From contig NC_010175.1 in the NCBI RefSeq assembly GCF_000018865.1, forward strand, positions 1,984,001-2,048,000: 64,000 nucleotides of DNA. Direction: 5' to 3'. The notes below the pieces were generated by a model. The model was not told the DNA's origin. It saw only the letters and a program-made list of their open reading frames with translations, and did no database searches. A program made the position numbers and the translations under genes. Origin of the DNA: Chloroflexus aurantiacus J-10-fl. Lineage in GTDB: Bacteria; Chloroflexota; Chloroflexia; Chloroflexales; Chloroflexaceae. Shown here piece by piece: positions 1 through 64,000 of this stretch (positions are counted from its first letter, which is position 1; every line of letters begins with the position of its first letter).

Positions 1-471
1 GCCTCCAGCGGGAGCAGGTGCGGGTGGGGGTGGGTTGCGGAGTGCACAAACTGACCTGCCCCCTGGGAGCACGAGCCTCCGGCTCGGCCACCACCCGGCC
101 CGGCAGGCACTGACCTGCCCTGCACCGTAAGTATCCGCTGCCGGCAGGGGTGAGTTATGGTGGGGGCGGGCCGCAGATCACTTCTGAACGTAACGAAAGT
201 GTGCTGCACCTGAACACAGACGCACTAAACCGGCTCACCCGTGTCTTTGACGACCCACTGGTGGCTGTGGGTGTGGCAGCACGGGGATGGCATCTAAACG
301 TTGCACGTCGTGGAGCAAGCGCTGGTATCAGTTCACCTCGCCGGAGTTGCTCTTTGCTCTACCGGTCACACGGTGATTGATGGCTTATCCATGCCGACAG
401 GAGCGAGTTTACTCAACCCGCTCCTGCTGTATCTCATAACCTGCTATAGTGATAAGAAACCGGAAAGCGAT
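1..471. other. gene-free left edge, GC-rich
   Basis: No convincing gene is seen. The first 170 bases are very GC-rich and hold a short direct repeat (CTGACCTGCCC at 51-61 and 110-120). An 8-bp inverted repeat (CAGGAGCG at 398-405, CGCTCCTG at 419-426) sits just past the ilvE stop and could end its transcript, although it has no U-run. The open frames here lack family-like sequence. Confidence 0.5.
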
Positions 472-1398
472 TTATGCCAGTTCATACACCGGTGTACACC
501 AGTGCTGGTATTTCTTCACCCGACCACGCACCACATCGGCGTAGAGATTAACCAGCATTCTCCCAATCGGCCCAACCGTCCCGTCACCTATCGGGCGCCG
601 GTCAATCTCAACAATAGGCTTGATCTCAGCACCGGTACCACAAAAGAAGGCTTCCTCGGCCACGTAGAGTTCGGTACGGTCAATTGGCGCCTCACGCACC
701 GGAATGCCCAATTGATTGCGCGCTAACTCCATCACCACCTGGCGTGTAATCCCTTCCAGAATATCTCCACTGGTCGGTGGCGTGATCAACACTCCATTTC
801 GCACGATAAAGAGGTTCGCTGCTGATGCCTCGGCGACGTGACCATCATTACTCAGCACAATGGCTTCATCATAACCGTTCAGCAACGCCTCACTCTTCGC
901 CAGCGCCGAATTGAGGTAGGCGCCACAGGCTTTGGCCCGCGAGGGAATGATGTTATCGTCGATCCGTCGCCACGATGAAATACAGGCTTTGATTGCTGAA
1001 CCGGCCAGGTATTGTCCGAACCCGACGGCAAACATTGTGAAGCTGTCGGTCAGGCCGTGCAACTGAACGGCAATGGCCGGATCGCTCTTGTAGAGGAGTG
1101 GTCGGATGTAGACATCTTCGCGAAAGGCTTCTCGTCGCAACAGCTCAATTGTAATTTGACATAATTCTTCAGTGCTGTAGGGTAATTTCATCATCAAGAT
1201 ACGGGCCGAGCGATGGAGGCGCTCCATGTGTTCTCGCAGACAAAAGACATAGAGCTGTTGATGGTCAGGGTTCCAGTAGCCGCGTATCCCTTCAAAGCAA
1301 CCGGTACCATAATTGAGCGCATTGGTCATCACACTGACCTGTGCCTGCTCGATAGGGACAATCTCGCCGTTGAAGAAGGCAAAACGATTGTTGGGCAC
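472..1398 (-). CDS. ilvE: branched-chain amino acid aminotransferase
   Basis: A 308-aa PLP-dependent class IV aminotransferase, expected to move the amino group between glutamate and the keto acids of valine, leucine and isoleucine. The sequence shows FEGIRGYW near residues 35-42, the PLP lysine K156 in RAKACGAYLNS, EASAANLF near 195, GITRQVV near 225 and the GTGAEIKP loop near 265, in the usual IlvE order and length. The start is a GTG preceded by an AAAGGA ribosome site. It is alone on its strand apart from the MFS gene upstream, about 110 bases away. D-amino-acid transaminase or ADC lyase are fold relatives, but the motif set fits IlvE best. Confidence 0.88.
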   Translation of the reverse strand: MPNNRFAFFNGEIVPIEQAQVSVMTNALNYGTGCFEGIRGYWNPDHQQLYVFCLREHMERLHRSARILMMKLPYSTEELCQITIELLRREAFREDVYIRPLLYKSDPAIAVQLHGLTDSFTMFAVGFGQYLAGSAIKACISSWRRIDDNIIPSRAKACGAYLNSALAKSEALLNGYDEAIVLSNDGHVAEASAANLFIVRNGVLITPPTSGDILEGITRQVVMELARNQLGIPVREAPIDRTELYVAEEAFFCGTGAEIKPIVEIDRRPIGDGTVGPIGRMLVNLYADVVRGRVKKYQHWCTPVYELA

Positions 1399-1507
1399 GG
1401 CTTGTTTCCTTTCTAGTTAGCGCGATGTATACATCGGATATTGTACCTTGTGGTCTGTAGGTCTGTTCTGAATGCACCGTCTGGCTGCGCGGTTGTGGCG
1501 CCTAACG

Positions 1508-2722
1508 TTAGCGATGCATGCCAACCAGTTGCGCTGTTGCACTGCGCAATTGCAAGTAGTTGCCGAGTATTGTAAGCCCAACGGCGCTGATGAACCCAAT
1601 CCCGGCAAACGCCAGCCATGGCAATGCGGGCAGATTGAATGCAGCGGCCAGATCGATCAACATGCCACCGCTCAGATTGCCCAGTCCACCACCTACCGCT
1701 AGCGCAAGTGCATTGACTCCGAAGTATGAACCGAGTGCTCGTTTGTCGGCCAACGCCGCTGCCACGCTCTGCTGCGCCGGTGTGGCGAGGAGAGTGCCAA
1801 AGGTGAAGATGATGACACATCCGATGAGGAGTGGAAAGGAGCCGGCCAGCGCAACCATCCCCAGGCCAAACGCCATCAGAGCAATGCCGAGGATTAAGAT
1901 GCTAAGCGGACGCAGCCAGCGCTCGAATAAGCTAATGACCGGTATTTGTAAGATGACGGTCATTCCTGCATTAATGCCGTAAATCCAGCGCACAGCATCG
2001 GCAGCATTGGCCAGTCGTTCACCTACCAGTGGCAAACTAATCGTCAACTGTACCCACATAAACCAGTACCCCATGAGAAGGGCAGTGAAAGCAAGGAATG
2101 GCCGATCACGCAGTGCCAGCCCAAGCCCAAAACCGAGCCGATTACGGTCGGTCGCCGTTTCAATCGGTGGCAGGAACAGTGTAATCGCGCCAATGAAGGC
2201 AAAACAGGCGGCAGCAGCCAACGCGACGGTACTGAAACCGTAGTCGAGCAGCAGTGCACCGAGAAACGGGCCAATCACCATGCCCAGCCCACCACCGACG
2301 CCGTTGATGGAAAAAGCCCGCGCCCGCTCTTCTTCCGTGGTTAGCGCAGCGATCCCGGCGCGACTGGGTGCCTCGAAGAGCGCACCGCCGAGCGCCGAGA
2401 GCAACATTGATCCGAAGAGCAGGAGCGGTGTGTCGGCAAAGGCCAGGCTGGCGAAGCCGACGGCCCGCACCAGGACGCCGGCGGTGATCAGGCCGCGCCC
2501 GCCAAATCGATCCGACAGTACCCCACCGCCTACGCTGACCCCCTGCTGGACGAGTTGACGAAGTGCCAGCGCCAGCCCGACCGTCACCGCAGCAAAACCC
2601 ATTGTTTGCACATAATGTACCGAGACCAGGGGAATGACCATGAAGAAGCCGGCATACATCATAAAGTTGATGACGATCAGGATGATCAATCCCCGATAGC
2701 GAGTTGAGCGCGAGAGGTTCAT
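1508..2722 (-). CDS. MFS transporter
   Basis: A 404-aa integral membrane protein of the major facilitator superfamily with about twelve hydrophobic segments in two halves. The loop after helix 2 reads SDRFGGRGLI, a version of the MFS motif A (G-x-L-x-D-R-x-G). Such proteins usually export drugs or small metabolites by proton antiport; the substrate cannot be read from sequence. The start lacks a strong Shine-Dalgarno. The methyltransferase gene ends 38 bases before it on the same strand, so the two may be cotranscribed, but no functional link is evident. Confidence 0.8.
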   Translation of the reverse strand: MNLSRSTRYRGLIILIVINFMMYAGFFMVIPLVSVHYVQTMGFAAVTVGLALALRQLVQQGVSVGGGVLSDRFGGRGLITAGVLVRAVGFASLAFADTPLLLFGSMLLSALGGALFEAPSRAGIAALTTEEERARAFSINGVGGGLGMVIGPFLGALLLDYGFSTVALAAAACFAFIGAITLFLPPIETATDRNRLGFGLGLALRDRPFLAFTALLMGYWFMWVQLTISLPLVGERLANAADAVRWIYGINAGMTVILQIPVISLFERWLRPLSILILGIALMAFGLGMVALAGSFPLLIGCVIIFTFGTLLATPAQQSVAAALADKRALGSYFGVNALALAVGGGLGNLSGGMLIDLAAAFNLPALPWLAFAGIGFISAVGLTILGNYLQLRSATAQLVGMHR

Positions 2723-2759
2723 ATCGGTTAACTTTCTGATGAGTCAAACAATTCTGTTC

Positions 2760-3950
2760 CTACGTTACCATATCTGCACGATCTGCGCTACAGATAATCG
2801 CGATTGGCCCATCGGGCATTTGGGTGAGGACAACCACCAGGTGTCGTTGCCCCGAACCACTGAGCTGACGGGCCAGGCTATCGGTGTCGAGTGGCGATCC
2901 GCGCTTCTTCACAGTAACAACACCGGCATCAAGCTCTCGGACTAATGCGCGCAGGCGTTTGAGTTGGAACGGTATCCAGGTGATAATAGGCCAGGCGCGG
3001 GCAAAAGGGGTTGGCAAGGCGGTATGAGCGGTGAGATAGGCAATATCGGGTGCCAGTTGATACGCACCGAGTTGATGTGCCAGTTCAGCCACCAATCCTG
3101 CCCGGATCACAGCCGGGTCTGGTTCGTAGAGCACGGCTAATGGTGGGCTTAATGATGGCGCTGTCGTTGCATCAGCGATCATGGTTGACATTGACCCGTC
3201 GCTACCCAGCACCGTTGCCCGCCGACTGGTGGTAGCACATGGCCCACACCAGATAACAGCCTCTTTCAGGTCGCCATCAAGCGACACGAATTCTACTTCT
3301 GCATCCTCCGGCACGACGCTACGTTGAATGCCCGGCGCTAATTTCACCGCCAAAGCCGGTGTGTGTTGCCGCCAGCTCAGTACATGGCTGAGCGGTGGCT
3401 GAAAATCATCAGGATCGAACAGGCGTCGCTCTCCACTCCGCCGGGCCGGGTCGCAGAAGAGTGCTGCCGCTAACGGTAGCGGCTCGCGCAGCAAATCACG
3501 CTCAAGAAAGGATACTCGCGAACCAAGCCCAAGCACTTCAACGTTGAATCGCGCCAGCGCCAACCTGATTGGATCGCGCTCGACGGCGATCACCTGCGCT
3601 CCGGCATCGGCCAGTGCAATGGTGTCACCGCCAATCCCGCAACCGAGATCGGCTACATTGCCGGCCTGGGCCAGCCGCCGGGCACGATGTGCGGCCACAG
3701 GCGCTGCTGACGCCTGTGCCAGTGCCTCGCGCGTAAAGAGCATCCGGTCTGCCTGGGGGAATTTGCTGATTGCCCGTCGCCGTAGCAATGCCTGCTCAAT
3801 AGCAGCTCGTGCTCGCGCCGCCGGCAGTGAACGCCGCAGCCGATTGAGTTCACTCAGGATGGTCGCCTCACGTATGTCACGTATCGCCAGATCGGCCAGT
3901 ACGGCGCTTCCTTCTGGCGAGCTGAGCCAGCGAATAAGGTCTTGATCCAT
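2760..3950 (-). CDS. class I SAM methyltransferase with THUMP-like C-terminus
   Basis: A 396-aa protein whose centre holds a Rossmann methyltransferase: motif I is VADLGCGIGGDTIALA (about residues 98-113), followed by the acidic VIAVERDP and a FCDPARR motif near 165. The N-terminus is helical. The C-terminal stretch (about 310-390) with LKRLRALVREL and VVTVKKRGSPLD resembles the THUMP-like domain found in this bacterial family. The target is unknown, possibly RNA. No Shine-Dalgarno is visible before the ATG, so the start is the least certain part. Confidence 0.75.
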   Translation of the reverse strand: MDQDLIRWLSSPEGSAVLADLAIRDIREATILSELNRLRRSLPAARARAAIEQALLRRRAISKFPQADRMLFTREALAQASAAPVAAHRARRLAQAGNVADLGCGIGGDTIALADAGAQVIAVERDPIRLALARFNVEVLGLGSRVSFLERDLLREPLPLAAALFCDPARRSGERRLFDPDDFQPPLSHVLSWRQHTPALAVKLAPGIQRSVVPEDAEVEFVSLDGDLKEAVIWCGPCATTSRRATVLGSDGSMSTMIADATTAPSLSPPLAVLYEPDPAVIRAGLVAELAHQLGAYQLAPDIAYLTAHTALPTPFARAWPIITWIPFQLKRLRALVRELDAGVVTVKKRGSPLDTDSLARQLSGSGQRHLVVVLTQMPDGPIAIICSADRADMVT

Positions 3951-4058
3951 AAACGCTTAACAACCTGTCGCCAACAATTACAAAATACTATACTCTAAAG
4001 TGAACTGAAGCGCGGTACAATAAAGTGTCTTCATCAGATTCTGTTCGGGAGGGTCATA

Positions 4059-5303
4059 ATGCGTAGGACTGGCTGGTTTATCATCTTGATCGCTTTGATG
4101 CTGGTTGCGTGTACCAATCAACCAGCACCAACACCAACGGCAACGGAGGCAGTACCAACCGCTGTACCGGCAACAAGTGTACCGGTTTCTGAGCCAACAC
4201 CGGTGACAACCGAGTTAACACCGGAAGTGGTCGCAGCCGGTATCCAACAGGCGCTTGATAGCTATATTGAAGCATACAATACCAATAATATTGAACTCCT
4301 GCGTTCGGTCGTTGATCAAACGAATGCTCCGTTCCGTCGGCTGGTCGAAGAGCGTTTCAACACCTTTCAAGAGTCGTCGTTCGCCGGCAGCCGGTTCGGT
4401 CGGATGCGCGTGCTTGAGGTCAAACCACGTGACCATGGCTTCTGGCAAGCGGCAATTGACGATGGCGGCTATCGCCGTGATATTCTCTTCCGCCAGATTG
4501 AAGATGGTCGTTGGGTGATGAGTGAGCCGACCGAGGAGCAGCTTGGTGAGAAGATTCGGATCGAAAACGAATACTTCACACTCAACACCTACGAATGGGC
4601 TGCCGAAGTCAACACAATCATCGAGGACATGGTTGTCCGAGCGCGACAGCAGGTGATCGATACGCTGGGCCGTACTCCGGAAAACAAATTCAATGTGTAT
4701 CTCCGCCCGATTTTCGGCATTACGCCTCCCGTCAATCCAAACTCGCTGGCCTGGTACTCCGCCGGATCACGGCCACGGAATGATCGGATCGACATCTTTG
4801 CCCCCTTCTCCTACGCCTTCGGTTTCTACGATCCGAATGTGGGATGGGAAGCGGAACTCTACAGCACGATTGTGCACGAATTGACCCACTGGGCGTACAC
4901 GCGGGCGTTTGCGCAGGAATATCGCATCACTGATTGGATGAGCGAAGGTTTGGCTGAATATGTCGCGAATAATCCGCGCCGGAATGCAGTGAGTGCTGCG
5001 GTGCGGATGGGGCGCATTATTCCCCTGGTTGATCCCAACGGTGGTGTCCGCCCACAGGATATGGATCATATGACCACCCTTGAAGTTGATCGTGGCCTGG
5101 CCTACGGGTTCGCTTATTCGCTGGTTGCGTACATTGTCGAGACGCAGGGTGGACTTGATGGGTTCTGGCGGTTTGCCGCTGCTGTGCGTGATACACCCGG
5201 TACCGGTATCGAATTTTATGATAAAGCATTGCAAAAAGCCTTCGGTATTACCTATGAAGAGTTTGATGCCGGTTGGCGCCAGTGGCTCCTGGAAAATTAC
5301 TGA
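4059..5303 (+). CDS. secreted lipoprotein with peptidase MA-like (HELTH) domain
   Basis: A 414-aa exported protein. Residues 1-18 form a lipoprotein signal ending in LVAC, so Cys18 should be lipidated, and a Thr/Pro-rich spacer follows to about residue 55. Residues 56-165 look like an NTF2-like domain. The C-terminal half has the zinc-binding HELTH at 273-277 and a downstream GLAEY that supplies a third ligand, E300, the layout of gluzincin peptidases of the MA clan. It probably acts outside the cell membrane as a metallopeptidase; the substrate is unknown. A GGGAGG ribosome site precedes the ATG. A strong hairpin follows the stop, so it is probably monocistronic. Confidence 0.75.
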   Translation: MRRTGWFIILIALMLVACTNQPAPTPTATEAVPTAVPATSVPVSEPTPVTTELTPEVVAAGIQQALDSYIEAYNTNNIELLRSVVDQTNAPFRRLVEERFNTFQESSFAGSRFGRMRVLEVKPRDHGFWQAAIDDGGYRRDILFRQIEDGRWVMSEPTEEQLGEKIRIENEYFTLNTYEWAAEVNTIIEDMVVRARQQVIDTLGRTPENKFNVYLRPIFGITPPVNPNSLAWYSAGSRPRNDRIDIFAPFSYAFGFYDPNVGWEAELYSTIVHELTHWAYTRAFAQEYRITDWMSEGLAEYVANNPRRNAVSAAVRMGRIIPLVDPNGGVRPQDMDHMTTLEVDRGLAYGFAYSLVAYIVETQGGLDGFWRFAAAVRDTPGTGIEFYDKALQKAFGITYEEFDAGWRQWLLENY

Positions 5304-5381
5304 TACCTGGCCGACAACACCCGCGTTCAGCGAGCTTTGCTGGATACACTTCTCATACATTCAGTAAAGCGTATACAACCG

Positions 5382-5412
5382 CAGTGCGGAAGTCGCGCTT
5401 CCGCACTGTTGT
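5382..5412 (+). terminator. intrinsic terminator-like hairpin after the lipoprotein gene
   Basis: A perfect 11-bp stem (CAGTGCGGAAG at 5382-5392 and CTTCCGCACTG at 5398-5408) with a 5-base loop, followed by TTGTCT. It lies 78 bases past the upstream stop. The rest of 5304-5655 shows nothing recognisable. Confidence 0.6.
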
Positions 5413-5655
5413 CTCATGTGAAGATGATCGAGTCGTTTACTAAGGCTCTGATAGGAAACATTACGGCTGATAGTCAAACCTGTGTCTGAGTTGTCCTTAT
5501 TGCCAACATGTGATGATGAAGACGAAGGGTAAAGTAAGGGGCCGAATGGGTGAGACGTCTGTGTTATTTCGCCAATGCGGAGAGCAGATTATCTAAAACG
5601 GTAACCTGGAAAGTGCATGACCGCCGTCTGATAGATCTGCTCACTGTGAGGTTCT

Positions 5656-6384
5656 ATGGCAACACCACGCCTGATTATTCCAGGTTTGTACGAACTGACC
5701 CTGCCAATGCCACTTACTTCGGTAAACGTGTTCTTTTTGCTAACGGCTGAAGGTGTGACTCTGATCGACACCGGTTATCCTGATCATGGCGCCGGTGTGC
5801 TGGCCGGGTTGACAGCACTGGACCGCACGCCGGCAGAGGTGAAGCATATCATCGTAACCCACCATCATGTCGATCACGCCGGTAATCTGGCGGTATTACA
5901 AAGATACACGCAGGCGCAGATTTGGATGCATCCTGCTGATGCCGACCTGGTTGCGCAGGGGCAGTGTCTACGCCCAACCCTGCATGGCTCTCCAGGTCTG
6001 TTCAATCGCCTGGCTTTCAGCCTTGCCAGGATGCTCTTGCCACGAACCATTCAACCGGCGCGGGTCGATCATCTCATCGCCGATAACGAGATCATCCCGG
6101 TGGCCGGAGGTCTCCAGGTGATTCACATCCCTGGTCACAGCGCCGGTCAAATCGGCCTGTACTGGCGCGTGCAAAAGACCCTCTTCGTCGCCGATGCTGT
6201 TATGCATCGTGATAAGTCGTTACAATTACCACTGGTCATTGAAGACCTGAATACCGAAATCAACAGTATTTCGCGCCTGGCACGCTACGACTGTACTACG
6301 ATCTGTTTTGGCCACGGGCCGGCTATCACCGGTGCCGCAGGAAGTGCTCTGCAAGCCTACGCTGCGGCTGTGGCGAAGCGATGA
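5656..6384 (+). CDS. MBL-fold metallo-hydrolase
   Basis: A 242-aa metallo-beta-lactamase-fold hydrolase. The metal site HxHxDH is H69-x-H71-x-D73-H74 (THHHVDH), with further ligands expected in HIPGHSAG (about 155-162), VADAVMH (about 178) and CFGHGPAI (about 224). This is the complete set for a two-metal glyoxalase-II or lactonase-like enzyme. The substrate is unknown. The ATG is preceded by GAGG at five bases. Its neighbours give no pathway clue. Confidence 0.82.
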   Translation: MATPRLIIPGLYELTLPMPLTSVNVFFLLTAEGVTLIDTGYPDHGAGVLAGLTALDRTPAEVKHIIVTHHHVDHAGNLAVLQRYTQAQIWMHPADADLVAQGQCLRPTLHGSPGLFNRLAFSLARMLLPRTIQPARVDHLIADNEIIPVAGGLQVIHIPGHSAGQIGLYWRVQKTLFVADAVMHRDKSLQLPLVIEDLNTEINSISRLARYDCTTICFGHGPAITGAAGSALQAYAAAVAKR

Positions 6385-6501
6385 TGTACTACAAACATAA
6401 CGATCTGAATTCGTTCATCCAGGTGCAAGCATCCGGGTTTTCGATGCCTTTCACTTGCTCCCGTCCAAGCATTAAGAAATTCCCGTGCGATATGACGCAG
6501 C

Positions 6502-6530
6502 TTGACATTGCTGCTTGCGAGTGTTATGCT
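6502..6530 (+). promoter_or_regulatory. strong sigma70-type promoter upstream of relA
   Basis: TTGACA at 6502-6507, a 17-base spacer, and TATGCT at 6525-6530. Transcription should begin near 6537. It is the clearest consensus promoter I found in the window and lies about 250 bases before the relA start. Confidence 0.6.
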
Positions 6531-6536
6531 ACATAA

Positions 6537-6617
6537 ATAAAGAGTATATATGTCGCGATCGCGGATGATCGTCGATTATGGAGGACGCGGCCTGGCGTTG
6601 CACGCCGGGCGTTTTTG
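6537..6617 (+). ncRNA. candidate small RNA or attenuated leader before relA
   Basis: Inferred from position only: the promoter at 6502-6530 is followed within about 80 bases by an intrinsic terminator (6590-6616). The enclosed sequence contains a CGCGATCGCG palindrome at 6554-6563. The product could be a free sRNA, or a relA leader whose terminator is conditional. No known RNA family was recognised. Confidence 0.35.
6590..6616 (+). terminator. intrinsic terminator 5' of relA
   Basis: A 9-bp stem (GCCTGGCGT at 6590-6598, ACGCCGGGC at 6602-6610, one G-T pair) with a 3-base loop, followed by GTTTTTG. The orientation and U-run fit plus-strand transcription. The nearest upstream gene ends 200 bases earlier and a promoter lies between, so it probably ends the short transcript from 6537. 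Confidence 0.6.
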
Positions 6618-6783
6618 ATCAAGAATCACTTCGTATCAGATAGTAAAGATAGTCTTTGCGAGATTATCCGTGTAGCGGCGAAGTCGTGTTCAGATCATAC
6701 ATATTGGCATTCCATGTACGTCCGGCCTGCCCATTCACTGCCTGTAAACGGCAGTGAATAGTCTGCCTGGATAGGAGCGGATT

Positions 6784-9150
6784 ATGGATGATGTAGCGAT
6801 TACCGCTCATTCGCCAGAACTAACATTAACTTCGTCGACTCATACGAGGATGATGTCTGATTTGCCGCCATTATCGGCTGAATTGCTCAACCACCCGGTG
6901 ATGTTTTCGCTTGTTGAACAACAGCAACGTCGTGGTTGTCAGGCATCACTCGAGTCGGTTCAAACAGCATTCATTAATGCATATCATTCACCTTCAGTTG
7001 AAGCTCTGATTTCCCGCCACCGAGAGTATCTCCCCTCAGCCGATTTCGATCTGATCCGCCGCTCGTATGCGTTCGCCGCTGTTGCCCACGAGGGGCAGCG
7101 ACGGCAATCAGGCCAGCCGTACATTGATCATCCAATTGAAGTTGCCATCATCTTGCTCGATCTACGTCTTGACACCGAATCGATTGCCGCGGCCCTCTTG
7201 CACGATGTGGTGGAGGACAGCGGTGTCCCGATTTCGGTCATAGAGCAATTTTTCGGTCAGCAAGTCGCCAGTCTGGTTGATGGGGTGACTAAACTCTCCG
7301 GTTACGAGAGCAAGAGTAAAGAAGAGGCACAGGCTGGCACGTACCGAAAATTGATTATTGCGTCAGCCGACGACCCGCGGGTAGTTTTGATCAAGCTGGC
7401 CGACCGGCTCCACAATATGCGCACTATTCACGCCACACCGCCGCAAAAGCAGCAACGGGTGGCGCGGGAAACCCTTGAAATCTATGCGCCTCTGGCCCAC
7501 CGTCTTGGTATGTGGCAGATGAAATCGGAGCTAGAGGATCTGGCATTCAAAACGCTGCATCCCGACCGTTATCAGGAAATTGCCCGTGGCCTGGCCATGC
7601 GCAAAGAGGCCCGTGACCGCATTGTGCAAAAGGTCATTGCCCAATTGAAAGAGATGCTTGCCCGCGAAGGTATTAAGGCAGAGGTTACCGGGCGCTCGAA
7701 GCATATCTACTCGATCTGGCGTAAGATGGAGCGCAAAGGGGTGCCACTTGAGCGCATCTACGATCAGCTCGCCGTGCGCATTATTGTCGATGATCCCAAC
7801 AACGAAGTGGGAGCATGCTATCAGGCCTTAGGCGTGGTGCATGGCAAGATGAACTGGACGCCGGTGATGCAAGAGTTCGATGACTACATCGCTGCCCCCA
7901 AAGAGAGTTCTTACCGCTCCATCCATACGACCGTGATCCTGCCGGAGGGTTTGCACTGTGAAGTGCAGATTCGCTCGACGAAGATGCACGAAGAGGCCGA
8001 ACACGGGATTGCTGCCCACTGGCGTTATAAAGAGGGCTTCAATTCGCGCAGTGATCGCGATTACGAAAACAAAATTCGCTGGTTGCGTGAACTGATCTCC
8101 TGGCGCAACGAAACTACCGACCGCGAATTTGTCGATATGTTGCGCGCCGAATTTGAAGAGTGCGTGTTTGTCTTCACACCGAAGGGTAAGATCATCGACC
8201 TGCCTGAAGGTTCAACGCCGGTCGATTTTGCCTATCGCATCCACTCCGAGGTCGGCCACCGTTGTATTGGGGCCAGGGTCAATGACCGCATGGTGCCACT
8301 TGATTATCAGTTGCGGAATGGTGAGATTGTCGAGATTTTGACCTCGAAGAATCAACGTGGCCCCAGCCGTGACTGGCTACGTTTTGTGAAGACTCCCTCG
8401 GCCCGCAACCATATTAAGCGCTATTTCCGTCGTCTCGAACGTGAAGAGAATATTATCGCTGGCCGCGAGATGCTCGAAAAAGAGCTGAAACGCTTTGGCC
8501 TGATGCAGGTCAGTTTCGAGAAGCTGGTTGAACTGGCCGGGCCTACAGTACGTTCGGTTGAAGACCTCTTCTATCAAATTGGGGTCGATGATCTGAACGA
8601 ACGAGCGTTGGTGCAGAAATTGCTCGGTGCTCAGGAGACTGCGCCGCCGCCGTCGCCACCTGCGCCGACTCAGCCCATGGCGCGAGTCAGTGCCAGCGGC
8701 GAAATCTACCTTGAGGGTACCGGCAAAATTGCGTCACGCCTTGCCCGCTGTTGTAATCCGGTGTTCGGTGAGCCAATCGTTGGCTTTACAACTCGTGGTC
8801 GGGGAGTGACGGTTCATCGTACCGATTGTCGCACGATTCAGAATCTAAGCGCCTCTGAACGAAATCGCTTGATGCCGGTCTGTTGGGGGAATGGTTCTGG
8901 CCCCAATCAATGGTTCCCGGTACCGTTACGCATTGAAGCGTGGGATCGGGTTGGCTTATGGCGCGATATTTCAAATGTGATTGCAGACGCCGGGATCAAT
9001 ATTACCGATATCAATCAGGGGAAGCGCTGGGCCAATGGGCGTACTGTGTTGAATGTCACGGTTTCGTTGCAATCGATGGCTCAACTGTCACCATTGATTG
9101 AAAAGCTTAATCGAATACCCGATGTCATTGATGTCTACCGTAAAACATGA
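6784..9150 (+). CDS. relA: bifunctional (p)ppGpp synthetase/hydrolase (RelA/SpoT)
   Basis: A 788-aa long RSH enzyme of the stringent response, making and breaking (p)ppGpp. Domains in order: an unusual leader of about 60 residues, an HD hydrolase with the intact H140-D141 pair in ALLHDVVED, a synthetase (about 300-420) with YRSIHTTV and EVQIRS, a TGS domain (about 455-520, FTPKGKIIDLPEG), a Cys-containing region (LARCCNPV near 670), and a C-terminal ACT domain. The hydrolase residues being intact argues for a bifunctional Rel rather than a synthetase-only RelA. The ATG has GGAG at seven bases. It overlaps mutY by four bases (ATGA), so the two are translationally coupled. Confidence 0.93.
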   Translation: MDDVAITAHSPELTLTSSTHTRMMSDLPPLSAELLNHPVMFSLVEQQQRRGCQASLESVQTAFINAYHSPSVEALISRHREYLPSADFDLIRRSYAFAAVAHEGQRRQSGQPYIDHPIEVAIILLDLRLDTESIAAALLHDVVEDSGVPISVIEQFFGQQVASLVDGVTKLSGYESKSKEEAQAGTYRKLIIASADDPRVVLIKLADRLHNMRTIHATPPQKQQRVARETLEIYAPLAHRLGMWQMKSELEDLAFKTLHPDRYQEIARGLAMRKEARDRIVQKVIAQLKEMLAREGIKAEVTGRSKHIYSIWRKMERKGVPLERIYDQLAVRIIVDDPNNEVGACYQALGVVHGKMNWTPVMQEFDDYIAAPKESSYRSIHTTVILPEGLHCEVQIRSTKMHEEAEHGIAAHWRYKEGFNSRSDRDYENKIRWLRELISWRNETTDREFVDMLRAEFEECVFVFTPKGKIIDLPEGSTPVDFAYRIHSEVGHRCIGARVNDRMVPLDYQLRNGEIVEILTSKNQRGPSRDWLRFVKTPSARNHIKRYFRRLEREENIIAGREMLEKELKRFGLMQVSFEKLVELAGPTVRSVEDLFYQIGVDDLNERALVQKLLGAQETAPPPSPPAPTQPMARVSASGEIYLEGTGKIASRLARCCNPVFGEPIVGFTTRGRGVTVHRTDCRTIQNLSASERNRLMPVCWGNGSGPNQWFPVPLRIEAWDRVGLWRDISNVIADAGINITDINQGKRWANGRTVLNVTVSLQSMAQLSPLIEKLNRIPDVIDVYRKT

Positions 9151-10097
9151 TCATTGATCGAAATCTGATGCTAGCGGCTCTTCGTTCTGCACTGCTTGAA
9201 TGGTTTGCCGGTAACGCGCGCGATCTGCCATGGCGACGTACTCGCGATCCATACGCGATTATGGTCGCCGAGATCATGCTTCAACAAACACAAGTTGACC
9301 GGGTTATTCCAAAATATCACGCCTTTTTAGCTACTTTCCCCACCCTGAAAGCACTGGCCTCCGCTCCAACTGCTGAAGTGATCCGGTTGTGGGCCGGTCT
9401 TGGCTATAACCGGCGCGCAGTGAATCTGCAACGGGCAGCGCAGATTATTGTCGAACAATACGGTGGTAAAGTGCCAGATTCGGTGGCGGTGTTGCGTACA
9501 TTGCCCGGTATCGGCCCTTACACTGCCGGTGCGATTGCCTGTTTTGCGTTCGAGCAGGATGTCGTGTTTCTCGATACTAATATTCGCCGCGTTGTACGTC
9601 GATTATGTGTCGGTTCTGACCTGCTTCCGACACCATCCGATGCAGTGCTGCTGGTTCACGCCGAAACCTTATTGCCGGTCGGACAGGGCTGGATGTGGAA
9701 TCAGGCTATCATGGAATTGGGTGCCCTGATTTGCACAACGTCCAATCCGGCGTGCTGGCGTTGCCCTCTACGTCAGTATTGTCGGGCTTACGCCGATGCG
9801 ATTGTTGCGGATGGCGATCTGGTCAATACAATGATGTCACCAGTACCCCTGAAGCGGGTGGCTGAGTCACGGTCTGGTGAGACGTTTGTCGGTTCGCGAC
9901 GCTGGTACCGTGGGCGTATTATTGCCGTGCTCCGCGACTTGCCGGTGGGAGATGTATTGCCGTTAGCCGAATTGGGTCAACGCTTACGCCCGGATTTCAC
10001 TGCCGACCACGAGGACTGGTTACAAGGGCTGGTGACCGATCTGGCGCGTGATGGATTACTGATTATCACCGATCAGGGAGTGCGTTTGCCAGAGTGA
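9147..10097 (+). CDS. mutY: A/G-specific adenine DNA glycosylase, short form
   Basis: A 316-aa HhH-GPD glycosylase that should remove adenine mispaired with 8-oxoguanine. It shows E42 in VAEIMLQQTQV, the helix-hairpin-helix LPGIGPYTAGAI (119-130), catalytic D143 in FLDTNIRRV, and a 4Fe-4S loop C196-x6-C203-x2-C206-x5-C212. The usual NUDIX-like C-terminal domain for 8-oxoG recognition is absent; residues 240-316 instead look like a short winged helix (RWYRGRIIAVLRD), as in actinobacterial forms. The start overlaps the relA stop (ATGA). A related pyrimidine-type HhH enzyme is less likely given the QQTQV and FeS pattern. Confidence 0.82.
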   Translation: MIIDRNLMLAALRSALLEWFAGNARDLPWRRTRDPYAIMVAEIMLQQTQVDRVIPKYHAFLATFPTLKALASAPTAEVIRLWAGLGYNRRAVNLQRAAQIIVEQYGGKVPDSVAVLRTLPGIGPYTAGAIACFAFEQDVVFLDTNIRRVVRRLCVGSDLLPTPSDAVLLVHAETLLPVGQGWMWNQAIMELGALICTTSNPACWRCPLRQYCRAYADAIVADGDLVNTMMSPVPLKRVAESRSGETFVGSRRWYRGRIIAVLRDLPVGDVLPLAELGQRLRPDFTADHEDWLQGLVTDLARDGLLIITDQGVRLPE

Positions 10098-10215
10098 AAG
10101 AGGGCATAACAGGAACCATTAACTGAACAACATATACAACGAGGAGTTGCCCCATCAACGTTCCGTTTTCCATCCTTGCCCGGGCAATTTCGCCATCTGT
10201 TGAGGAGAGAATTTC

Positions 10216-12606
10216 ATGCACACCATTCCGTCATCCTTGCGTGGTACGCTGATCGGATTGTGGAGTGCTGCTGCGCTGGTCGGAGTCATTTCGAGTTTGC
10301 TGGCCCCGCCGGCAGCATTTGATCTGGCTGCCTGGCTGGCCACCATTCTGTTTGCCCTTGGACTTACCATCTTTGAGGCGTTGACGATTGTGCGCCAGCA
10401 TGACCGCCCACTGGCCGTGACTCTGGTCTTGTTGATCAGTGCCATGATCGTTTTGCCATGGCCCCTCTTTTTGCTGGCAACTGCGATAGGGGCAGTCGCC
10501 GGCACCCTGGCGCGTCAGTCCCCATGGTGGCAGGCGCTGGCGCTGGCCTCTATTCGCTGGATCGCTCTTACCGCCGGCAGCGTGGTGCTTATGCTATTTG
10601 TGCAGCAGCATCCCTTTGGTGCTGATATTGCCTCACCTTTTGCTTTGATCGGCCTGATTGGCTGCGGCTTTGTGATCTATTCGATTGAACGGGTGGCCAG
10701 TGCCAGCCTGTCTTCTCCGGTCACTGATGAGCGTTTTCTGCTGGCATTGCGGTGGCGTATCGATGACGCTGGCTGGTATGCCCTGATCTTTGCTCCGCTG
10801 GGGGGGATGCTGGCTATTCTCTGGCAACAGGAGGTGTGGGCTTTTGCGTTGGGGATGGCACCGCTGGCGATGGTTCAAATCAGCCTGCGTCGTCAGTACA
10901 GGTTAGAAGAGGCTTTGCGCGTTGCTGATACGCAATTGCAAACGGCTAATGCCCGTCTCCGCACCTTGTCGCGTCAGACCGATCATTTGCATAGCCTGAT
11001 TGTCGCACTCATGACCAGCCGTGATGTGCCGACAATGCTCAATCTGTTGGGTGAACGGTTGAGTGCTCTGATGGAAGCCGATTGCGCCTGGGTTACCCTT
11101 TACGATGACCAGGGTAACCTTCAGTTAGTCGCTTCCCACCATTTACCCGTCTCTACCGAAGGGGTCGGACCGCAACCGGTACCGCTCCCGCAAGCCTATG
11201 AAACAGCCCTGGAACAGAAGCGGGTGACACTCTTCACCAATCAGCAAGTTCAGATGCTGGCGCCGGTGGCTGCCTTGACCGAACGTTCAACATGGCAGGC
11301 AGTGATTATGCTTCCGCTGCTCGGCGAGCAAGCCCCACTTGGTGCCGTTTGTCTGGCATTTGAGACGGTACGGGGGCTGAAAGAGGACGAACAACGTCTA
11401 CTGGCAGCGTTTGCCCGTCACGCTACTGCTGTAATCCAGAATGCCCGCCTCTTTCGTCGCTGGCAGGAATCGCAAACCGAGCTGGGGCGTTCGGCCAAAC
11501 TGGCTGCGGTGGGTACATTTGCCGCCAGTATTGCCCACGAATTCAACAACCTGCTTTCGGGAATGCTGGGGTATGCACAACTCGGCCTGGCCGACGATGA
11601 TGTCGAAATGAAGAACGAGGCTTTGAAGGTCGTGCTCGACACCTGTAAGCGTGGTCGCAGCATTACCGGCAGCCTGCTCACCTTTGCCCGCCGCCGCGAC
11701 TCGCGTCGGGAATTGTCTGATCTGCGCGAAGTTGTTGATGGAACGCTCACTCTTATGGAGATAGAACTCCGTAAGCATAATATTCGCGTTGTCCGGCAGA
11801 TCGATATGGTACCACCGACTATCTGTGATTCTGGTCAGATTTCTCAAGTCTTTTTGAATCTGCTCACCAATGCACGTGATGCGATGAAACCGCAGGGGGG
11901 GACGCTAACCGTATCACTGACCTCGGATAACGAATGGATTACCTTGCAGGTTACTGATACCGGTTGCGGCATCCCTGAAGCGGTACGTCGCCAGATTTTC
12001 CAGCCGTTTGTGACCACCAAGAATACCACCGGTAGTCAATCGGGTACCGGTCTGGGTCTGGCCGTTTCGTATGGCATCATCAAAAACCACAACGGCCACT
12101 TTGATGTCGAGAGCGAGGTCGGGAAGGGGACGACGATGACGATCCGTCTACCTATTGTGCAAGAAGAGGAAAGTGAAACGAGCAAGGCCCCGATCCCCTC
12201 GCTGCGCATGCTGGTGATTGATGATGATGAAGCTGCTGCCCGCACACTTACCGCCCTTTTGGAACAGGCGGGTCATCAGGTGACCTATTGCGCACACAGT
12301 GCAGAGGCCGTAGCCATCTATACCTCCAATCCGTTCGATATTGTTTTGACCGATGTCGTGATGCCCGAACTCGATGGGATCAGCCTCCTCAATGTGTTAC
12401 GCACCTACGATCCTACGGCGAGTATCATCTTGTTCACCGGCCAGATCGAACCCGATCAGGTTGCGGCAATGGCGGCCAGCGGTGCGTATGCCGTGTTGCG
12501 TAAACCGTTCTCTGCCGAGGAGCTGATGACGACGGTTCAGGCAGCCTATCACGACCGCGAACGGGCCAAACGCGCATTGGCAGGCTTCGTCGAAACGGCG
12601 CGTTGA
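10216..12606 (+). CDS. membrane hybrid histidine kinase (GAF-HisKA-HATPase-REC)
   Basis: A 796-aa sensor. Residues 10-220 hold about six membrane helices; a short coiled region and a GAF domain (about 265-412) follow. The kinase core has H441 in SIAHEFNNLLSGMLGYAQ, the NtrB-like H-box, with an N-box (FLNLLTNARDAM, about 546-557), DTGCGIP and GTGLGLAVSYGI. A receiver occupies 664-785 with D713 in LTDVVMPELDG and K763 in RKPF. Phosphate may therefore relay inside the protein or to an unseen partner; no separate output gene is adjacent. The ribosome site is GAGGAGA. The signal sensed is unknown. Confidence 0.88.
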   Translation: MHTIPSSLRGTLIGLWSAAALVGVISSLLAPPAAFDLAAWLATILFALGLTIFEALTIVRQHDRPLAVTLVLLISAMIVLPWPLFLLATAIGAVAGTLARQSPWWQALALASIRWIALTAGSVVLMLFVQQHPFGADIASPFALIGLIGCGFVIYSIERVASASLSSPVTDERFLLALRWRIDDAGWYALIFAPLGGMLAILWQQEVWAFALGMAPLAMVQISLRRQYRLEEALRVADTQLQTANARLRTLSRQTDHLHSLIVALMTSRDVPTMLNLLGERLSALMEADCAWVTLYDDQGNLQLVASHHLPVSTEGVGPQPVPLPQAYETALEQKRVTLFTNQQVQMLAPVAALTERSTWQAVIMLPLLGEQAPLGAVCLAFETVRGLKEDEQRLLAAFARHATAVIQNARLFRRWQESQTELGRSAKLAAVGTFAASIAHEFNNLLSGMLGYAQLGLADDDVEMKNEALKVVLDTCKRGRSITGSLLTFARRRDSRRELSDLREVVDGTLTLMEIELRKHNIRVVRQIDMVPPTICDSGQISQVFLNLLTNARDAMKPQGGTLTVSLTSDNEWITLQVTDTGCGIPEAVRRQIFQPFVTTKNTTGSQSGTGLGLAVSYGIIKNHNGHFDVESEVGKGTTMTIRLPIVQEEESETSKAPIPSLRMLVIDDDEAAARTLTALLEQAGHQVTYCAHSAEAVAIYTSNPFDIVLTDVVMPELDGISLLNVLRTYDPTASIILFTGQIEPDQVAAMAASGAYAVLRKPFSAEELMTTVQAAYHDRERAKRALAGFVETAR

Positions 12607-12830
12607 GATAAGGTGCGTGGTTGTCTTCTTTTCACTTCTGGTGCGGCAGAAATGATGACACGCCATCACTCTGGTACCGCATTTGATCGCGGATGCGCTG
12701 AACCAACTCTCTCGCATTGCGACGACCGACCAGAAGCCCGATGGTGCCATTTCGGTACAAATATGACGCCTGAACGATGTACATCGTCGATCACAAGAGT
12801 CAGAATCACCGTGTTTCAGATCATAATGTA

Positions 12831-12859
12831 GCGAGGGGCGGCTCCAGGCCACCCCTCGC
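12831..12859. terminator. hairpin between convergent genes
   Basis: Stem GCGAGGGG (12831-12838) with CCCCTCGC (12852-12859), with extra inner GGC/GCC pairing. It lies between the kinase stop and the stop of the convergent lyase gene, so it may end transcription from both sides. There is no long U-run. No gene is seen in the rest of 12607-12887. Confidence 0.5.
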
Positions 12860-12887
12860 TTGTATCTCTGGTTCAGGTCAGAGCGCC

Positions 12888-14306
12888 TTAACCGGCTGCG
12901 GCAATGCCCTGAATCCCGCCTTCGGTCATCTTCCGTACATCGAGGAGTTCATCGACCTGTTCGGCGGTAAGGAGACCCTTTTCGACCACCACTTCTTTGA
13001 TGGTTTTGCCGGTAGCCATCGCCTCTTTCGCGACCGCTGCACCGTTCAGATATCCGATCACGGGGTTCAGCGCCGTTACCAGAATGGCATTCTTCGCCAG
13101 CCAGCCCGCCGCCTTCTCGCGATTGGCGGTGATGCCAACCACACACTTCGTCGTGAAGGCATTGATTGCGCCGATCAGCACATGCATCATCTCAAACAGG
13201 TTGTGCGCAATGATTGGCATCATCACGTTCAGTTCGAGCTGACCGGCCTGTGCCGCCAGGGCTACGGTCAGGTCACAACCCTGCACGTGGTAGCAGGCCA
13301 TGTTCAGCATTTCGGCCAATACCGGATTGACTTTACCCGGCATAATCGAGGAACCGGGTTGGACGGCAGGTAGCCGGATTTCGTCGAGACCGGTCGCCGG
13401 GCCGGAAGAGAGGAGCCGGAAGTCGTTGGCGATGCGGCCCAGCGTGATGCAGAGGGTGCGCAGGCTGGCCGAGAAATCGGCGGGATCGGCCATGCTTTGC
13501 ATCGACTCGAACAGGTTCCCCGACGAGACAAGTTCATGACCGGTGAGTTCACTGAGTTTGGCGACCATGCGGCTGTGGTATTCCGGGTGCGCGTTGAGAC
13601 CGGTGCCGGTGGCTGTGCCGCCGATGCCTAGCCGACGGAGCCGATTGGCGGCAGTGACGATGCGCTCCATGTCGTTGCGCACGGCCTTGGCGTATGCACC
13701 GAACTCCTGGCCGAGCCGCACCGGAACAGCATCTTGCAGGTGGGTGCGCCCCGATTTGACGACATCGTCGAATTCAATCGCTTTTTGTTCAAGCGCATCG
13801 GCGAGGTCATCAATAGCGGCGATCAGTTCGGGTAGACGCCACAAACAACCCAGGCGGATTGCGGTTGGAATGGTATCGTTCGTCGATTGCGCCATGTTGA
13901 CGTGGTCGTTCGGGCTGACCGGTTTCTTCGGATCGTCGAGGCTGTAGCCGAGAATCTGGTTAGCCCGGTTGGCCAGCACTTCGTTGACGTTCATGTTGTG
14001 AGACGTACCGGCGCCGGCCTGAAACGGATCGACGACAAACTGATCGGCGTGTTGGCCGGCCAGGACTTCTTCGGCGGCCTGAATAATGGCGTTGGCGATC
14101 TGCGGATCAAGCAGACCAAGGTCGCGGTTCACTTCAGCAGCGGCTCGTTTGATCATCGTCTGGGCCCAGACGAAGGCCGGGTAGGGCCGCATCCCGCTCA
14201 CCGGGAAGTTCAGCACCGCACGCTGCGTTTGGGCACCGTAGAGGGCATTAGCCGGTACCTGCATCTCGCCTAACGAGTCGCGTTCAATGCGATAACCTTC
14301 AGCCAT
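12888..14306 (-). CDS. class II fumarase/aspartase-family lyase (fumarate hydratase or aspartate ammonia-lyase)
   Basis: A 472-aa enzyme of the superfamily that adds or removes water or ammonia across fumarate. Motifs: LYGAQTQRAVLNF near residue 22, the catalytic loop GSSIMPGKVNPV at 318-329, and KSGRTHLQDAVP near 184. The C-terminal part (AGQLELNVMMP, GITANRE, TGKTIKEVV) looks more like aspartase, while SGRTHLQDA and the MPGK loop are shared with fumarase, so I do not choose. In Chloroflexus-type cells a fumarase serves the 3-hydroxypropionate bicycle and the TCA cycle. An AAAGGAG site fixes the start at the ATG of MAEGYRIE rather than at an ATG 36 bases upstream. Confidence 0.85.
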   Translation of the reverse strand: MAEGYRIERDSLGEMQVPANALYGAQTQRAVLNFPVSGMRPYPAFVWAQTMIKRAAAEVNRDLGLLDPQIANAIIQAAEEVLAGQHADQFVVDPFQAGAGTSHNMNVNEVLANRANQILGYSLDDPKKPVSPNDHVNMAQSTNDTIPTAIRLGCLWRLPELIAAIDDLADALEQKAIEFDDVVKSGRTHLQDAVPVRLGQEFGAYAKAVRNDMERIVTAANRLRRLGIGGTATGTGLNAHPEYHSRMVAKLSELTGHELVSSGNLFESMQSMADPADFSASLRTLCITLGRIANDFRLLSSGPATGLDEIRLPAVQPGSSIMPGKVNPVLAEMLNMACYHVQGCDLTVALAAQAGQLELNVMMPIIAHNLFEMMHVLIGAINAFTTKCVVGITANREKAAGWLAKNAILVTALNPVIGYLNGAAVAKEAMATGKTIKEVVVEKGLLTAEQVDELLDVRKMTEGGIQGIAAAG

Positions 14307-14594
14307 GAGTTCAGCTCCTTTCATGCAGCAGGAAGCGACCATGCATTCCTGTCTCGCATGGATTGTGTCGCGTTACAGGGCGATTGTATCATAACGCAGG
14401 CGAGATACAGTCGCACCGGTCGTGGTGCATTCCGTGCGTACTATTGCCGGTCAAATCTGGTAGTATACGATGCACATCATGGCGCAAGCGCCAGCGCGGG
14501 TGGTGGCGCTGGCTTCCAGCCTGCTCCACACCGTAGTACAGATGATGGACGAACGCAGGTGTGTCCCCCATCCCGGCAAGCGAAGTCGCTTGCG
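14307..14594. other. intergenic region with short inverted repeats
   Basis: No gene is seen. It carries two small hairpins: GCCAGCGC/GCGCTGGC around 14490-14515, and GCAAGCGA/TCGCTTGC around 14575-14595 directly after the lipase stop. The second may mark the lipase 3' end but has no U-run. Confidence 0.35.
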
Positions 14595-16298
14595 CTAACG
14601 ACCAACCTCGTTGCGCACCTGAGTCAAGGCTGTGATCATCCCTAATGCCCGATCACGGTCATCGCCAACCATTTCTTTGCACAGCTCGATCAACTGATCA
14701 ATGGCCTGATGGCGCTCGGCTGGTGGTAGAGCCATGATTGCCTCTACTGCGGCTGGCTCGCCACTGAGGACACTGCGCAGTCGGTCGTCACCGATGGGGG
14801 CCGCTCCCAACACACCACCGCGTTCACTCATCGCTGTACCGAGCCTGTCTACCGCCGCGGCCATGGTGCTGCGGGCATCAAACTGGAGTTGGGGGATGTC
14901 AGAGGTGCTCAAGACGGTGCAGGTGTAGAATAGATCGGTCGTGGGGGCAACCTCACTCTCGATGGTGGTGATCATTGGTTCAGCCGCTGCTGTCGAACCG
15001 ACCCCACCCAACACCGGCGGTTCGCCTGTACCGGTGAGCATAGCGCCAATCGTAACGTGGCCGTAGTCGGTACCGTGTAACATCAATCGATAATCACCGG
15101 CGGTTGGATTGTCGATAACGACCAGATTGAGCGCCTTGCCCGCATGCCCATAATTTCGTGCTCGTACCCGGCGACTGCGACGGGCTGCGCGTTTTTCGCC
15201 GGTACCTAACACGCCGGCTGGTGCCAGTGGTTGACCGGCTGGTACCTCAACCTCTACCTCGACCGGCGAAGCTGTCATAATGATCAGCCGTGGGGTGGGG
15301 GATGGTGTTGGGGTAGGAGCAGCGCCTAGCACGTCGGGGGCAATGCCCAGCTCTCGGAAGATTAAGGACAGGGCTTGGGGACTATCGGGTAGCGCACCGT
15401 GGCTCACCGTAATTGCAGGGAGATTGTTGGCCTGGGGCACAGTCGCCATGCGTTGGAGTACAGTGCCGTCACCCTGCGCATCGTAGTGGCGCTGAAGCGG
15501 TACACCGTCGGCGTAGCGCAGTGGATGATCGTCTGGGGGTGGCCCAACCAGAATTGTGTTCAGCGTATTAAAACCGACACCGGTAATGGTGGTCACCGGA
15601 ACACGCTGCGTCAGCGTGGTAATTGCCGTCACCTGATTCGCCATCTCTCCCCACAAATTACGGGAGACCATACTGCTCAGCGGTTTGAATTGCGGAGGGT
15701 TGCCACTTAACAGATAGTCTTCCACCGGCAGTAAATCGCGCACACCGGGCACCTGCGTGTGGATCGTCTTCACCTTGTCGAGTTCGGTCTGGATAGGGTG
15801 GATATGGCGCAAATACCACAGGTAGACGGCGAAAACGGTGCGCAGCGTCTCATCGGCGTGAGGTTCTGCACCGGCCCAGGCGGTGTAGGCTTCTGCCGAG
15901 CCGCGGTGCGGGGTGCCGAGTGTGATCAAGCGGGCTACATCATTACGTGCAGGGTATTCCGGTGACTGAATGTAGCTGCGGGCAACTAAACCACCCATAC
16001 TATGACCGATGAGGATAACCTTGCTGGCATTGGCTGCTTTCTTTGCCCTGTCGATCCATCCAATCAGGTAGCGACGTGCGCTCTCTTCAACCGGTTTGCG
16101 CCAATCGTAGAATGCCACAAAGAGATCACGATTACGGCGATAACCGGCCTGAGTAAAGGTTTGCAAGAAGGTCTTCCCGTAATCAACAAATGGCGGAAAG
16201 TTCCATCCATTTAACGTCGGACCGCGCCAATCGAGCAGGACCGGCAGGTTGAACGAACCGGTGAAGCCGGGGATGAAGATCACGGGTAGACGCGACAT
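14595..16298 (-). CDS. alpha/beta-hydrolase lipase/esterase with C-terminal extension
   Basis: A 567-aa hydrolase. The N-terminal 330 residues form an alpha/beta-hydrolase of the LCAT/PGAP1-like type: an oxyanion region LPVIFIPGFTG (4-14), the nucleophile elbow GHSMGG with S100, and a late DGTVLQRMATV plus ITVSHGALPDSP that can supply Asp and His. A Pro/Thr-rich hinge follows, and then about 220 residues resembling a beta-sandwich of unknown role. No signal peptide is seen, so it is probably cytoplasmic. The start with AAGGAG six bases upstream was chosen over an ATG 24 bases earlier. Confidence 0.75.
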   Translation of the reverse strand: MSRLPVIFIPGFTGSFNLPVLLDWRGPTLNGWNFPPFVDYGKTFLQTFTQAGYRRNRDLFVAFYDWRKPVEESARRYLIGWIDRAKKAANASKVILIGHSMGGLVARSYIQSPEYPARNDVARLITLGTPHRGSAEAYTAWAGAEPHADETLRTVFAVYLWYLRHIHPIQTELDKVKTIHTQVPGVRDLLPVEDYLLSGNPPQFKPLSSMVSRNLWGEMANQVTAITTLTQRVPVTTITGVGFNTLNTILVGPPPDDHPLRYADGVPLQRHYDAQGDGTVLQRMATVPQANNLPAITVSHGALPDSPQALSLIFRELGIAPDVLGAAPTPTPSPTPRLIIMTASPVEVEVEVPAGQPLAPAGVLGTGEKRAARRSRRVRARNYGHAGKALNLVVIDNPTAGDYRLMLHGTDYGHVTIGAMLTGTGEPPVLGGVGSTAAAEPMITTIESEVAPTTDLFYTCTVLSTSDIPQLQFDARSTMAAAVDRLGTAMSERGGVLGAAPIGDDRLRSVLSGEPAAVEAIMALPPAERHQAIDQLIELCKEMVGDDRDRALGMITALTQVRNEVGR

Positions 16299-16689
16299 AC
16301 TGGCTCCTTGTCCATCTTCCATTGCGCGGAGGGGAGACGGGATTGTTGTGCGATCTGGTAGATTGCAGGTCTGCGATATGACCGATATGTTTGACGTAGT
16401 ATCACCAGTATACGCGAGAGCAATGCTCGCTGCAAGGGGGAAAGTGTATGAATAGGGCGTTTGCGAGGATGGTGTGTTGCGATGTTTGGAGTGCGGGGGC
16501 TATGCCTCCGTCCCAACCGTGATCGATGCCCGTCTTGCGTTGCATTGTTCAATCTGCGGTCAGGGTGATACCGCATCGTGTGGCCATGTCGCTGAAACTT
16601 CGATGGTTTGCAACAGGTTCATCACTTCGGATGACACTCGCTGTCGTTGTCCGTTCTACTGCGCATGCGTTACGTTTGCCAGATTCCGC

Positions 16690-16703
16690 TATAATGCCTG
16701 TTA
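16690..16703 (+). promoter_or_regulatory. TATAAT box consistent with a leaderless transcript
   Basis: TATAAT at 16690-16695 places the predicted transcription start at about 16702-16703, directly on the ATG of the next gene, which has no Shine-Dalgarno. No good -35 element is seen. The rest of 16299-16689 shows no convincing gene. Confidence 0.35.
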
Positions 16704-18841
16704 TGAAACGACATTTTCTCTGGTTCCTGATCATCACAGTACTCATCAGTTGCAGTTCAACGCCTGAGCCGGCACCTGAAACAGTTAACGAGCCATTCCG
16801 TAGCGCATGGCAGGCAGCAGGCGGTACGCGAGTTGGCCCCCCCTTAAGCGAACCACGCTGGGTTGATGATGCGCTGGTCCAGTACTTTGCTACCATCAAA
16901 ATTGTAGCCCTCGAAAATGGCGGTGCAGTCGCCGAGCTGCTACCGACGAACTGGCGCGAACAGATCCCTGCGGCGGTCGTTGAATTGGCTCCTGCGCCAC
17001 AACGTGCCTCGCTAACGGTAGCCAAATCCGCGACGATGGTTCAGCCACTACAACCCATTCCCATCACAGTACAGGTTCCTGATTACAGTGGTGTGGTTGA
17101 TGTCCAGCTCTACGATGCCAAAGCGCGTCTGAGTGCGCAAGGGCAAACTACCATCGTAGACGGCGTAGGGGAGATTGTGTTGCCGGCAGGAGGTGCGTTG
17201 GGGCCGCAGTGGGCGATAGCTCTGATCAATGGCAGGCTGGCCGGTGCTCGCAGTCAGATCGTCACTCTTGACGCCCAAACCAGATTGATCAGCGGGCAAA
17301 GTGACATCGACTCGTTATACCCACGTATTCGGCGACTGATGGCCGAGGCGCGGGTGAGCTATGAACTGAACGGTCGTCTCATCAGCGGGTATCGTTCGCC
17401 CGACAACCCGTTACTCTGGCTTCGTGATCACGTATACCAGGGACGTGGCTTTCGCTATTTCGAGCACGATGTCACCAGCCTGCTGGACGCTTTTCGTGAT
17501 GCGCAGTTACCCGATGGTAGCCTCCCTGATGTGATCGATTATCCCGACCGCTATGTGCAGGCGTTCCGCAAAGAGGTGGAGTCGGATGTCGAATTTCTCT
17601 ACATTCAGGGCGTATACGAAGCCTGGCAGATGACCGGTGATGATGAATGGTTGCGTAGCCATTTGCCGGCGTTGCGTCGGGCTGTCGACTACATCACTAC
17701 CAATCCTCTGCGCTGGAATGCCGAGCGGGGATTGGTACGCCGTCCCTATACGATTGATATGTGGGATTTTGCCTATGGCCCCACCACGATCAGCCCTGAT
17801 GGTAAACCGGCACCACGCCACTGGATCGAACCCGATACGATTTGGGGTACCTTCCACGGCGATAATACCGGGCTGGCTTATGCCCTGATGTTGCTGGCCC
17901 GCATCGAACAGCGGGTTGGCGAACAATCACGGGTCGAGCGCTATTTTCAGCTCTCTGACGAGATCATGCAGCGGCTGAACGATCTGGCCTGGAATGGGCG
18001 CTTCTTTACCCATTTTGTGCCAGAGGACCCCACCTTCGCTCCGGTTGGTGTGGATGCGTCAAATCAGATCAGTCTCTCCAATGCCTATGCGCTCAACCGG
18101 CGCGTGCTCTCGGTTGGTCAGGCTCAGGCCATTGTCGAGAGTTATTATGCCCGCCGTGACTTCAATCGTGCCTTCGCCGAGTGGTACAGTATCGATCCAC
18201 CGTTCCCGGCAGGTAGTTTCGGGATGGCGGGTGGTAAAGGCGAACAACCCGGCGAGTATGTGAATGGCGGCATTATGCCGTTAGTCGGCGGTGAGCTGGC
18301 CCGTGGCGCCTTTACCTTCGGCTTCGAGCCGTATGGTCTCGATATCCTGCGTCGCTACGCCAATTTGCTCCGGCTGACAAATGCGTCGTATTTGTGGTAC
18401 TACCCCGACGGTCGGCCCGGTATTTCCGGTCCTGATACGATTCCTACCGACGGTTGGGGGTCCAGCGCAATGCTAGGGGCCTTGTTTGAAGGTCTGGCCG
18501 GCATTGTTGATGAGGCCAGCCGCTACGATGACGCGATTATTAGCCCGCGCTGGCCGGTAGAGCCGGCTATCACCCGGGTTGAAGTGGTTGCCCGCTATCC
18601 GGCATCCGATGGTTATGTCGCCTATCGCTGGCAACGCAATGATCAGAGCATGCAGTTATATGTGACCGGGAGTGGTCGCACTGCCTATGTGCGCTTCCTC
18701 TTGCCCGAAACTGCCGGTGAAGCGATCACCATGACCGTTGCCGGTCAGCCGGTGACTCCGACTATCGAATATATCAGGAATAGTCGCTATGCCGGTGTGG
18801 CGCTTGATCGCTTGAATGTGATGGTCACTGTTTCGTGGTGA
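16703..18841 (+). CDS. secreted six-hairpin glycosidase-like lipoprotein
   Basis: A 712-aa protein with a lipoprotein signal (hydrophobic 4-15, then LISCSS), so it should be anchored on the outer face of the membrane. Residues 20-190 are an unassigned beta-rich region. Residues 200-620 resemble the six-hairpin (alpha/alpha)6 glycosidases such as glycogen-debranching amylo-1,6-glucosidases and trehalases: LWLRDHVYQGRGF, DGSLPDVIDYP, WNGRFFTHF and DASNQISLSNAYAL. A beta-sandwich ends the protein. The substrate is likely an extracellular glucan or other glycan, but this is inference. The start is the ATG before KRHFLWF; the long open frame upstream is unlikely to be translated. Confidence 0.7.
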   Translation: MKRHFLWFLIITVLISCSSTPEPAPETVNEPFRSAWQAAGGTRVGPPLSEPRWVDDALVQYFATIKIVALENGGAVAELLPTNWREQIPAAVVELAPAPQRASLTVAKSATMVQPLQPIPITVQVPDYSGVVDVQLYDAKARLSAQGQTTIVDGVGEIVLPAGGALGPQWAIALINGRLAGARSQIVTLDAQTRLISGQSDIDSLYPRIRRLMAEARVSYELNGRLISGYRSPDNPLLWLRDHVYQGRGFRYFEHDVTSLLDAFRDAQLPDGSLPDVIDYPDRYVQAFRKEVESDVEFLYIQGVYEAWQMTGDDEWLRSHLPALRRAVDYITTNPLRWNAERGLVRRPYTIDMWDFAYGPTTISPDGKPAPRHWIEPDTIWGTFHGDNTGLAYALMLLARIEQRVGEQSRVERYFQLSDEIMQRLNDLAWNGRFFTHFVPEDPTFAPVGVDASNQISLSNAYALNRRVLSVGQAQAIVESYYARRDFNRAFAEWYSIDPPFPAGSFGMAGGKGEQPGEYVNGGIMPLVGGELARGAFTFGFEPYGLDILRRYANLLRLTNASYLWYYPDGRPGISGPDTIPTDGWGSSAMLGALFEGLAGIVDEASRYDDAIISPRWPVEPAITRVEVVARYPASDGYVAYRWQRNDQSMQLYVTGSGRTAYVRFLLPETAGEAITMTVAGQPVTPTIEYIRNSRYAGVALDRLNVMVTVSW

Positions 18842-19149
18842 CTTTCTGATAGGTCGATGTGGGTGGCGTGATCCGACAATCACTCTGCCACCACACCTGA
18901 GCCTGGAAACGCAGAACCAGCGGTTCCGCTCCACACGCAGCATGATCACGTTTCGGCGAGGAGACCGTTGCCGGATACATTGCTCGTGTCGCGCCAGCCG
19001 TGCTCACGATCAGGAGCGGGTCGCAGCGGTTTACCTGCGGGTCATAGCGACGACGAGCGGGCAGAGCAGGTCTGTCTGACGTTGCCATCCGCCTGGGCAG
19101 TAGTGTGAGAGGTTCGGCTGTTTAGCGAACCTCTCATCACCCGCTCCAA
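18842..19149. other. intergenic region between convergent genes
   Basis: Apart from the hairpin at 19106-19136, listed separately, no gene or motif is seen. Confidence 0.4.
19106..19136. terminator. hairpin after the convergent beta-helix gene
   Basis: An 11-bp perfect stem, TGAGAGGTTCG (19106-19116) with CGAACCTCTCA (19126-19136), and a 9-base loop, 14 bases past the beta-helix stop. There is no U-run on either side. Confidence 0.5.
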
Positions 19150-22101
19150 CTACGGCGCGAAGATGCGCAGGTACGTCACCCGATACAGCGCTTCATCCGA
19201 CAAGGGGTTAGCCGGTTCACCCCCTGGTAACGCCATCCCACCACTCACATTGACCCACACCTGATTGCTGGCGTTGTCTTGCCAGAAGCTGTTATCGGTT
19301 GTGAGCAGGGAAGCGAACGAATGAACTTGCGTCAGATAGCGTACCGGCGTTCCCAACTGCTGAACGTCCCAATACAACTCGCGGGTTGTGAGATACGCCT
19401 GCACAGTCCGGCTCCCGCTGAATGGCACGGCCAGAATCAATTTGTCGGCTGTCGTGTGCATGTTAGAAAGGTTCAGTTTGACCTCTTGCGTTGGGGGAGG
19501 CAGTGCTGTTACCGCATCGCGAAACTCTATCCGGTAGCGACCATTGGGCACAGCAGCGAAGTGGCGCATATGGGCCACGATGTTGAACGTATTGCGACTA
19601 CCTCCGCTGCCATCCTCGACGATCCACTGATCGATGATCTGGTTGCCGGCATCAAGTCGGGAGATAGTCAGCGGCATTCTCGGCTCGAAGAGAGGACTTC
19701 CATCTACTCTGAAGCCAAAGACACCAAAGTATGGCCCGTTGCAACTCTTTGTATGATCTTCACCACTGACCGGCACACAGGATTTGCCTGCGGTCAGGAA
19801 AGGAATATCATACACCCAGTAGTTACCTGCCGGCCCCCAGTAGCCGTGCGGGTCCCAGAGTGCCCCGGCAATGGCCGCGTTACCGACCGGGGTGTTGATA
19901 TTGGGCGAAATGACTCGGCGGCCCGGATGGCTGTTGATCAGGATGTTGTTGGGATTGCGTATCAGCCCCCGATCAACCGGACGGGTATAGTAGTCGTTGG
20001 TGGCAAAAGCACCGCTTGCCCGATCAAGACGAGGGGAAAGCGCAAAATTGACAATCACGTTGTCGAAGATGTCGAAGGTGCTGTGATAGCTGGCTACCGC
20101 CGCATTCGGTTGATCGTGGATCGGTGTTGGCGTTCGATTGCTCAGACTCACGCCAACGATGAGCGAGTCGCGAATGTTGCCATCATCGCCAGCGCCGGCA
20201 AAAAACATCCCGGTATTATCGGCTGAGACGAAGCGAACATAATCAGGCCAGGAGGTTCGATTCCACAGACCGTTGTCGTTGTTTTTGTACGTTGTGATGT
20301 CACTAAACGTGAAGCGTACTCGATTGGCGTTGTACCGATCTGGTCCTTCGTCACTGGTTGGTATGTACCTGCTCTCGCGTGTATTGCCCGCATCATCAAA
20401 CGGCGCAAAGTCGAGATTAATGCCGGGCTTGCCGTTCGAGTGGGCAACGTTGTGACTGAAAATACCCAATCGCGTATTGGCGGGGCGGATCGGAACCAGT
20501 TTATTTGATCCGAGTGGACGTTCGGGAAAAGCCAGCCAGAAACCATTGCCGGCTGCATCTGCTGCCACATTCCCGCGCACAATGTTATCGGGGTTGGTGA
20601 TCCAGAAACCGGACGGGCCACGGCGAAATGCTTCACGGTCGTGGTTCAACAGCAGTACAGGTGGTTGACGTACCTTCAAGACCAGGTTGTTCTCGATCAG
20701 GTTACGGCGTTCAACAGCATCCTCCAGGAAGATCGCGTGTCCGGCGATGTCGTAACAGATATTGTTGCGAATGGTGGTGCCGTTGGTACCGTGAATGGTG
20801 ATACAGCGGTTGGCTGAGTTCCAGATGCTGGAATTCGCAACCAATTGCTGAGTTGCATCCCCGATCAAACTCCCATCTGCCGCATACGAGAGCATATGGA
20901 AGTGGATTGGGTAGCGCCCAAACCGGCCTCCCTGACCCATTCGACGCAGTTCAACCCCGTTGAGGCGCAGGACACCGTTTCCCATCACCATAATGTGTGC
21001 GCCAAAGCGATCATTGCGCCAGCGCTCATCATCGGCACCCTGGATCACAATCCGCCGCGAGAGTATCCCCACCTCAGCCCGTTCATCGAGCACCAGCGGG
21101 GTCACCTCTGTCGTTGGCGTCAACGTCATTCCGGTCGGACTGACATACTGCAACCGCCCCCAACGCTCCTTCTGCAACGGAGTCGTCAGCGCTACCTGCG
21201 TTTCATTCGCCGCCTGTACGGTCAACCGTTCAGTCTCCGCGACACCGTAGAAGTCGGTCGGCGCAATCACGATCTGATCGCCGGTCTGCCAGTTAACCGG
21301 CTCGGCAAGGGTGAGGGTTGTGCTTCCGGTAGCGGCGTGATCGGCCAGTCGCGTCCAGATACGATCTGGAGTCTGACCATAGGCTTCAAACGTTCCACCC
21401 ATCAGCAGAATGCCACGGGTTCCCATACCCATCACATCTTCATCCAGGTTTGCCGCAGTCAGGGTAATGGTTGCCCGCTGGGTGAACGGCTCCGTCGGCG
21501 TACCGATCTGTAGCCGTCCGCGACCGTGCAGCATGATCCAGCCCACAGTGAGATTGAGATTTTGCCGATCAAAGCGCAATTCACCTTCGATCAACAAACT
21601 CTGCAACGGTGGTGGGCTGACATCAAGGAGCACCACCTTGCCTGCCGGGATGGTCACGGCATCCCCGGCCTGGGGTAACCGGCCACCCCACGTTGCCGGG
21701 TCAGACCAGCGTTCAGCGGTGATATTCGCCACGAGCGGGACAAAGACAGCGTGGGTAGACTGTACAACAATAGTGCCCCGCATGGCAGGATCGAAATCAC
21801 ACAGGAATGCCGACAAACCGGCTGTCGTGAACGGTTGATTGATCTGTTCGCCGGGTGCAATCACCGGCGTTTCCCAGCTACCATCAACCGCACGGAGGCG
21901 ATGCGGCACCGAGTCGGCATTGAACCAGTTGATCGTAGTTCCGGCATTAATGTGCAGATCGTAGGTTTGCGCCTGACTGAGGGAGACCTGCGGTTTGGTC
22001 GGTGCGGCAATCAGCGATACGGACGAGCCGGCAATAACGGCGATCACAAGAGTGCAACAGGCAAGCAGAAGGCTGACGTGAATGAAGCGAGAACGAACCA
22101 T
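19150..22101 (-). CDS. secreted cupredoxin-like / G8 domain / parallel beta-helix protein
   Basis: A 983-aa exported protein with a signal peptide (about residues 8-33). Residues 40-115 resemble a plastocyanin-type domain with the ligand-like His in SVPHRL and the Cys and Met of LCDFDPAM, but the second His of the usual C-x2-H-P-x-M motif is Asp. A G8 domain follows (RWSDPATWGG, AGDAVTIPAGKVVLLD, about 130-250). The centre has repeated Asn-rich strands (SIWNSANRCITIHGTNGTTIRNNICYD split by short turns) typical of right-handed beta-helices that bind or cleave polysaccharide. The start follows GAAAGG. The role may be cell-surface glycan binding; this is inferred. Confidence 0.72.
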   Translation of the reverse strand: MVRSRFIHVSLLLACCTLVIAVIAGSSVSLIAAPTKPQVSLSQAQTYDLHINAGTTINWFNADSVPHRLRAVDGSWETPVIAPGEQINQPFTTAGLSAFLCDFDPAMRGTIVVQSTHAVFVPLVANITAERWSDPATWGGRLPQAGDAVTIPAGKVVLLDVSPPPLQSLLIEGELRFDRQNLNLTVGWIMLHGRGRLQIGTPTEPFTQRATITLTAANLDEDVMGMGTRGILLMGGTFEAYGQTPDRIWTRLADHAATGSTTLTLAEPVNWQTGDQIVIAPTDFYGVAETERLTVQAANETQVALTTPLQKERWGRLQYVSPTGMTLTPTTEVTPLVLDERAEVGILSRRIVIQGADDERWRNDRFGAHIMVMGNGVLRLNGVELRRMGQGGRFGRYPIHFHMLSYAADGSLIGDATQQLVANSSIWNSANRCITIHGTNGTTIRNNICYDIAGHAIFLEDAVERRNLIENNLVLKVRQPPVLLLNHDREAFRRGPSGFWITNPDNIVRGNVAADAAGNGFWLAFPERPLGSNKLVPIRPANTRLGIFSHNVAHSNGKPGINLDFAPFDDAGNTRESRYIPTSDEGPDRYNANRVRFTFSDITTYKNNDNGLWNRTSWPDYVRFVSADNTGMFFAGAGDDGNIRDSLIVGVSLSNRTPTPIHDQPNAAVASYHSTFDIFDNVIVNFALSPRLDRASGAFATNDYYTRPVDRGLIRNPNNILINSHPGRRVISPNINTPVGNAAIAGALWDPHGYWGPAGNYWVYDIPFLTAGKSCVPVSGEDHTKSCNGPYFGVFGFRVDGSPLFEPRMPLTISRLDAGNQIIDQWIVEDGSGGSRNTFNIVAHMRHFAAVPNGRYRIEFRDAVTALPPPTQEVKLNLSNMHTTADKLILAVPFSGSRTVQAYLTTRELYWDVQQLGTPVRYLTQVHSFASLLTTDNSFWQDNASNQVWVNVSGGMALPGGEPANPLSDEALYRVTYLRIFAP

Positions 22102-22459
22102 GCCGTTTGCGCCTTTCCAGGGTTGTTGACAGATTGTGAATAATGACTTGATGCGGACAATACACCTCAACGAAACGTAAAGGCTCTGCACCGGCGCAGG
22201 GTGGAATGCGATCACATCATTGTGCGCTCACGGATCGTTCCGCTATCATCACACTCTCTTTTCAGCATAACGAACAATAATACGTACCGGCAATAGTACT
22301 TTGTGCGTCCTCTGTTTGATGACCCCTCGTATGTTGACCAGAACACAAGCGAGCCTTTTTACGTCTTTGTACATAGGAGCTACCGGCACGAATATCCGTC
22401 TGCGGACTGTTGACTATTGCCAGAGCGGTGTGCGTATCATACAGGCGGGAGAGGTGTCT
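22102..22459. other. divergent intergenic region
   Basis: It separates two divergent secreted-protein genes. A possible plus-strand promoter is TTGACT (22410-22415) and TATCAT (22435-22440), with a long 19-base spacer. Nothing else is recognised. Confidence 0.3.
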
Positions 22460-23278
22460 ATGCGACGCTTGCTTGTGATCGTGGTATTGCTCTGCCTGAT
22501 CGGCGTAGATCACGCGGCGTTGTGGTTTAGCCCAGTCCATGCACATTCTGCCTGGCGACAGGTGCGTGCCGCGCCGCCAACTCGCCCTGGCCCGACCATA
22601 GAAGCATTCGTGCGCCCCGAATTTGCGGCCCGGATGCGGCGATTGCGCAGCACCATTTTGGATGCTGCGGCCCGACACAACCACCCCCATCTGTCAGGGA
22701 TGAGTGATCGCGAGTTTGCGGTCGTGATTGCAACCATTCTTTACAACGAGAATTTTGGCTGGGCGGAAGAGCTGGTGCCACCGCTGCGAATGGTGACACC
22801 GCTCTACCAGGGTGCCCAACAGCAGCTCAATTTACACGGTTGGGGAGCCAATTTTAGTGTCTGGCCGGCCAATTTACGCCCTTCGGTTGCCGCCGAGATT
22901 CTGTCTGGCGAGGTACCACTCGCCGATGGTCGTGTGCTGCGTATCCCGTTGCAAGTTACAGGCAGCCAGATTGATCCGACGACATTTTCCGATCAGCGAG
23001 CTTTGTTCGCCGCATTGACGGCGGAGATCAGTAACGACGAACTGGCAGTACACTATCTGGCCGCGAACCTTGAGCGCGGGGTCTGGCGGGCGGTGATGGA
23101 GGGGCAACCGGTTTCGTGGCGAACGCTGGCCGCCTGGCACAATCAGGGCATCGTTGATCCGGTTGCCATTCGCAACAACCCGACCGCACGTGACTATGTG
23201 CGTCGTGCAGCGGCGTATGTACCATTGGCTAAAGCACTGTTTGCTTCTTCAGACCAGACTGGCTTACGGGCCGTGTGA
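22460..23278 (+). CDS. conserved secreted protein of unknown function
   Basis: A 272-aa protein with a clear signal peptide (MRRLLVIVVLLCLIGVDHAA, cleavage probably after HAHS near 32). I do not recognise the family with confidence. The mature part is mainly helical, with IATILYNENFGWAEE (about 92-106) and ANLRPSVAAEIL (about 139-150), and an NxE-type glutamate followed by a helical core that vaguely recalls lysozyme-like folds; this is only a suggestion. The ATG follows GGGAGAGG, which favours it over longer open-frame starts. Confidence 0.6.
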   Translation: MRRLLVIVVLLCLIGVDHAALWFSPVHAHSAWRQVRAAPPTRPGPTIEAFVRPEFAARMRRLRSTILDAAARHNHPHLSGMSDREFAVVIATILYNENFGWAEELVPPLRMVTPLYQGAQQQLNLHGWGANFSVWPANLRPSVAAEILSGEVPLADGRVLRIPLQVTGSQIDPTTFSDQRALFAALTAEISNDELAVHYLAANLERGVWRAVMEGQPVSWRTLAAWHNQGIVDPVAIRNNPTARDYVRRAAAYVPLAKALFASSDQTGLRAV

Positions 23279-23615
23279 TGCAGCCATCGTATGATGTCCC
23301 ATTGTACCTGGCGGTCAGGCACGCCCCGGTAAGCACTGCACATTAGGCAAAGCATCCAATCCGGCAATGGTGAAGATTGTACCCTCTCAACGTAGTAACG
23401 ATACTCCTGGCTCGCTATACTACCCAATGGGTGCAGATGTTGCACGTCGCCTGCGTAGGCGCTCCGGCCAACACTGATGTGGCCCGGCTTAACCGTTGAC
23501 ATTTCGGCGTTGCGATGCCGCATCGCGTTGAAAGCTTCGGTTGTAGCGGGTGTGCCGATTGCCACGCTTGTCGCGTATCATCTGCTTCCCAATTACGGAT
23601 ACCGACAGGAAGAAT

Positions 23616-23660
23616 ACGACGCCGCTGGTCACAAATGTACCACGGCGTCGTTGCCTGTTT
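23616..23660 (+). promoter_or_regulatory. hairpin in the glnA leader
   Basis: ACGACGCCG (23616-23624) pairs with CGGCGTCGT (23643-23651), and an inner TGGT/ACCA adds four pairs after a bulged C. The stem is followed by TGCCTGTTTTAGG, so it could act as a terminator or attenuator 60 bases before glnA. The rest of 23279-23615 shows no gene. Confidence 0.4.
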
Positions 23661-23662
23661 TA

Positions 23663-23697
23663 GGACCACGTTCGTTCTGCAGGACCGCGTTCGTTCT
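23663..23697 (+). repeat. two 16-bp direct repeats before the glnA ribosome site
   Basis: GGACCACGTTCGTTCT at 23663-23678 and GGACCGCGTTCGTTCT at 23682-23697 differ at one base and are spaced 19 bases start to start. They end nine bases before the AAGGAG site of glnA. They could be an operator or a protein-binding RNA site. Confidence 0.55.
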
Positions 23698-23720
23698 AGT
23701 GTAGCAAGGAGTAGACTTGT

Positions 23721-25142
23721 ATGACGATGGATGCGAAGGGCGTTATCGAATTGATCAAAGCCAAGGGAATTCAAATAGTTGATACCCGCTTTACCGATCT
23801 CTTTGGTGGGTGGCAGCACTATTCGCTGCCGGCCTCGCGGCTGACTGAAGATATGATTCGCGAGGGTTTGGGCTTTGATGGGTCGTCGATCAAGGGTTTT
23901 CAAGCCATCAACGAGAGCGATATGTTGATGGTGCCCGATCCATCAACGGCATTTATCGATCCCACCCTCAGTGTGCCAACACTGGTACTGATCTGTGACA
24001 TTATCGATCCCATCACCCGCCAGCCCTACAGCCGCGACCCGCGCACGGTTGCTAAAAAGGCCGAGGCCTATCTCAAGACGACCGGTATTGCCGATACCGC
24101 CTACTTCGGGCCGGAAGCTGAATTCTTCCTCTTCAGTGATGTACGCTTCGGTCAGGGAGCCAACCACGGTTTCTACTATATCGACAGCCCGGAAGCGGTC
24201 TGGAATACCGGCGCTGAAATACCGGGTGGCAACAAGGGCTACCGCATCCGCCACAAAGAGGGCTACTTCCCGGTTCCACCCACCGATACCCTTCAGGATA
24301 TTCGCTCAGAGATGATCCTGAAGATGATGGAGATCGGGATCGAGATTGAGCTGCACCATCACGAAGTGGCAACCGCCGGTCAGTGCGAGATCGATATGCG
24401 CTTTGACTCGCTGGTCAATATGGCCGACAAGGTGCAGAAGTACAAGTATATTGTGCGCAATGTCGCTCGTGCGCACGGCTACAGTGCTACCTTTATGCCA
24501 AAGCCGATCTTCGGCGACAATGGATCGGGTATGCACACCCACCAAAGCCTCTGGAAAGATGGCGAGCCGCTCTTCTTCGATGAGACGCAATACGCTCTGC
24601 TCTCGAAGACGGCCCAGTACTACATCGGCGGTATTCTCAAGCACGCTCCGGCGCTGCTGGCAATTTGTGCCCCGACCACCAATAGCTATCGCCGGCTGGT
24701 ACCGGGCTTCGAGGCTCCGATCAATCTTGTCTACTCGATGCGCAATCGCTCGGCGGCGATCCGTATTCCGACCTATAGCTCATCACCCAAGGCGCGCCGT
24801 ATCGAATTCCGGGCGCCGGATGCGATGTGCAACCCGTATCTCGCCTTCGCTGCTATGATGCTGGCCGGTCTCGACGGTATCCAGAACAAGATTGAGCCGC
24901 CACCGCCGCTCGATGTTGACATCTACGAACTCTCACCGGAAGAGAAGGGCGACATTCGCAGCACACCCGGCTCGCTCACCGAAGCCCTTGATGCACTCGA
25001 ACAGGATTATCACTTCCTGCTCAAGGGCAATGTCTTCACGACCGATCTGCTCGAAACGTACATCGAAACCAAGCGCAAAGAGGCTGTCGGTCTGTCGCTG
25101 CGCCCGCATCCGTATGAGTTCATGATGTATTACGACGCTTAA
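23721..25142 (+). CDS. glnA: glutamine synthetase, type I
   Basis: A 473-aa cytoplasmic enzyme forming glutamine from glutamate, ammonia and ATP, in the dodecameric GSI family. Signatures: [10 protein letters not shown] (about 53-62), the metal and substrate glutamates in GPEAEFFLF, the ATP-binding [16 protein letters not shown] (about 261-276), and RRIEFRAPD with the ammonium-side arginines. The length matches GSI. A tyrosine in [12 protein letters not shown] near 406 lies where GSI-beta enzymes are adenylylated, so that control is possible. AAGGAG precedes the ATG. It is monocistronic: a strong terminator follows. Confidence 0.95.
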
Positions 25143-25160
25143 TAGCCCGCTACATACGCA

Positions 25161-25198
25161 ACAGAAGGGGCGCATTCCAGGTGCGCCCCTTCTGTTTT
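25161..25198 (+). terminator. intrinsic terminator of glnA
   Basis: A perfect 14-bp stem (25161-25174 with 25182-25195), a 7-base loop, and a T4 tract. It lies 18 bases after the glnA stop. Confidence 0.88.
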
Positions 25199-25629
25199 GC
25201 TCACGCGAGCCTGCTATGAATACCGCCCCCATCCGAAGCATTGTCGGGTGGGGTAAGTGACGACAATACCTCGCCTTCTGATGCGGATCGATTACGCAGG
25301 TATTCTCGTGTCGCGTAGTCTGGCGTGCAGAAGCCATGCCTTCGCGCCGCCCATAATGCTCTACTCCCGATGCGCGTTGTGACGGTTACGAGCATACCTG
25401 GGCGCATGGGAATATGATCCACGCTAACCCATTACCCTCCACCCCATCCTAAGCGCAGAAGTGGACCCGGCGCATCCCCAGCGTAAGCGGTGATCCAGCT
25501 ATCCCTCTTCACACAAACCGGTTGCTCGAGTGTCCCGCTAGCCTTTGCCGGTTTGATTGATGGGTGGGCAGATATTCTCATCAAACAGAGAGCATAGAAA
25601 CAATGCACGCCAGGTATGCACTCCCGGCA
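25199..25629. other. intergenic region without recognised content
   Basis: About 430 bases between the convergent glnA and cysteine desulfurase genes. The open frames have no ribosome site and no recognisable sequence. No RNA gene is seen. Confidence 0.4.
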
Positions 25630-26796
25630 TCACGCACACGGCGTCAGCGTTCGCAATTGCGCGACCAGATCGGGTAACAGATCGAGCAGAGTGTCAATCT
25701 GCTCATCGGTGGTCTGGCGGCCCAGGGAGAAGCGGATCGAGCCGTTGGCTTCGTCGGGTGAGAGACCCATTGCCAGTAAGACGTGCGACGGTTCGAGTGA
25801 GCCAGAGGTGCAGGCACTTCCTGAACTGGCACAGATGCCGCGCTGGTCGAGCAGCAGTAAGAGGCTTTCGGTCTCAATACAGGCGAAACCTACATTAACG
25901 ATGCCCGGTAGTCGGGTCTGGCGGTCGCCATTCAGCCACGATTGTGGAATGCGGGTAAGCACCCCGTCAATCAGGCGTTCACTCAATGCTCGTAATCGAT
26001 TCGCGTGCGCGGTACGCTCGCTCTCGGCAATGCTCAAGGCTTTGGCCAACCCCACAATACCGGCGATGTTCTCCGTACCGGCCCGGCGGCGGCGTTCCTG
26101 AGCGCCACCGTTGATCTGTGGCACCAGCGGTGTTCCCCGGCGCAGATACAATACACCTACCCCCTGCGGCCCGTAAAACTTGTGGGCGGTTAGACTCAGG
26201 AGGTCAACCCCCAACGCATGCACATCCAGCGGTAACTGGCCGGGTGCCTGCACTGCATCCGTGTGAAAGAGCACGCCACGCTCGCGGCAGATGGCTGCCA
26301 GCTCGGTGATCGGCTGGATGACACCCGTCTCATTGTTGGCATACATCACCGAGACGAGCGCGGTTTCGGGGCGGATTGCAGTACTGAGATCGGCAGGTTG
26401 GACGCGACCGGTGCGATCAACCGGTAGCAGGGTTACCGTAAACCCCTCATATTCCACCAGGTAGTCGAGTGCATGGAGAACGGCGTGATGTTCGATGGTA
26501 CTGCTAATGAGATGGGTTTTGCCCTGGGCCCGTAGCGCCATGGCCACCCCTTTGATGGCCAGATTAATGCTTTCACTCCCGCCGCCGGTAAAGACAATCT
26601 CTTTTGGCTGACACCCTAACACCAGCGCTACCTGCTCACGCGCATCGTCCAACGCCTGCAATGCAGCCCGGCCAACCTGATGGATGCTGGATGCGTTTCC
26701 ACTCATGCCGGTCAGGAATGGCATCATCGCTTCCAGTACTCGTGGATCGAGCGGTGTTGTGGCAGCGTAGTCAAGGTAAATCAGGCGACTATTCAT
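25630..26796 (-). CDS. cysteine desulfurase (IscS/NifS type)
   Basis: A 388-aa PLP enzyme that takes sulfur from cysteine for Fe-S cluster or thio-cofactor assembly. It has the N-terminal YLDYAATTPLDPRV, the PLP lysine K206 in LTAHKFYGPQG, and the persulfide-forming C329 in SSGSACTSGSLEPSHVL, the long loop of the group I enzymes. A GGAGA site sets the start at MNSRLIYLDY, not the ATG 30 bases upstream. The Csx15-like gene ends 19 bases before it, so the two probably share a transcript. No iscU or other Fe-S genes are adjacent. Confidence 0.92.
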   Translation of the reverse strand: MNSRLIYLDYAATTPLDPRVLEAMMPFLTGMSGNASSIHQVGRAALQALDDAREQVALVLGCQPKEIVFTGGGSESINLAIKGVAMALRAQGKTHLISSTIEHHAVLHALDYLVEYEGFTVTLLPVDRTGRVQPADLSTAIRPETALVSVMYANNETGVIQPITELAAICRERGVLFHTDAVQAPGQLPLDVHALGVDLLSLTAHKFYGPQGVGVLYLRRGTPLVPQINGGAQERRRRAGTENIAGIVGLAKALSIAESERTAHANRLRALSERLIDGVLTRIPQSWLNGDRQTRLPGIVNVGFACIETESLLLLLDQRGICASSGSACTSGSLEPSHVLLAMGLSPDEANGSIRFSLGRQTTDEQIDTLLDLLPDLVAQLRTLTPCA

Positions 26797-26815
26797 AGAC
26801 GGTTCTCCGGCAAGG

Positions 26816-27202
26816 TTATTGAGCACGACGGGTACGTGCTTCGTCGCGTAGCACCTGGAGATTGAGTATTTCGGCCACTTCGTAGCGAGGCGGCAACGAA
26901 CCGGCTATTGGACGAATTCGCAATACCGGCGGGAAGTATCCCATGCGGCCATGCAGCTCGGCCAGCAGGGCAGCGGCACTGAAGTTGAGAGCTGGGAGAT
27001 TAACCAGGATCGCTTCGCTCTGCCATTGCTGAGGCGAAAGACCGGCAGCATCGGCCATGGCGACGATTTGCGGGAGTAACGGCTGTTGCTGATCGATTTG
27101 ACTGGGAATGTCAAGCAATCGATCAATGTGCTGGCCGGTCAATGCAACGATTTGTTCTTGCTGCGCTGCGGTGATGGGATGGGCATAGTTTAGGATAATC
27201 AT
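26816..27202 (-). CDS. Csx15-like small protein
   Basis: A 128-aa protein. Its opening [17 protein letters not shown], the middle [18 protein letters not shown] and the following [13 protein letters not shown] match my memory of the CRISPR-associated Csx15 family, small CARF-like proteins linked to type III systems and proposed to act as ring nucleases on cyclic oligoadenylate. No cas gene or repeat array is in the window, so a CRISPR role here is not shown. It directly precedes the cysteine desulfurase (19 bases), suggesting one operon. The ATG has a weak GAAAG upstream. The family call is from memory and should be treated as moderate. Confidence 0.55.
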
Positions 27203-27430
27203 CTTTCAATCCTTGTATGACGTATCTCTCTATCTATTGTAGCGCAGACTGATTGATAGAGTGCTGGCGATGGGTCGCTTGTTGTGAATGGTTGTGGAAC
27301 ATTTGCCTGTTGATTCACGTTTGGAGATTGACTGATAGCCTGACGTCACCGCCCAACAGCGAGTTCTGGGGAGACAGGCATCAACAGACACATCGCCGAA
27401 TGTACCAGAACGATGAAAGGACATCTTCCT

Positions 27431-27844
27431 ATGAGTGCAATCCGGGTAATAATGCTCCTACTGGTTATGTTCCTGGTAGCCTGTACGAATCGTAGCATAC
27501 CCACCACTGATCTTACCAATAGACAGTGGCAGTTGATCGAACTTGAGGGTCAACCACCGTTACCATCAGAACAGGCGTTATCGATGGCGTTTGATAACAC
27601 CGGACGTATAAGCGGATTTGCCGGTTGTAATTCCTTTAGCGGTAGCTATCGTGTTGAAGGAACGACAATCTCTATCAGCGACGTGGTGACGACTCTGATG
27701 GCCTGCGCCGATGATGCAGTGACTACTCAGGAGATGATGTTTCATCAGGCGTTGCAGGCTGTAACGCAGTACGAATTAAACGCCGGGACGCTGACCCTGC
27801 GCGATGAACATGGTGTTGTTCGTCTCCGCTTCCAGGCATTTTAA
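27431..27844 (+). CDS. META domain (HslJ-like) lipoprotein
   Basis: A 137-aa lipoprotein: the signal ends in LVACTN, so the Cys near residue 18 is the anchor. The rest is one META domain: QWQLIELEGQPP, then the signature ISGFAGCNSFSGSYRV (about residues 59-74), and TLMACADDAVTTQEMMF. In E. coli HslJ, proteins of this type are linked to heat shock and novobiocin resistance, but their action is not defined. GAAAGGA lies before the ATG, favouring this start over one 18 bases upstream. Confidence 0.82.
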   Translation: MSAIRVIMLLLVMFLVACTNRSIPTTDLTNRQWQLIELEGQPPLPSEQALSMAFDNTGRISGFAGCNSFSGSYRVEGTTISISDVVTTLMACADDAVTTQEMMFHQALQAVTQYELNAGTLTLRDEHGVVRLRFQAF

Positions 27845-27887
27845 TCCGCCGTTGCCCATGCGGTAACCGGACGGGTAATGTGCCGTA

Positions 27888-27919
27888 GAGTGAGGGGCAT
27901 GCATCATTACCCCTCACTC
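27888..27919. terminator. bidirectional hairpin between convergent genes
   Basis: A 10-bp stem, GAGTGAGGGG (27888-27897) with CCCCTCACTC (27910-27919), and a 12-base loop, in the 79-base gap between the META gene and the convergent membrane-protein pair. It has no clear U-run. Confidence 0.5.
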
Positions 27920-27923
27920 GCGC

Positions 27924-28310
27924 CTATTGCCGTTGTTCTTCGAGAATCGTCTTGCCCAAACCGGTCAGACGGGCAATAAACCAGCCCAGTGTGAAGACAG
28001 GAATCGGTTGTGTCAATGGAATGAGGGCTTCAACCGCAGCTTTATTGCGTAAGCCGCGCAAGCCCAGTCGGTCGAGTAGCAGCCAGCTAACCGGAGCTGC
28101 CAGAATGTCAAGACCAAAATCGAGCAAATCGAGGGCAATGGGCAGTGCGATGGGCAGATAATGCATCGTTTCAAAAAAACCGGCATCCGGCGGTACATTC
28201 AGGTTTCGTAACCGTTGCCAGATCAGCCAGAGCACCGTAACCGCAAGCGTCAAACAAACCAACATGATGACGAGTAACCAGCTTAAGATTGTCGCAATTT
28301 GCTCACTCAT
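27924..28310 (-). CDS. small membrane protein, second gene of a pair
   Basis: A 128-aa protein with one strong N-terminal membrane helix (about 8-32) and further hydrophobic stretches near 50-75 and 98-118. I do not recognise a family. The start overlaps the stop of the gene upstream by four bases (ATGA), so the two are translationally coupled and probably act together in the membrane. Confidence 0.6.
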   Translation of the reverse strand: MSEQIATILSWLLVIMLVCLTLAVTVLWLIWQRLRNLNVPPDAGFFETMHYLPIALPIALDLLDFGLDILAAPVSWLLLDRLGLRGLRNKAAVEALIPLTQPIPVFTLGWFIARLTGLGKTILEEQRQ

Positions 28311-28603
28311 TGGTGCTGCATCCTTCCCAGGCCAACCCAGATCAGGGCCGTCAGGCTTACAATCAAGACAAGGGTTGCTAGCGTGCTCAGTTCCAGAATT
28401 GCCCCAAAACGAGGTTGATCGCGATCCATCATTGCCAGTGCTGCCACGATAGGGTCGGTCAGATGGTAGAGCCAGGTCACCGCCGGGCTGTCGGGTCGGG
28501 CGGCCAGCAATTTCAGCACCAGCCGCACCACGAGTAAACCGCCAAGTGCACCACCCAGCAGGGCAATACCTTCTCGCAAGAGATCCAACAGTCGCCGATT
28601 CAT
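28307..28603 (-). CDS. small membrane protein, first gene of a pair
   Basis: A 98-aa protein with two hydrophobic segments (about 8-34 and 70-93) joined by a short loop that contains DRDQPRFG. No family is recognised; the shape recalls YGGT-type two-helix proteins, but the motif is not present. AGGA precedes the ATG. Coupled by ATGA overlap to the next gene. Confidence 0.6.
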   Translation of the reverse strand: MNRRLLDLLREGIALLGGALGGLLVVRLVLKLLAARPDSPAVTWLYHLTDPIVAALAMMDRDQPRFGAILELSTLATLVLIVSLTALIWVGLGRMQHQ

Positions 28604-29027
28604 CGCAATAATCCTATAGATGGAACTTTACAGAGCTATTGTACGTCTATTAAGCGCTACAGGCAGGCATTGTGCAGAAAATGCTTGTGAGACGAGAAAA
28701 CTCCACAAGAGATTGTACCGTATCTGTTTCGACAGTAATGAGACCCTCTCATCTAAAAGATTGTTGCAACTGATGCGCTTTGGTCGGGTGGTGGTGTAGT
28801 TCTGATCGCGAAACTCACTTGATGTCATATCTTCGGCCACATCTGGCATCGGTAACGGTAGAGTGGTGAGATACGTTCTTTCAGATACGTTGATTATTCT
28901 CAGCAAAATATGACCGAAGACCTATGGCATTGGTTACGGTGGTTTGTTACACTATACTCACTTAACTTCCTGGCCTGCATGACAGTCACAAGAACCGGTA
29001 TCCAGTCACGTGCACAAGGAAATCGTC
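28604..29027. other. intergenic region, AT-richer
   Basis: No convincing gene. A possible promoter for the following gene is TTGGTT (28930-28935), a 17-base spacer and TATACT (28953-28958). Confidence 0.3.
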
Positions 29028-29471
29028 ATGATCAAGCCAATGGCGTCGGTTGGGGCAGAGCAGCGAATAACCATAACGAATCTCTGGCGATCAGGTCGCG
29101 CTAACCTCTTTTTTATCATGGTGGGGTTAGAGTTGTGCCTGCTACTAAGCGTACTTGTCTGGCTATTGTTATCCGCACCACCGCGCCCGTCGTTGACCAC
29201 GACACCGGATTTGTCTCGGTTGACCGATGAAATTCAGGGTCGTCTTAGCGGATTGATCATCGATCCCGTCATCGAAGTCAAACCAGGAGTTTTCGTGCGC
29301 TCAAGTAATGTGCGGGGTTTCCACTACGAGGGCAACGTCTACTACTACTATATCGAGGGTGTGCCGAATTACGATCCCTTGTCGCGTGGATTACTCCGTC
29401 CTGATCAGGTAGAAATCATGCTTCGCGACGATAGTGGTGAGCAGACCATCGTCATCTACCGGGTGCAATAG
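29028..29471 (+). CDS. single-pass membrane protein of unknown function
   Basis: A 147-aa protein with one membrane helix (about 28-50, FFIMVGLELCLLLSVLVWLL) and an outer domain of about 95 residues rich in Tyr and Val (GNVYYYYIEGVPNYDPLSRG). No known family. The ATG is chosen because AAGGAA lies six bases upstream; a GTG 18 bases earlier has no such site. Its stop lies 38 bases from the stop of a convergent gene. Confidence 0.6.
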   Translation: MIKPMASVGAEQRITITNLWRSGRANLFFIMVGLELCLLLSVLVWLLLSAPPRPSLTTTPDLSRLTDEIQGRLSGLIIDPVIEVKPGVFVRSSNVRGFHYEGNVYYYYIEGVPNYDPLSRGLLRPDQVEIMLRDDSGEQTIVIYRVQ

Positions 29472-29509
29472 CAGGTCGGGTGAGAGCGCAGGATACGCAT
29501 TTCTCCAGA

Positions 29510-29773
29510 TCAACGACGACGCCCTTCTTCCCAGTTCCCCCAATCCCGTTCTTCGGCGGCACGGATCGCTCGTCGCTTTAGTGCGCGCCGTGAAATCGGG
29601 ATAACTTCGTTGAGCGTTGCCCAAAGCTGCTCTTCAAGCTGAGGTTGGGCAGCCAGTGCAGCCTCAATAGCCTGTACATCGATACCACGGGCATGCAACT
29701 CGGTCGCGATCTCGATGGCACGTGATCGATCACCGGCAGCGAGTGCTGCGATCAAAGCTTCTTCGAGCGTCAT
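29510..29773 (-). CDS. small helical protein in the methionine operon
   Basis: An 87-aa protein, hydrophilic and alpha-helical (EALIAALAAGDRSRAIEIA), with a very charged C-terminal tail. No family recognised; the two short helical units recall a tetratricopeptide-like or helical-hairpin fold. A strong GGAGGGGG site precedes the ATG and the gap from map is only 18 bases, so it is probably the last gene of the SAM-controlled operon. Confidence 0.55.
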   Translation of the reverse strand: MTLEEALIAALAAGDRSRAIEIATELHARGIDVQAIEAALAAQPQLEEQLWATLNEVIPISRRALKRRAIRAAEERDWGNWEEGRRR

Positions 29774-29791
29774 CGTTGATCCCCCTCCTGC

Positions 29792-30568
29792 TCAGGCCGT
29801 CAGAATAATCGGCCCTTCTTCGGTGATAGCCAGCGTATGCTCGAACTGCGCTGACCGCTTGCCATCAGCAGTGCGCACCGTCCAGCCATCGCGATCAACT
29901 TTAGTTGCGGCTGTGCCGGCGTTGATCATCGGTTCGATTGTGAACACCATCCCGGCGACGATTTTGCGGGTCTGCTGGGGATCGTCGTAATGCAGAATGG
30001 TCGGTTCTTCGTGGAGATTACGCCCCAGGCCATGACCGGTATATTCGCGCACCACCGAAAAGCCATTCGCTTCAGCGTGGCGCTGAATTGCGGCACCGAT
30101 TGCCCGCAAGGGGTTGCCTACCCGTGCCTGCTCAATCCCCAATTCAAGGCAACGCCGGGTCACGTCGAGGAGTCGTTGCGTCTCATCATCAACCTCGCCG
30201 ACAGCAAAGGTCTCGCACGCATCGCCGATCCAGCCGTTGAGGCGTAGCCCGATATCGATGCCGACAATATCACCCTGGCGGAGGCGATCACGCTTGCTCG
30301 GAATACCGTGACAAATCACGTCGTTAATCGAAGCGCAGATCGTGCCTGGAAAAGGGGGAATGTAGTTCCGCCGTCCGGCGGGTACATACCCTTTGTATAC
30401 CGGCTCGGCCCCGTGCGAGCGAATGAACTCTTCGGCAATTGCATCGAGTTCAGCCGTCGTTACCCCTGGCCGAATATGCTCACGCAGCACCTGAAACGTC
30501 TGCCGCACCAGTTGACCGGCAGCACGTAGGAGTTCTATCTGGGCAGGAGATTTTAAAATGATAGCCAT
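29792..30568 (-). CDS. map: methionine aminopeptidase, type I
   Basis: A 258-aa metalloenzyme that removes the initiator methionine from new proteins. The five metal ligands are visible: two Asp in VGIDIGLRLNGWIGDACETF, His in YTGHGLGRNLHEEPTI, Glu in VFTIEPMINAG, and Glu in QFEHTLAITEEG. The length is that of the type I enzyme without N-terminal extension. The ATG at MAIILKSPAQ is preferred over one 24 bases upstream. It lies 36 bases after metF and is likely in the riboswitch-controlled operon. Confidence 0.93.
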   Translation of the reverse strand: MAIILKSPAQIELLRAAGQLVRQTFQVLREHIRPGVTTAELDAIAEEFIRSHGAEPVYKGYVPAGRRNYIPPFPGTICASINDVICHGIPSKRDRLRQGDIVGIDIGLRLNGWIGDACETFAVGEVDDETQRLLDVTRRCLELGIEQARVGNPLRAIGAAIQRHAEANGFSVVREYTGHGLGRNLHEEPTILHYDDPQQTRKIVAGMVFTIEPMINAGTAATKVDRDGWTVRTADGKRSAQFEHTLAITEEGPIILTA

Positions 30569-30604
30569 AGTGGTACTTTCATCGATCAGCATGTACTACA
30601 TATG

Positions 30605-31528
30605 TTATAGCACATTCTCTTCGGTTGACGGTACCGGTGGCCGGGGTAACAGACCGGCCTGTTCCACGACCCGTGGAATCGCCCGCGTCCAGTCAACCGA
30701 CATAATGTGAACGCCGGCCACACCTTCTACGCTGAGTAGCTCGTTGACCAGTTCGGCAGCCAGGGTGATCCCTTCCGCTTCGCTGTCGGTAGCCCGCTGC
30801 ATTCGCTCAATCACCGTCTCCGGCATAAGGGTACCGGGCAGGTGATCGCGCAGGTAGATGGCCGAGTGCGGTCGACGCAAGATCATCACGCCGGCCAGAA
30901 TATACGCCTGTTGGTGTAAACCGGCTGCGCGTACATCGGCCATCCACTGCCGGAATCGCCCGACATCGAAGATGAGTTGCGTTTGGACAAATTCGGCACC
31001 GGCCTCGATCTTTTTCTCAAGGCGGGCAGCCCGTTCAACATTGGGGTTCGCGACGCTGCCGATAAAGAATCGTGGCGCCTCTTTGAGCGGCGTACCGGAT
31101 TGGAACGTCGCCTGATCGCGTAGCGTGCGTAAGACCCGGATCAGTTGGAATGAATTGAGATCGAGGACATTTTTGGCCTCTGGATGGTCGCCAATCCGGG
31201 GATGGTCACCCGTCATTGCCAGTAAATTACGAACACCAAGGGCCGCTGCACTGAGCGCATCGGCTTGCAGGGCAATCCGATTGCGATGCTGGCAGGTCAT
31301 CTGCATGATCGGCTCAATGCCGAGTTGTTGCAAAATGACACTCCCACCCAGCGACGACATGCGGGCAATACCGCGCTGGTTGTCGGTCAAATTGACCGCA
31401 TCGACATAATCGCGAATGTTGCGGGCCAATGCTTCGAGATGGCTACGTGCCGCCCCCTTTGGCGGTGCAATCTCGCCGGTAACGACAATCTGGCCGGCAG
31501 CGAGCCGGCGCTGAAGGGTAGAATGCAT
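30605..31528 (-). CDS. metF: methylenetetrahydrofolate reductase
   Basis: A 307-aa FAD enzyme that reduces 5,10-methylene-THF to 5-methyl-THF, the methyl donor for methionine synthesis. Family features include TGEIAPPKGA near residue 17, the TCQHRNRIALQADALSA stretch near 78-95, NLLAMTGDHPRIGDH and the barrel segments that follow. The gene begins three bases after the trans-sulfuration enzyme stop and has no strong ribosome site, which fits translational coupling. Its expression should follow the SAM riboswitch upstream. Confidence 0.9.
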   Translation of the reverse strand: MHSTLQRRLAAGQIVVTGEIAPPKGAARSHLEALARNIRDYVDAVNLTDNQRGIARMSSLGGSVILQQLGIEPIMQMTCQHRNRIALQADALSAAALGVRNLLAMTGDHPRIGDHPEAKNVLDLNSFQLIRVLRTLRDQATFQSGTPLKEAPRFFIGSVANPNVERAARLEKKIEAGAEFVQTQLIFDVGRFRQWMADVRAAGLHQQAYILAGVMILRRPHSAIYLRDHLPGTLMPETVIERMQRATDSEAEGITLAAELVNELLSVEGVAGVHIMSVDWTRAIPRVVEQAGLLPRPPVPSTEENVL

Positions 31529-31531
31529 AGG

Positions 31532-32728
31532 TTATTCGTCGGCAAGAGCCTGTTGCAGATCGGCGATCAAGTCACTCACATCCTCAATCCCGCACGAAAG
31601 GCGGATGAGGTTGTCGCGAATACCCACCGCCAGCCGTTCTTCACTACTCAATTCATAGTAACTCATAAGTGCCGGTTGTTCAACCAGGCTTTCAACACCA
31701 CCAAAGCTCGGTGCAATGTACGGCAGACGCAACCGGTCGACCACAGCCATGGCACTCTGCAAATCGCCGACTACTTCAAATGAGACAACGCCGCCAAAGC
31801 CGCGCATTTGGGCACGGGCGACGGCGTGGTCGGGGTGTTCGGGTAATCCCGGATAATGCACCCGGCTTACCCGTGGATGACGGGCCAGAAATTCGGCTAC
31901 TGCCTGACCATTGTGATTGTGGCGCTCCATGCGCAGGGCGAAGGTCTTCAACCCACGACCGAGCAGATACGCGGTATGCGGATCACAGATACCACCGAGG
32001 ATACCCTGAGTTTCGCGCAGCGCACTGATGATGGGTGGCCGACCAATGATCACACCGGCCAGCAGATCGTTGTGACCTGCCAGATATTTGCTACAGCTAT
32101 GCACCACCAGGTCGATCCCGTATTCCAGTGGCCGCATATTGTAGGGGGTAGCGAAGGTGGCATCGATGAGCGTCTTAATCCGATGCTCGCGGGCAATGCT
32201 TGCCACGGCAGCCAGATCGATCACCCGCAGGTAAGGATTGGTAGGCGCTTCCGTAACAATCAGGCGAGTGCGTCCCGGCTCGATAGCAGCCGCAATCGCG
32301 GCAGGATCGGCGGCAGCTACAACGCTATGCGTCACACCCAGCCGGGCCAGCATGGTACGCACGAACTGGCGGGTGCGCCGATAACCGTCATCGGTCAGAA
32401 TAACGTGGCTTCCTGATGGGAGAAGTGCCAGCATCACCGTCGTTAATGCATTCATCCCGGAAGCGCAAAGCAGTGCTGCGGCAGGTGCCGTTGGTGATTC
32501 GAGAGCGGCTAATCGCGCTTCAACGGCTCGTACAGTCGGATTGCCGTAGCGACCGTACTCTTCACGCTCCAGGTCGCCTGACTGGAAAGCGATCAACTCA
32601 GCGCTATCACGGAAGGTGTAGGTGGCACTGTGAACAACCGGTGGGGTGATGGCATCAAATGCACGCTGACGCGGTTCACCCGCGTGAACTGCGGCCGTAC
32701 TGGGTCCGGTAAACTGATCGATAGCCAT
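31532..32728 (-). CDS. PLP-dependent trans-sulfuration enzyme (Cys/Met metabolism)
   Basis: A 398-aa enzyme of the Cys/Met metabolism PLP family. The PLP lysine lies in HSCSKYLAGHNDLLAG (about residues 197-212); other motifs are YTFRDSAELI, REEYGRYGNPTVRAVE and IAPSFGGVESLVEQP. It could be cystathionine gamma-synthase, cystathionine gamma-lyase, methionine gamma-lyase or O-acylhomoserine sulfhydrylase; the active-site loop does not decide. Control by a SAM riboswitch argues for a biosynthetic role. The start has GAGAGG seven bases upstream, which is also part of the riboswitch expression platform. First gene of the operon with metF and map. Confidence 0.88.
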   Translation of the reverse strand: MAIDQFTGPSTAAVHAGEPRQRAFDAITPPVVHSATYTFRDSAELIAFQSGDLEREEYGRYGNPTVRAVEARLAALESPTAPAAALLCASGMNALTTVMLALLPSGSHVILTDDGYRRTRQFVRTMLARLGVTHSVVAAADPAAIAAAIEPGRTRLIVTEAPTNPYLRVIDLAAVASIAREHRIKTLIDATFATPYNMRPLEYGIDLVVHSCSKYLAGHNDLLAGVIIGRPPIISALRETQGILGGICDPHTAYLLGRGLKTFALRMERHNHNGQAVAEFLARHPRVSRVHYPGLPEHPDHAVARAQMRGFGGVVSFEVVGDLQSAMAVVDRLRLPYIAPSFGGVESLVEQPALMSYYELSSEERLAVGIRDNLIRLSCGIEDVSDLIADLQQALADE

Positions 32729-32735
32729 AAGAAAA

Positions 32736-32758
32736 CCTCTCATCAAGGCGACGAGAGG
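32736..32758 (-). promoter_or_regulatory. translational expression platform of the SAM riboswitch
   Basis: On the minus strand CCTCTC (32758-32753) can pair with the ribosome site GAGAGG (32741-32736), hiding it. The nonamer GATGAGAGG covering the ribosome site (32744-32736) is repeated exactly at the 3' edge of the aptamer P1 stem (32810-32802), so the same CCTCTC can pair with either. A short U-rich stretch follows, so termination is possible but weaker. Confidence 0.6.
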
Positions 32759-32802
32759 TCAGATGACGTTCTTCTACCGATTAACGGGAAGACGCCGCTC
32801 TC

Positions 32803-32907
32803 CTCTCATCTGCCAGCTTTATGCTGCCGGAGTTGCCACCCGTCAGGTTCACTTCCGCCGGGTTGGCGCGGTTTCGCAGGGCCGGTCCCTCCACCGCTCT
32901 GGATGAG
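32803..32907 (-). ncRNA. SAM-I riboswitch aptamer (S-box)
   Basis: The minus strand carries the S-box layout: P1 5' CTCATC, AGCGGTGGAGGGACCGGCCC, GAAACCG, CGGCAACC-like segments, GGTGGCAACTCC, GCAGC...GCTG-type P4, and the P1 3' strand GATGAGAG. It lies 75 bases upstream of the trans-sulfuration gene and directs the operon with metF, map and a small ORF. Binding of S-adenosylmethionine should close P1 and lower expression. Confidence 0.92.
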
Positions 32908-32978
32908 TGCAGCGTTCTGCAATTGGTGGTGAGTATAGCAGGGGAACAGGTTGTTGTCAATGGGGGAAGCACAGACAA

Positions 32979-33752
32979 TTACCCGGGAAGTTTTGTGCAA
33001 AAGTAGATCTCTCCACTATCTTTGGTTAAACCCATCTGCACGGCTGCTTCAGGGTCGGGGACGAGATCGGTAACCGTGGTTGTTTGCACAGTAAAACCTG
33101 CCCCACGTAACCGGTCGGGAAAATCTCGTCCATACACACGAACATGGTCTTCCTGTCCAAAGGCAATAAATCGTGCTTGTGGATCGACAATGCTGGGATC
33201 CTCAAACGTCACTTCGGCCATAATCGGCACTAACAGGATTGCCCAACCGGTTGGTTTCAGGACTCTCCAGAACTCGCGCATGGCTTTTCGATCATCTGGC
33301 ACATGCTCGAGAACATGGCTGCACAGTATCACATCAAAGGACGCATCAGGATACTGAATATTCGTGATATCCATTTTTACCATCACGTGATCGTCGTTCA
33401 GATCAGCCGTGATATAACCAGACCCTAGCTTTTGGTGAAAGATTGGTTTGAAACATGGTTCTGGCGCAATATGAAGAACATCCTTTGGTCTGCCATCAAA
33501 CAAGTCAGTTTTTTGGGTTAAATAGAGCCATAATAGCCGATGACGCTCTAAAGAACCGCAATAAATGCACAAAGCACCTTTACGGCGTGACCGACCGTAA
33601 GGTGCAAATGCACGTAATGATTTCTGACAAACAGGGCAAAAATGGTTTTTGCCCTGGTATAACATCAGGTTTTTCACTCTAATCACAAAGTCACGAGCAT
33701 TACGCAATGGCCGTTTTACGTCGTTGGGTAATACGCTCAAAAAACGTTTCAT
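32979..33752 (-). CDS. class I SAM methyltransferase with N-terminal zinc ribbon
   Basis: A 257-aa protein. Residues 38-70 hold two CxxC pairs (FCPVCQKS and LCIYCGSLERHR), likely a zinc ribbon. The rest is a Methyltransf_11-type domain: VLHIAPEP replaces the usual Gly-rich motif I, then TADLNDDHVMVKMDIT, DVILCSHVLEHVPDD and EFWRVLKPTGWAILLVP. The motif-I change is typical of a subgroup found in polysaccharide and secondary-metabolite loci. Substrate unknown. GGAG lies upstream of the ATG. Confidence 0.78.
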   Translation of the reverse strand: MKRFLSVLPNDVKRPLRNARDFVIRVKNLMLYQGKNHFCPVCQKSLRAFAPYGRSRRKGALCIYCGSLERHRLLWLYLTQKTDLFDGRPKDVLHIAPEPCFKPIFHQKLGSGYITADLNDDHVMVKMDITNIQYPDASFDVILCSHVLEHVPDDRKAMREFWRVLKPTGWAILLVPIMAEVTFEDPSIVDPQARFIAFGQEDHVRVYGRDFPDRLRGAGFTVQTTTVTDLVPDPEAAVQMGLTKDSGEIYFCTKLPG

Positions 33753-33865
33753 TCATAATCTCCGTAAAACATTGACAGGGAAAAGAGCCGCTCTTAATAT
33801 CGGGTTCGTAACCTGCCACTGTGCCAGAGATGAGACGTGAGACTGTTGCTGCCTGTATTGGATGA

Positions 33866-34414
33866 TCACACCTTCAAAAACGCCGACATAATCACCACAT
33901 CGTGCAGATCGCCGTTGCGATCAATGGCGTGGCGTGTCAACTGACCTTCAACCGCGAATCCCAGGCGCGAGAAGATGGCCTGACCGGCTTTCAACGCCGC
34001 TAACATCGCTACTGTCACCTTTTGCGCACCTAAATCACGAGCTGCTTCGACAATGGCCTGCGCCATCTGCATGCCAAGGCCACAGCGCCGCCATCCCGGC
34101 TTGACGAGCAGGCGAAGTTCGGCGACATGGTTCGACCAGCCCGGTACCCGGCGTGCTGATGCATAGGCAGCGATTGAGCCATCATCGGCAATGGCCACCA
34201 TCTGCCGCCAGTTTTCGGCGAACGAGGCATTTACCAGGCGGGTAATAATTTCGGGGTTGGTAAAATCTTCTTCCAGATAGAGGAGATCATCTTTGGGAAG
34301 ACTTAAGCCAAATTCTGTCAGCGCTGCCCGGTCACTTTCCACGAGTGCCCGAATGGTGACCTGTCGATTGTCCTTTAGCGCTACATTGCTCATCGCTGCG
34401 CTGCGTTGAACCAT
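33866..34414 (-). CDS. GNAT-family N-acetyltransferase
   Basis: A 182-aa acetyl-CoA-dependent acyltransferase. Acetyl-CoA binding motif: VKPGWRRCGLGMQMAQAIVEAA (split about 105-126), the R/Q-x-x-G-x-G/A signature in the form RRCGLG. Flanking strands VAELRLLV and KVTVAMLAAL fit the GNAT core, and EGQLTRHAIDRNGD ends it. Substrate unknown. AGGAGG eight bases before the ATG sets the start. Confidence 0.82.
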   Translation of the reverse strand: MVQRSAAMSNVALKDNRQVTIRALVESDRAALTEFGLSLPKDDLLYLEEDFTNPEIITRLVNASFAENWRQMVAIADDGSIAAYASARRVPGWSNHVAELRLLVKPGWRRCGLGMQMAQAIVEAARDLGAQKVTVAMLAALKAGQAIFSRLGFAVEGQLTRHAIDRNGDLHDVVIMSAFLKV

Positions 34415-34581
34415 GCCCGACCTCCTGCTGGGTTGATGAGGAAATCTGTTGTATGAAGTGTGTGAAATATACCACATGAAGTTACAGTCGGGTTACTCCC
34501 CGCCGAAATCGAAATGATCGGGCGTGGTTTGGCACGATGAACGATGACAGATCTTCTCAACCCATTCCTTGTTGCTAATCC

Positions 34582-34590
34582 TGATATAAT
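34582..34590 (+). promoter_or_regulatory. extended -10 promoter for the thiolase gene
   Basis: TGA followed by TATAAT (34585-34590), an extended -10 element without a clear -35. Transcription would begin near 34597, giving a leader of about 64 bases. Confidence 0.45.
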
Positions 34591-34660
34591 TGTACGTGTT
34601 CCTTGAAGTTCGGCAAGTAACTGGCGGAGTCGCCCGGCGATCCGTCGCAAGGAGGTCGTC

Positions 34661-35848
34661 ATGAGCGAGAAGCGAGAGGTCGTGGTGCTCAGCGGCGTGC
34701 GCACGGCCATTGGCACATTTGGTGGTAGTTTGAAGGATATTCCGCCAACCGAATTGGCGGCACTGGTTACCCGTGAAGCAGTTGCCCGCTCTGGCCTGCA
34801 ACCAAACGAAATCGGTCATGTGGTCTTCGGGCACGTGATCAATACCGAACCGCATGATATGTATCTGGCTCGCTATGCGGCGGTACGCGGCGGTCTGTCG
34901 GTAGAGACTCCAGCCCTAACGCTTAACCGGCTCTGCGGTAGTGGGTTGCAGGCTATCGTGTCGGCGGCCCAATACATTTTGCAAGGTGATGCTGAAGCAG
35001 CCGTTGCCGGTGGTGCCGAGTGTATGAGCCGTGGCCCGTACAGCTTGCCGGCCATGCGTTTCGGTGCCCGTATGAATGATTCAAAGGTCGTCGATATGAT
35101 GGTCGGTGCCCTAACCGACCCGTTTGACGATTGCCATATGGGGGTAACTGCCGAAAACGTGGCGGCAAAGTGGGGAATCAGCCGCGAAGATCAGGATCAA
35201 CTGGCTTACGAGAGCCATATGCGCGCAGCGCGGGCGATTGACGAAGGACGTTTCGCCAATCAGATCGTGCCGGTTGAGATTAAGGTCAAGGGTGGTACCG
35301 CCCAATTCATGGTTGATGAAGGGGTACGCCGCGATACGACCATCGACAAGCTGGCCAAGCTCCGCCCGGTGTTTCTGAAGGATGGTTCGGTGACGGCCGG
35401 CAATGCTTCGAGCATCAATGATGCAGCAGCGGCGGTAGTGCTGATGGATCGGGCCACCGCTGAGCGGCGTGGCTACAAGCCGCTGGCGCGTCTGGTCGGT
35501 TACAGCCACGCAGCCGTTGAGCCAAAGTATATGGGGATTGGCCCGGTACCGGCTGTACGACGCCTGCTTGAGCGCACCGGCTTGCGCATCAGTGATATTG
35601 ATCTTTTCGAGGTCAACGAAGCTTTTGCAGCGCAGGCGCTGGCTGTGATCCGCGATCTGGAGTTGCCGCCTGATCGCACGAATCCCAATGGTAGTGGTAT
35701 CTCCCTCGGTCACCCGATTGGCGCCACCGGCTGTATTTTGACCGTCAAAGCAATTCACGAACTACACCGCACCGGTGGCCGTTATGCCCTGGTCACGATG
35801 TGTATCGGTGGTGGGCAGGGGATTGCTGCGATCTTCGAGCGAATGTAG
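34661..35848 (+). CDS. phaA: acetyl-CoA C-acetyltransferase (thiolase)
   Basis: A 395-aa thiolase that condenses two acetyl-CoA to acetoacetyl-CoA. The active-site Cys lies in LNRLCGSGLQAI (about 84-95), His in GHPIGATG (about 349-356), and the second Cys in CIGGGQGIA near 383, in the biosynthetic thiolase order. The reductase gene 88 bases downstream and the phasin-like gene beyond it suggest polyhydroxybutyrate synthesis; beta-oxidation is an alternative. The AAGGAGG ribosome site is strong. Confidence 0.9.
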   Translation: MSEKREVVVLSGVRTAIGTFGGSLKDIPPTELAALVTREAVARSGLQPNEIGHVVFGHVINTEPHDMYLARYAAVRGGLSVETPALTLNRLCGSGLQAIVSAAQYILQGDAEAAVAGGAECMSRGPYSLPAMRFGARMNDSKVVDMMVGALTDPFDDCHMGVTAENVAAKWGISREDQDQLAYESHMRAARAIDEGRFANQIVPVEIKVKGGTAQFMVDEGVRRDTTIDKLAKLRPVFLKDGSVTAGNASSINDAAAAVVLMDRATAERRGYKPLARLVGYSHAAVEPKYMGIGPVPAVRRLLERTGLRISDIDLFEVNEAFAAQALAVIRDLELPPDRTNPNGSGISLGHPIGATGCILTVKAIHELHRTGGRYALVTMCIGGGQGIAAIFERM

Positions 35849-35936
35849 GTGTGCTACAATTGTGAGGCTACGAGCCGGCACCCAGCGTTGGTGTTGCCGG
35901 CTCCAGGAACAAAAATCGCACGTTTTGGAGGTAGGA

Positions 35937-36680
35937 ATGGGCAAGTTAACCGGCCGGGTTGCAATTGTTACCGGCGCTTCGCGGGGGATTGGACGGGCAA
36001 TTGCGCTGGCGTTGGCCGCAGAGGGCGCCAAAGTTGCTGTCAACTACAATAGTAGTGAGGCCGCAGCACAAGAGGTGGTAGATACTATTGTCGCCAATGG
36101 TGGCGAAGCAATGCCGATACGGGCAAATGTGAGCCAGGCTGATGAGGCTCGCCGTATGGTGCAGGAAGTGATTGATCGCTGGGGACGAGTTGATATTCTG
36201 GTGAATAACGCCGGTATTACCCGCGACCGCACCCTGCGCAAACTGACCGATGAGGATTGGAGCACCGTCATTCAAAATAATCTCAACAGCGTCTACTACT
36301 GCACGACGGCCGTAATGCAGACGATGATGGAGCAGAAGTACGGCCGTATTATCAATATCAGCTCATTTGTCGGTCAGGCAGGTAATTTTGGTCAGGCCAA
36401 CTATGCGGCGTCGAAGGGTGGTATCATCGCCTTCACCAAAACCGCAGCTCTTGAACTGGCGAAGTATAACATCACAGTGAATGCCCTGGCGCCTGGCTTT
36501 ACAGTGACCGATATGCTGGCTAAGGTACCAGAGCAGATTCAGGAGCAGATCAAGGCTCGTATTCCAATGGGGCGGTTTGGTCTACCCGAAGAGATTGCCA
36601 AAGCCGTGGTCTTCCTGGCCGCCGATGGTGACTATATCACCGGCCAGCAGATCAATGTTAACGGCGGTGTGTATATGTAA
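35937..36680 (+). CDS. phaB: SDR reductase: acetoacetyl-CoA / 3-oxoacyl-ACP reductase
   Basis: A 247-aa short-chain dehydrogenase. NADPH site TGASRGIG (12-19), NNAGITRD (about 89-96), catalytic Ser in ISSFVGQ, and Y-x3-K in NYAASKGG (about 155-162). The sequence is FabG-like; its position after a thiolase makes acetoacetyl-CoA reductase (PhaB) the better guess, so the symbol is inferred. GGAGG precedes the ATG; the long open frame upstream overlaps the thiolase and is not used. A possible internal promoter is TGC-TACAAT at 35852-35860. Confidence 0.85.
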   Translation: MGKLTGRVAIVTGASRGIGRAIALALAAEGAKVAVNYNSSEAAAQEVVDTIVANGGEAMPIRANVSQADEARRMVQEVIDRWGRVDILVNNAGITRDRTLRKLTDEDWSTVIQNNLNSVYYCTTAVMQTMMEQKYGRIINISSFVGQAGNFGQANYAASKGGIIAFTKTAALELAKYNITVNALAPGFTVTDMLAKVPEQIQEQIKARIPMGRFGLPEEIAKAVVFLAADGDYITGQQINVNGGVYM

Positions 36681-36720
36681 ACTGTGAGGGCGCTGAAGCT
36701 GAGCGCTCTGTCGGATAGAG

Positions 36721-36765
36721 CAGCGATTCACACGAAGGGCGGAAGTATAGCTTCCGCCCTCGCTG
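36721..36765. terminator. hairpin between reductase and convergent phasin-like gene
   Basis: Core stem AGGGCGGAAG (36736-36745) with CTTCCGCCCT (36751-36760), loop TATAG, extended by CAGCG/CGCTG at 36721-36725 and 36761-36765. It is placed to end transcription from both sides. Confidence 0.6.
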
Positions 36766-36812
36766 GCTCATCGAAATTTGTCAGATGGTCTGTCAGATGA
36801 CAGCGCTACGTT

Positions 36813-37109
36813 TTATTTCCGCATGCGCTGGATGATGGTTTGAATATCACCCACGTATCCCTGCCACGCCTGCATCATCTCCTGGCTCAAGCGTTGCTGG
36901 GTGCGAATCGCGTCAGCAACGGCCTGTTCAGTCGAATGACGCAGACTACGACTGTAGTCCCAATGTTTCAGCACTAAATCAAATGCCATATCCGTACTGG
37001 CGGCGAGGAGTTCATTCCACGCCCGAATCGATTGAAACATTGGGTCGGTTATGTCCGGTGTGACCGATTGATCATTGCCTGGTTGATGGCGTTCTTCGTT
37101 GTTCGACAT
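36813..37109 (-). CDS. phasin-like small protein
   Basis: A 98-aa hydrophilic helical protein. The segment AWNELLAASTDMAFDLVLKH and the amphipathic helices after it resemble phasins or the PhaE helper of PHA synthase, which coat or assist PHA granules. No decisive signature exists for such short proteins, so the call rests on helix pattern and on the neighbouring thiolase and reductase. The start MSNNEERH has AAGG upstream and is preferred over one 21 bases earlier. Confidence 0.5.
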   Translation of the reverse strand: MSNNEERHQPGNDQSVTPDITDPMFQSIRAWNELLAASTDMAFDLVLKHWDYSRSLRHSTEQAVADAIRTQQRLSQEMMQAWQGYVGDIQTIIQRMRK

Positions 37110-37179
37110 TGTATCTGACCTTGTGTACAATAGGACGTATTAAGAATCGGGTTACATATATACGATCTCTGCCGCTATC

Positions 37180-40100
37180 ATGGTATCACAAGCGGTTACA
37201 GGTGAGTATAACGAATATCTCTTACGACCTCGTCTGCTACCACCGCCGGCGCCGTTGCACCGTATACGGCGGAGCCGCGTCGAACAACGTCTGGCGGTTT
37301 CCCTCGAAGCGCCACTCACGATAGTTGTGGCACCACCCGGTAGCGGGAAGACGGTGGCGCTGGCAATGCTGGCAACCCATGGCGGCTGGCCGGCTGCCTG
37401 GTGTCGTGCCGATGCGAGTGATGATCCCGCCAGCCTGCTCCGCCACCTGGTTGCTGCACTAAGTCGAGTTGTTGCTTTCGATACCGACAATCCGCCCGCG
37501 ACTATTGATGCCCTGATCAATGTATTAACCAGCGAACTTGATGATGAGACGTTACTGGTAATCGATGATGCTCATCTGATCGACGAACGACCGGATCTAC
37601 GGGCGTTAATTGAGCGCTTGATCGGTGCCCAGCCACCTCGTCTCCATCTGGTGCTGGCGGGTAGAAGCGAGCCGGTTTCACCGTTGATTGCGACAGCGCG
37701 GCTACGCGGCGAAGTGTTGTTGATAGAACCTGCTGACCTTGCTTTTCAGGCTGAAGAGGCGATGGCGCTCTGGCATCAGGCAGGTCGTTCAGCGCCGACC
37801 GACCTCGATGAACTGATTTCGCTTAGTGGCGGGTGGGCATTGGCTTTGCGCATTGCCCTTGATGCCACCGATTGGCGGCGTGCGCTTGGCTTGCGTGATC
37901 AGCCATCACCAATGCTGGATGAGTATCTCGAACGCGAGGTGTTTGCACCGTTGCCGCCGCTGCTGCGTCGTTGTCTGCAACGTAGCGCCGGTTTGCGCTG
38001 GATCGATGCCGATGCTTGTAGCGCTCTTGATCCATCCCTGAATGCCTCACAACTGATTGCCGAATTGCAACGTCGGCGTTTGTTTGTTACGCCATTTGGT
38101 GAACGGGGAGTGCAGTTTCAACCTATCATTGCCGCATGGCTGGCCCGCAAAGCTGCTGCTGATCCAGAATGGCCCCAGCTCCATCGCCAGGCGGCGATCT
38201 ACTTCCAGCAACGTGGCGATCACGAAAGCGCGCTGTACCACCAGATTGCGGCTGGCGATCCGGCCGCAGTGGCAACCTTTCTCCCGCTTGCGCGCAAACT
38301 CCTGGCCGAACGGCGGGCCGAGGCAGTGTTAGATTGGATGCGACGCCTGGCTCTGTCCGGTGATGAGTCGCCTGAATTGATCGAGATTCAAGCCGCAGCG
38401 TTTCATCAACTGAATCGACTGGAAGCAGCACTGGCTGCGTATCGGCGGGCTGAACGCGCCTTTGCTGCCGTGAGTGATCGTTTCGGTCAGGCTCGTTGTC
38501 TGCGAGGCCAGGCTGCGATCTATCTTGATACAGTACAGCCGGCGCCAGCTACCGATTTGCTGCGCCGTGCCCTGAAACTACTGCCACGCCAGTTTGGTGC
38601 CGAACGCATTGAGTTGCTATTGATGCAGGCCGAAAATTGGGCAAACCGCGGTCGTGTCGATATTGGGCAGCGCCTGGAACGTGCTGCGTACAGGATGGCC
38701 GAGGCGTACAGATTAACAGATGTCTATCAGGCACGAGTCGAATCCCTGCAACCACGCTTATTGCTACGATCCGGGCGGTTGCGTGAAGCTCGCCAATTGC
38801 TCGAAGAGCGTCTTTGGATGGAGCGCCCGCTGGTTCGTGCCTCAGCCCATCGTGAGCCGCTGCTGTTGCTGGCACTGATACATGCACTCCTCGGTATTGG
38901 CCCCCAGGCCCTGGCCTTTGCACACCGTATGCTCAGCGAAGCTCAACAGAGTCATAATCCGGTGACCGAAGCGATTGCTGAATTACGCCTCGGCCACGCC
39001 TATCAGGTGATTGCCCGTAGCGACGAGCAGATCGCACGTCAGCATTACAGCCGGGGCTTGCGCCTGCTGCAACAAGTGAGTGTTCCACGGACCCGGGCTG
39101 AGGGTTACCTGGGATTGACGTTGTTGCACGGCCACGCCGGTGATCTGGCGCGTGCTGAAGCCGATGCACGCGAAGGATTGCTCCTGGCCGCCTCGGCTGG
39201 TGATGAATGGGTCGCTGCGCTCATCTTGCTCGCGCTGGGAAGTGTGACGCTGATGGCCGATGATCCGCGCGGCTACGAATGGCTTGATCAGGCCGAGAAA
39301 CGCTTTCAGACCGGTCGTGATACGTTTGGCCTGTTTCTCGTTCATCTCTGGCGCGCGCTGGCTGCGTTACGGGCCGGACGGACAACAGAGGTTGATCAGC
39401 TTGTTGATCAAGTAATACGCGAGGCCGTCGAATATGGTTACGAAAGTGTCTTGATTGGACCCAGCCTCTTTGGCCCGCGCGATATTGCTGCGCTGGTACC
39501 ATTGCTCTTACGGGCGCGCTCGATGCCGGTACATCGAGATACCGCCATGTACCTGCTCCGCCAGGGTTTTCCTTCCATTGCTGCTGATGATACGGTCGAT
39601 GACTATCATCCAGGATTTACATTGCGGGTACAGATGCTGGGAGCATTCCGGGTCTGGCGCGGGAATCAGGAGATTCAGGCCCGCGAGTGGCAACGCGAAA
39701 AAGCGAAGCAGCTCTTTCAGCTTCTGTTAACCATGCGCGGCAATTGGGTGCAACGCGAACAGATTTGCGCCTGGCTCTGGCCTGACGCCGATCTGGAGGC
39801 TGCTGAACGTCAGTTCAAGGTGACGCTGAATACATTGAATGCTGCGCTCGAACCGCATCGTCCGCCCCGTGTTCCCCCTTTCTTCATCCGTCGGCAGGGG
39901 CTGGCGTACAGCTTTGCCCCTTCTTTTGGGGCGTGGATTGATGTGGATGAATTTGAGCTACGGGCCAGTGGCGCATTGACAAGTACCGATCCGGATTTTG
40001 CTCGTCGCAGTGCACAGGCCGCATTACAACTCTATCGCGGCGACTATCTTGCCGAAGCATTGTACGATCCCTGGACGATTGAGGAGCGCGAACGACTTCT

Positions 40101-40383
40101 GGCCCGGTATCTGGCAACGGCGGTCGCGTATGGCGAACAATTGAGTGCCGAGGGACGGCATAACGAAGCCATTCAAATCGCCGAACAGGTGCTCCGGCGT
40201 GACCGGGGTTATGAAGAGGCGTATCAACTGCTAATGCGAGCACATGCACGGGCCGGAAGTCGGTCACAGGCGATACGTTCTTATACGCGCTGTGTGCAGG
40301 CGTTACGCGAGGAATTAGGGATAGAGCCTCTCCCCGAAACAGAAGCCCTCTACCATCGTATCCGGCAAAACGAGCCGATTTGA
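37180..40383 (+). CDS. MalT/SARP-type ATPase regulator with BTAD domain
   Basis: A 1067-aa STAND-type regulator. Walker A is PPGSGKT (52-58) and Walker B LLVIDDAHLID (about 128-138) in an N-terminal ATPase; the middle (about 330-790) is a helical, TPR-like array. Residues 812-910 form a winged-helix DNA-binding unit (LGAFRVWRGNQEI, REKAKQLFQLLL), followed by a bacterial transcription activation domain (BTAD) to the end (RGDYLAEALYDPW, REELGIEPLPETEALY). It probably activates nearby genes in response to a ligand bound by the TPR part. The ATG has no Shine-Dalgarno. Only 70 bases separate it from the divergent phasin-like gene. Confidence 0.85.
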   Translation: MVSQAVTGEYNEYLLRPRLLPPPAPLHRIRRSRVEQRLAVSLEAPLTIVVAPPGSGKTVALAMLATHGGWPAAWCRADASDDPASLLRHLVAALSRVVAFDTDNPPATIDALINVLTSELDDETLLVIDDAHLIDERPDLRALIERLIGAQPPRLHLVLAGRSEPVSPLIATARLRGEVLLIEPADLAFQAEEAMALWHQAGRSAPTDLDELISLSGGWALALRIALDATDWRRALGLRDQPSPMLDEYLEREVFAPLPPLLRRCLQRSAGLRWIDADACSALDPSLNASQLIAELQRRRLFVTPFGERGVQFQPIIAAWLARKAAADPEWPQLHRQAAIYFQQRGDHESALYHQIAAGDPAAVATFLPLARKLLAERRAEAVLDWMRRLALSGDESPELIEIQAAAFHQLNRLEAALAAYRRAERAFAAVSDRFGQARCLRGQAAIYLDTVQPAPATDLLRRALKLLPRQFGAERIELLLMQAENWANRGRVDIGQRLERAAYRMAEAYRLTDVYQARVESLQPRLLLRSGRLREARQLLEERLWMERPLVRASAHREPLLLLALIHALLGIGPQALAFAHRMLSEAQQSHNPVTEAIAELRLGHAYQVIARSDEQIARQHYSRGLRLLQQVSVPRTRAEGYLGLTLLHGHAGDLARAEADAREGLLLAASAGDEWVAALILLALGSVTLMADDPRGYEWLDQAEKRFQTGRDTFGLFLVHLWRALAALRAGRTTEVDQLVDQVIREAVEYGYESVLIGPSLFGPRDIAALVPLLLRARSMPVHRDTAMYLLRQGFPSIAADDTVDDYHPGFTLRVQMLGAFRVWRGNQEIQAREWQREKAKQLFQLLLTMRGNWVQREQICAWLWPDADLEAAERQFKVTLNTLNAALEPHRPPRVPPFFIRRQGLAYSFAPSFGAWIDVDEFELRASGALTSTDPDFARRSAQAALQLYRGDYLAEALYDPWTIEERERLLARYLATAVAYGEQLSAEGRHNEAIQIAEQVLRRDRGYEEAYQLLMRAHARAGSRSQAIRSYTRCVQALREELGIEPLPETEALYHRIRQNEPI

Positions 40384-40482
40384 CAACCTTTGTGATAATT
40401 TGTACGATGAATTTGCTGAATGTATCAGCGCTGTCGAAGAGAAGACAGTGCCTGATTCCCTTCGTCTAAGGAGCATGATGTT

Positions 40483-40881
40483 ATGGACCCAATCTTTGCC
40501 ACCATTCGTTCCATTCACGCGATCTTCGGTCGCGAGGTGTTGTCGGTTCTGATAGTTGCCGCAGCCATCTACCTTGCCTTCACCTATCGCCCGAACGCAC
40601 CTCGTAGTCCGGTGGCACGCATCTTCCCGGTGTTGATCGATATTCAGGTGACACTAGGTCTGATCTACTGGCTGGTTGGTATTTTTGCCGGTGTAGACTA
40701 TTTTCTCAGCTTCCCCTTTATCCTCCACCCACTGCTTGGTTTTGCTACCGCCGTCGTTGCCCATCTGTTGATTGGTGCCCGCAGCCCCTTTGCCCGTCTC
40801 GGGCGCTGGGCAGCGCCATCGGCACTTGGCATCATTCTGGTGTTGGTGCTCAGTAATGTGATGATTGCGATGATGGCATAG
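40483..40881 (+). CDS. four-helix membrane protein of unknown function
   Basis: A 132-aa protein with four membrane helices (about 14-33, 45-67, 74-97 and 108-130). The segment FILHPLLGFATAVVAHLLIG carries two histidines in a helix, which might bind haem, but no cytochrome signature is present. AAGGAG precedes the ATG. It is single in its transcript; the regulator gene ends 100 bases before. Confidence 0.65.
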   Translation: MDPIFATIRSIHAIFGREVLSVLIVAAAIYLAFTYRPNAPRSPVARIFPVLIDIQVTLGLIYWLVGIFAGVDYFLSFPFILHPLLGFATAVVAHLLIGARSPFARLGRWAAPSALGIILVLVLSNVMIAMMA

Positions 40882-40951
40882 CGCAGGTCTGATGAGCCAC
40901 GCATATCGCCGCGCGTCCAGTGTCACCGGTTGGCCGTCGGGGCGAGAGGGG

Positions 40952-40984
40952 CTGTAGGGGCGGGTTCCAAACCCGCCCCTACAG
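40952..40984. repeat. perfect 15-bp palindromic intergenic element
   Basis: CTGTAGGGGCGGGTT (40952-40966) is the exact complement of 40970-40984, with a 3-base loop. It sits between convergent genes but lacks a U-run on either side. Similar palindromes recur across Chloroflexi genomes in my memory, so it is probably a REP-like element. Confidence 0.6.
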
Positions 40985-41004
40985 AAAAACACAATTCACC
41001 AGTG

Positions 41005-41994
41005 TCACCCCAATGCTCCGGCCTGGGCAAGTAGCTGGATATCCTCGTCATCGGCGGGACCGGCGGCGAGCCACATGGTCTGTTCGGCCCATGCTGCCTG
41101 GGCCGTAGCCAGGTCAGTTTCAGCAAAACGTAGTCGGTCGTTCGGCAAGAGTTGTGCAGCCAGCGGCAGGTCGGCACCGATAACCACCGCAATCACCGGA
41201 TAACCACCGGTCGTTTGGGCATCGGCCATCAACAAAATGGGTCGACCATCGGGCGGTAATTGGATTGCGCCCGGTATAACGCCAAATGAGGGTAGTGACA
41301 GGTGATGAACTGGAAGGGTCGCTCCGCTCAGGCGATACCCCTGGCGGCTGGCAGCCTGATCGAGCTGAAAGTCTTGTGAAAGGAGCGACTCCCAGGCCGT
41401 TGGCAGCAGATCACGTTGCGGGCCGGGGAGGACGCGCAGGCAGGGGTGGGCGCAGTACGGTGGACGCCGATCTGTCGGCCACCAACGGTATCCATTCTCT
41501 CCATTTAATGCGCGAGTCCGGACCTTGATCTGATCGCCAGCCCGTAATGCGCGGCCCTGATACCCGCCAAATCCACCGGCAAGACAGGTGCCTGCACCAC
41601 CAACCGCCCACTCAGCTTCGAGATCGCCGGCTATCGCCAGATAAGCACGTCCGCCCCAGCTACCCTGGCGTCCGCCCAGGTTTAGGATGCTGCCTGCCGG
41701 GGCTACCACGCTTTGCCATGGTGCAAGTGGTATCTCGTTGAGCCGGGCCTGGAGATCGGCACCGGTCAGCGCTATCAGCATTGCACTGTTGAAGCGCATG
41801 CTCACCCCGCCGGCGGTCAATTCGAGCAGTGGTGCGTCTGGAAGATTGCCGGTCAGACGATTCGCTGCTACCAGGGCGAATCGATCCATGGCCCCTCCCG
41901 GTGGCACGCCGTAGCGTCGGGCTGTGAGCCGTCCACCATCTTGAATGGTTAGCAAGGGGCCACTGGCGATGATGTCAATCGTTGCGAGTGTCAT
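41005..41994 (-). CDS. pxpC: 5-oxoprolinase subunit C-like (biotin-dependent carboxyltransferase family)
   Basis: A 329-aa protein of the KipA/PxpC family (allophanate hydrolase subunit 2-like): GPLLTIQDGGRLTARRYGVPPGGAMDRF at the N-terminus (residues about 10-37), then ANRLTGN and the GRPILLMADAQTTGGYP stretch. With PxpA and PxpB it opens 5-oxoproline to glutamate. Here neither partner is adjacent, so the role is uncertain. The chosen ATG at MTLATIDI lacks a strong ribosome site; a longer hydrophobic extension starts 45 bases upstream and is less likely. Confidence 0.78.
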   Translation of the reverse strand: MTLATIDIIASGPLLTIQDGGRLTARRYGVPPGGAMDRFALVAANRLTGNLPDAPLLELTAGGVSMRFNSAMLIALTGADLQARLNEIPLAPWQSVVAPAGSILNLGGRQGSWGGRAYLAIAGDLEAEWAVGGAGTCLAGGFGGYQGRALRAGDQIKVRTRALNGENGYRWWPTDRRPPYCAHPCLRVLPGPQRDLLPTAWESLLSQDFQLDQAASRQGYRLSGATLPVHHLSLPSFGVIPGAIQLPPDGRPILLMADAQTTGGYPVIAVVIGADLPLAAQLLPNDRLRFAETDLATAQAAWAEQTMWLAAGPADDEDIQLLAQAGALG

Positions 41995-42193
41995 AGGGCC
42001 AATCCAAAGTAGCCTGATAATAATAACCCAAATTGCCACCTATTCTGTGAGCAGGCCAAGGCTGACTGCCAGGATGAACAGCACGACGTCGCGTAACACC
42101 CTGCAGCGTACATGCCTGAACGATGTGGGTAGAATCCAGTTCCCATCGACGCGCTACGTCACGCCTCAAGGCTGCAACTCAGGTAATACCTAT

Positions 42194-42222
42194 CCTCTGT
42201 GTCCTCCGTGCCTCTGTGGTGA
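42194..42222. repeat. CCTCTGTG-type intergenic repeat, copy 1
   Basis: The segment alternates CCTCTGTG, TCCTCCGTG and CCTCTGTGGTGA. A similar array lies at 55342-55369. Both copies are intergenic. Confidence 0.45.
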
Positions 42223-42253
42223 CAAAGGTAGCAACCTGGGTTAATAATAATTG

Positions 42254-42279
42254 CCCGGTATCGTGTAAATGATACCGGG
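42254..42279 (-). terminator. terminator-like hairpin of the flippase gene
   Basis: CCCGGTATC (42254-42262) with GATACCGGG (42271-42279), an 8-base loop. Read on the minus strand, an AT-rich run (CAATTATTATTAA) follows. It lies 69 bases after the flippase stop. Confidence 0.5.
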
Positions 42280-42347
42280 TGTTGGCATATGCGCGACTCA
42301 CATGATCGCCCCGATGCTCTCTTAGTCTATCCAGGCGAGCTTCGGGA

Positions 42348-43877
42348 TCACGGCTCAGGCTGCACCGCACGCAATTTCCCGCGCAGGAAGGGGATACGTT
42401 CAATCACCTTGCTCAGCGCGTCTTTGATGATCGTCATATCTTCGTCAGGCAATGCCCGCAGTGCCAGTACCAGCCCCACGTATACGACTGCCCCTAATGG
42501 TACACCGAGGAAGAAGAAGGTCGAGTCACGTAGCCACCAGATCGAGAGAACCATCCCTACCCCGGCCATGCTCGTGAGTAATCCTGCTCGCCAGTTTTGG
42601 GCATTGAGCGTGCCTCTCGGCAGCAGCTTTATTGCGGCAATCAAGATGCCTAATTCAGTCACCGTGTAGGCCAGTGCGCCACCCAAAGCGCCGTTCCCAA
42701 ACACCTGATCGGTCCAGGGCACCAGCACAAAATCCAACGGCAACGTCGCCACCGTCGCTGCGATCATGATCACATTGAGTGCCGCAGTTCGCTCGGCAGC
42801 AATCAACAACTGGCTCAGGACGGTGTTCAGGTAGGTGCAGATCAAGACCAGGCCTAACACCGCCAGCACCACCCCGGTTGGACGAAATGCTTCGCCGTAG
42901 AGTAATAGCGCAATCGGTTCGGCCAGCGCCAGCAATCCCAGACCGATGGGTATACTCAATGCCAGCATTATGTTAAAAATCGGACGGGCCGCCATCGTTA
43001 GATGTTCTTGGCCGGCGGCAAACCGGCGGGTTAAAGTTGGAAAGATCACCGTCCCAATTGCCACCGGAAAGAACATTAATGTACCGAACAGATTGACAGC
43101 AGTGCCATACCAGCCAACAGCTTCGGTCGAAGCAAACATGGCGATGAAGAGCCGATCAATCTGTTGATACACCATGAGCGTTAGTGCTGTCACCAGATAT
43201 TGTTTCGAATCGAGCAGCATTTGCTTTGCTGCTCGCAGATCAACTCGCCACTGTGGTCGGTGTTGGCGAAAGAGGAAAAATGCGTCGCCGAGGAAAGCAA
43301 CTACGGCTGCCAGCACATTCGCCCAGCCGATCCAAATTACATTAAAGCCGGCAAAAAGCAAGCCAAGGCTGACGACCGTCAGCACAATCTTGCTTGCCAC
43401 CGTCACCAGCGATACATAATGCGTCTGCTCCAGACCGTTCAGGGTTGCAATCAGCCCACCACTCAACACCGAGAAGAGGGTCATGAGACCAATGATCCAG
43501 ATCAGTGCCGTCTGGGTCGGATCGGCAGAGACGGCGGCCAGATCATAGCCAAAGACGGCCAGACAACCGAGAAGCCACAGAGCGGTGCGTACCAGCAGAC
43601 TGGTTGTTACCAGGGTACCGGTACGATGGGGTTCACGGGCCACCGCCTTTGTGAGGTAGGTGTCCATGCCAAAGGTGATCAACACACCGACGATCATCCA
43701 GATCGAGAGGGCAATAGAGAGCTGACCGATTGCCAGCGGTCCCAGAATACGAGGCTGAAAAATGGCCACCAGGAACGCCATTGCCCACGTCAGCAATTGT
43801 GCTGCCATCATTGCGCTGGCATTACGGGCCAGCCGGGCGCCACTGATCGGCGCCGGCGAGGTTGCATGGCTACTCAC
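42348..43877 (-). CDS. polysaccharide flippase (Wzx/MVF-like)
   Basis: A 509-aa integral membrane protein with about fourteen helices, of the oligosaccharide flippase (MOP) superfamily. The opening ARNASAMMAAQLLTWAMAFL and GWYGTAVNLFGTLMFFPVAIG are typical. It should carry lipid-linked sugar units across the membrane. The start is a GTG with GGGGAG seven bases upstream; it overlaps the glycosyltransferase stop as GTGA, so the two are coupled. The ATG-initiated frame 63 bases longer would run into the neighbour and is rejected. Confidence 0.8.
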   Translation of the reverse strand: MSSHATSPAPISGARLARNASAMMAAQLLTWAMAFLVAIFQPRILGPLAIGQLSIALSIWMIVGVLITFGMDTYLTKAVAREPHRTGTLVTTSLLVRTALWLLGCLAVFGYDLAAVSADPTQTALIWIIGLMTLFSVLSGGLIATLNGLEQTHYVSLVTVASKIVLTVVSLGLLFAGFNVIWIGWANVLAAVVAFLGDAFFLFRQHRPQWRVDLRAAKQMLLDSKQYLVTALTLMVYQQIDRLFIAMFASTEAVGWYGTAVNLFGTLMFFPVAIGTVIFPTLTRRFAAGQEHLTMAARPIFNIMLALSIPIGLGLLALAEPIALLLYGEAFRPTGVVLAVLGLVLICTYLNTVLSQLLIAAERTAALNVIMIAATVATLPLDFVLVPWTDQVFGNGALGGALAYTVTELGILIAAIKLLPRGTLNAQNWRAGLLTSMAGVGMVLSIWWLRDSTFFFLGVPLGAVVYVGLVLALRALPDEDMTIIKDALSKVIERIPFLRGKLRAVQPEP

Positions 43878-44842
43878 GGTAAAACTCCCCTGTGTGATGG
43901 GTCGGCACCAGCCACCCGATCTGGTGCGATGTAGCAACACGTTTCAGGATTGATTTGGTAGTTCAGGCTTTTGCGTAAGCCAACGAAGGGGTAATAAAGC
44001 TGATCGAGGCCCAACAGCACTTTATCCCGGCGATGCCACTTGATAATTCCCGAAGCAATCTGGCGCAATCCCTGACTAAACAACCATTCGGCCAGGATCA
44101 CAATGCCACCTGTATCGCCGCAGCGCAAATATTTGCCGGCAACTGCGCCGGCACCAATGCCGTAGGCGCGAAAGCTGCGTCGTGCACCTTGCCAGCTTTG
44201 CCAGTGGTGATGATAGGCGATTGCCTCTGGGGTGAAGACGATTCGTCCACCAGCCTTCAATGCTCGATACCCCAGGTCGCGCTCTTCCCAGGCACCCAGC
44301 GGCGCGCCGGCGCCGATCAATTCATCAAAGCCACCGAGTCGTTCAAAGGCATCACGGCAAGCACCCATGTTATGGCCATGACCGAACGCTAAATTGAAGC
44401 GATTGTGCTGAAAAACATGACGGGAACCATTGCACGTTCCCAGCACCAGTTCATCGGCACCCTCTTGATGCGGCCCCGGTAAAACAGCCCCGAATGCCAG
44501 CCAGGTCTGCGGATCGTGTAGCTCTGCAACCAGGGCGCCAATCCAGTTCGGATCGAGCACGCAGTCATCATTCGTAAACAGAATGTACGGCGTATTCCCC
44601 ATTGCTACGCCGGCATTACGGGTCGCCGAAATGCCACGCACGGGTCGCCGCACATACCGGATACGCTCATCAGACTCGGCATGGGAACGTACACATTGTT
44701 CGGTTCGATCATCTTCGCTCTGATCAAGCACCCACAGGATGAATTGCGAATAGGTACTCCGCCGTAAGCTGGCAATAGTGGCATCAATCGCTGCCCCTCG
44801 CCCATACGTTGAGATCACGACATCTACGGTTGTCGTATTCAT
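43874..44842 (-). CDS. glycosyltransferase family 2
   Basis: A 322-aa GT-A enzyme: VDVVISTYGRGAAIDATIASL at the start (residues about 6-26), WVLDQSEDD, the nucleotide-sugar metal motif as FTNDDCVLDP (about 89-98), and an acceptor-side GAWEERDLGYRALKAGG (about 178-194). Membrane helices are not evident, so it works at the inner membrane face, adding a sugar to a lipid-linked chain. It is coupled to the flippase downstream by GTGA overlap, so they likely serve the same polymer. Confidence 0.85.
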   Translation of the reverse strand: MNTTTVDVVISTYGRGAAIDATIASLRRSTYSQFILWVLDQSEDDRTEQCVRSHAESDERIRYVRRPVRGISATRNAGVAMGNTPYILFTNDDCVLDPNWIGALVAELHDPQTWLAFGAVLPGPHQEGADELVLGTCNGSRHVFQHNRFNLAFGHGHNMGACRDAFERLGGFDELIGAGAPLGAWEERDLGYRALKAGGRIVFTPEAIAYHHHWQSWQGARRSFRAYGIGAGAVAGKYLRCGDTGGIVILAEWLFSQGLRQIASGIIKWHRRDKVLLGLDQLYYPFVGLRKSLNYQINPETCCYIAPDRVAGADPSHRGVLP

Positions 44843-44999
44843 AACATTGCTGCCCGCCTGATCTAACCGCCGTTGACGGCAGCAGTGTACGGCTACAAGT
44901 TAACACTTTGCTGAAATGAGGGCTAGTCGTAGTTAACGAGACCGTCACCTGCGCTACAAAGCATCCGTTTGCTGGTTCACCATTCGGGTCAGCCCGTGT

Positions 45000-45386
45000 T
45001 TATGCAGTGCGCCGAAGTGCCTCGCCGCGGAGTTGCCGCTCTACTTCGTGAATCAGATCGTCCGAGTCGACCGGTTTGGTGAGGAAGGCGTTGACTCCAA
45101 CGCCGGCTGCTTTTACTGCATCCCGCTCTTCAACACTACCGGTAACGATAATGACCGGTATACCACTAAAGCGTTCATTGGCGCGCATTTCACGTACCAG
45201 CTCAATGCCATCCATCCGCGGCATCGTCAAATCGGTGACTACCAGATCGACGGCATACGTATCCAGGTGACGTAAAGCCTGGACACCATCGATAGCGGTA
45301 ACCACTGTATAACCGTACTGTTCGAGGACAAAACTCATCAGCCGATGGCTGGGAACGTAATCATCAACTATCATAATTGTCGTCAT
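45000..45386 (-). CDS. single-domain response regulator
   Basis: A 128-aa CheY-like receiver. IMIVDDYVPS at the N-terminus carries the acidic pair, D52 in VVTDLTMPRMDG is the phosphorylation site, and K104 follows in FLTKPVDSDDL. No output domain is present. GGGGAG precedes the ATG, and the gap from the upstream kinase gene is five bases. It closes the seven-gene string that starts at 51742 and could feed phosphorylation signals into the partner switch. Confidence 0.9.
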   Translation of the reverse strand: MTTIMIVDDYVPSHRLMSFVLEQYGYTVVTAIDGVQALRHLDTYAVDLVVTDLTMPRMDGIELVREMRANERFSGIPVIIVTGSVEERDAVKAAGVGVNAFLTKPVDSDDLIHEVERQLRGEALRRTA

Positions 45387-45391
45387 AACGT

Positions 45392-45832
45392 TTATCTCCC
45401 CGATACCAGATACTTCACCAAATGCCAGTAGTTACCATCCGCACGCGATGTATATGCAACGTGATCCATCAAGTGACGGATTAAGAAGAGGCCATAGCCA
45501 TGAATTTGGGCTTCGACCAGATTGGGTTGTGGTACCAGCTCCGGATCAAACGAATCACCCGTATCATGCAACTCAATCTCCAGGCGAGCCGGCTGTGGAT
45601 GCAAGACGAGTGTCACTCTGATCCGATCCTCACCGTTTTGCCGATTGTGATAGGCATGGCTAACGATGTTTGTGCAGACTTCGTGGGCTGCGAGCTGTAT
45701 ATTGTATACCAGCGTTTCATTGACTGCATCTACCTGTCGGAGCAACTCTGCAATTGTTTCGCTCAGGAGATGCAAATAGGCATACCGGGCCGGCAGATCG
45801 AGCCGGATCACTTCCTTGTGTTGCAGGCTCAC
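45392..45832 (-). CDS. RsbW-like anti-sigma/serine kinase (HATPase)
   Basis: A 146-aa GHKL ATPase of the RsbW/SpoIIAB type. The N-box is LAAHEVCTNIVSHAY, the G1 box HDTGDSFDP, and the G2-like GYGLFLIRHLMDHV. Such proteins phosphorylate STAS antagonists on serine and, when free, hold a sigma factor or other target. The start is a GTG that overlaps the phosphatase stop (GTGA). No sigma factor lies nearby, so its target may not be one. Confidence 0.85.
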   Translation of the reverse strand: MSLQHKEVIRLDLPARYAYLHLLSETIAELLRQVDAVNETLVYNIQLAAHEVCTNIVSHAYHNRQNGEDRIRVTLVLHPQPARLEIELHDTGDSFDPELVPQPNLVEAQIHGYGLFLIRHLMDHVAYTSRADGNYWHLVKYLVSGR

Positions 45833-47352
45833 AGCGCCGCTCCTTTGATTACGATGATTGTCTGATCATCATCCTGGGGATGACCGGCACTAAACCGATC
45901 AACCACGCTAAATAAACCATCGGCAATTGCCCGTGCCGGTTGTTCGGCCAGCTCATCGACAGCCGCTAACAGACGATCAATCCCAAACAGTTCATCATCG
46001 GCATTGCGGGCATCGCTAAAGCCATCGGTGGCAACAATCAGCAGATCACCCGGCCTCATCGCCAGATAACGGTTTTGAAAGTTGTTCACCGGCAGTACAC
46101 CAACTGCTGTGTGGTCGGCTAACAGCAACTCTGCCTTACCGTGGCATGGCCGGTAGATGACCGGGGCATGACCGGCATTGGTATACATAATTTCACGATT
46201 GCTGTGGTCATACTGACCAACAAAGATAGTTGCAAAGACGCCGATCCGGGTAAAATCGTTGTACAGATCTTCACTGGATTGCCGCATCACCGATGCCGGC
46301 GTCGGCGATGGCATAAATTGCGCTTTGCTATGCAGGGCGGTGCGGGTCATCGACATGAGCAAAGCGGCAGAGACCCCTTTGCCACTTACGTCGCCAATCG
46401 TGAAGATGAAGGGGTGATTGGGGATGTTGATAAAATCGAAGAAATCACCCCCCACCTGGAGTGCGGGCCGCGAATATGCGTAAATGTCCAGACCGGCTAC
46501 TTCCGGTAATGTGCGGGGCAAGAGATCGGTCTGGACACGCCGGGCCAGATCCATCTCACTGCGTAGTCTGGCCTGCTCAACCATTTCCTGGTACAGGAGA
46601 ATCCGCTCAATTTGCGCGCTAGCCTGATCGGTAATCGCACGGCCTAATTTTAGCTCCGGTGTGCCAAAGCCTTCGGCACGATCAATAATCCCCAGGCTCG
46701 CCATCATCATGCCGCGCACCCGTATTGGCAGCAGCAGTAAGTTGTGAACGCCGGGTGGTCGTCGCAAATCGCCATCATCTTCTCTGAGCAGCAGTGGCCG
46801 ATCTTCTGTCTGTAGTTGCCAATACAGGCGCCAGATGACCTCGTTGTTCAAGCCGCAGGCTGAAGATTGCACGACAATCGGTTCACCACCATTGGCAGCA
46901 ACATACGTTGCAAACCCGGCTCGCCCTTTGAGCATGCGAAGTGCTTCATTGACGACGGCCTGGAGCGTTTCACGAATGGTTACCAGATCGCGCATGGCCT
47001 GGGTTAATCGATACAACGCCAGTTGCTGATCCTGACTGGTAACCAGATCGGCGGTCATGCATTGCAGTTCATGCTCAAGCTGGACGATATAGCTAATCAG
47101 CCCCGCCTCTGCCTGTAACCGCTGCCGTGCTGCCTCGTCGCGTAAGCCGGTCAGTCGCAGTTCACCGATGACTTCATCGTAGCGATAGATAGCCGCTGTC
47201 AGATCAGGCGGGAGCATACGCTGACCTGCCGGCCAATAGGCCAATGGACGCCCCTGTTCGTAAACGCCAAACGTTTGTGCTCCCTGCGCTAACCAGGCCT
47301 CGGCCATGGCCTGAAAGCGTGTATACTGCGAGCTGAGCAACGAGACGAGCAT
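45829..47352 (-). CDS. GAF-containing SpoIIE/RsbU-type PP2C phosphatase
   Basis: A 507-aa protein: an N-terminal unassigned region, a helical linker, a GAF-like domain (about 135-265), then a SpoIIE phosphatase (about 290-507) with GGDFFDFI, TIGDVSGKGVSAALLM, TNAGHAPVIYR and RPGDLLIVATDGFSDA, all metal aspartates being present. It should dephosphorylate the STAS protein. The ATG at 47352 has GAGAGA six bases upstream and is preferred over an ATG at 47370 that has none. Confidence 0.85.
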   Translation of the reverse strand: MLVSLLSSQYTRFQAMAEAWLAQGAQTFGVYEQGRPLAYWPAGQRMLPPDLTAAIYRYDEVIGELRLTGLRDEAARQRLQAEAGLISYIVQLEHELQCMTADLVTSQDQQLALYRLTQAMRDLVTIRETLQAVVNEALRMLKGRAGFATYVAANGGEPIVVQSSACGLNNEVIWRLYWQLQTEDRPLLLREDDGDLRRPPGVHNLLLLPIRVRGMMMASLGIIDRAEGFGTPELKLGRAITDQASAQIERILLYQEMVEQARLRSEMDLARRVQTDLLPRTLPEVAGLDIYAYSRPALQVGGDFFDFINIPNHPFIFTIGDVSGKGVSAALLMSMTRTALHSKAQFMPSPTPASVMRQSSEDLYNDFTRIGVFATIFVGQYDHSNREIMYTNAGHAPVIYRPCHGKAELLLADHTAVGVLPVNNFQNRYLAMRPGDLLIVATDGFSDARNADDELFGIDRLLAAVDELAEQPARAIADGLFSVVDRFSAGHPQDDDQTIIVIKGAAL

Positions 47353-47362
47353 GGAAGTTCTC

Positions 47363-47701
47363 TCAGGCATTCAAAACGGACAGTGCATGATCGGCATCAA
47401 CAAAAATAGTGAACGCTTTGTCGAGTCTGGTCAGTTCAAATATCATTAACACGGGCCGTCGCAGACCACACAGCGCAAATTCGCCTTGTCCCTGCTGGCA
47501 ACGCTTCAATGCCGAAACCAGGGTTGCCAGAGCGGTTGAGTCAACAAACGTCGTTTCGCTCAGATCAACCAGTACCCGTGCCCCAGGTGCGCCTGTCGCC
47601 TGTTCCAGCCACTGTTGGACCGGTGGTACTGTATTGGCATCAAGTCGGCCTGTAATGGCAAGGACTGCCACATTCCCGACCATCCGTGGCTTCATTTCCA
47701 T
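47363..47701 (-). CDS. STAS-domain anti-sigma factor antagonist
   Basis: A 112-aa SpoIIAA-like protein. The switch serine is S55 in TFVDSTALATL, the position phosphorylated in the family. The end (TRLDKAFTIFVDADHAL) resembles the STAS ends of the fused glycosyltransferase. It is expected to be phosphorylated by the RsbW-like kinase and dephosphorylated by the SpoIIE-type phosphatase in the same operon. AAGGAGG precedes the ATG; 57 bases with no terminator separate it from the upstream gene. Confidence 0.88.
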   Translation of the reverse strand: MEMKPRMVGNVAVLAITGRLDANTVPPVQQWLEQATGAPGARVLVDLSETTFVDSTALATLVSALKRCQQGQGEFALCGLRRPVLMIFELTRLDKAFTIFVDADHALSVLNA

Positions 47702-47758
47702 AGTCTAAATCCTCCTTAAGTAGCGCAAACTGCCGGTTAGTGACGGCGACAAACTGAC

Positions 47759-49462
47759 CTATCGGTTAGGTGGCAGGGTCAGATCGGGTGTCAATGACGA
47801 TCTGACAGTCTGATGCGCCTTTGTTACCCGGCGTAGCCAGGCAACCGGGGTCCGAACCAACAGGTCAAGGTCTCTTCGCCACGAGCGTGTCGCGCTATAG
47901 TATACATCGGCAATAATCACTGTATCGAGATCATCGGATGAAGCCTGAACATACCACAAACCGGTCACTCCAGGCGGCACATCGTGCCGTCGCTGCTGCC
48001 ACTCTTCGTTTAACAGCGCTGCCTCATTTGGTGTCAGGGGTTTGACGCCGACCAGTTGCAAGTCGCCACGCAGGACACTTAAGAGTTCTGGTAAACGATG
48101 CAATTCATACGTTTCCAGCCATCTACCAAACCAGCGGTAGCGCCCGTCTGCGTGGCGCGTGTGCCAGCGCCAGAGTGTGAAAGGCCGCAGAGTCATGTGA
48201 CCATCAGGCAAGATAATTCGTTCACCAATCCGTGCGACCCCCACCAGTGGTCGTCCACCACTCCCCAGAGCAGCCAGGATACCCGTCAGTAAAAACAATG
48301 GGCTGAGCAGGATCAAGAGCAGAAGCGCAGCGAGCCGATTCAGGAAACTGGCAAATCGCCCAACGCTAGCGGTCACTGCTGAAACCCGCCCGATGAGAAA
48401 GGCGTCGACAATTGCCGTCTGCTCACCGGTATCCGGGTCTACAATCATCCCAGGATAGACAATCCGTTGATTGAGATTGACCAGTTGTCCCACGTAGGTG
48501 TCGCTCCACACAATACTGGCCGTGACGGTGGCTTCATCATCGACCATACAACCGCTACCGATGACCGTTCCCGTGCCGAGTTCAGCCTCACGCCCGATCC
48601 AGCAGTTGTCGCCAATGTACAGGGGGGGCGCAATCCGTACACTCGGATGGATCGAATCGTTACGCCCAACCCAGATGCCTGGGGCAATTTTGCGTCCGCT
48701 GAGCGAAGGGTAGCGAACCGTGTCCGCAGGTCCGTCGGTGAGGTTGGGATCAAGTGCTCGATAGGCGCTGTAGAGGAAGACCTGTTGAGCTGCGTAATAG
48801 TCGGTCAGTGTCGTGAGCGGATTCCAGTAACCGCTGAAGGTAAAATTCTGTACCGGTGTTTGCCCGGCAATCAAGCGCGGTAGCAGATCGGTGGCGATAA
48901 CACAACGACTGCGCAGCGGGATGTGTTCAATCAGCGCCGGCTCAACAATATACGCTCCGGTAAGGGCAACGACATCAGCCCCGGTTGGTGTTTCGAGCAC
49001 GGCACCGATCTGACCATCAGCCGCGACCACGGCATATGGTGTGGCCTGATGCGGGTGAGGTTGATGGGTAATCGCCGTCAGCAGTGCTCCCTGCCGCTGG
49101 TGATGATCAAGCGCTGCTTCTATCGCAACATCAATAATCGCGTTTCCCGGAATGACCAGACAGGTCTCGTGAATAAGGGGCGCTGCCCAGCGCAGCGCAC
49201 CGCCATCTGCCCACGCTTCGTTCAGTGAAACGTACTCGATATCAACACCCCAACGTCTGCCACTACCGAACACCGCAGTAATGGGAGCACTCTGTTCGTG
49301 GAGCGCAATCAGAATACGTTTGATACCGGCGCGGGCCAGAATTTCAATCGTGGTCGCCATCACCGGGCGGTCAACAATCGGTAATAACACATCAGGTGCA
49401 ACGTCGGTTAAGGGGGCCAACCGACGCTCTTCAGCCGTAGCAATGATGAAAGCAATAGTCAT
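47759..49462 (-). CDS. fusion: nucleotidyltransferase-like / beta-helix / sugar-transferase
   Basis: A 567-aa three-part protein. Residues 1-235 have the fold of a sugar nucleotidyltransferase, but the Gly-rich signature is ATAEERRLAPLTD, the usual P-K-x-L is PDVL, and the metal aspartate region is VIPGNAI; the catalytic residues look lost. Residues 258-345 are a left-handed beta-helix (WVGRNDSI, YIGDNCWIG). A membrane helix (about 373-399) leads to a bacterial sugar-transferase-like domain (about 405-545, RYRWFGRWLE, PPGVTGLWYV), where DELPQ is HRLPE and GPRP is GVKP. It may be a scaffold or regulatory relative. AAGGAG sets the start, four bases after the WecB-STAS gene. Confidence 0.78.
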   Translation of the reverse strand: MTIAFIIATAEERRLAPLTDVAPDVLLPIVDRPVMATTIEILARAGIKRILIALHEQSAPITAVFGSGRRWGVDIEYVSLNEAWADGGALRWAAPLIHETCLVIPGNAIIDVAIEAALDHHQRQGALLTAITHQPHPHQATPYAVVAADGQIGAVLETPTGADVVALTGAYIVEPALIEHIPLRSRCVIATDLLPRLIAGQTPVQNFTFSGYWNPLTTLTDYYAAQQVFLYSAYRALDPNLTDGPADTVRYPSLSGRKIAPGIWVGRNDSIHPSVRIAPPLYIGDNCWIGREAELGTGTVIGSGCMVDDEATVTASIVWSDTYVGQLVNLNQRIVYPGMIVDPDTGEQTAIVDAFLIGRVSAVTASVGRFASFLNRLAALLLLILLSPLFLLTGILAALGSGGRPLVGVARIGERIILPDGHMTLRPFTLWRWHTRHADGRYRWFGRWLETYELHRLPELLSVLRGDLQLVGVKPLTPNEAALLNEEWQQRRHDVPPGVTGLWYVQASSDDLDTVIIADVYYSATRSWRRDLDLLVRTPVAWLRRVTKAHQTVRSSLTPDLTLPPNR

Positions 49463-49466
49463 CGGT

Positions 49467-50984
49467 TCAGGCTCCTTCAGTGGCTACAGAGGTGTCAGGC
49501 AAAGGTGCCGTTGTTGCCGCCGTGACATCTGGAAAGATGTGTAAGACCTGATCGAGGCGTACCAGTTGCAGTGTCCGCAGCACATCGTGTGAACAACCGG
49601 CAAGGCGGAGGGCGCTGTTGTGCTCGCGGGCAAGTCGGTCGAGTTTGACCAGCGCAGCCATGCCGGCACTGGCCATAAAGGTCGTACCACTGCAATCGAT
49701 AATCAGACGTTCGCCTTGATCAAGTTTTGCGCTGGCTTCGTTCAGGAAGGTGGTTGCGGTTGCCGCATCAAACAGGCGCGGTGCAGATATAATCGTCCAG
49801 CCGTGCGTTGTGGTTGACGATGCCGGCAGGGGGTGTTGTTCCTGAGTGATCCGGTCTGCGATGGCCGACAAATCAGGAAAGCGCTCAAAGAAGCGATCCA
49901 GTTTGAGCAAGTCGAGAATGCGGAGAATTGGTTCCTGCACGTTAAGCAGGAACAGATCGCCGCCTTTAGCGCGCGCCTGCTTGGCCAGAGCAACCAGGGC
50001 GCCAAGTGCTGAACTGTCGAGAAATTGGGTCTGGCTCAGGTCGAGAATGAGATAATGCTGTTCACCCAACAGTCGGTACGCTTCCTGTCTGAATGACTCC
50101 AGGTTATTAACGTCAAGGCGATGCCCGACAGTCAGCACCGGCCACGGTATTGGTGGGGCTGCCGGCTCGATTGGTGGCGGCACCTGCGCTGGTTCCGGGT
50201 TGGGCACCATACTCAGGGCACTTCCCCGTTGCATTGCCCACCACTGCCGGAAAAAGAAATACCCGAAGTAGACAAAATCGTGAACATATCGCTTCCACAA
50301 GCGGCGAGGTTCCTGGACGAGTCGGTACACCCATTCCAGCCCACTGCGTTGCATCCACAGCGGGGCGCGTTTGGTAACGCCAACGATCATGTCAAACGTA
50401 CCACCAACACCAATGGCAATTGGTACCCGCAGATCATGGGCGTACATGCGAATCCACTTCTCTTGTTTCGGGTTACCGAAAGCCACCAGCAAAATATCTG
50501 GTTGGGCAGCCTTCACCGTCTCGACAATCGAGCGATCCATTTCCAGGACTGAGCGGGGGGGTGGCGACAGAACACCGGCGACTTTAAGTCCGGGATACCG
50601 CTCTTGCAAGATAGCTGCTGCTTTTGCCGCTACGCCTTCCCGCGCACCCAGAAAGAAGATCGAATAACCGCGCTGGGCTGCCCGTTCAGCCAGTGCCGGC
50701 ACCATATCGGCCCCGGTGACGCGCCCCGGCAGTGGCCCTCCCAATAGCCTTGATGCCCAGACCAGCGGCATCCCATCGGCAGTCGCCATATCCGCCTCTT
50801 GCAAGATACGCCGTAGTTCGGGATCGTGCAGCGCATTGACCACAAAATCGGCGTTGACCGTCGCAATCTGATGGAGACGACCGGTTGCCCGACCTTCCGC
50901 GATAAACTCATCGCAGCGATCAAGCGCCTCAGCCATGGTCAAGTTATCAATCGGCACACCCAGAATAACGAGCAGTTTGCGCAT
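49467..50984 (-). CDS. WecB/TagA/CpsF glycosyltransferase fused to two STAS domains
   Basis: A 505-aa fusion. Residues 1-250 are a complete WecB/TagA/CpsF enzyme: ATVNADFVVNA, the catalytic-region ADGMPLVWASRLLG, LLVAFGNPKQEKWI and GVGGTFDMIVG. A Pro-rich linker (263-281) leads to STAS 1 (about 283-375) with FLDSSALGALV, S324 in the phosphorylatable position, and STAS 2 (about 395-490) with FMASAGMAALV, where the Asp before the serine (S439) is Ala. The transferase likely adds a ManNAc-type sugar to a lipid carrier. GGAAGAA precedes the ATG; 14 bases from the sugar transferase gene upstream. Confidence 0.85.
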   Translation of the reverse strand: MRKLLVILGVPIDNLTMAEALDRCDEFIAEGRATGRLHQIATVNADFVVNALHDPELRRILQEADMATADGMPLVWASRLLGGPLPGRVTGADMVPALAERAAQRGYSIFFLGAREGVAAKAAAILQERYPGLKVAGVLSPPPRSVLEMDRSIVETVKAAQPDILLVAFGNPKQEKWIRMYAHDLRVPIAIGVGGTFDMIVGVTKRAPLWMQRSGLEWVYRLVQEPRRLWKRYVHDFVYFGYFFFRQWWAMQRGSALSMVPNPEPAQVPPPIEPAAPPIPWPVLTVGHRLDVNNLESFRQEAYRLLGEQHYLILDLSQTQFLDSSALGALVALAKQARAKGGDLFLLNVQEPILRILDLLKLDRFFERFPDLSAIADRITQEQHPLPASSTTTHGWTIISAPRLFDAATATTFLNEASAKLDQGERLIIDCSGTTFMASAGMAALVKLDRLAREHNSALRLAGCSHDVLRTLQLVRLDQVLHIFPDVTAATTAPLPDTSVATEGA

Positions 50985-50998
50985 GGTGTTCTTCCCGG

Positions 50999-51742
50999 TC
51001 AGTAAGCACCTCGTCCCAGCAGAACCGCCGGAATGGTGCGTAACAGAATTTCAATATCCTTCCAGATGCTTTGCTCGGCAATATATTGCAAATCCAGCTC
51101 AACCCAACGCTTAAAGTCGAGATCGCTTCGCCCTGACACCTGTTGCAAACCGGTGATGCCAGGAATGGCGTGCAGGCGCCCGATCTGCTCATAGGTATAT
51201 TTCGCGACTTCGCTCGGTAAGGCAGGGCGTGGCCCAACCAGACTCATCTCGCCTTTCAGTACGTTAAAGAGTTGTGGCAATTCGTCGATACTGAGCTTCC
51301 GGATCACCCGACCGACTCGGGTTACACGCGGGTCGCGCTTCATCTTGAATACCGGGCCATCGGCTTCATTTTTGGCCTGCAATTCGCGCAGCCGTTGCTC
51401 GGCATCAACGTACATCGAGCGGAATTTATAACAATAGAAATGTTCGCCATCTTTGCCGACACGCACCTGTTTGAAGATCACCGGTCCCGGTGACTCGAGT
51501 TTGATTAACAGTGCTGTCATCAGCATGATTGGCGACGTCAAAATAATCGCAATCACCGCAACCGTCACATCCAACACTCGCTTAAGACGTGAGAGCAGTT
51601 TGGTACGAATCACCCACCACGATAAGGCCAGTCGCAAACGCTGATTGGCGCGGGTGCGCTGAAAACGACGCTCGGCAAAGATGGTGAGCATGCGCTCTGT
51701 CTTATTATCAAGATGGTGCGATTTCGGTTTGACAACGTTCAT
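50999..51742 (-). CDS. polyprenyl-phosphate sugar-1-phosphate transferase
   Basis: A 247-aa enzyme that starts polysaccharide assembly by moving a sugar-1-phosphate to undecaprenyl phosphate. One membrane helix (about 54-80, VTVAVIAIILTSPIMLMTAL), then the catalytic core: YKFRSMYVDAEQ, RKLSIDELPQLFNVLKGEMS (split about 158-177) and LVGPRPALP, with PGITGLQQVSGRS near 208. The N-terminus is charged and short, unlike WbaP, which has four extra helices. The ATG of MNVVKPKSH has GAGG upstream. First gene of the seven-gene string. Confidence 0.9.
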   Translation of the reverse strand: MNVVKPKSHHLDNKTERMLTIFAERRFQRTRANQRLRLALSWWVIRTKLLSRLKRVLDVTVAVIAIILTSPIMLMTALLIKLESPGPVIFKQVRVGKDGEHFYCYKFRSMYVDAEQRLRELQAKNEADGPVFKMKRDPRVTRVGRVIRKLSIDELPQLFNVLKGEMSLVGPRPALPSEVAKYTYEQIGRLHAIPGITGLQQVSGRSDLDFKRWVELDLQYIAEQSIWKDIEILLRTIPAVLLGRGAY

Positions 51743-52460
51743 AGCAGGGTACCTCACTCGTTTCGTGACCACTCTCACTATACCCCATCGAACGAACAAA
51801 TTCCTTACAACGATTGAGTTATCAGTGAAGAATATGTCACTCGTAACACGCCATCACTGCCAGAGCTGCCTGTATCCTATGCTGAAGTGTATACATCTAT
51901 AGTACTATGCAATTCGTACAAATGCAGTCTATATGACGAAGATTGTAGCCAGGCTATCAGTAGAAAACCAGGACCTCATTACACGTCTCTATCGGGTGCG
52001 TTGCGCGGGGCATTCCCTCTCCCGGTCGGGTTTGCACAAGCTACAGGGTATGTAGCGATGGTTAAACAACGCTCACGATCACCCCGTAGTTTACGATGAA
52101 ACGTCGTAGTAATGTATGGATCGTCGCTTCTAAACCTTTTCAAAGGTCTGTCGTGAAACAACTTCTCTCCTCACCCCTTTTTCAGTGCTTTTTCTCTTTA
52201 TCGAAAGATCCTCCAGGCTGGTTGTCTATCCACCAAGCATGCAAACTGTCATTATCGAACCTTACCGTTTCTTCATAAAACATTGTTCAAATATGGTCAT
52301 TATTGCCCTGTTGTCGCATTACAATGCTATCTGGTCTACGTATATACCACTCAACCTCTAACCATTCGTTTGTCAGATTACTGTGGCACTGTATATATAG
52401 TCAGTGTATTATCGCTGTTACGCTCATTCCGGTTATCGTTGTAGTCAGATGGAGTTCTTC
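51743..52460. other. AT-richer intergenic region between divergent EPS transcripts
   Basis: About 720 bases with no convincing gene. It should hold promoters for both directions; one plus-strand promoter is listed at 52370-52397. The base composition is less GC-rich than in the genes. Confidence 0.45.
52370..52397 (+). promoter_or_regulatory. promoter upstream of the GH-A lipoprotein
   Basis: TTGTCA (52370-52375), a 16-base spacer, TATATA (52392-52397). Predicted start near 52404. Confidence 0.45.
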
Positions 52461-54065
52461 ATGACATTCCTGTGTCGTTTCTATACGATGATTCTGGTGT
52501 TCATTTTGGCAGGGTGCAACGCTCCTGTTGCCACGCCTGGATCAACCACGACGCCGGTTGCTGCACCGACGGCAGTCCTACCGACCACGGCAGCTCCTAC
52601 GTTACCGGCTGCAACCTCCATCAGTAACGTACCCACAATTGTGATCGATCCAACCACTGCGCAACCTTTTGATCGCCGGTTGCTGGGCACCAACGTCCCG
52701 GCGTGGTTGAGTCCTTACCGGCTGAACGACGAGACGTTTATTCAACGTACTGCCGATCTTGGACTGAGTCTGTTACGCATGCCAGGAGGAAGCTGGAGTA
52801 ATGGCTATGCCTGGGCAGCCTGTGAAACCGGTGGTGAAGAGTGTTACTGGCCGTGGGCGGCCAAACCATCCGATTTTCTGCGCTTTGCCCGTGCAGTGAA
52901 TGCTGACATCATCTGGACAGTCTCGATCAATGGTTCAGCGCAAGAGGCAGCGGCACTGGTTGCCTTCTTCAATGGCACCGTTGATGACCAGCGACCGATA
53001 GGGGTTGACGCTCGTGGCCGCGACTGGCAGACCGTCGGTTATTGGGCCAGGTTGCGCGCCGAGACCGGTAGCACCGACCCTTTCCCGGTACGGTATTGGG
53101 AAGTCGGTAATGAGGTGTACGGGGCAAAGGGCGAGGTTGGTCCAAATTGCTCTGAATGGGGGTGGGAAGACGTCTGGACATGCGATCCCGATGAATATCT
53201 GCGCGGCAAAACGGTCAATGGTATCGCTTATGATGGCTATCTGGCTTTCTACGACGCGATGAAAGCGGTTGATCCAACCATTCAGATTGGTGCCGTTGGC
53301 GTTGAAAAGCCTGATGAGTGGAGCGATTGGGGGAATCGGGTGATTGCTGGTGCCGGTGATAAGCTCGATTTTTATGTGGTGCATTACTATCCATACTTTC
53401 AGCCCCCAGAGAATCCGCGTGGTGCCCTCCAACAACCGCAACGAAGCTGGTCAACTATTATGACCGAACTTAACAACGCCTTTGAGCGCCATCTGGGGCG
53501 ACGGGTGCCAGTAGCGGTCACTGAATACAATCTGATCGCCTTCCAGGACCTCGATAACGCTCAGTTGATGCGGCGGGGAGTTAATCTGCTCTTCATTGCC
53601 GATACGATTGGGCAGATGGCAACGCATGGCGTGGTGATAGCCAATCAGTGGGATTTAGCCAATGGACGTGCTGCCAACGACACCGATTACGGTCTTCTCC
53701 ACGCCGATACCTTCGAGCCGCATCCTCAATATTACGCTCTGCTGATCTGGCGCGATTTCGGCGATGAGATGCTCTCTGTTCAGACAACATTTGATCCGGC
53801 GACAACGTTAAGTGTTTATGCCGGACGACACGCCGATGGAACACTGACACTACTGGCGATCAACAAAACCGACCAGCCACTTGTTGCGGCCATTGGCTTA
53901 CCCGAAGCTGAATGGCAGGTGAAAGCCACCACCGTGAGCGCCAGCGATCTGTTAGCCGAGACCGTATCTGTCAATCGTGACGAAGCACCAACTGCCCATA
54001 CTCCGGATCGTGTCTATACGTTTGCTCCATATGCGGTGACCTTCTTAACCTTTACCAGTCCATAA
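52461..54065 (+). CDS. secreted clan GH-A glycoside hydrolase-like lipoprotein
   Basis: A 534-aa protein: lipoprotein signal with LAGCNA near residues 16-21, a Thr/Pro/Ala-rich spacer to about 55, then a TIM-barrel hydrolase. WEVGNEVYG carries the Asn-Glu acid/base pair of clan GH-A; VAVTEYN, about 130 residues on, supplies the nucleophile. The layout recalls alpha-L-arabinofuranosidases (GH51) and GH39 enzymes. The C-terminal beta-sandwich is consistent with GH51. It probably trims the cell-surface polysaccharide. GGAG six bases before the ATG sets the start. Confidence 0.72.
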   Translation: MTFLCRFYTMILVFILAGCNAPVATPGSTTTPVAAPTAVLPTTAAPTLPAATSISNVPTIVIDPTTAQPFDRRLLGTNVPAWLSPYRLNDETFIQRTADLGLSLLRMPGGSWSNGYAWAACETGGEECYWPWAAKPSDFLRFARAVNADIIWTVSINGSAQEAAALVAFFNGTVDDQRPIGVDARGRDWQTVGYWARLRAETGSTDPFPVRYWEVGNEVYGAKGEVGPNCSEWGWEDVWTCDPDEYLRGKTVNGIAYDGYLAFYDAMKAVDPTIQIGAVGVEKPDEWSDWGNRVIAGAGDKLDFYVVHYYPYFQPPENPRGALQQPQRSWSTIMTELNNAFERHLGRRVPVAVTEYNLIAFQDLDNAQLMRRGVNLLFIADTIGQMATHGVVIANQWDLANGRAANDTDYGLLHADTFEPHPQYYALLIWRDFGDEMLSVQTTFDPATTLSVYAGRHADGTLTLLAINKTDQPLVAAIGLPEAEWQVKATTVSASDLLAETVSVNRDEAPTAHTPDRVYTFAPYAVTFLTFTSP

Positions 54066-54083
54066 TGCAGGAGGGAGGATCAT

Positions 54084-55328
54084 ATGCGACAACCGTTTAT
54101 GGCGATCACAATCATCATATTATTGTGGGGTAATTCTATCGCTACCCAACCGGCCAGCGCCGCAATTCACAACATCGGCTCCGGTGGTTGTCCGGTCAAC
54201 ACCGTAGTGGGTGGAAACAACCTGGTACAGAACGGTGATTTTGCTCAGGGCGCGAGTGGTTTTAGCTCGGCACTCACCAATCGAGGTAATGGTGTCTACC
54301 CGGATGACACTGGCGGGGGTGGTTTTTCGATCCAGAATGGCAGTGTTGTATATCCTCCCTTTGAGAGTAATCCTTACCTCTTTGGCCGCCCTTTCCCAGG
54401 TGATGTGCAACGCGACGTGCCGCCGAGTAACACCTATTTTTATTCAAACCCCAGTGCTGCAAACTACAGTGCCGGCAATGGTCGGGTAAATCTGTGGACA
54501 CAGGTAGTGAGTGTGGCGCCAAACACTACTTACAACTTCTTTGCCTACTTCGATAACCTGCTCGATCCGGTGAAGAGTGCTAACGGTACTGCTGATCCGA
54601 TTATTGAGCTGCGTGTCAATAACACCTCGGTCGGCACAACCGTTGTACCAAAAATCCCAGATCGTTGGGTGCCGATACAATTTGCCTTCACCACCGGAAC
54701 CGGTGTCACCAGCCTCACGCTCCAGATCGATAGCCTGACCAACAACACGTTTGGCGATGATTTTGCGATGACCCAGATCAATTTGAAGCAGTGTGTGAGT
54801 GGTGTAGGCGCTGCCAAGTACGCCTTTCCACCCCAGGTCGCGCAGCATCATGGTGAGGATGGGTATCGGTTGGAGTATCTGATCACAATCCGCAATTTGG
54901 GAGCTGATCCGGTCAGTAACCTGCAGGCCATAGATGATCTGGCCGCGGTTTTCGCCGATGCTGAGGCATGGGTAGTGATGGTCCTGGAAAATGTGAACGA
55001 GAGCGGTTTTGTACCATTAACGGTGAACCCGAACTTCAATGGTCAGACAGACAAACAACTGCTGGCACCTGGTCAGAGTCTGGCTGCCGGTCTCACTGCC
55101 CGCTTACGCCTGATCGTTTGGGTGCAACCCCCTGAGGGGCCAGTTGTGTTCGCTAATCAGGTGCAGCTTACAGCCGTTTCGGGAAATGTGATCGTGACCG
55201 ACACGTCTAACCCTGGCCTCGATCCCGATCCTAATGGCAACGGCGACCCAAAGGAAGTGAATGAGAGTGGCACAACGGTGACAATCTTTACGCCGTATCA
55301 GTACTTTTTGCCGACAGTGCTGCGCTGA
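54084..55328 (+). CDS. secreted carbohydrate-binding-like protein
   Basis: A 414-aa protein with a signal peptide (about 1-27). NLVQNGDFAQGASGF (about 47-61) opens a jelly-roll like family 4/9 carbohydrate-binding modules (to about 235). The second half resembles DUF11-type surface repeats (EYLITIRNLGADPVSNLQAID). It ends in a short hydrophobic YFLPTVLR. It follows the hydrolase by 18 bases with a strong GGAGGGAGG site, so the two are probably cotranscribed and may act on the same glycan. Confidence 0.65.
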   Translation: MRQPFMAITIIILLWGNSIATQPASAAIHNIGSGGCPVNTVVGGNNLVQNGDFAQGASGFSSALTNRGNGVYPDDTGGGGFSIQNGSVVYPPFESNPYLFGRPFPGDVQRDVPPSNTYFYSNPSAANYSAGNGRVNLWTQVVSVAPNTTYNFFAYFDNLLDPVKSANGTADPIIELRVNNTSVGTTVVPKIPDRWVPIQFAFTTGTGVTSLTLQIDSLTNNTFGDDFAMTQINLKQCVSGVGAAKYAFPPQVAQHHGEDGYRLEYLITIRNLGADPVSNLQAIDDLAAVFADAEAWVVMVLENVNESGFVPLTVNPNFNGQTDKQLLAPGQSLAAGLTARLRLIVWVQPPEGPVVFANQVQLTAVSGNVIVTDTSNPGLDPDPNGNGDPKEVNESGTTVTIFTPYQYFLPTVLR

Positions 55329-55341
55329 AAGCTGTCCTAAA

Positions 55342-55369
55342 CCTCTGTGCCCTCTGTGTCGCTGTGGTG
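55342..55369. repeat. CCTCTGTG-type intergenic repeat, copy 2
   Basis: CCTCTGTG, CCCTCTGTG and TCGCTGTGGTG in series, resembling 42194-42222. Part of it forms the 5' arm of the hairpin at 55345-55402. Confidence 0.4.
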
Positions 55370-55402
55370 CAACAAGCCACTATCAAGACACGAGGGGCAC
55401 AG
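55345..55402. terminator. long hairpin between convergent genes
   Basis: CTGTGCCCTC (55345-55354) pairs with GAGGGGCACAG (55392-55402, one bulged G), and GTGTC (55356-55360) with GACAC (55387-55391). It may end transcription of the upstream secreted-protein gene and the convergent acyltransferase. Confidence 0.45.
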
Positions 55403-55480
55403 TGGGATGGCGGTTAACAAGGGTGTCGGTGGTATTCTGAACCGTTCCGGCTGAGCGTGTCGCGACTTTGTACAATCTAC

Positions 55481-56044
55481 TCACTCATCAAGCTGACGAA
55501 TTGGCTTAGCCGGAACACCACCAACCAGCGTATTGGGCGGTACCGACCGATTCACGACACTACCGGCAGCGACGATACTACCGGCACCAATTCGCACACC
55601 GGGGAGGATTAGAGCGCGGGCACCGATCCATGCTCCGTTCTCGATCACAACCGGCGCTTTAGTTAGCGAACCGGCTCGATGTGCAGCACTACTGATCTGA
55701 TGTGACGTGGTGAGAATCATGACTTCATGCCCAAGACTTACGTAATCGGCAATAGTAATGTGATCATTCAAATCGAAGAAACAATCGGTGTTGATGAAAC
55801 AGTGTGATCCGATCTGAAGCCTGTTGTGGATTCCCCCAAAGCCGTGAAGCCTGAGTGGTCCAACGATAACGGTACCGTAACCAATCCGAAAACCGGCCAG
55901 CCTTAGCAGCACCGGACGCAGCCGTGAAGCGGTATAGCGTGGCAGTAGGTGGATCAGCCATCCGGCAAGCCAGAGTCGTGGTTGGGCAGCTCCTAACTCC
56001 TCGCCTAATACACGTAATACTTTCTGATAGATACGCTCTTTCAT
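55481..56044 (-). CDS. left-handed beta-helix acyltransferase
   Basis: A 187-aa hexapeptide-repeat transferase of the WcaF/LacA type. Repeats include IGYGTVIVG, IGSHCFINTDCFF, IADYVSLGHEVMI and IGARALILPGVRIGAGSIVAAGS (split about 142-162); TTSHQISSAAHRAG carries the likely catalytic His. It probably acetylates a sugar. A GAGG site favours MKERIYQ over an ATG 78 bases upstream. It faces the EPS genes on the other strand. Confidence 0.82.
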   Translation of the reverse strand: MKERIYQKVLRVLGEELGAAQPRLWLAGWLIHLLPRYTASRLRPVLLRLAGFRIGYGTVIVGPLRLHGFGGIHNRLQIGSHCFINTDCFFDLNDHITIADYVSLGHEVMILTTSHQISSAAHRAGSLTKAPVVIENGAWIGARALILPGVRIGAGSIVAAGSVVNRSVPPNTLVGGVPAKPIRQLDE

Positions 56045-56354
56045 GAATGTATCCTCAAAGCAGCGATACCATTCAGTTCTATTGTGCCAGATTGGTTCGT
56101 CTTGTGCTATAAGATACGTCATGTCTGAAGAAACTGTTAACTATCTCCTGCCCAATTGCCATCCGCAACATAGCAGTCACTGGCCGGTTACCATCCGATA
56201 TTGATGCAACATTCTGCAAATCACGAATGGCAACGGATCGTCTACTGAATGAACAATTAACAAACTGCTATTCACACAACACGAGATGATAGTTGGTATG
56301 ATGTAGGCAGCATCTACAGAACGACAGATGCTGTCCTTGTAAGGAGAAGGTTGC
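56045..56354. other. divergent intergenic region before the Wzz gene
   Basis: About 310 AT-richer bases between divergent genes. No gene is seen. A possible promoter is at 56294-56302, listed separately. Confidence 0.4.
56294..56302 (+). promoter_or_regulatory. extended -10 promoter upstream of the Wzz-like gene
   Basis: TGG then TATGAT (56297-56302), an extended -10; no clear -35. Predicted start near 56309, a leader of about 46 bases. Confidence 0.4.
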
Positions 56355-57395
56355 ATGGTACGGTTGATCGTTCTACGACTATTGGAAAGCTTCTTCCGCC
56401 GACCTTTGTTCAGTCTGGCACCGTTTGTGCTCGCACTGTTGATCGGTGTCGGATACATTTTGTTCTCACCGCCTGAATATCTCTCAAGTGGAAAGATTTA
56501 TGTCGAAAAGGAGAGCCTGCTGGCGTCCTTAACCTCATCAAATAGTGATGTCTCATGGTGGGTAACTCCAGCTCAGGCAACCTCGAATGAGATTTACGAG
56601 TTGCTGGCGACGAACACCTTCGTTCGTTCAGCGATCCAGCAAACCAAGCTCGAACCTCTAATGGCCGGTGGACCAGATGTCGTCTGGGAGACGTTTACCT
56701 TCTTCCGTGAAACTATTAGTGTGAATACACTCGGTGATAAGCTGGTTGAAATTCGCGCTACCACCGATGATCCAGAGCTTTCGTATCAGATGGTTGTCGC
56801 AACGATGGACACCTATCTGAAATGGAAGATGAACAACGATTTTCAGGAAAGCATTGCGGCGCAAAAGTTCTTTGAAGAGCTGATTGCGCCGTATCAGGCC
56901 GATGTTGACGCTGCTCGCCAGGCATTGATCGATTTTCTCAGTGCGAACCCGGAACCGGTACGCGGCGAGCGGCCGCCCGGTGAGCAATTCCAGCTCGATC
57001 AGTTGCAGGCAGCGCTGGCCCGTGCCGAAGAACGGTTGAGTGCCGCCCAGGAGAACGAGGAGAGCGCTCGTCTGGCGCTGGTGAAAAACGAGAGTTTGAT
57101 CCGTCAGACCTACCAGATTATCGACCAGCCTGAGATTCCATTGCGTGCCGAATTTTCCATCACCGGCTTCATCAGGAATATGGTGATATTCGTGGCGATA
57201 GGTGTCTTCCTGTCGGCCAGTCTGATCGGCGGTGGTGCGTTGCTGGATCGCAGTCTCCGCTTTCCCGTTGATGTGCAAAACGGCCTTGGAGTACCATTGC
57301 TGGCACTGGTGCCATTCAGCAAGGAAGTGTCAGTTCCTGCATCTACCACAGCACCGGTAGAAGCTGAACAACCTTCACTCCAACCACAAGTGTGA
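56355..57395 (+). CDS. Wzz/KpsE-like chain-length regulator
   Basis: A 346-aa polysaccharide co-polymerase of the Wzz type. Membrane helices lie near residues 18-37 and 273-297; the loop between them is outside the membrane and contains a coiled-coil region (about 190-245). SGKIYVEKESLL and the start of a second helix (IRNMVIFVAIG) are as in the family. It should set the length of a polymer made by the ligase/polymerase two genes downstream. AAGGAG precedes the ATG. First gene of a plus-strand EPS set of four or five. Confidence 0.82.
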   Translation: MVRLIVLRLLESFFRRPLFSLAPFVLALLIGVGYILFSPPEYLSSGKIYVEKESLLASLTSSNSDVSWWVTPAQATSNEIYELLATNTFVRSAIQQTKLEPLMAGGPDVVWETFTFFRETISVNTLGDKLVEIRATTDDPELSYQMVVATMDTYLKWKMNNDFQESIAAQKFFEELIAPYQADVDAARQALIDFLSANPEPVRGERPPGEQFQLDQLQAALARAEERLSAAQENEESARLALVKNESLIRQTYQIIDQPEIPLRAEFSITGFIRNMVIFVAIGVFLSASLIGGGALLDRSLRFPVDVQNGLGVPLLALVPFSKEVSVPASTTAPVEAEQPSLQPQV

Positions 57396-57463
57396 TCCTG
57401 CTGTAGATGATGAGGAATAACCGTTTGCCATCATCCTAATATATTCTGATATGAGGCAATGCC

Positions 57464-58246
57464 ATGTTTGGATTTCGGAAGAAACCGACCAGTGTAGCAG
57501 AGAGTGAACTCCCTTTGACCATTGAGGTGGTCGGTGAGAACCTGCGCCGTTCTTTTGCCGGATCGCAGGTTGATCAGATCCGACGCATGCTGACCGATTT
57601 GCTGGTCGAACAGCGTCTCCCCAGCCGTGTCGGGTTTACCTCAGCACTGCGCGGTGAAGGTGTCAGTTACATTACGCTGGCCAGTGCGGCTACGCTGGCT
57701 CACGATACCGGTAAACGAGTATGCGTTTTGGAACTCAACTGGCTACATCCGGGGCTGCTGAGTAATCTTAATCCACCCCCACCAGTCAGTAAGCGTGACC
57801 GTCGTCAGGCAGCGGAATCAGTGTCACGCTCATTACCACCACGTCCTGGTGTTGCTGAGGTGTTGCGTGGGCAGGCATCACTGGCAGAGACATTATTGCC
57901 AACCAACTATGCCGGCCTGTTTCTCCTGCCGGCCGGTTCAACAACTGCCGATCAGCGACCGCTCCTGGCCCGCAGTCCTGAATTACGGATGCTATTGGAA
58001 ACGCTCGATGCCCAATTTGATTACATCTTGTTTGATATACCAGCGGTACTCGAAACAAGCGATACGTTGGCCCTCGTGGCGCTCACTTCTGCCTGCGCCC
58101 TGGTGGTTCGTCACGGTGTGACACCAATCACCGAGGTTAAGCGTGCTCTAAATGACATTAAACACGTACCGATTCTTGGTGTTATTCTTAACCAGGCGCA
58201 GATTGCAACCCCGCGCTGGATACATCGCCTGATCCCACAGGAGTAG
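57464..58246 (+). CDS. CpsD/CapB-like protein with degenerate Walker A
   Basis: A 260-aa P-loop protein of the BY-kinase type that partners Wzz-like proteins. The region SALRGEGVSYITLAS stands where SALPGEGKST is expected: the Walker A lysine is Val67. The following Walker A' is CVLELNWLHP (about 87-96), where the usual acidic pair is replaced. Walker B is kept (YILFDIPA, D191). There is no C-terminal tyrosine cluster. It likely does not hydrolyse ATP normally and may be structural. GAGG lies eight bases before the ATG. Confidence 0.8.
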   Translation: MFGFRKKPTSVAESELPLTIEVVGENLRRSFAGSQVDQIRRMLTDLLVEQRLPSRVGFTSALRGEGVSYITLASAATLAHDTGKRVCVLELNWLHPGLLSNLNPPPPVSKRDRRQAAESVSRSLPPRPGVAEVLRGQASLAETLLPTNYAGLFLLPAGSTTADQRPLLARSPELRMLLETLDAQFDYILFDIPAVLETSDTLALVALTSACALVVRHGVTPITEVKRALNDIKHVPILGVILNQAQIATPRWIHRLIPQE

Positions 58247-58248
58247 GT

Positions 58249-58392
58249 ATGACGTTCTTTGTAGGGTTTCTGGTATTGTGTCTGCTCATTGGTGCGCTCA
58301 CTCCTAACTGGCGGATGCGTTATCTGGTGCTTGTGATGATGGGACTGAGCGCAGTAGTGGTTGCTGCCTACTACTTTCTCAACCTGATTTGA
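58249..58392 (+). CDS. 47-aa two-helix membrane protein
   Basis: A small ORF in the gap between the CpsD-like and ligase-like genes, with ribosome site GGAG (in CAGGAGTAGGT) six bases before its ATG. The protein (MTFFVGFLVLCLLIGALTPN, a short basic loop WRMR, then YLVLVMMGLSAVVVAAYYFL) has two membrane helices. It starts two bases after the CpsD-like stop. No family is recognised. It is real on position and signal, but its role is unknown. Confidence 0.6.
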   Translation: MTFFVGFLVLCLLIGALTPNWRMRYLVLVMMGLSAVVVAAYYFLNLI

Positions 58393-58426
58393 CCGGTGAG
58401 CAATCTGCGTATCCGGTGAATACTTT

Positions 58427-59962
58427 ATGCTTGATCTACTTGTTCCACGCTATCCCGATGTGATGACGATTGCCCGCCGCAATGAGCGGCGCTGGTGGAT
58501 ACTATTCCTGGTGGTTTGTGTACTCACCGGCGTGATTGTGGTGTTACTGCGTCGTCGGATGAGTCCTGAGTCAGTACTTGCTTTTCTGATCTTTGGCGGT
58601 GTCCTGATTGCCACTGCAATTCAGCCCCGTTTTGGTGTATATGCCATTTTAGGGCTGACGCTCTTTGGTGATCGCTCGCTCCACCCCTGGTACCCCTTTA
58701 CGAAAAATCTGTCGAGTCCCGAGTCGATTATGTATGTCTCCGACTCGTTCTCACTTAGCCCCCAGGAGCTGGCAATCGTCTGGACACTTGTAGTCTGGCT
58801 GGTGCGAGCAGCGACAGAACGGCGCCTACGCATCCATTTTGGGCCTCTCTTTTGGCCGGCAGCGATTTTTCTGGTGTTTAACGCTATCGGATTGGTGTAT
58901 GGTCTGGCCAATGGCGGGAATCGGGTGATAGCACTGTGGGAGGTTCGATCCATCTTCTATCTTCCCCTGATGTTGTTGCTGGCCGGTAATTTAATTGAAA
59001 CCCGTGCTCACTTGAATACCCTGTTCTGGGTGGCGACAATTGCTCTGTTTGCGAAGGGGGTCGCCGGCGTCTGGTACGTCCACGATGTGTTGAAGTGGGA
59101 TCTGGCAGGGGTGGAACGTATCGCCGAACATGCCATGTCGATCCATTTCAACTTCTTCTTCGTGCTGTTGGTTGCAGCATGGCTCTATCGCGATAGCGCG
59201 ACCCGTCGTTTCTCGATGACTTTAATGGCACCGTTTGTGCTCTTCAGCCTGGTTGCCAACTTTCGCCGGGCCGGATTTCTCACCCTTGGCATGGCGCTCG
59301 GTCTGATAGTGCTGCTCCTCTACATCGAGAACCGACGCCTCTTCTTCATCATTGCCCCAACCGGTGCGGTGAGTTTGCTGGCGTACCTGATCGTTTTCTG
59401 GAATAATCAAGGGCCAATCGGCATTCTGGCCCGGGCTGTTCGCTCGGTTATTGGCCAACCCAGTGCCCGCGATGCGGCATCGAATGTGTACCGTGATTTA
59501 GAGAATATCAACATTATGTTTAATATTCGCATGTCGCCACTCACGGGTATTGGATTTGGTAATAAATTTCACATGATCGTCCCCCTCCCCGATATTAGTG
59601 TCTTCGAGTGGTGGGAATATATCACCCATAACTCAATTATGTGGGTCTGGATGAAGATTGGGGTGATTGGGTTTTACGGCCTCATCCTTCTATTAGCATT
59701 GACGATGCTCTACGGTGCCCGCATGGTGCGCCTGATGCCATACGGTCAATTGCGCGTCTTTGCTCTGACGGCCACCCTCTACATCTTTACCCACTTTGTC
59801 TACGCCTATGTCGATATGTCCTGGGAAAACGGTAGTATGGTCTTTGTAGGCACGATGATGGGAGTGATTAACGCCTTGCCACAAATTGCCACAGAGAAAC
59901 CTCTCCCGGTTCGCCCCTGGCGAGTGTTTTCATCCCAACCGGTAACGAATAATACCGCCTGA
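58427..59962 (+). CDS. O-antigen ligase/polymerase-like membrane protein (Wzy/WaaL)
   Basis: A 511-aa membrane protein with about eleven helices and a larger outer loop near 330-400 that ends with the first helix of the last group. FRRAGFLTLGMALGLIVLLL, followed by the loop, fits the Wzy_C family (O-antigen ligase or EPS polymerase). It should join repeat units or attach the polymer. The start has a weak GGTGAA site. In order Wzz, CpsD, small protein, Wzy this is a typical Wzy-dependent polymer set. Confidence 0.78.
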   Translation: MLDLLVPRYPDVMTIARRNERRWWILFLVVCVLTGVIVVLLRRRMSPESVLAFLIFGGVLIATAIQPRFGVYAILGLTLFGDRSLHPWYPFTKNLSSPESIMYVSDSFSLSPQELAIVWTLVVWLVRAATERRLRIHFGPLFWPAAIFLVFNAIGLVYGLANGGNRVIALWEVRSIFYLPLMLLLAGNLIETRAHLNTLFWVATIALFAKGVAGVWYVHDVLKWDLAGVERIAEHAMSIHFNFFFVLLVAAWLYRDSATRRFSMTLMAPFVLFSLVANFRRAGFLTLGMALGLIVLLLYIENRRLFFIIAPTGAVSLLAYLIVFWNNQGPIGILARAVRSVIGQPSARDAASNVYRDLENINIMFNIRMSPLTGIGFGNKFHMIVPLPDISVFEWWEYITHNSIMWVWMKIGVIGFYGLILLLALTMLYGARMVRLMPYGQLRVFALTATLYIFTHFVYAYVDMSWENGSMVFVGTMMGVINALPQIATEKPLPVRPWRVFSSQPVTNNTA

Positions 59963-60068
59963 TGCCGATAATCGGCGAGAGCGGTATACTGCACGTGACA
60001 ATGAAGATGAATTCGTGCTGGCAGGTTGCCGGTTTCGGCAGCAATGCCACCTGGAGAGTGAGGATTGT

Positions 60069-60875
60069 ATGCACGTGCGGCTTGCCATTCTACTCTGCCT
60101 GATCGTTGTCCTGGCCGGCTGTGGCCGCCGTTTAAGCGTTGATACAGTACCTACAGGTTTTCCTACTCCAACAGTGGCGCCCTTTTTTCTGGAGCGCCCG
60201 ACGGCAACTCCCTTCATTCCACCACCTACGCGCACCCCCTTCCCTACCCGACCACCGGTAACACCGGTGACGGAAGCTGGAGGTTCACAGGCGAGTGCGA
60301 TCAGCAGCTTGCAGGTTCTGCCAGTGTACCGTGATGCGCTGAGCACCGGCTGGAGTATTACCAATAGTGCGTTACTGGGAAGTCTTACCCTCACGCAGAC
60401 GAATGTGGTCGCGCTTGGTCAGTATGCGATTGCGGTGACACCCAGTGAGAGTACTGGTATTCTCTTCTTCACAATTACCCCGGACAGCGGCATCGAGCTA
60501 CGCCGTGATCAGGTAGCGGCTTTGCGATTGAGGCTGAGCGGTGGTGATACGCCAATTGCCAATGATGGGATGACGATTTCGGTGGTGGGAAGCAATCGCG
60601 TACCCTACTGGGAACCCAATGACAATTCGGTAAGTCTGGAGGGGAGAGTGACCGATAGCACAGAACCACTCTTTCCGGAGACCAGGCTCTATTTTTTGGG
60701 TTTGAATCGGGCCATTGCACCCGGTGAGTGGGCTGAGATTTATGTCTGGCTGGATGATTTGATCTATGAACCTGAATATACGTATGTCACCGGTTTTTAC
60801 CTCAAGACGAGTAGTGATCTGGTGACAAAATACTACGTCGATCAGGTTGAATGGCTGATACGTGACCAGCCATAA
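60069..60875 (+). CDS. lipoprotein with Pro/Thr spacer, unknown function
   Basis: A 268-aa lipoprotein: LAGCGRR at about 15-21 marks the anchor Cys, then a Pro/Thr-rich spacer to about 75. The rest is predicted beta-rich (SWSITNSALL-like strands, VYRDALSTGWSI, YVTGFYLKTSSDLVTKYYVD), resembling a carbohydrate-binding beta-sandwich. It is the last gene of the plus-strand EPS series. GAGG five bases before the ATG sets the start. Confidence 0.65.
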   Translation: MHVRLAILLCLIVVLAGCGRRLSVDTVPTGFPTPTVAPFFLERPTATPFIPPPTRTPFPTRPPVTPVTEAGGSQASAISSLQVLPVYRDALSTGWSITNSALLGSLTLTQTNVVALGQYAIAVTPSESTGILFFTITPDSGIELRRDQVAALRLRLSGGDTPIANDGMTISVVGSNRVPYWEPNDNSVSLEGRVTDSTEPLFPETRLYFLGLNRAIAPGEWAEIYVWLDDLIYEPEYTYVTGFYLKTSSDLVTKYYVDQVEWLIRDQP

Positions 60876-61085
60876 TCCGACAGAGCCTGTTATGAATGTT
60901 GCACTATAAACCTGATGAAACTATTGAACTACGGCAGAAGTAGGGTTCATCCATACGTGCTGCTCGCCCTTCGACCTTCATGCCTGGAATTCAGAGATAC
61001 AAGGAGCTACAGAATATATTCCCGTGACCATCACACTATCTGTAGCGCTCCTTAGATGCTATTACGAACTTTGGAACTTGAATCT

Positions 61086-61267
61086 CCTTAAACCCTCTCT
61101 GCACCATCGTGCCGGGCAAGATGGCGAGGGCGTTGTCTGGATCGACCCTTCAAATCGTCGCTGAAGTATCTAACTCAACCCCCCTTAAACCCTCTCTGCA
61201 CCATCGTGCCGGGCAAGATGGCGAGGGTGTTGTCTGGATCGACCCTTTAAACCGTCGCTGAAGTATC
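61086..61267. repeat. tandem repeat, two 85-bp units with 97-bp period
   Basis: Unit 1 is 61086-61170 and unit 2 is 61183-61267; about three bases differ. Each unit contains the inverted repeat CCATC...GATGG around GTGCCGGGCAA. Confidence 0.85.
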
Positions 61268-61675
61268 AAAGCGGCCAGCACTTTGCACATATTATTCCAG
61301 AGCGCAACGCTACCCCTCCCTAGCGAACACAGATGAGCCGATCACCAAACAGTGCCTGTAACTTCTTGGTACCACGCTGACCGGGTTTCAGTTTGAGGCG
61401 AGTGCGCATTGCAGGCTCCAGCAAACGTCTATGACAGGGCACGGTCTTAGGATACAGAGGTAGGGTTACAACGTTGCTACCAAAAGGTTAAAACAGAGGC
61501 GTGGTGGTTTGGTCAGGTATGCACCGATGCTAGAAGTGCTATACCCTGTCCTCGAAAGCTGTTGCGTTGCAGAACCCACAGAGTGGTCTTAAGCCCGTGA
61601 TACCTGTTGCAGATTTACGGTCATCACAGAAGTGAGGGAACCGACAGGGATAGGTGGGTGGCGGGGTGCGTTATT

Positions 61676-61867
61676 GGCGGGGTGCAATTAGGCGGCGGGT
61701 TGACCCCCTGCCTCAATGTGTGCAAGCCCCTGCGGGGCTAGCCCGGCAGCGGGGAGTGGGACCGGGCGAGAGCAGCGGGGGTTATCTCGGCGGGGTGCAG
61801 GGGCGGCGGATTGAACCCCTGTCTCAATGCATGCAAGCCCCTGCGGGGCTGACCCGGCGGCGGGGAG
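61676..61867. repeat. two imperfect ~80-bp direct repeats
   Basis: Units 61676-61756 and 61789-61867 share GGCGGGGTGCA, GGCGG, TCAATG and CAAGCCCCTGCGGGGCT, where GCCCCTGCGGGGC forms a short hairpin. A degenerate third copy may lie near 63604-63656 (GCCGGCGGGTTGAAAACCC and TTCCTGCAAAGCTC). Confidence 0.7.
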
Positions 61868-62097
61868 AGATGTGGCCGTACTGGAGGAGACAGCGGGCAG
61901 ATCAATCGGTGGGTTAAAAACCTGCCTCCCTTTGAGGACGACTCTCTGGAACTGACCTGGCGGTAGGGGTATTCCTCGCGTGCTTCTGCATCGCTCTATC
62001 CCTCTTTCCTGTATGTACCGACATTAGGGGTGAACAGAAATACGAACTACTATCACTTCTCCTGCACCAGGCAGCCTGAAACCAGACTTCTGTTCTT

Positions 62098-62122
62098 CCC
62101 TCGCCCGTAGCACGGGCGAGGG
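62098..62122. repeat. perfect 11-bp palindromic hairpin
   Basis: CCCTCGCCCGT (62098-62108) with ACGGGCGAGGG (62112-62122), loop AGC. It has no U-run, so it is more likely a REP-like element than a terminator. Confidence 0.55.
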
Positions 62123-62332
62123 GGTAAAGTTAGGGTGTTCAGGGGGAGCATCAAGCCCTCTCGCTTGTCTGCCCGTGCACGTTCTGCCCACTTGTGAACC
62201 GCAACGACAGGGTGGGGTGCACGCCAGGGCACTGCACTCCCTGGTTGTCAGCAGTGGTTCCTTACCCATACTGCCGCATCCCTCCACGTTCGTCGGCCAT
62301 GCCGCCGGGGACGGTCGCGCACGGACTCGCGC

Positions 62333-62903
62333 TCACGCCATCGGTGGTGTCAGCGTGCTAGAGTCGGTGCTCAGCACCTGCATCTGTTTGCGCAGCGCCA
62401 GGACAGCCCGATAGAGGAGGGTCTTCGTCGCCTCCTGGCTGCGTCCCAGTTGATGGGCTATGTCGGGCAGGGCGAGCTGATACTGATAGCGCAAGAGGAG
62501 GACTTGCCGGTACTGGTCTGGCAGTCGCTGCAACGCCACGTACAGGGTCTGCCGATCGCTTTCCGCAATGAAGCGACTGTCCAGGTCAGATGATGTATCG
62601 GTCACCGTTGTGCCGGTGAGGGGTACCGTGCGCTGGGGATGACGCAGGACGTCGACGACCAGGTCACGCGCCACGCGGAAGAGCCAGGCGCCTACCGGGA
62701 CACCACGGTCTTCAAAGGTGGGGGCACGTTCGAGCGGGCGGGCAAAGACCTCGTGATGCAGGTCGAAGGCCAGCTCAGGATCACCCAGGCGCCGCAGGAT
62801 GGACGCATAGAGCCGACGAGCGTAGGTGGTGTATAGCCACTCGATGACGTGCGGATCCCGGGCACGCAGCCCAACGATGAGGTCGTGGTGGGTTGGGGGG
62901 CAT
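62333..62903 (-). pseudogene. ECF sigma factor with frameshift at the start
   Basis: Read without its first codons, this is a complete ECF sigma factor of about 185 residues. Region 2 is IEWLYTTYARRLYASILRRL through VGAWLFRVARDLVVDVLRHP; region 4 is LPDQYRQVLLLRYQ through LALPDIAHQLGRSQEATKTL. The ATG at 62903, with GGAGG five bases upstream, opens a different frame because the C tract after it has six C; with five it would join the sigma frame (MPPTHHDLIVGLR). No other ATG, GTG or TTG lies in the sigma frame before the GTG at 62674, deep in region 2. It may be inactive, a sequencing error, or phase-variable. No anti-sigma gene follows. Confidence 0.7.
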
Positions 62904-64000
62904 ACAAACCTCCGTGAGTGCTAAGCAACGATGATGGCTGATACGACAGAGTATAGGGAAATAGTGGGGGTATTTGGTAAAAAATTTGCATCACTTTGGT
63001 TGGGGCCTGGTGGAAAGACGCTTTGCAGAACTATGGGTTGAATCCTTGCCGCAGATACTCACCGCTCGGTACAGCTTTCGGAGCTGTTGGTTAGCGGCGA
63101 ACGGGGAGTTCACACCCTACCGCACGATGTGGCAGGTCGACAGGGTTGAGGCTTTGTGCGATGGGGCTTGGTGTCGATAGTACGAGTGGGCATATTATGG
63201 TGTCACGTACACGTACAGTGTGGTTGTGCTCAGAGGAAGAACCTGAACAGATTGGTCCACGTGGGTGTACCTTTTTGGTTCATATTCCGGTTATATATGT
63301 ACCAGCCCATGTTCTTGATCTTCAGACGAGGAAGACACCATGAAGCAGAACCTGTGCATTGTGCGTTTGCTCACGCCACCTGCCCCACCACCAGACACTT
63401 CGGATCAGCAAGGATGGTGGGCAGAGGAACAACTTGATCAAGATGAACGGGTGGCAGCTTCAGTGCCGTTCTGGCATCCGAAAGCGATCCGGCGTGCACT
63501 ACGACTTCCAATAGTGTGAAAAATCTTCGGCGGGATAGAATTTTGCTTAATCTCCACAGGCTCCATAAGGGCAAAATTGAGAGACCAGAATTCATCCGAC
63601 TAAGCCGGCGGGTTGAAAACCCTATCTCACTTCTGGCAAGTTCCTGCAAAGCTCGATGGTAGTAGCGACAGAGTGCACCTTTGCCTGTCACTCGGCAAAC
63701 TTCGCATCGTTCAAGTTGGTAAACCAGAGCCTGTATGGCAACCGACGGGCCAGAGTGGAAACGATGGTGTAGGATCGCATCAGTGCAGCGAATGGAGGTA
63801 TGCTAGAACCTATTTCACAAAACATCTACTAGAAGTTACCCCATTCATTGCCGACCGACTCCACAAATTGTGACGAGCACACCCTGTATCCCTGTGACCA
63901 GCAGGGCGTACTGAGTGTCAGGGGCCGGATCGTGAGCACGGCTGGTGCGGCAGCCATGCTGCCGCCCTGGACTTTGGCCCTTTCTGGGAGGGACGTGCCA
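62904..64000. other. gene-poor right edge
   Basis: No large gene is supported. It holds the doubtful 59-aa ORF at 63340 and an 8-bp hairpin GCGGCAGC/GCTGCCGC at 63947-63965. An open frame runs to the window end from about 63830 but shows no recognisable family. Confidence 0.4.
63340..63519 (+). CDS. doubtful 59-aa ORF
   Basis: ATG with GAGGAA eight bases upstream. The protein is acidic in the middle (WWAEEQLDQDERVA) with a basic tail and no family likeness. It could be a fragment of a lost gene. Confidence 0.25.
   Translation: MKQNLCIVRLLTPPAPPPDTSDQQGWWAEEQLDQDERVAASVPFWHPKAIRRALRLPIV

Follow-up and report, generated by a model that had tools for sequence, protein, structure and literature searches.

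The best-known partner-switching kinases, RsbW and SpoIIAB, hold sigma factors, and belong to the Bacillus switches RsbU/RsbV/RsbW and SpoIIE/SpoIIAA/SpoIIAB. Switches with an enzyme or polysaccharide output are already known. In Vibrio fischeri, SypA, a single STAS domain encoded in a polysaccharide locus, is phosphorylated on a conserved Ser, SypE supplies both the kinase and the phosphatase activity, and no evidence points to a sigma target (PMC4517449). The unphosphorylated pivot of the SiaABCD phosphatase/kinase pair of Pseudomonas aeruginosa binds and activates a diguanylate cyclase (PMC8457831). In Myxococcus xanthus the single-domain receiver EpsW activates the priming transferase EpsZ, a large monoPGT, post-translationally, an earlier case of a priming transferase being controlled directly; the word STAS does not occur in the main text of that paper (PMC12802240). 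Two further proteins are relevant: all4160 of Anabaena, a STAS-domain glycosyltransferase cited with heterocyst envelope polysaccharide (PMC8256260), and GMPPA, a non-catalytic, GDP-mannose-binding regulator (PMC11228364).

Here we describe a seven-gene string of Chloroflexus aurantiacus J-10-fl that resembles each of these in part. It lies in a 64,000-nucleotide stretch of NC_010175.1 (positions 1,984,001 to 2,048,000), which we call the window. As in the Bacillus switches, a kinase, an Asp-Ser solo STAS protein and a PPM phosphatase are encoded by adjacent genes, but glycan enzymes, one of them STAS-bearing, stand in place of the sigma gene. As with SypA/SypE, a STAS protein is encoded in a polysaccharide locus, although here kinase and phosphatase are separate. 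SiaABCD also has a phosphatase/kinase pair (our SpoIIE protein matches the SiaA model, far below cut-off), but its target is not a glycan enzyme and it has no STAS-fused glycosyltransferase. A receiver and a priming transferase are shared with EpsW/EpsZ, and the best NCBIfam matches of the WecB glycosyltransferase and the flippase are EpsA and Wzx_EPS, both below cut-off; unlike EpsZ, the window's transferase has no N-terminal part. The protein all4160, set beside ours by description, carries its STAS domain N-terminally, whereas that of WecB is C-terminal. GMPPA/GMPPB resemble the third product of the string as a fold match that includes a non-catalytic nucleotidyltransferase homologue, but are animal proteins, unfused to a phosphoglycosyl transferase (PGT). 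The original prediction knew of no described system with this layout; our literature search found none matching the whole seven-gene layout, while its parts have precedents.

Results

The seven genes had been read as a minus-strand string, and all frames are open at the positions claimed. In order of transcription, with Pfam assignments, they encode a priming phosphoglycosyl transferase (Bac_transf; 50999..51742, ATG start, 247 aa, with a longer alternative frame from a TTG at 51799), a WecB/TagA/CpsF glycosyltransferase that ends in two STAS domains (49467..50984, 505 aa), an NTP_transferase/hexapeptide/Bac_transf fusion (47759..49462, 567 aa), a solo STAS protein of anti-anti-sigma type (47363..47701), a GAF-SpoIIE (PPM) phosphatase (45829..47370; 1.6e-40), an RsbW-like Ser kinase (HATPase_c_2; 45392..45832; 1e-25) and a single-domain receiver (REC; 45000..45386; 6.9e-29). 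The predicted gaps hold at 14, 4, 57, −8 or +10, −4 and 5 bases, the fourth being −8 unless the second Met is the SpoIIE start. So does the absence of terminators between genes: our scan gave no minus-strand terminator-like site between the seven and three inside genes. Overall it yielded 15 sites, a total that exceeds the shuffled expectation (mean 9.5, sd 3.4) only modestly.

The transcript probably extends past the receiver into two further minus-strand genes, for a family 2 glycosyltransferase (GT2; 43874..44842) and a Wzx-type flippase (42348..43940; Wzx_EPS match 4.2e-27), 3' of which lies a terminator-like hairpin, a consensus match only (42254..42279, minus strand). GT2 also follows REC in five relatives' loci. 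A divergent plus-strand block (56355..59962) encodes Wzz (56355-57395) and a Wze-like ATPase (57464-58246), both matched below the curated cut-offs, and Wzy_C (58427-59962), matched above its cut-off; by these matches it is the remainder of a Wzx/Wzy pathway.

The first two enzymes keep their catalytic residues. The priming transferase matches Pfam at 3.6e-69 (266-aa frame) and EPS_sugtrans with 304 bits, above the cut-off of 295.55. Its PglC catalytic columns (K59, R88, D93-E94, R111, DX12P and D168), which we assigned from motifs with the residue list given in section 8 of PMC12802240, are each kept in 20/20 priming-transferase rows, the Pro in 19/20; judged by these residues, the product of 50999-51742 fits a monotopic PGT. 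It aligns only to positions 265-458 of the 459 in the EpsZ model, and the N-terminal helix bundle and cytoplasmic domain of an EpsZ-type large monoPGT are absent from its 247 residues. In predicted structure the WecB part superimposes on TagA with a TM-score of 0.88 by target length, and the tail shows STAS folds. T42, D70, R221, R228 and R232, which align with T37, D65, R214, R221 and R224 of TagA, are invariant in 18/18 rows. The modelled fold and these catalytic residues together fit a WecB/TagA/CpsF glycosyltransferase. The first fused STAS domain (49869..50138, minus strand; residues 283-372) carries a D323-S324 site, with Asp-Ser in 25/25 rows and equally invariant in the alignment behind the TagA comparison. 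The second (49509..49814, minus strand; residues ~391-492) has S439 with the preceding Asp missing; there, Ser is found in 24/25 rows and Asp before it in 0/25.

The fusion protein, by its motifs, looks like a conserved double pseudoenzyme. It joins a nucleotidyltransferase-like domain, a left-handed beta-helix and a PGT-like domain. By the residues used above for monotopic PGTs, the last does not qualify: among 21 rows, K59, E94 and R111 are lost in all, R88 in 20 and D93 in 18, the D93 column holding Asp in 3/21 and the E94 column Arg in 20/21 and Gln in 1/21. In the window, alignment columns place His455-Arg456 (48095..48100, minus strand) at the catalytic Asp-Glu dyad. Structural residues of the domain are still kept in 20-21 of 21 rows. 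Nucleotidyltransferases are marked by a GxG[ST]RxxPxTxxxPK loop and two metal-binding Asp residues. The fusion does not retain this motif set: the second Gly, the Lys and the second metal Asp are lost in 21/21 rows, with the first Asp kept in 14/21, judged against a 15-row reference chosen by loop motif from 16 loci. Its structure model has a pLDDT of 71.6, most of 267-367 being poorly modelled, and Foldseek matches it to tlr0611, GMPPA/GMPPB and VTC1-KJC2. A distant fusion in G130 (L092), behind a STAS gene without the Ser, retains the catalytic Asp-Glu of the transferase and has a degenerate nucleotidyltransferase loop. This hints that the nucleotidyltransferase died before the transferase; since a search of 301 genomes at E<=1e-75 turned up no second copy, the case carries little weight.

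A HATPase_c_2 kinase, an Asp-Ser STAS protein and a PPM phosphatase are encoded together, as in a partner switch. The solo STAS scores above cut-off for TIGR00377 and carries D54-S55 (Asp-Ser in 20/20 rows). In the phosphatase, the Asp of VGGDF, GD(V/I) and TDG is kept in 18/18, as is the N-box Glu...Asn of the kinase. The kinase matches RsbW, RsbA and SpoIIAB models only, RsbT not being among them; its best match is to RsbW, below cut-off at 65.4 of 145 bits. An assignment to the stressosomes, which pair an RsbT-type kinase with RsbR/RsbS, was weighed but not taken up.

Conservation of this gene order was examined in the 21 relatives' loci with enough flank and is borne out: solo STAS, SpoIIE and RsbW-like kinase follow the glycosyltransferase and fusion genes, in that order, in 17 of them, both in Chloroflexales and in Anaerolineae-labelled MAGs, which is far beyond chance, and REC is present as well in 16. 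Among 61 relatives, SpoIIE (E<=1e-120) occurs in 24/25 genomes with WecB-STAS versus 7/36 without. Restriction of the layout to Chloroflexota is based only on a pattern scan reaching close relatives only and two scored surveys of at most four and at most three candidates per genome. The RsbW-REC gap of five Anaerolineae-labelled or unclassified loci, suspected of hiding a second STAS gene, showed no STAS-like frame.

In genus g12 (G018, G029) the operon is split: the kinase gene directly follows the fusion gene and STAS-SpoIIE-REC lies on a different contig. All three Chloroploca genomes place WecB-STAS apart from the switch; two keep priming transferase, fusion and the whole switch together, and in the third these sit at two contig ends. 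The kinase remains in the fusion-gene cluster in both kinds of split, each of which is one event at most. Four genomes (G001, G011, G026, G033) have STAS-SpoIIE-RsbW-REC without WecB-STAS and the fusion, so the switch is able to serve something else. At L050 the glycan genes are present and the switch is absent from the 8 kb behind them. In G036, WecB-STAS, fusion and switch are together, with no priming-transferase match beside them.

Mirror-tree analysis, in which p-values ignore phylogeny and n ranges from 14 to 27, gave no co-variation of the kinase with the fused STAS domains, the distances correlating at r −0.12 and 0.06 for n=27. The kinase correlates with the solo STAS (r 0.42) and the priming transferase (r 0.51). 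By these correlations kinase, phosphatase, solo STAS and priming transferase form one set, and WecB-STAS and the pseudoenzyme another; a pair across these sets, pseudo-nucleotidyltransferase and solo STAS, is also positive (0.25-0.30). The correlation of the first fused STAS with the pseudo-PGT depends on background, being 0.68 in one and 0.17-0.26 in others.

Discussion

We favour, with moderate confidence, the reading that polymer initiation within a Wzx/Wzy-type cluster is under post-translational control by the partner switch. The switch probably governs polymer making directly, given its conserved gene order with the starter enzymes and the double pseudoenzyme. It would gate the first membrane steps of the cluster. 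The kinase would phosphorylate the solo STAS, and probably also Ser324 in the WecB-fused STAS, and the GAF-SpoIIE phosphatase would remove the phosphate; the state of this pivot would set whether the priming transferase and the second-step glycosyltransferase cooperate at the membrane. The double pseudoenzyme would be a membrane-held receptor or scaffold, which most likely holds WecB via the fused STAS pair; its dead transferase domain retains the Pro of the re-entrant helix, and its dead nucleotidyltransferase domain could be a binding site for nucleotide sugar. Gene content and order, their conservation and the loss and retention of motifs are observed here; phosphorylation, binding and control, with the sign of control, are what we infer.

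That the switch acts on the polymer enzymes post-translationally, as originally predicted, agrees with the conserved gene set, the lack of a sigma gene in the string and of a SigB/F/G match over cut-off in the genome, the absence of ECF-like frames from the 53 other loci searched that are not switch-only, the invariant Asp-Ser of the first fused STAS and a kinase that stays with the fusion. The specific path predicted, by way of the glycosyltransferase's own STAS domains, fares less well: the switch-only genomes, L050 and Chloroploca speak against it, and it is weakened because kinase and fused STAS fail to co-vary, unlike kinase and solo STAS or kinase and priming transferase. The other route, from the kinase to a complex of priming transferase and pseudoenzyme, is weakened in turn because G036 has no adjacent priming-transferase match, and we rate the two as about equally probable main outputs of the kinase. 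With 19 HATPase_c_2 proteins above cut-off in the genome, kinase specificity is a caveat to the preferred reading. A second, unfused WecG beside two such kinases (G000:C1:3202205-3205800), at first taken for another case, was dropped as a chance neighbour, because the matching stretch of G001 has a carboxylase-like gene (by eye) between them and kinases beside their own STAS-like gene. More tentatively, the locus may be a dedicated initiation gate for surface polysaccharide, in which the pseudoenzyme docks the STAS-tailed glycosyltransferase by the live priming transferase and senses nucleotide-sugar supply, and switch and receiver open or close it. In that case a partner switch would have lipid-linked glycan synthesis as its output.

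The strongest competitor, which we consider rather unlikely, is that the output is transcription: RsbW or the solo STAS would control a sigma or anti-sigma factor elsewhere, the glycan genes being co-operonic and perhaps targets, and the fused STAS pair would have another role. Such is the function of the best-known RsbW/SpoIIAB kinases. The genome has five sigma-70-type genes scoring 131-143 bits to the SigBFG model, and the original statement that no sigma factor lies here is right for the string but not for its surroundings, a sigma-70 r2/r4 frame lying ~10.6 kb off at 62333-62920. In two of the four genomes that have the switch minus WecB-STAS and the fusion (G026, G033), the switch has a gene for an ECF sigma factor at a distance of 4 to 5 kb. 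Against this, a profile search found no SigB/F/G-type factor over cut-off in the genome, so that a cognate sigma of this type, as expected for a sigma-directed partner switch, is missing both from the string and, at that cut-off, genome-wide; other sigma-70 types are present and may be targets. Among 57 loci searched for ECF sigma factors only, with two ECF proteins as queries, ECF-like frames occur in switch-only L097 and L098 alone, and in none of the 53 that are not switch-only. The kinase's persistence with the fusion gene after operon splits, and a phosphosite motif kept in an enzyme-fused STAS, also argue against it. G036, the count of two in three for Chloroploca and the ECF genes near switch-only modules count about equally against this alternative and both versions of the preferred reading's kinase output.

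RsbR-type STAS proteins, in which the STAS domain is C-terminal, feed RsbT in stressosomes. The flow could likewise be reversed, WecB-STAS-STAS and the pseudoenzyme monitoring, in the manner of RsbR, how much lipid-linked sugar or nucleotide sugar is available and signalling this to the switch, which we regard as improbable. The STAS domains do follow a larger N-terminal domain, WecB-STAS co-varies with the pseudoenzyme, and the pseudo-nucleotidyltransferase folds like KJC2 and like GMPPA, itself described as a non-catalytic regulator (PMC11228364). Yet the glycosyltransferase is no bare sensor, since its catalytic residues are kept in 18/18, and the kinase matches RsbW models, not RsbT. Least likely is that the fused STAS pair only docks to the pseudoenzyme, with the switch genes as passengers of unrelated output: it is the pseudoenzyme, rather than the kinase, with which the first fused STAS co-varies, and switch-only genomes exist, but adjacency in 17/21 distant relatives' loci and an invariant Asp-Ser are hard to square with a passenger.

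The SypA study left open how such STAS proteins act on polysaccharide when no sigma factor is known to be involved (PMC4517449). In this locus, STAS domains are built into a glycosyltransferase whose catalytic motifs are intact, encoded beside a kinase, a phosphatase and a conserved pseudoenzyme, so that the question of the target reduces to in vitro assays with seven proteins. The apparent double-pseudoenzyme nature of the fusion protein is new in this analysis. If the preferred reading is true, direct control of polymer priming, as in EpsW/EpsZ, would extend to Ser-kinase switches.

Organisation and conservation of the gene string

The genome carrying the window comprises 5,258,541 bases, and the seven minus-strand genes lie in it as originally described, with gaps of 14, 4, 57, -8 or +10, -4 and 5 bases. 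A GT2 glycosyltransferase gene and then a Wzx gene, followed by a terminator-like hairpin, continue the strand downstream, and Wzz-, Wze- and Wzy-like genes stand on the divergent side; we interpret the locus as a polysaccharide cluster of the Wzx/Wzy kind. Two other genes of the window were noted separately. The 553-aa product of 52404-54065 (plus strand), which has a lipoprotein-like start and no Pfam match and also adjoins the locus in L031-L033, looks by eye like a glycoside hydrolase, while 19150-22215 (minus strand) encodes 1021 aa with G8 and CEMIP beta-helix matches and weak cupredoxin-like matches.

A pattern scan for glycosyltransferase (GT)-STAS-STAS proteins, covering 84,980 species, each by a single genome, and reaching only close relatives, returned 28 loci, 25 of them with the STAS fusion. 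Loci are labelled Chloroflexus, Oscillochloris, Chloroploca, Kouleothrix and other Chloroflexales/Chloroflexaceae, with further ones from MAGs labelled Anaerolineae, Anaerolineales, Thermoflexales, Chloroflexi or unclassified; the apparent counterpart (G023:C272) of one labelled Gracilibacteria (L053) falls in the same family as the window. With up to three candidates scored per genome, the full GT-STAS-STAS fusion occurs in at least 16 of 400 genomes from the phylum, each belonging to the window's order, and full-length pseudoenzyme occurs in at least 13 of 301 (up to four scored). In a different family of the phylum, WecG-type domains sit within long open frames of 713 aa (G415:C178) and 681 aa (G349:C161), which may be further fusions.

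Among 61 relatives, WecB-STAS and the fusion protein (E<=1e-70) are each present in 25 and together in 24; G013 gives a weaker fusion match, and the G020 contig stops at the gene for the fusion protein. SpoIIE (E<=1e-120) accompanies WecB-STAS in 24 of 25 genomes, as against 7 of the 36 lacking it, counts that come from related genomes and are not a test of independence. The single exception is G028, whose contig ends inside the fusion gene.

The gene order is likewise kept in relatives: STAS, SpoIIE and RsbW follow in sequence past the GT gene in 17 of the 21 loci where order is testable (16 by the script's rule, plus L041, where the kinase frame overlaps SpoIIE), the other four of the 25 (L034, L038, L048 and L052) stopping too early past that gene. 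The receiver gene is also present in 16 of the 21 (14 by the full rule, plus L040 and L041), and L050 and three Chloroploca loci depart from the order. In L047 and L049 the sequence starts too near the GT gene for the priming transferase to be visible. L049, from one MAG, has an additional gene between SpoIIE and RsbW (5619-6728), a PHP domain fused to STAS (FVDSAGLG), a second enzyme-STAS fusion within the same cluster. The gene set is real and conserved.

The fusion protein as an apparent double pseudoenzyme

PMC12802240 gives for monoPGTs a catalytic dyad, D93-E94, substrate residues K59, R88 and R111, and structural DX12P and D168; PMC10653937 also names the DE dyad, together with a PRP that binds uridine. 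Columns were assigned from motifs by us. The priming transferase (50999-51742) and its relatives keep every listed residue in 20 of 20 rows, the Pro in 19. The PGT domain of the fusion protein (47759-49462) has Arg in the E94 column in 20 of 21 rows and Gln in one, and Lys for R111 in all 21; K59 is missing from every row, R88 from 20 and D93 from 18. The helix-breaking Pro (20/21) and D168 (21/21) are kept, as is the Asp of DX12P in nine.

In the nucleotidyltransferase part all 21 rows have lost the loop's second Gly, its Lys and one of the metal Asp residues, while 14 keep the other metal Asp and five the Arg. We assume the usual functional roles for these loop and Asp residues, and since the 15 reference rows were chosen by loop motif, the unbiased contrast is limited to the Asp columns. 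An AlphaFold model of fair quality (pLDDT 71.6, the beta-helix poor) has tlr0611, GMPPB/GMPPA and VTC1-KJC2 as its best fold matches. From these residues we infer that both domains lack enzyme activity. A further genome, G130, carries a STAS gene without the Ser and then a nucleotidyltransferase-like/PGT fusion whose PGT part keeps the dyad (L092 7411-9594).

STAS domains and the glycosyltransferase

Asp-Ser is found in STAS1 in 25 of 25 rows and in solo STAS in 20 of 20, and the SpoIIAA motif aligns as Asp-Ser-Ser; STAS2 has the Ser in 24 of 25 and the Asp in none. The Ser after Asp is presumably the phosphosite. In SypA the conserved Ser, S56, is phosphorylated (PMC4517449). All 18 rows retain the TagA residues in the GT part. 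The TagA authors propose that a C-terminal appendage drives conversion of an inactive dimer to an active membrane-bound monomer (PMC6493773). The corresponding appendage of WecB-STAS directly precedes the linker to STAS1 (residues 254-277, low confidence in the model) and would be an obvious place for the STAS pair to act.

Candidate outputs of the switch

Rates were compared as pairwise distances corrected for other components, with a label permutation test that ignores phylogeny, in runs of n=14, n=24 and 21, and n=27 (the last repeated on subsets of 20 and 18, and jackknifed). At n=27 the switch pairs correlate (STAS-SpoIIE 0.72, SpoIIE-RsbW 0.59, STAS-RsbW 0.42), as does the priming transferase, BacT, with RsbW (0.51) and SpoIIE (0.43). 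GT-beta-helix reaches 0.42 (jackknife 0.17-0.47), GT-pseudo-PGT 0.31 and STAS1-pseudo-nucleotidyltransferase 0.34; STAS1-RsbW and STAS2-RsbW give -0.12 and 0.06. The n=14 run, in which GT, BacT and SpoIIE were background and BacT pairs therefore outside its scope, gave 0.68 and 0.46 for STAS1 and STAS2 with pseudo-PGT. In the n=24 and 21 runs STAS2 had no clear partner, and a pair across the sets, pseudo-nucleotidyltransferase with solo STAS, was positive (0.30 and 0.25). We read these values as two co-evolving sets, one joining the priming transferase to the switch and the other joining WecB-STAS to the pseudoenzyme. The result is a lead rather than proof, and it speaks against the exact route first proposed, through the STAS domains of the GT.

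In three Chloroploca genomes WecB-STAS adjoins GT2 genes, with no switch gene within 10 kb. Priming transferase, fusion and whole switch lie together in two of these (L089, L090) and at the ends of two contigs in the third (L091, L105). Genus g12 has the kinase gene directly behind the fusion gene and STAS-SpoIIE-receiver on a separate contig; in both splits, therefore, the kinase lies within the fusion-gene cluster. G036, where WecB-STAS, fusion and switch lie together with no priming-transferase match beside them, counts against a tight core that includes the priming transferase.

Against a dedicated switch count four genomes (G001, G011, G026 and G033) with STAS-SpoIIE-RsbW-receiver, WecB-STAS and the fusion being absent from the genome and no priming-transferase match found in the stretch read. 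In G001, a Chloroflexus relative, SpoIIE is split over two overlapping frames (L095 9810-11337), which may be decay or assembly error. G026 and G033 carry ECF sigma genes (L097 2324-2920, L098 15497-16093) at a distance of 4 to 5 kb from their switch module, which lacks the glycan genes, and these were the only loci with ECF-like frames among 57 (some the same place twice) searched with the window's sigma frame and the G026 ECF protein. That window frame, an ECF-like sigma-70 r2/r4 match at 62333-62920 (minus strand), has no ATG, GTG or TTG start yielding at least 120 aa and appears degraded or unusually started; genome-wide, no match passes the SigB/F/G cut-off, five sigma-70-type genes scoring 131-143 bits. 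Transcription is the less likely output.

Searches of the open-access PMC literature listed no description of the gene set, and nothing on Chloroflexus together with partner-switching; individual parts have precedents. Action of the switch on the polymer enzymes is plausible. Post-translational control of those enzymes, as generally predicted, is somewhat favoured, and the route through the STAS domains of the GT is one of two options, of about equal standing with a priming transferase/pseudoenzyme complex. The double pseudoenzyme is the one new, strong element of the set.
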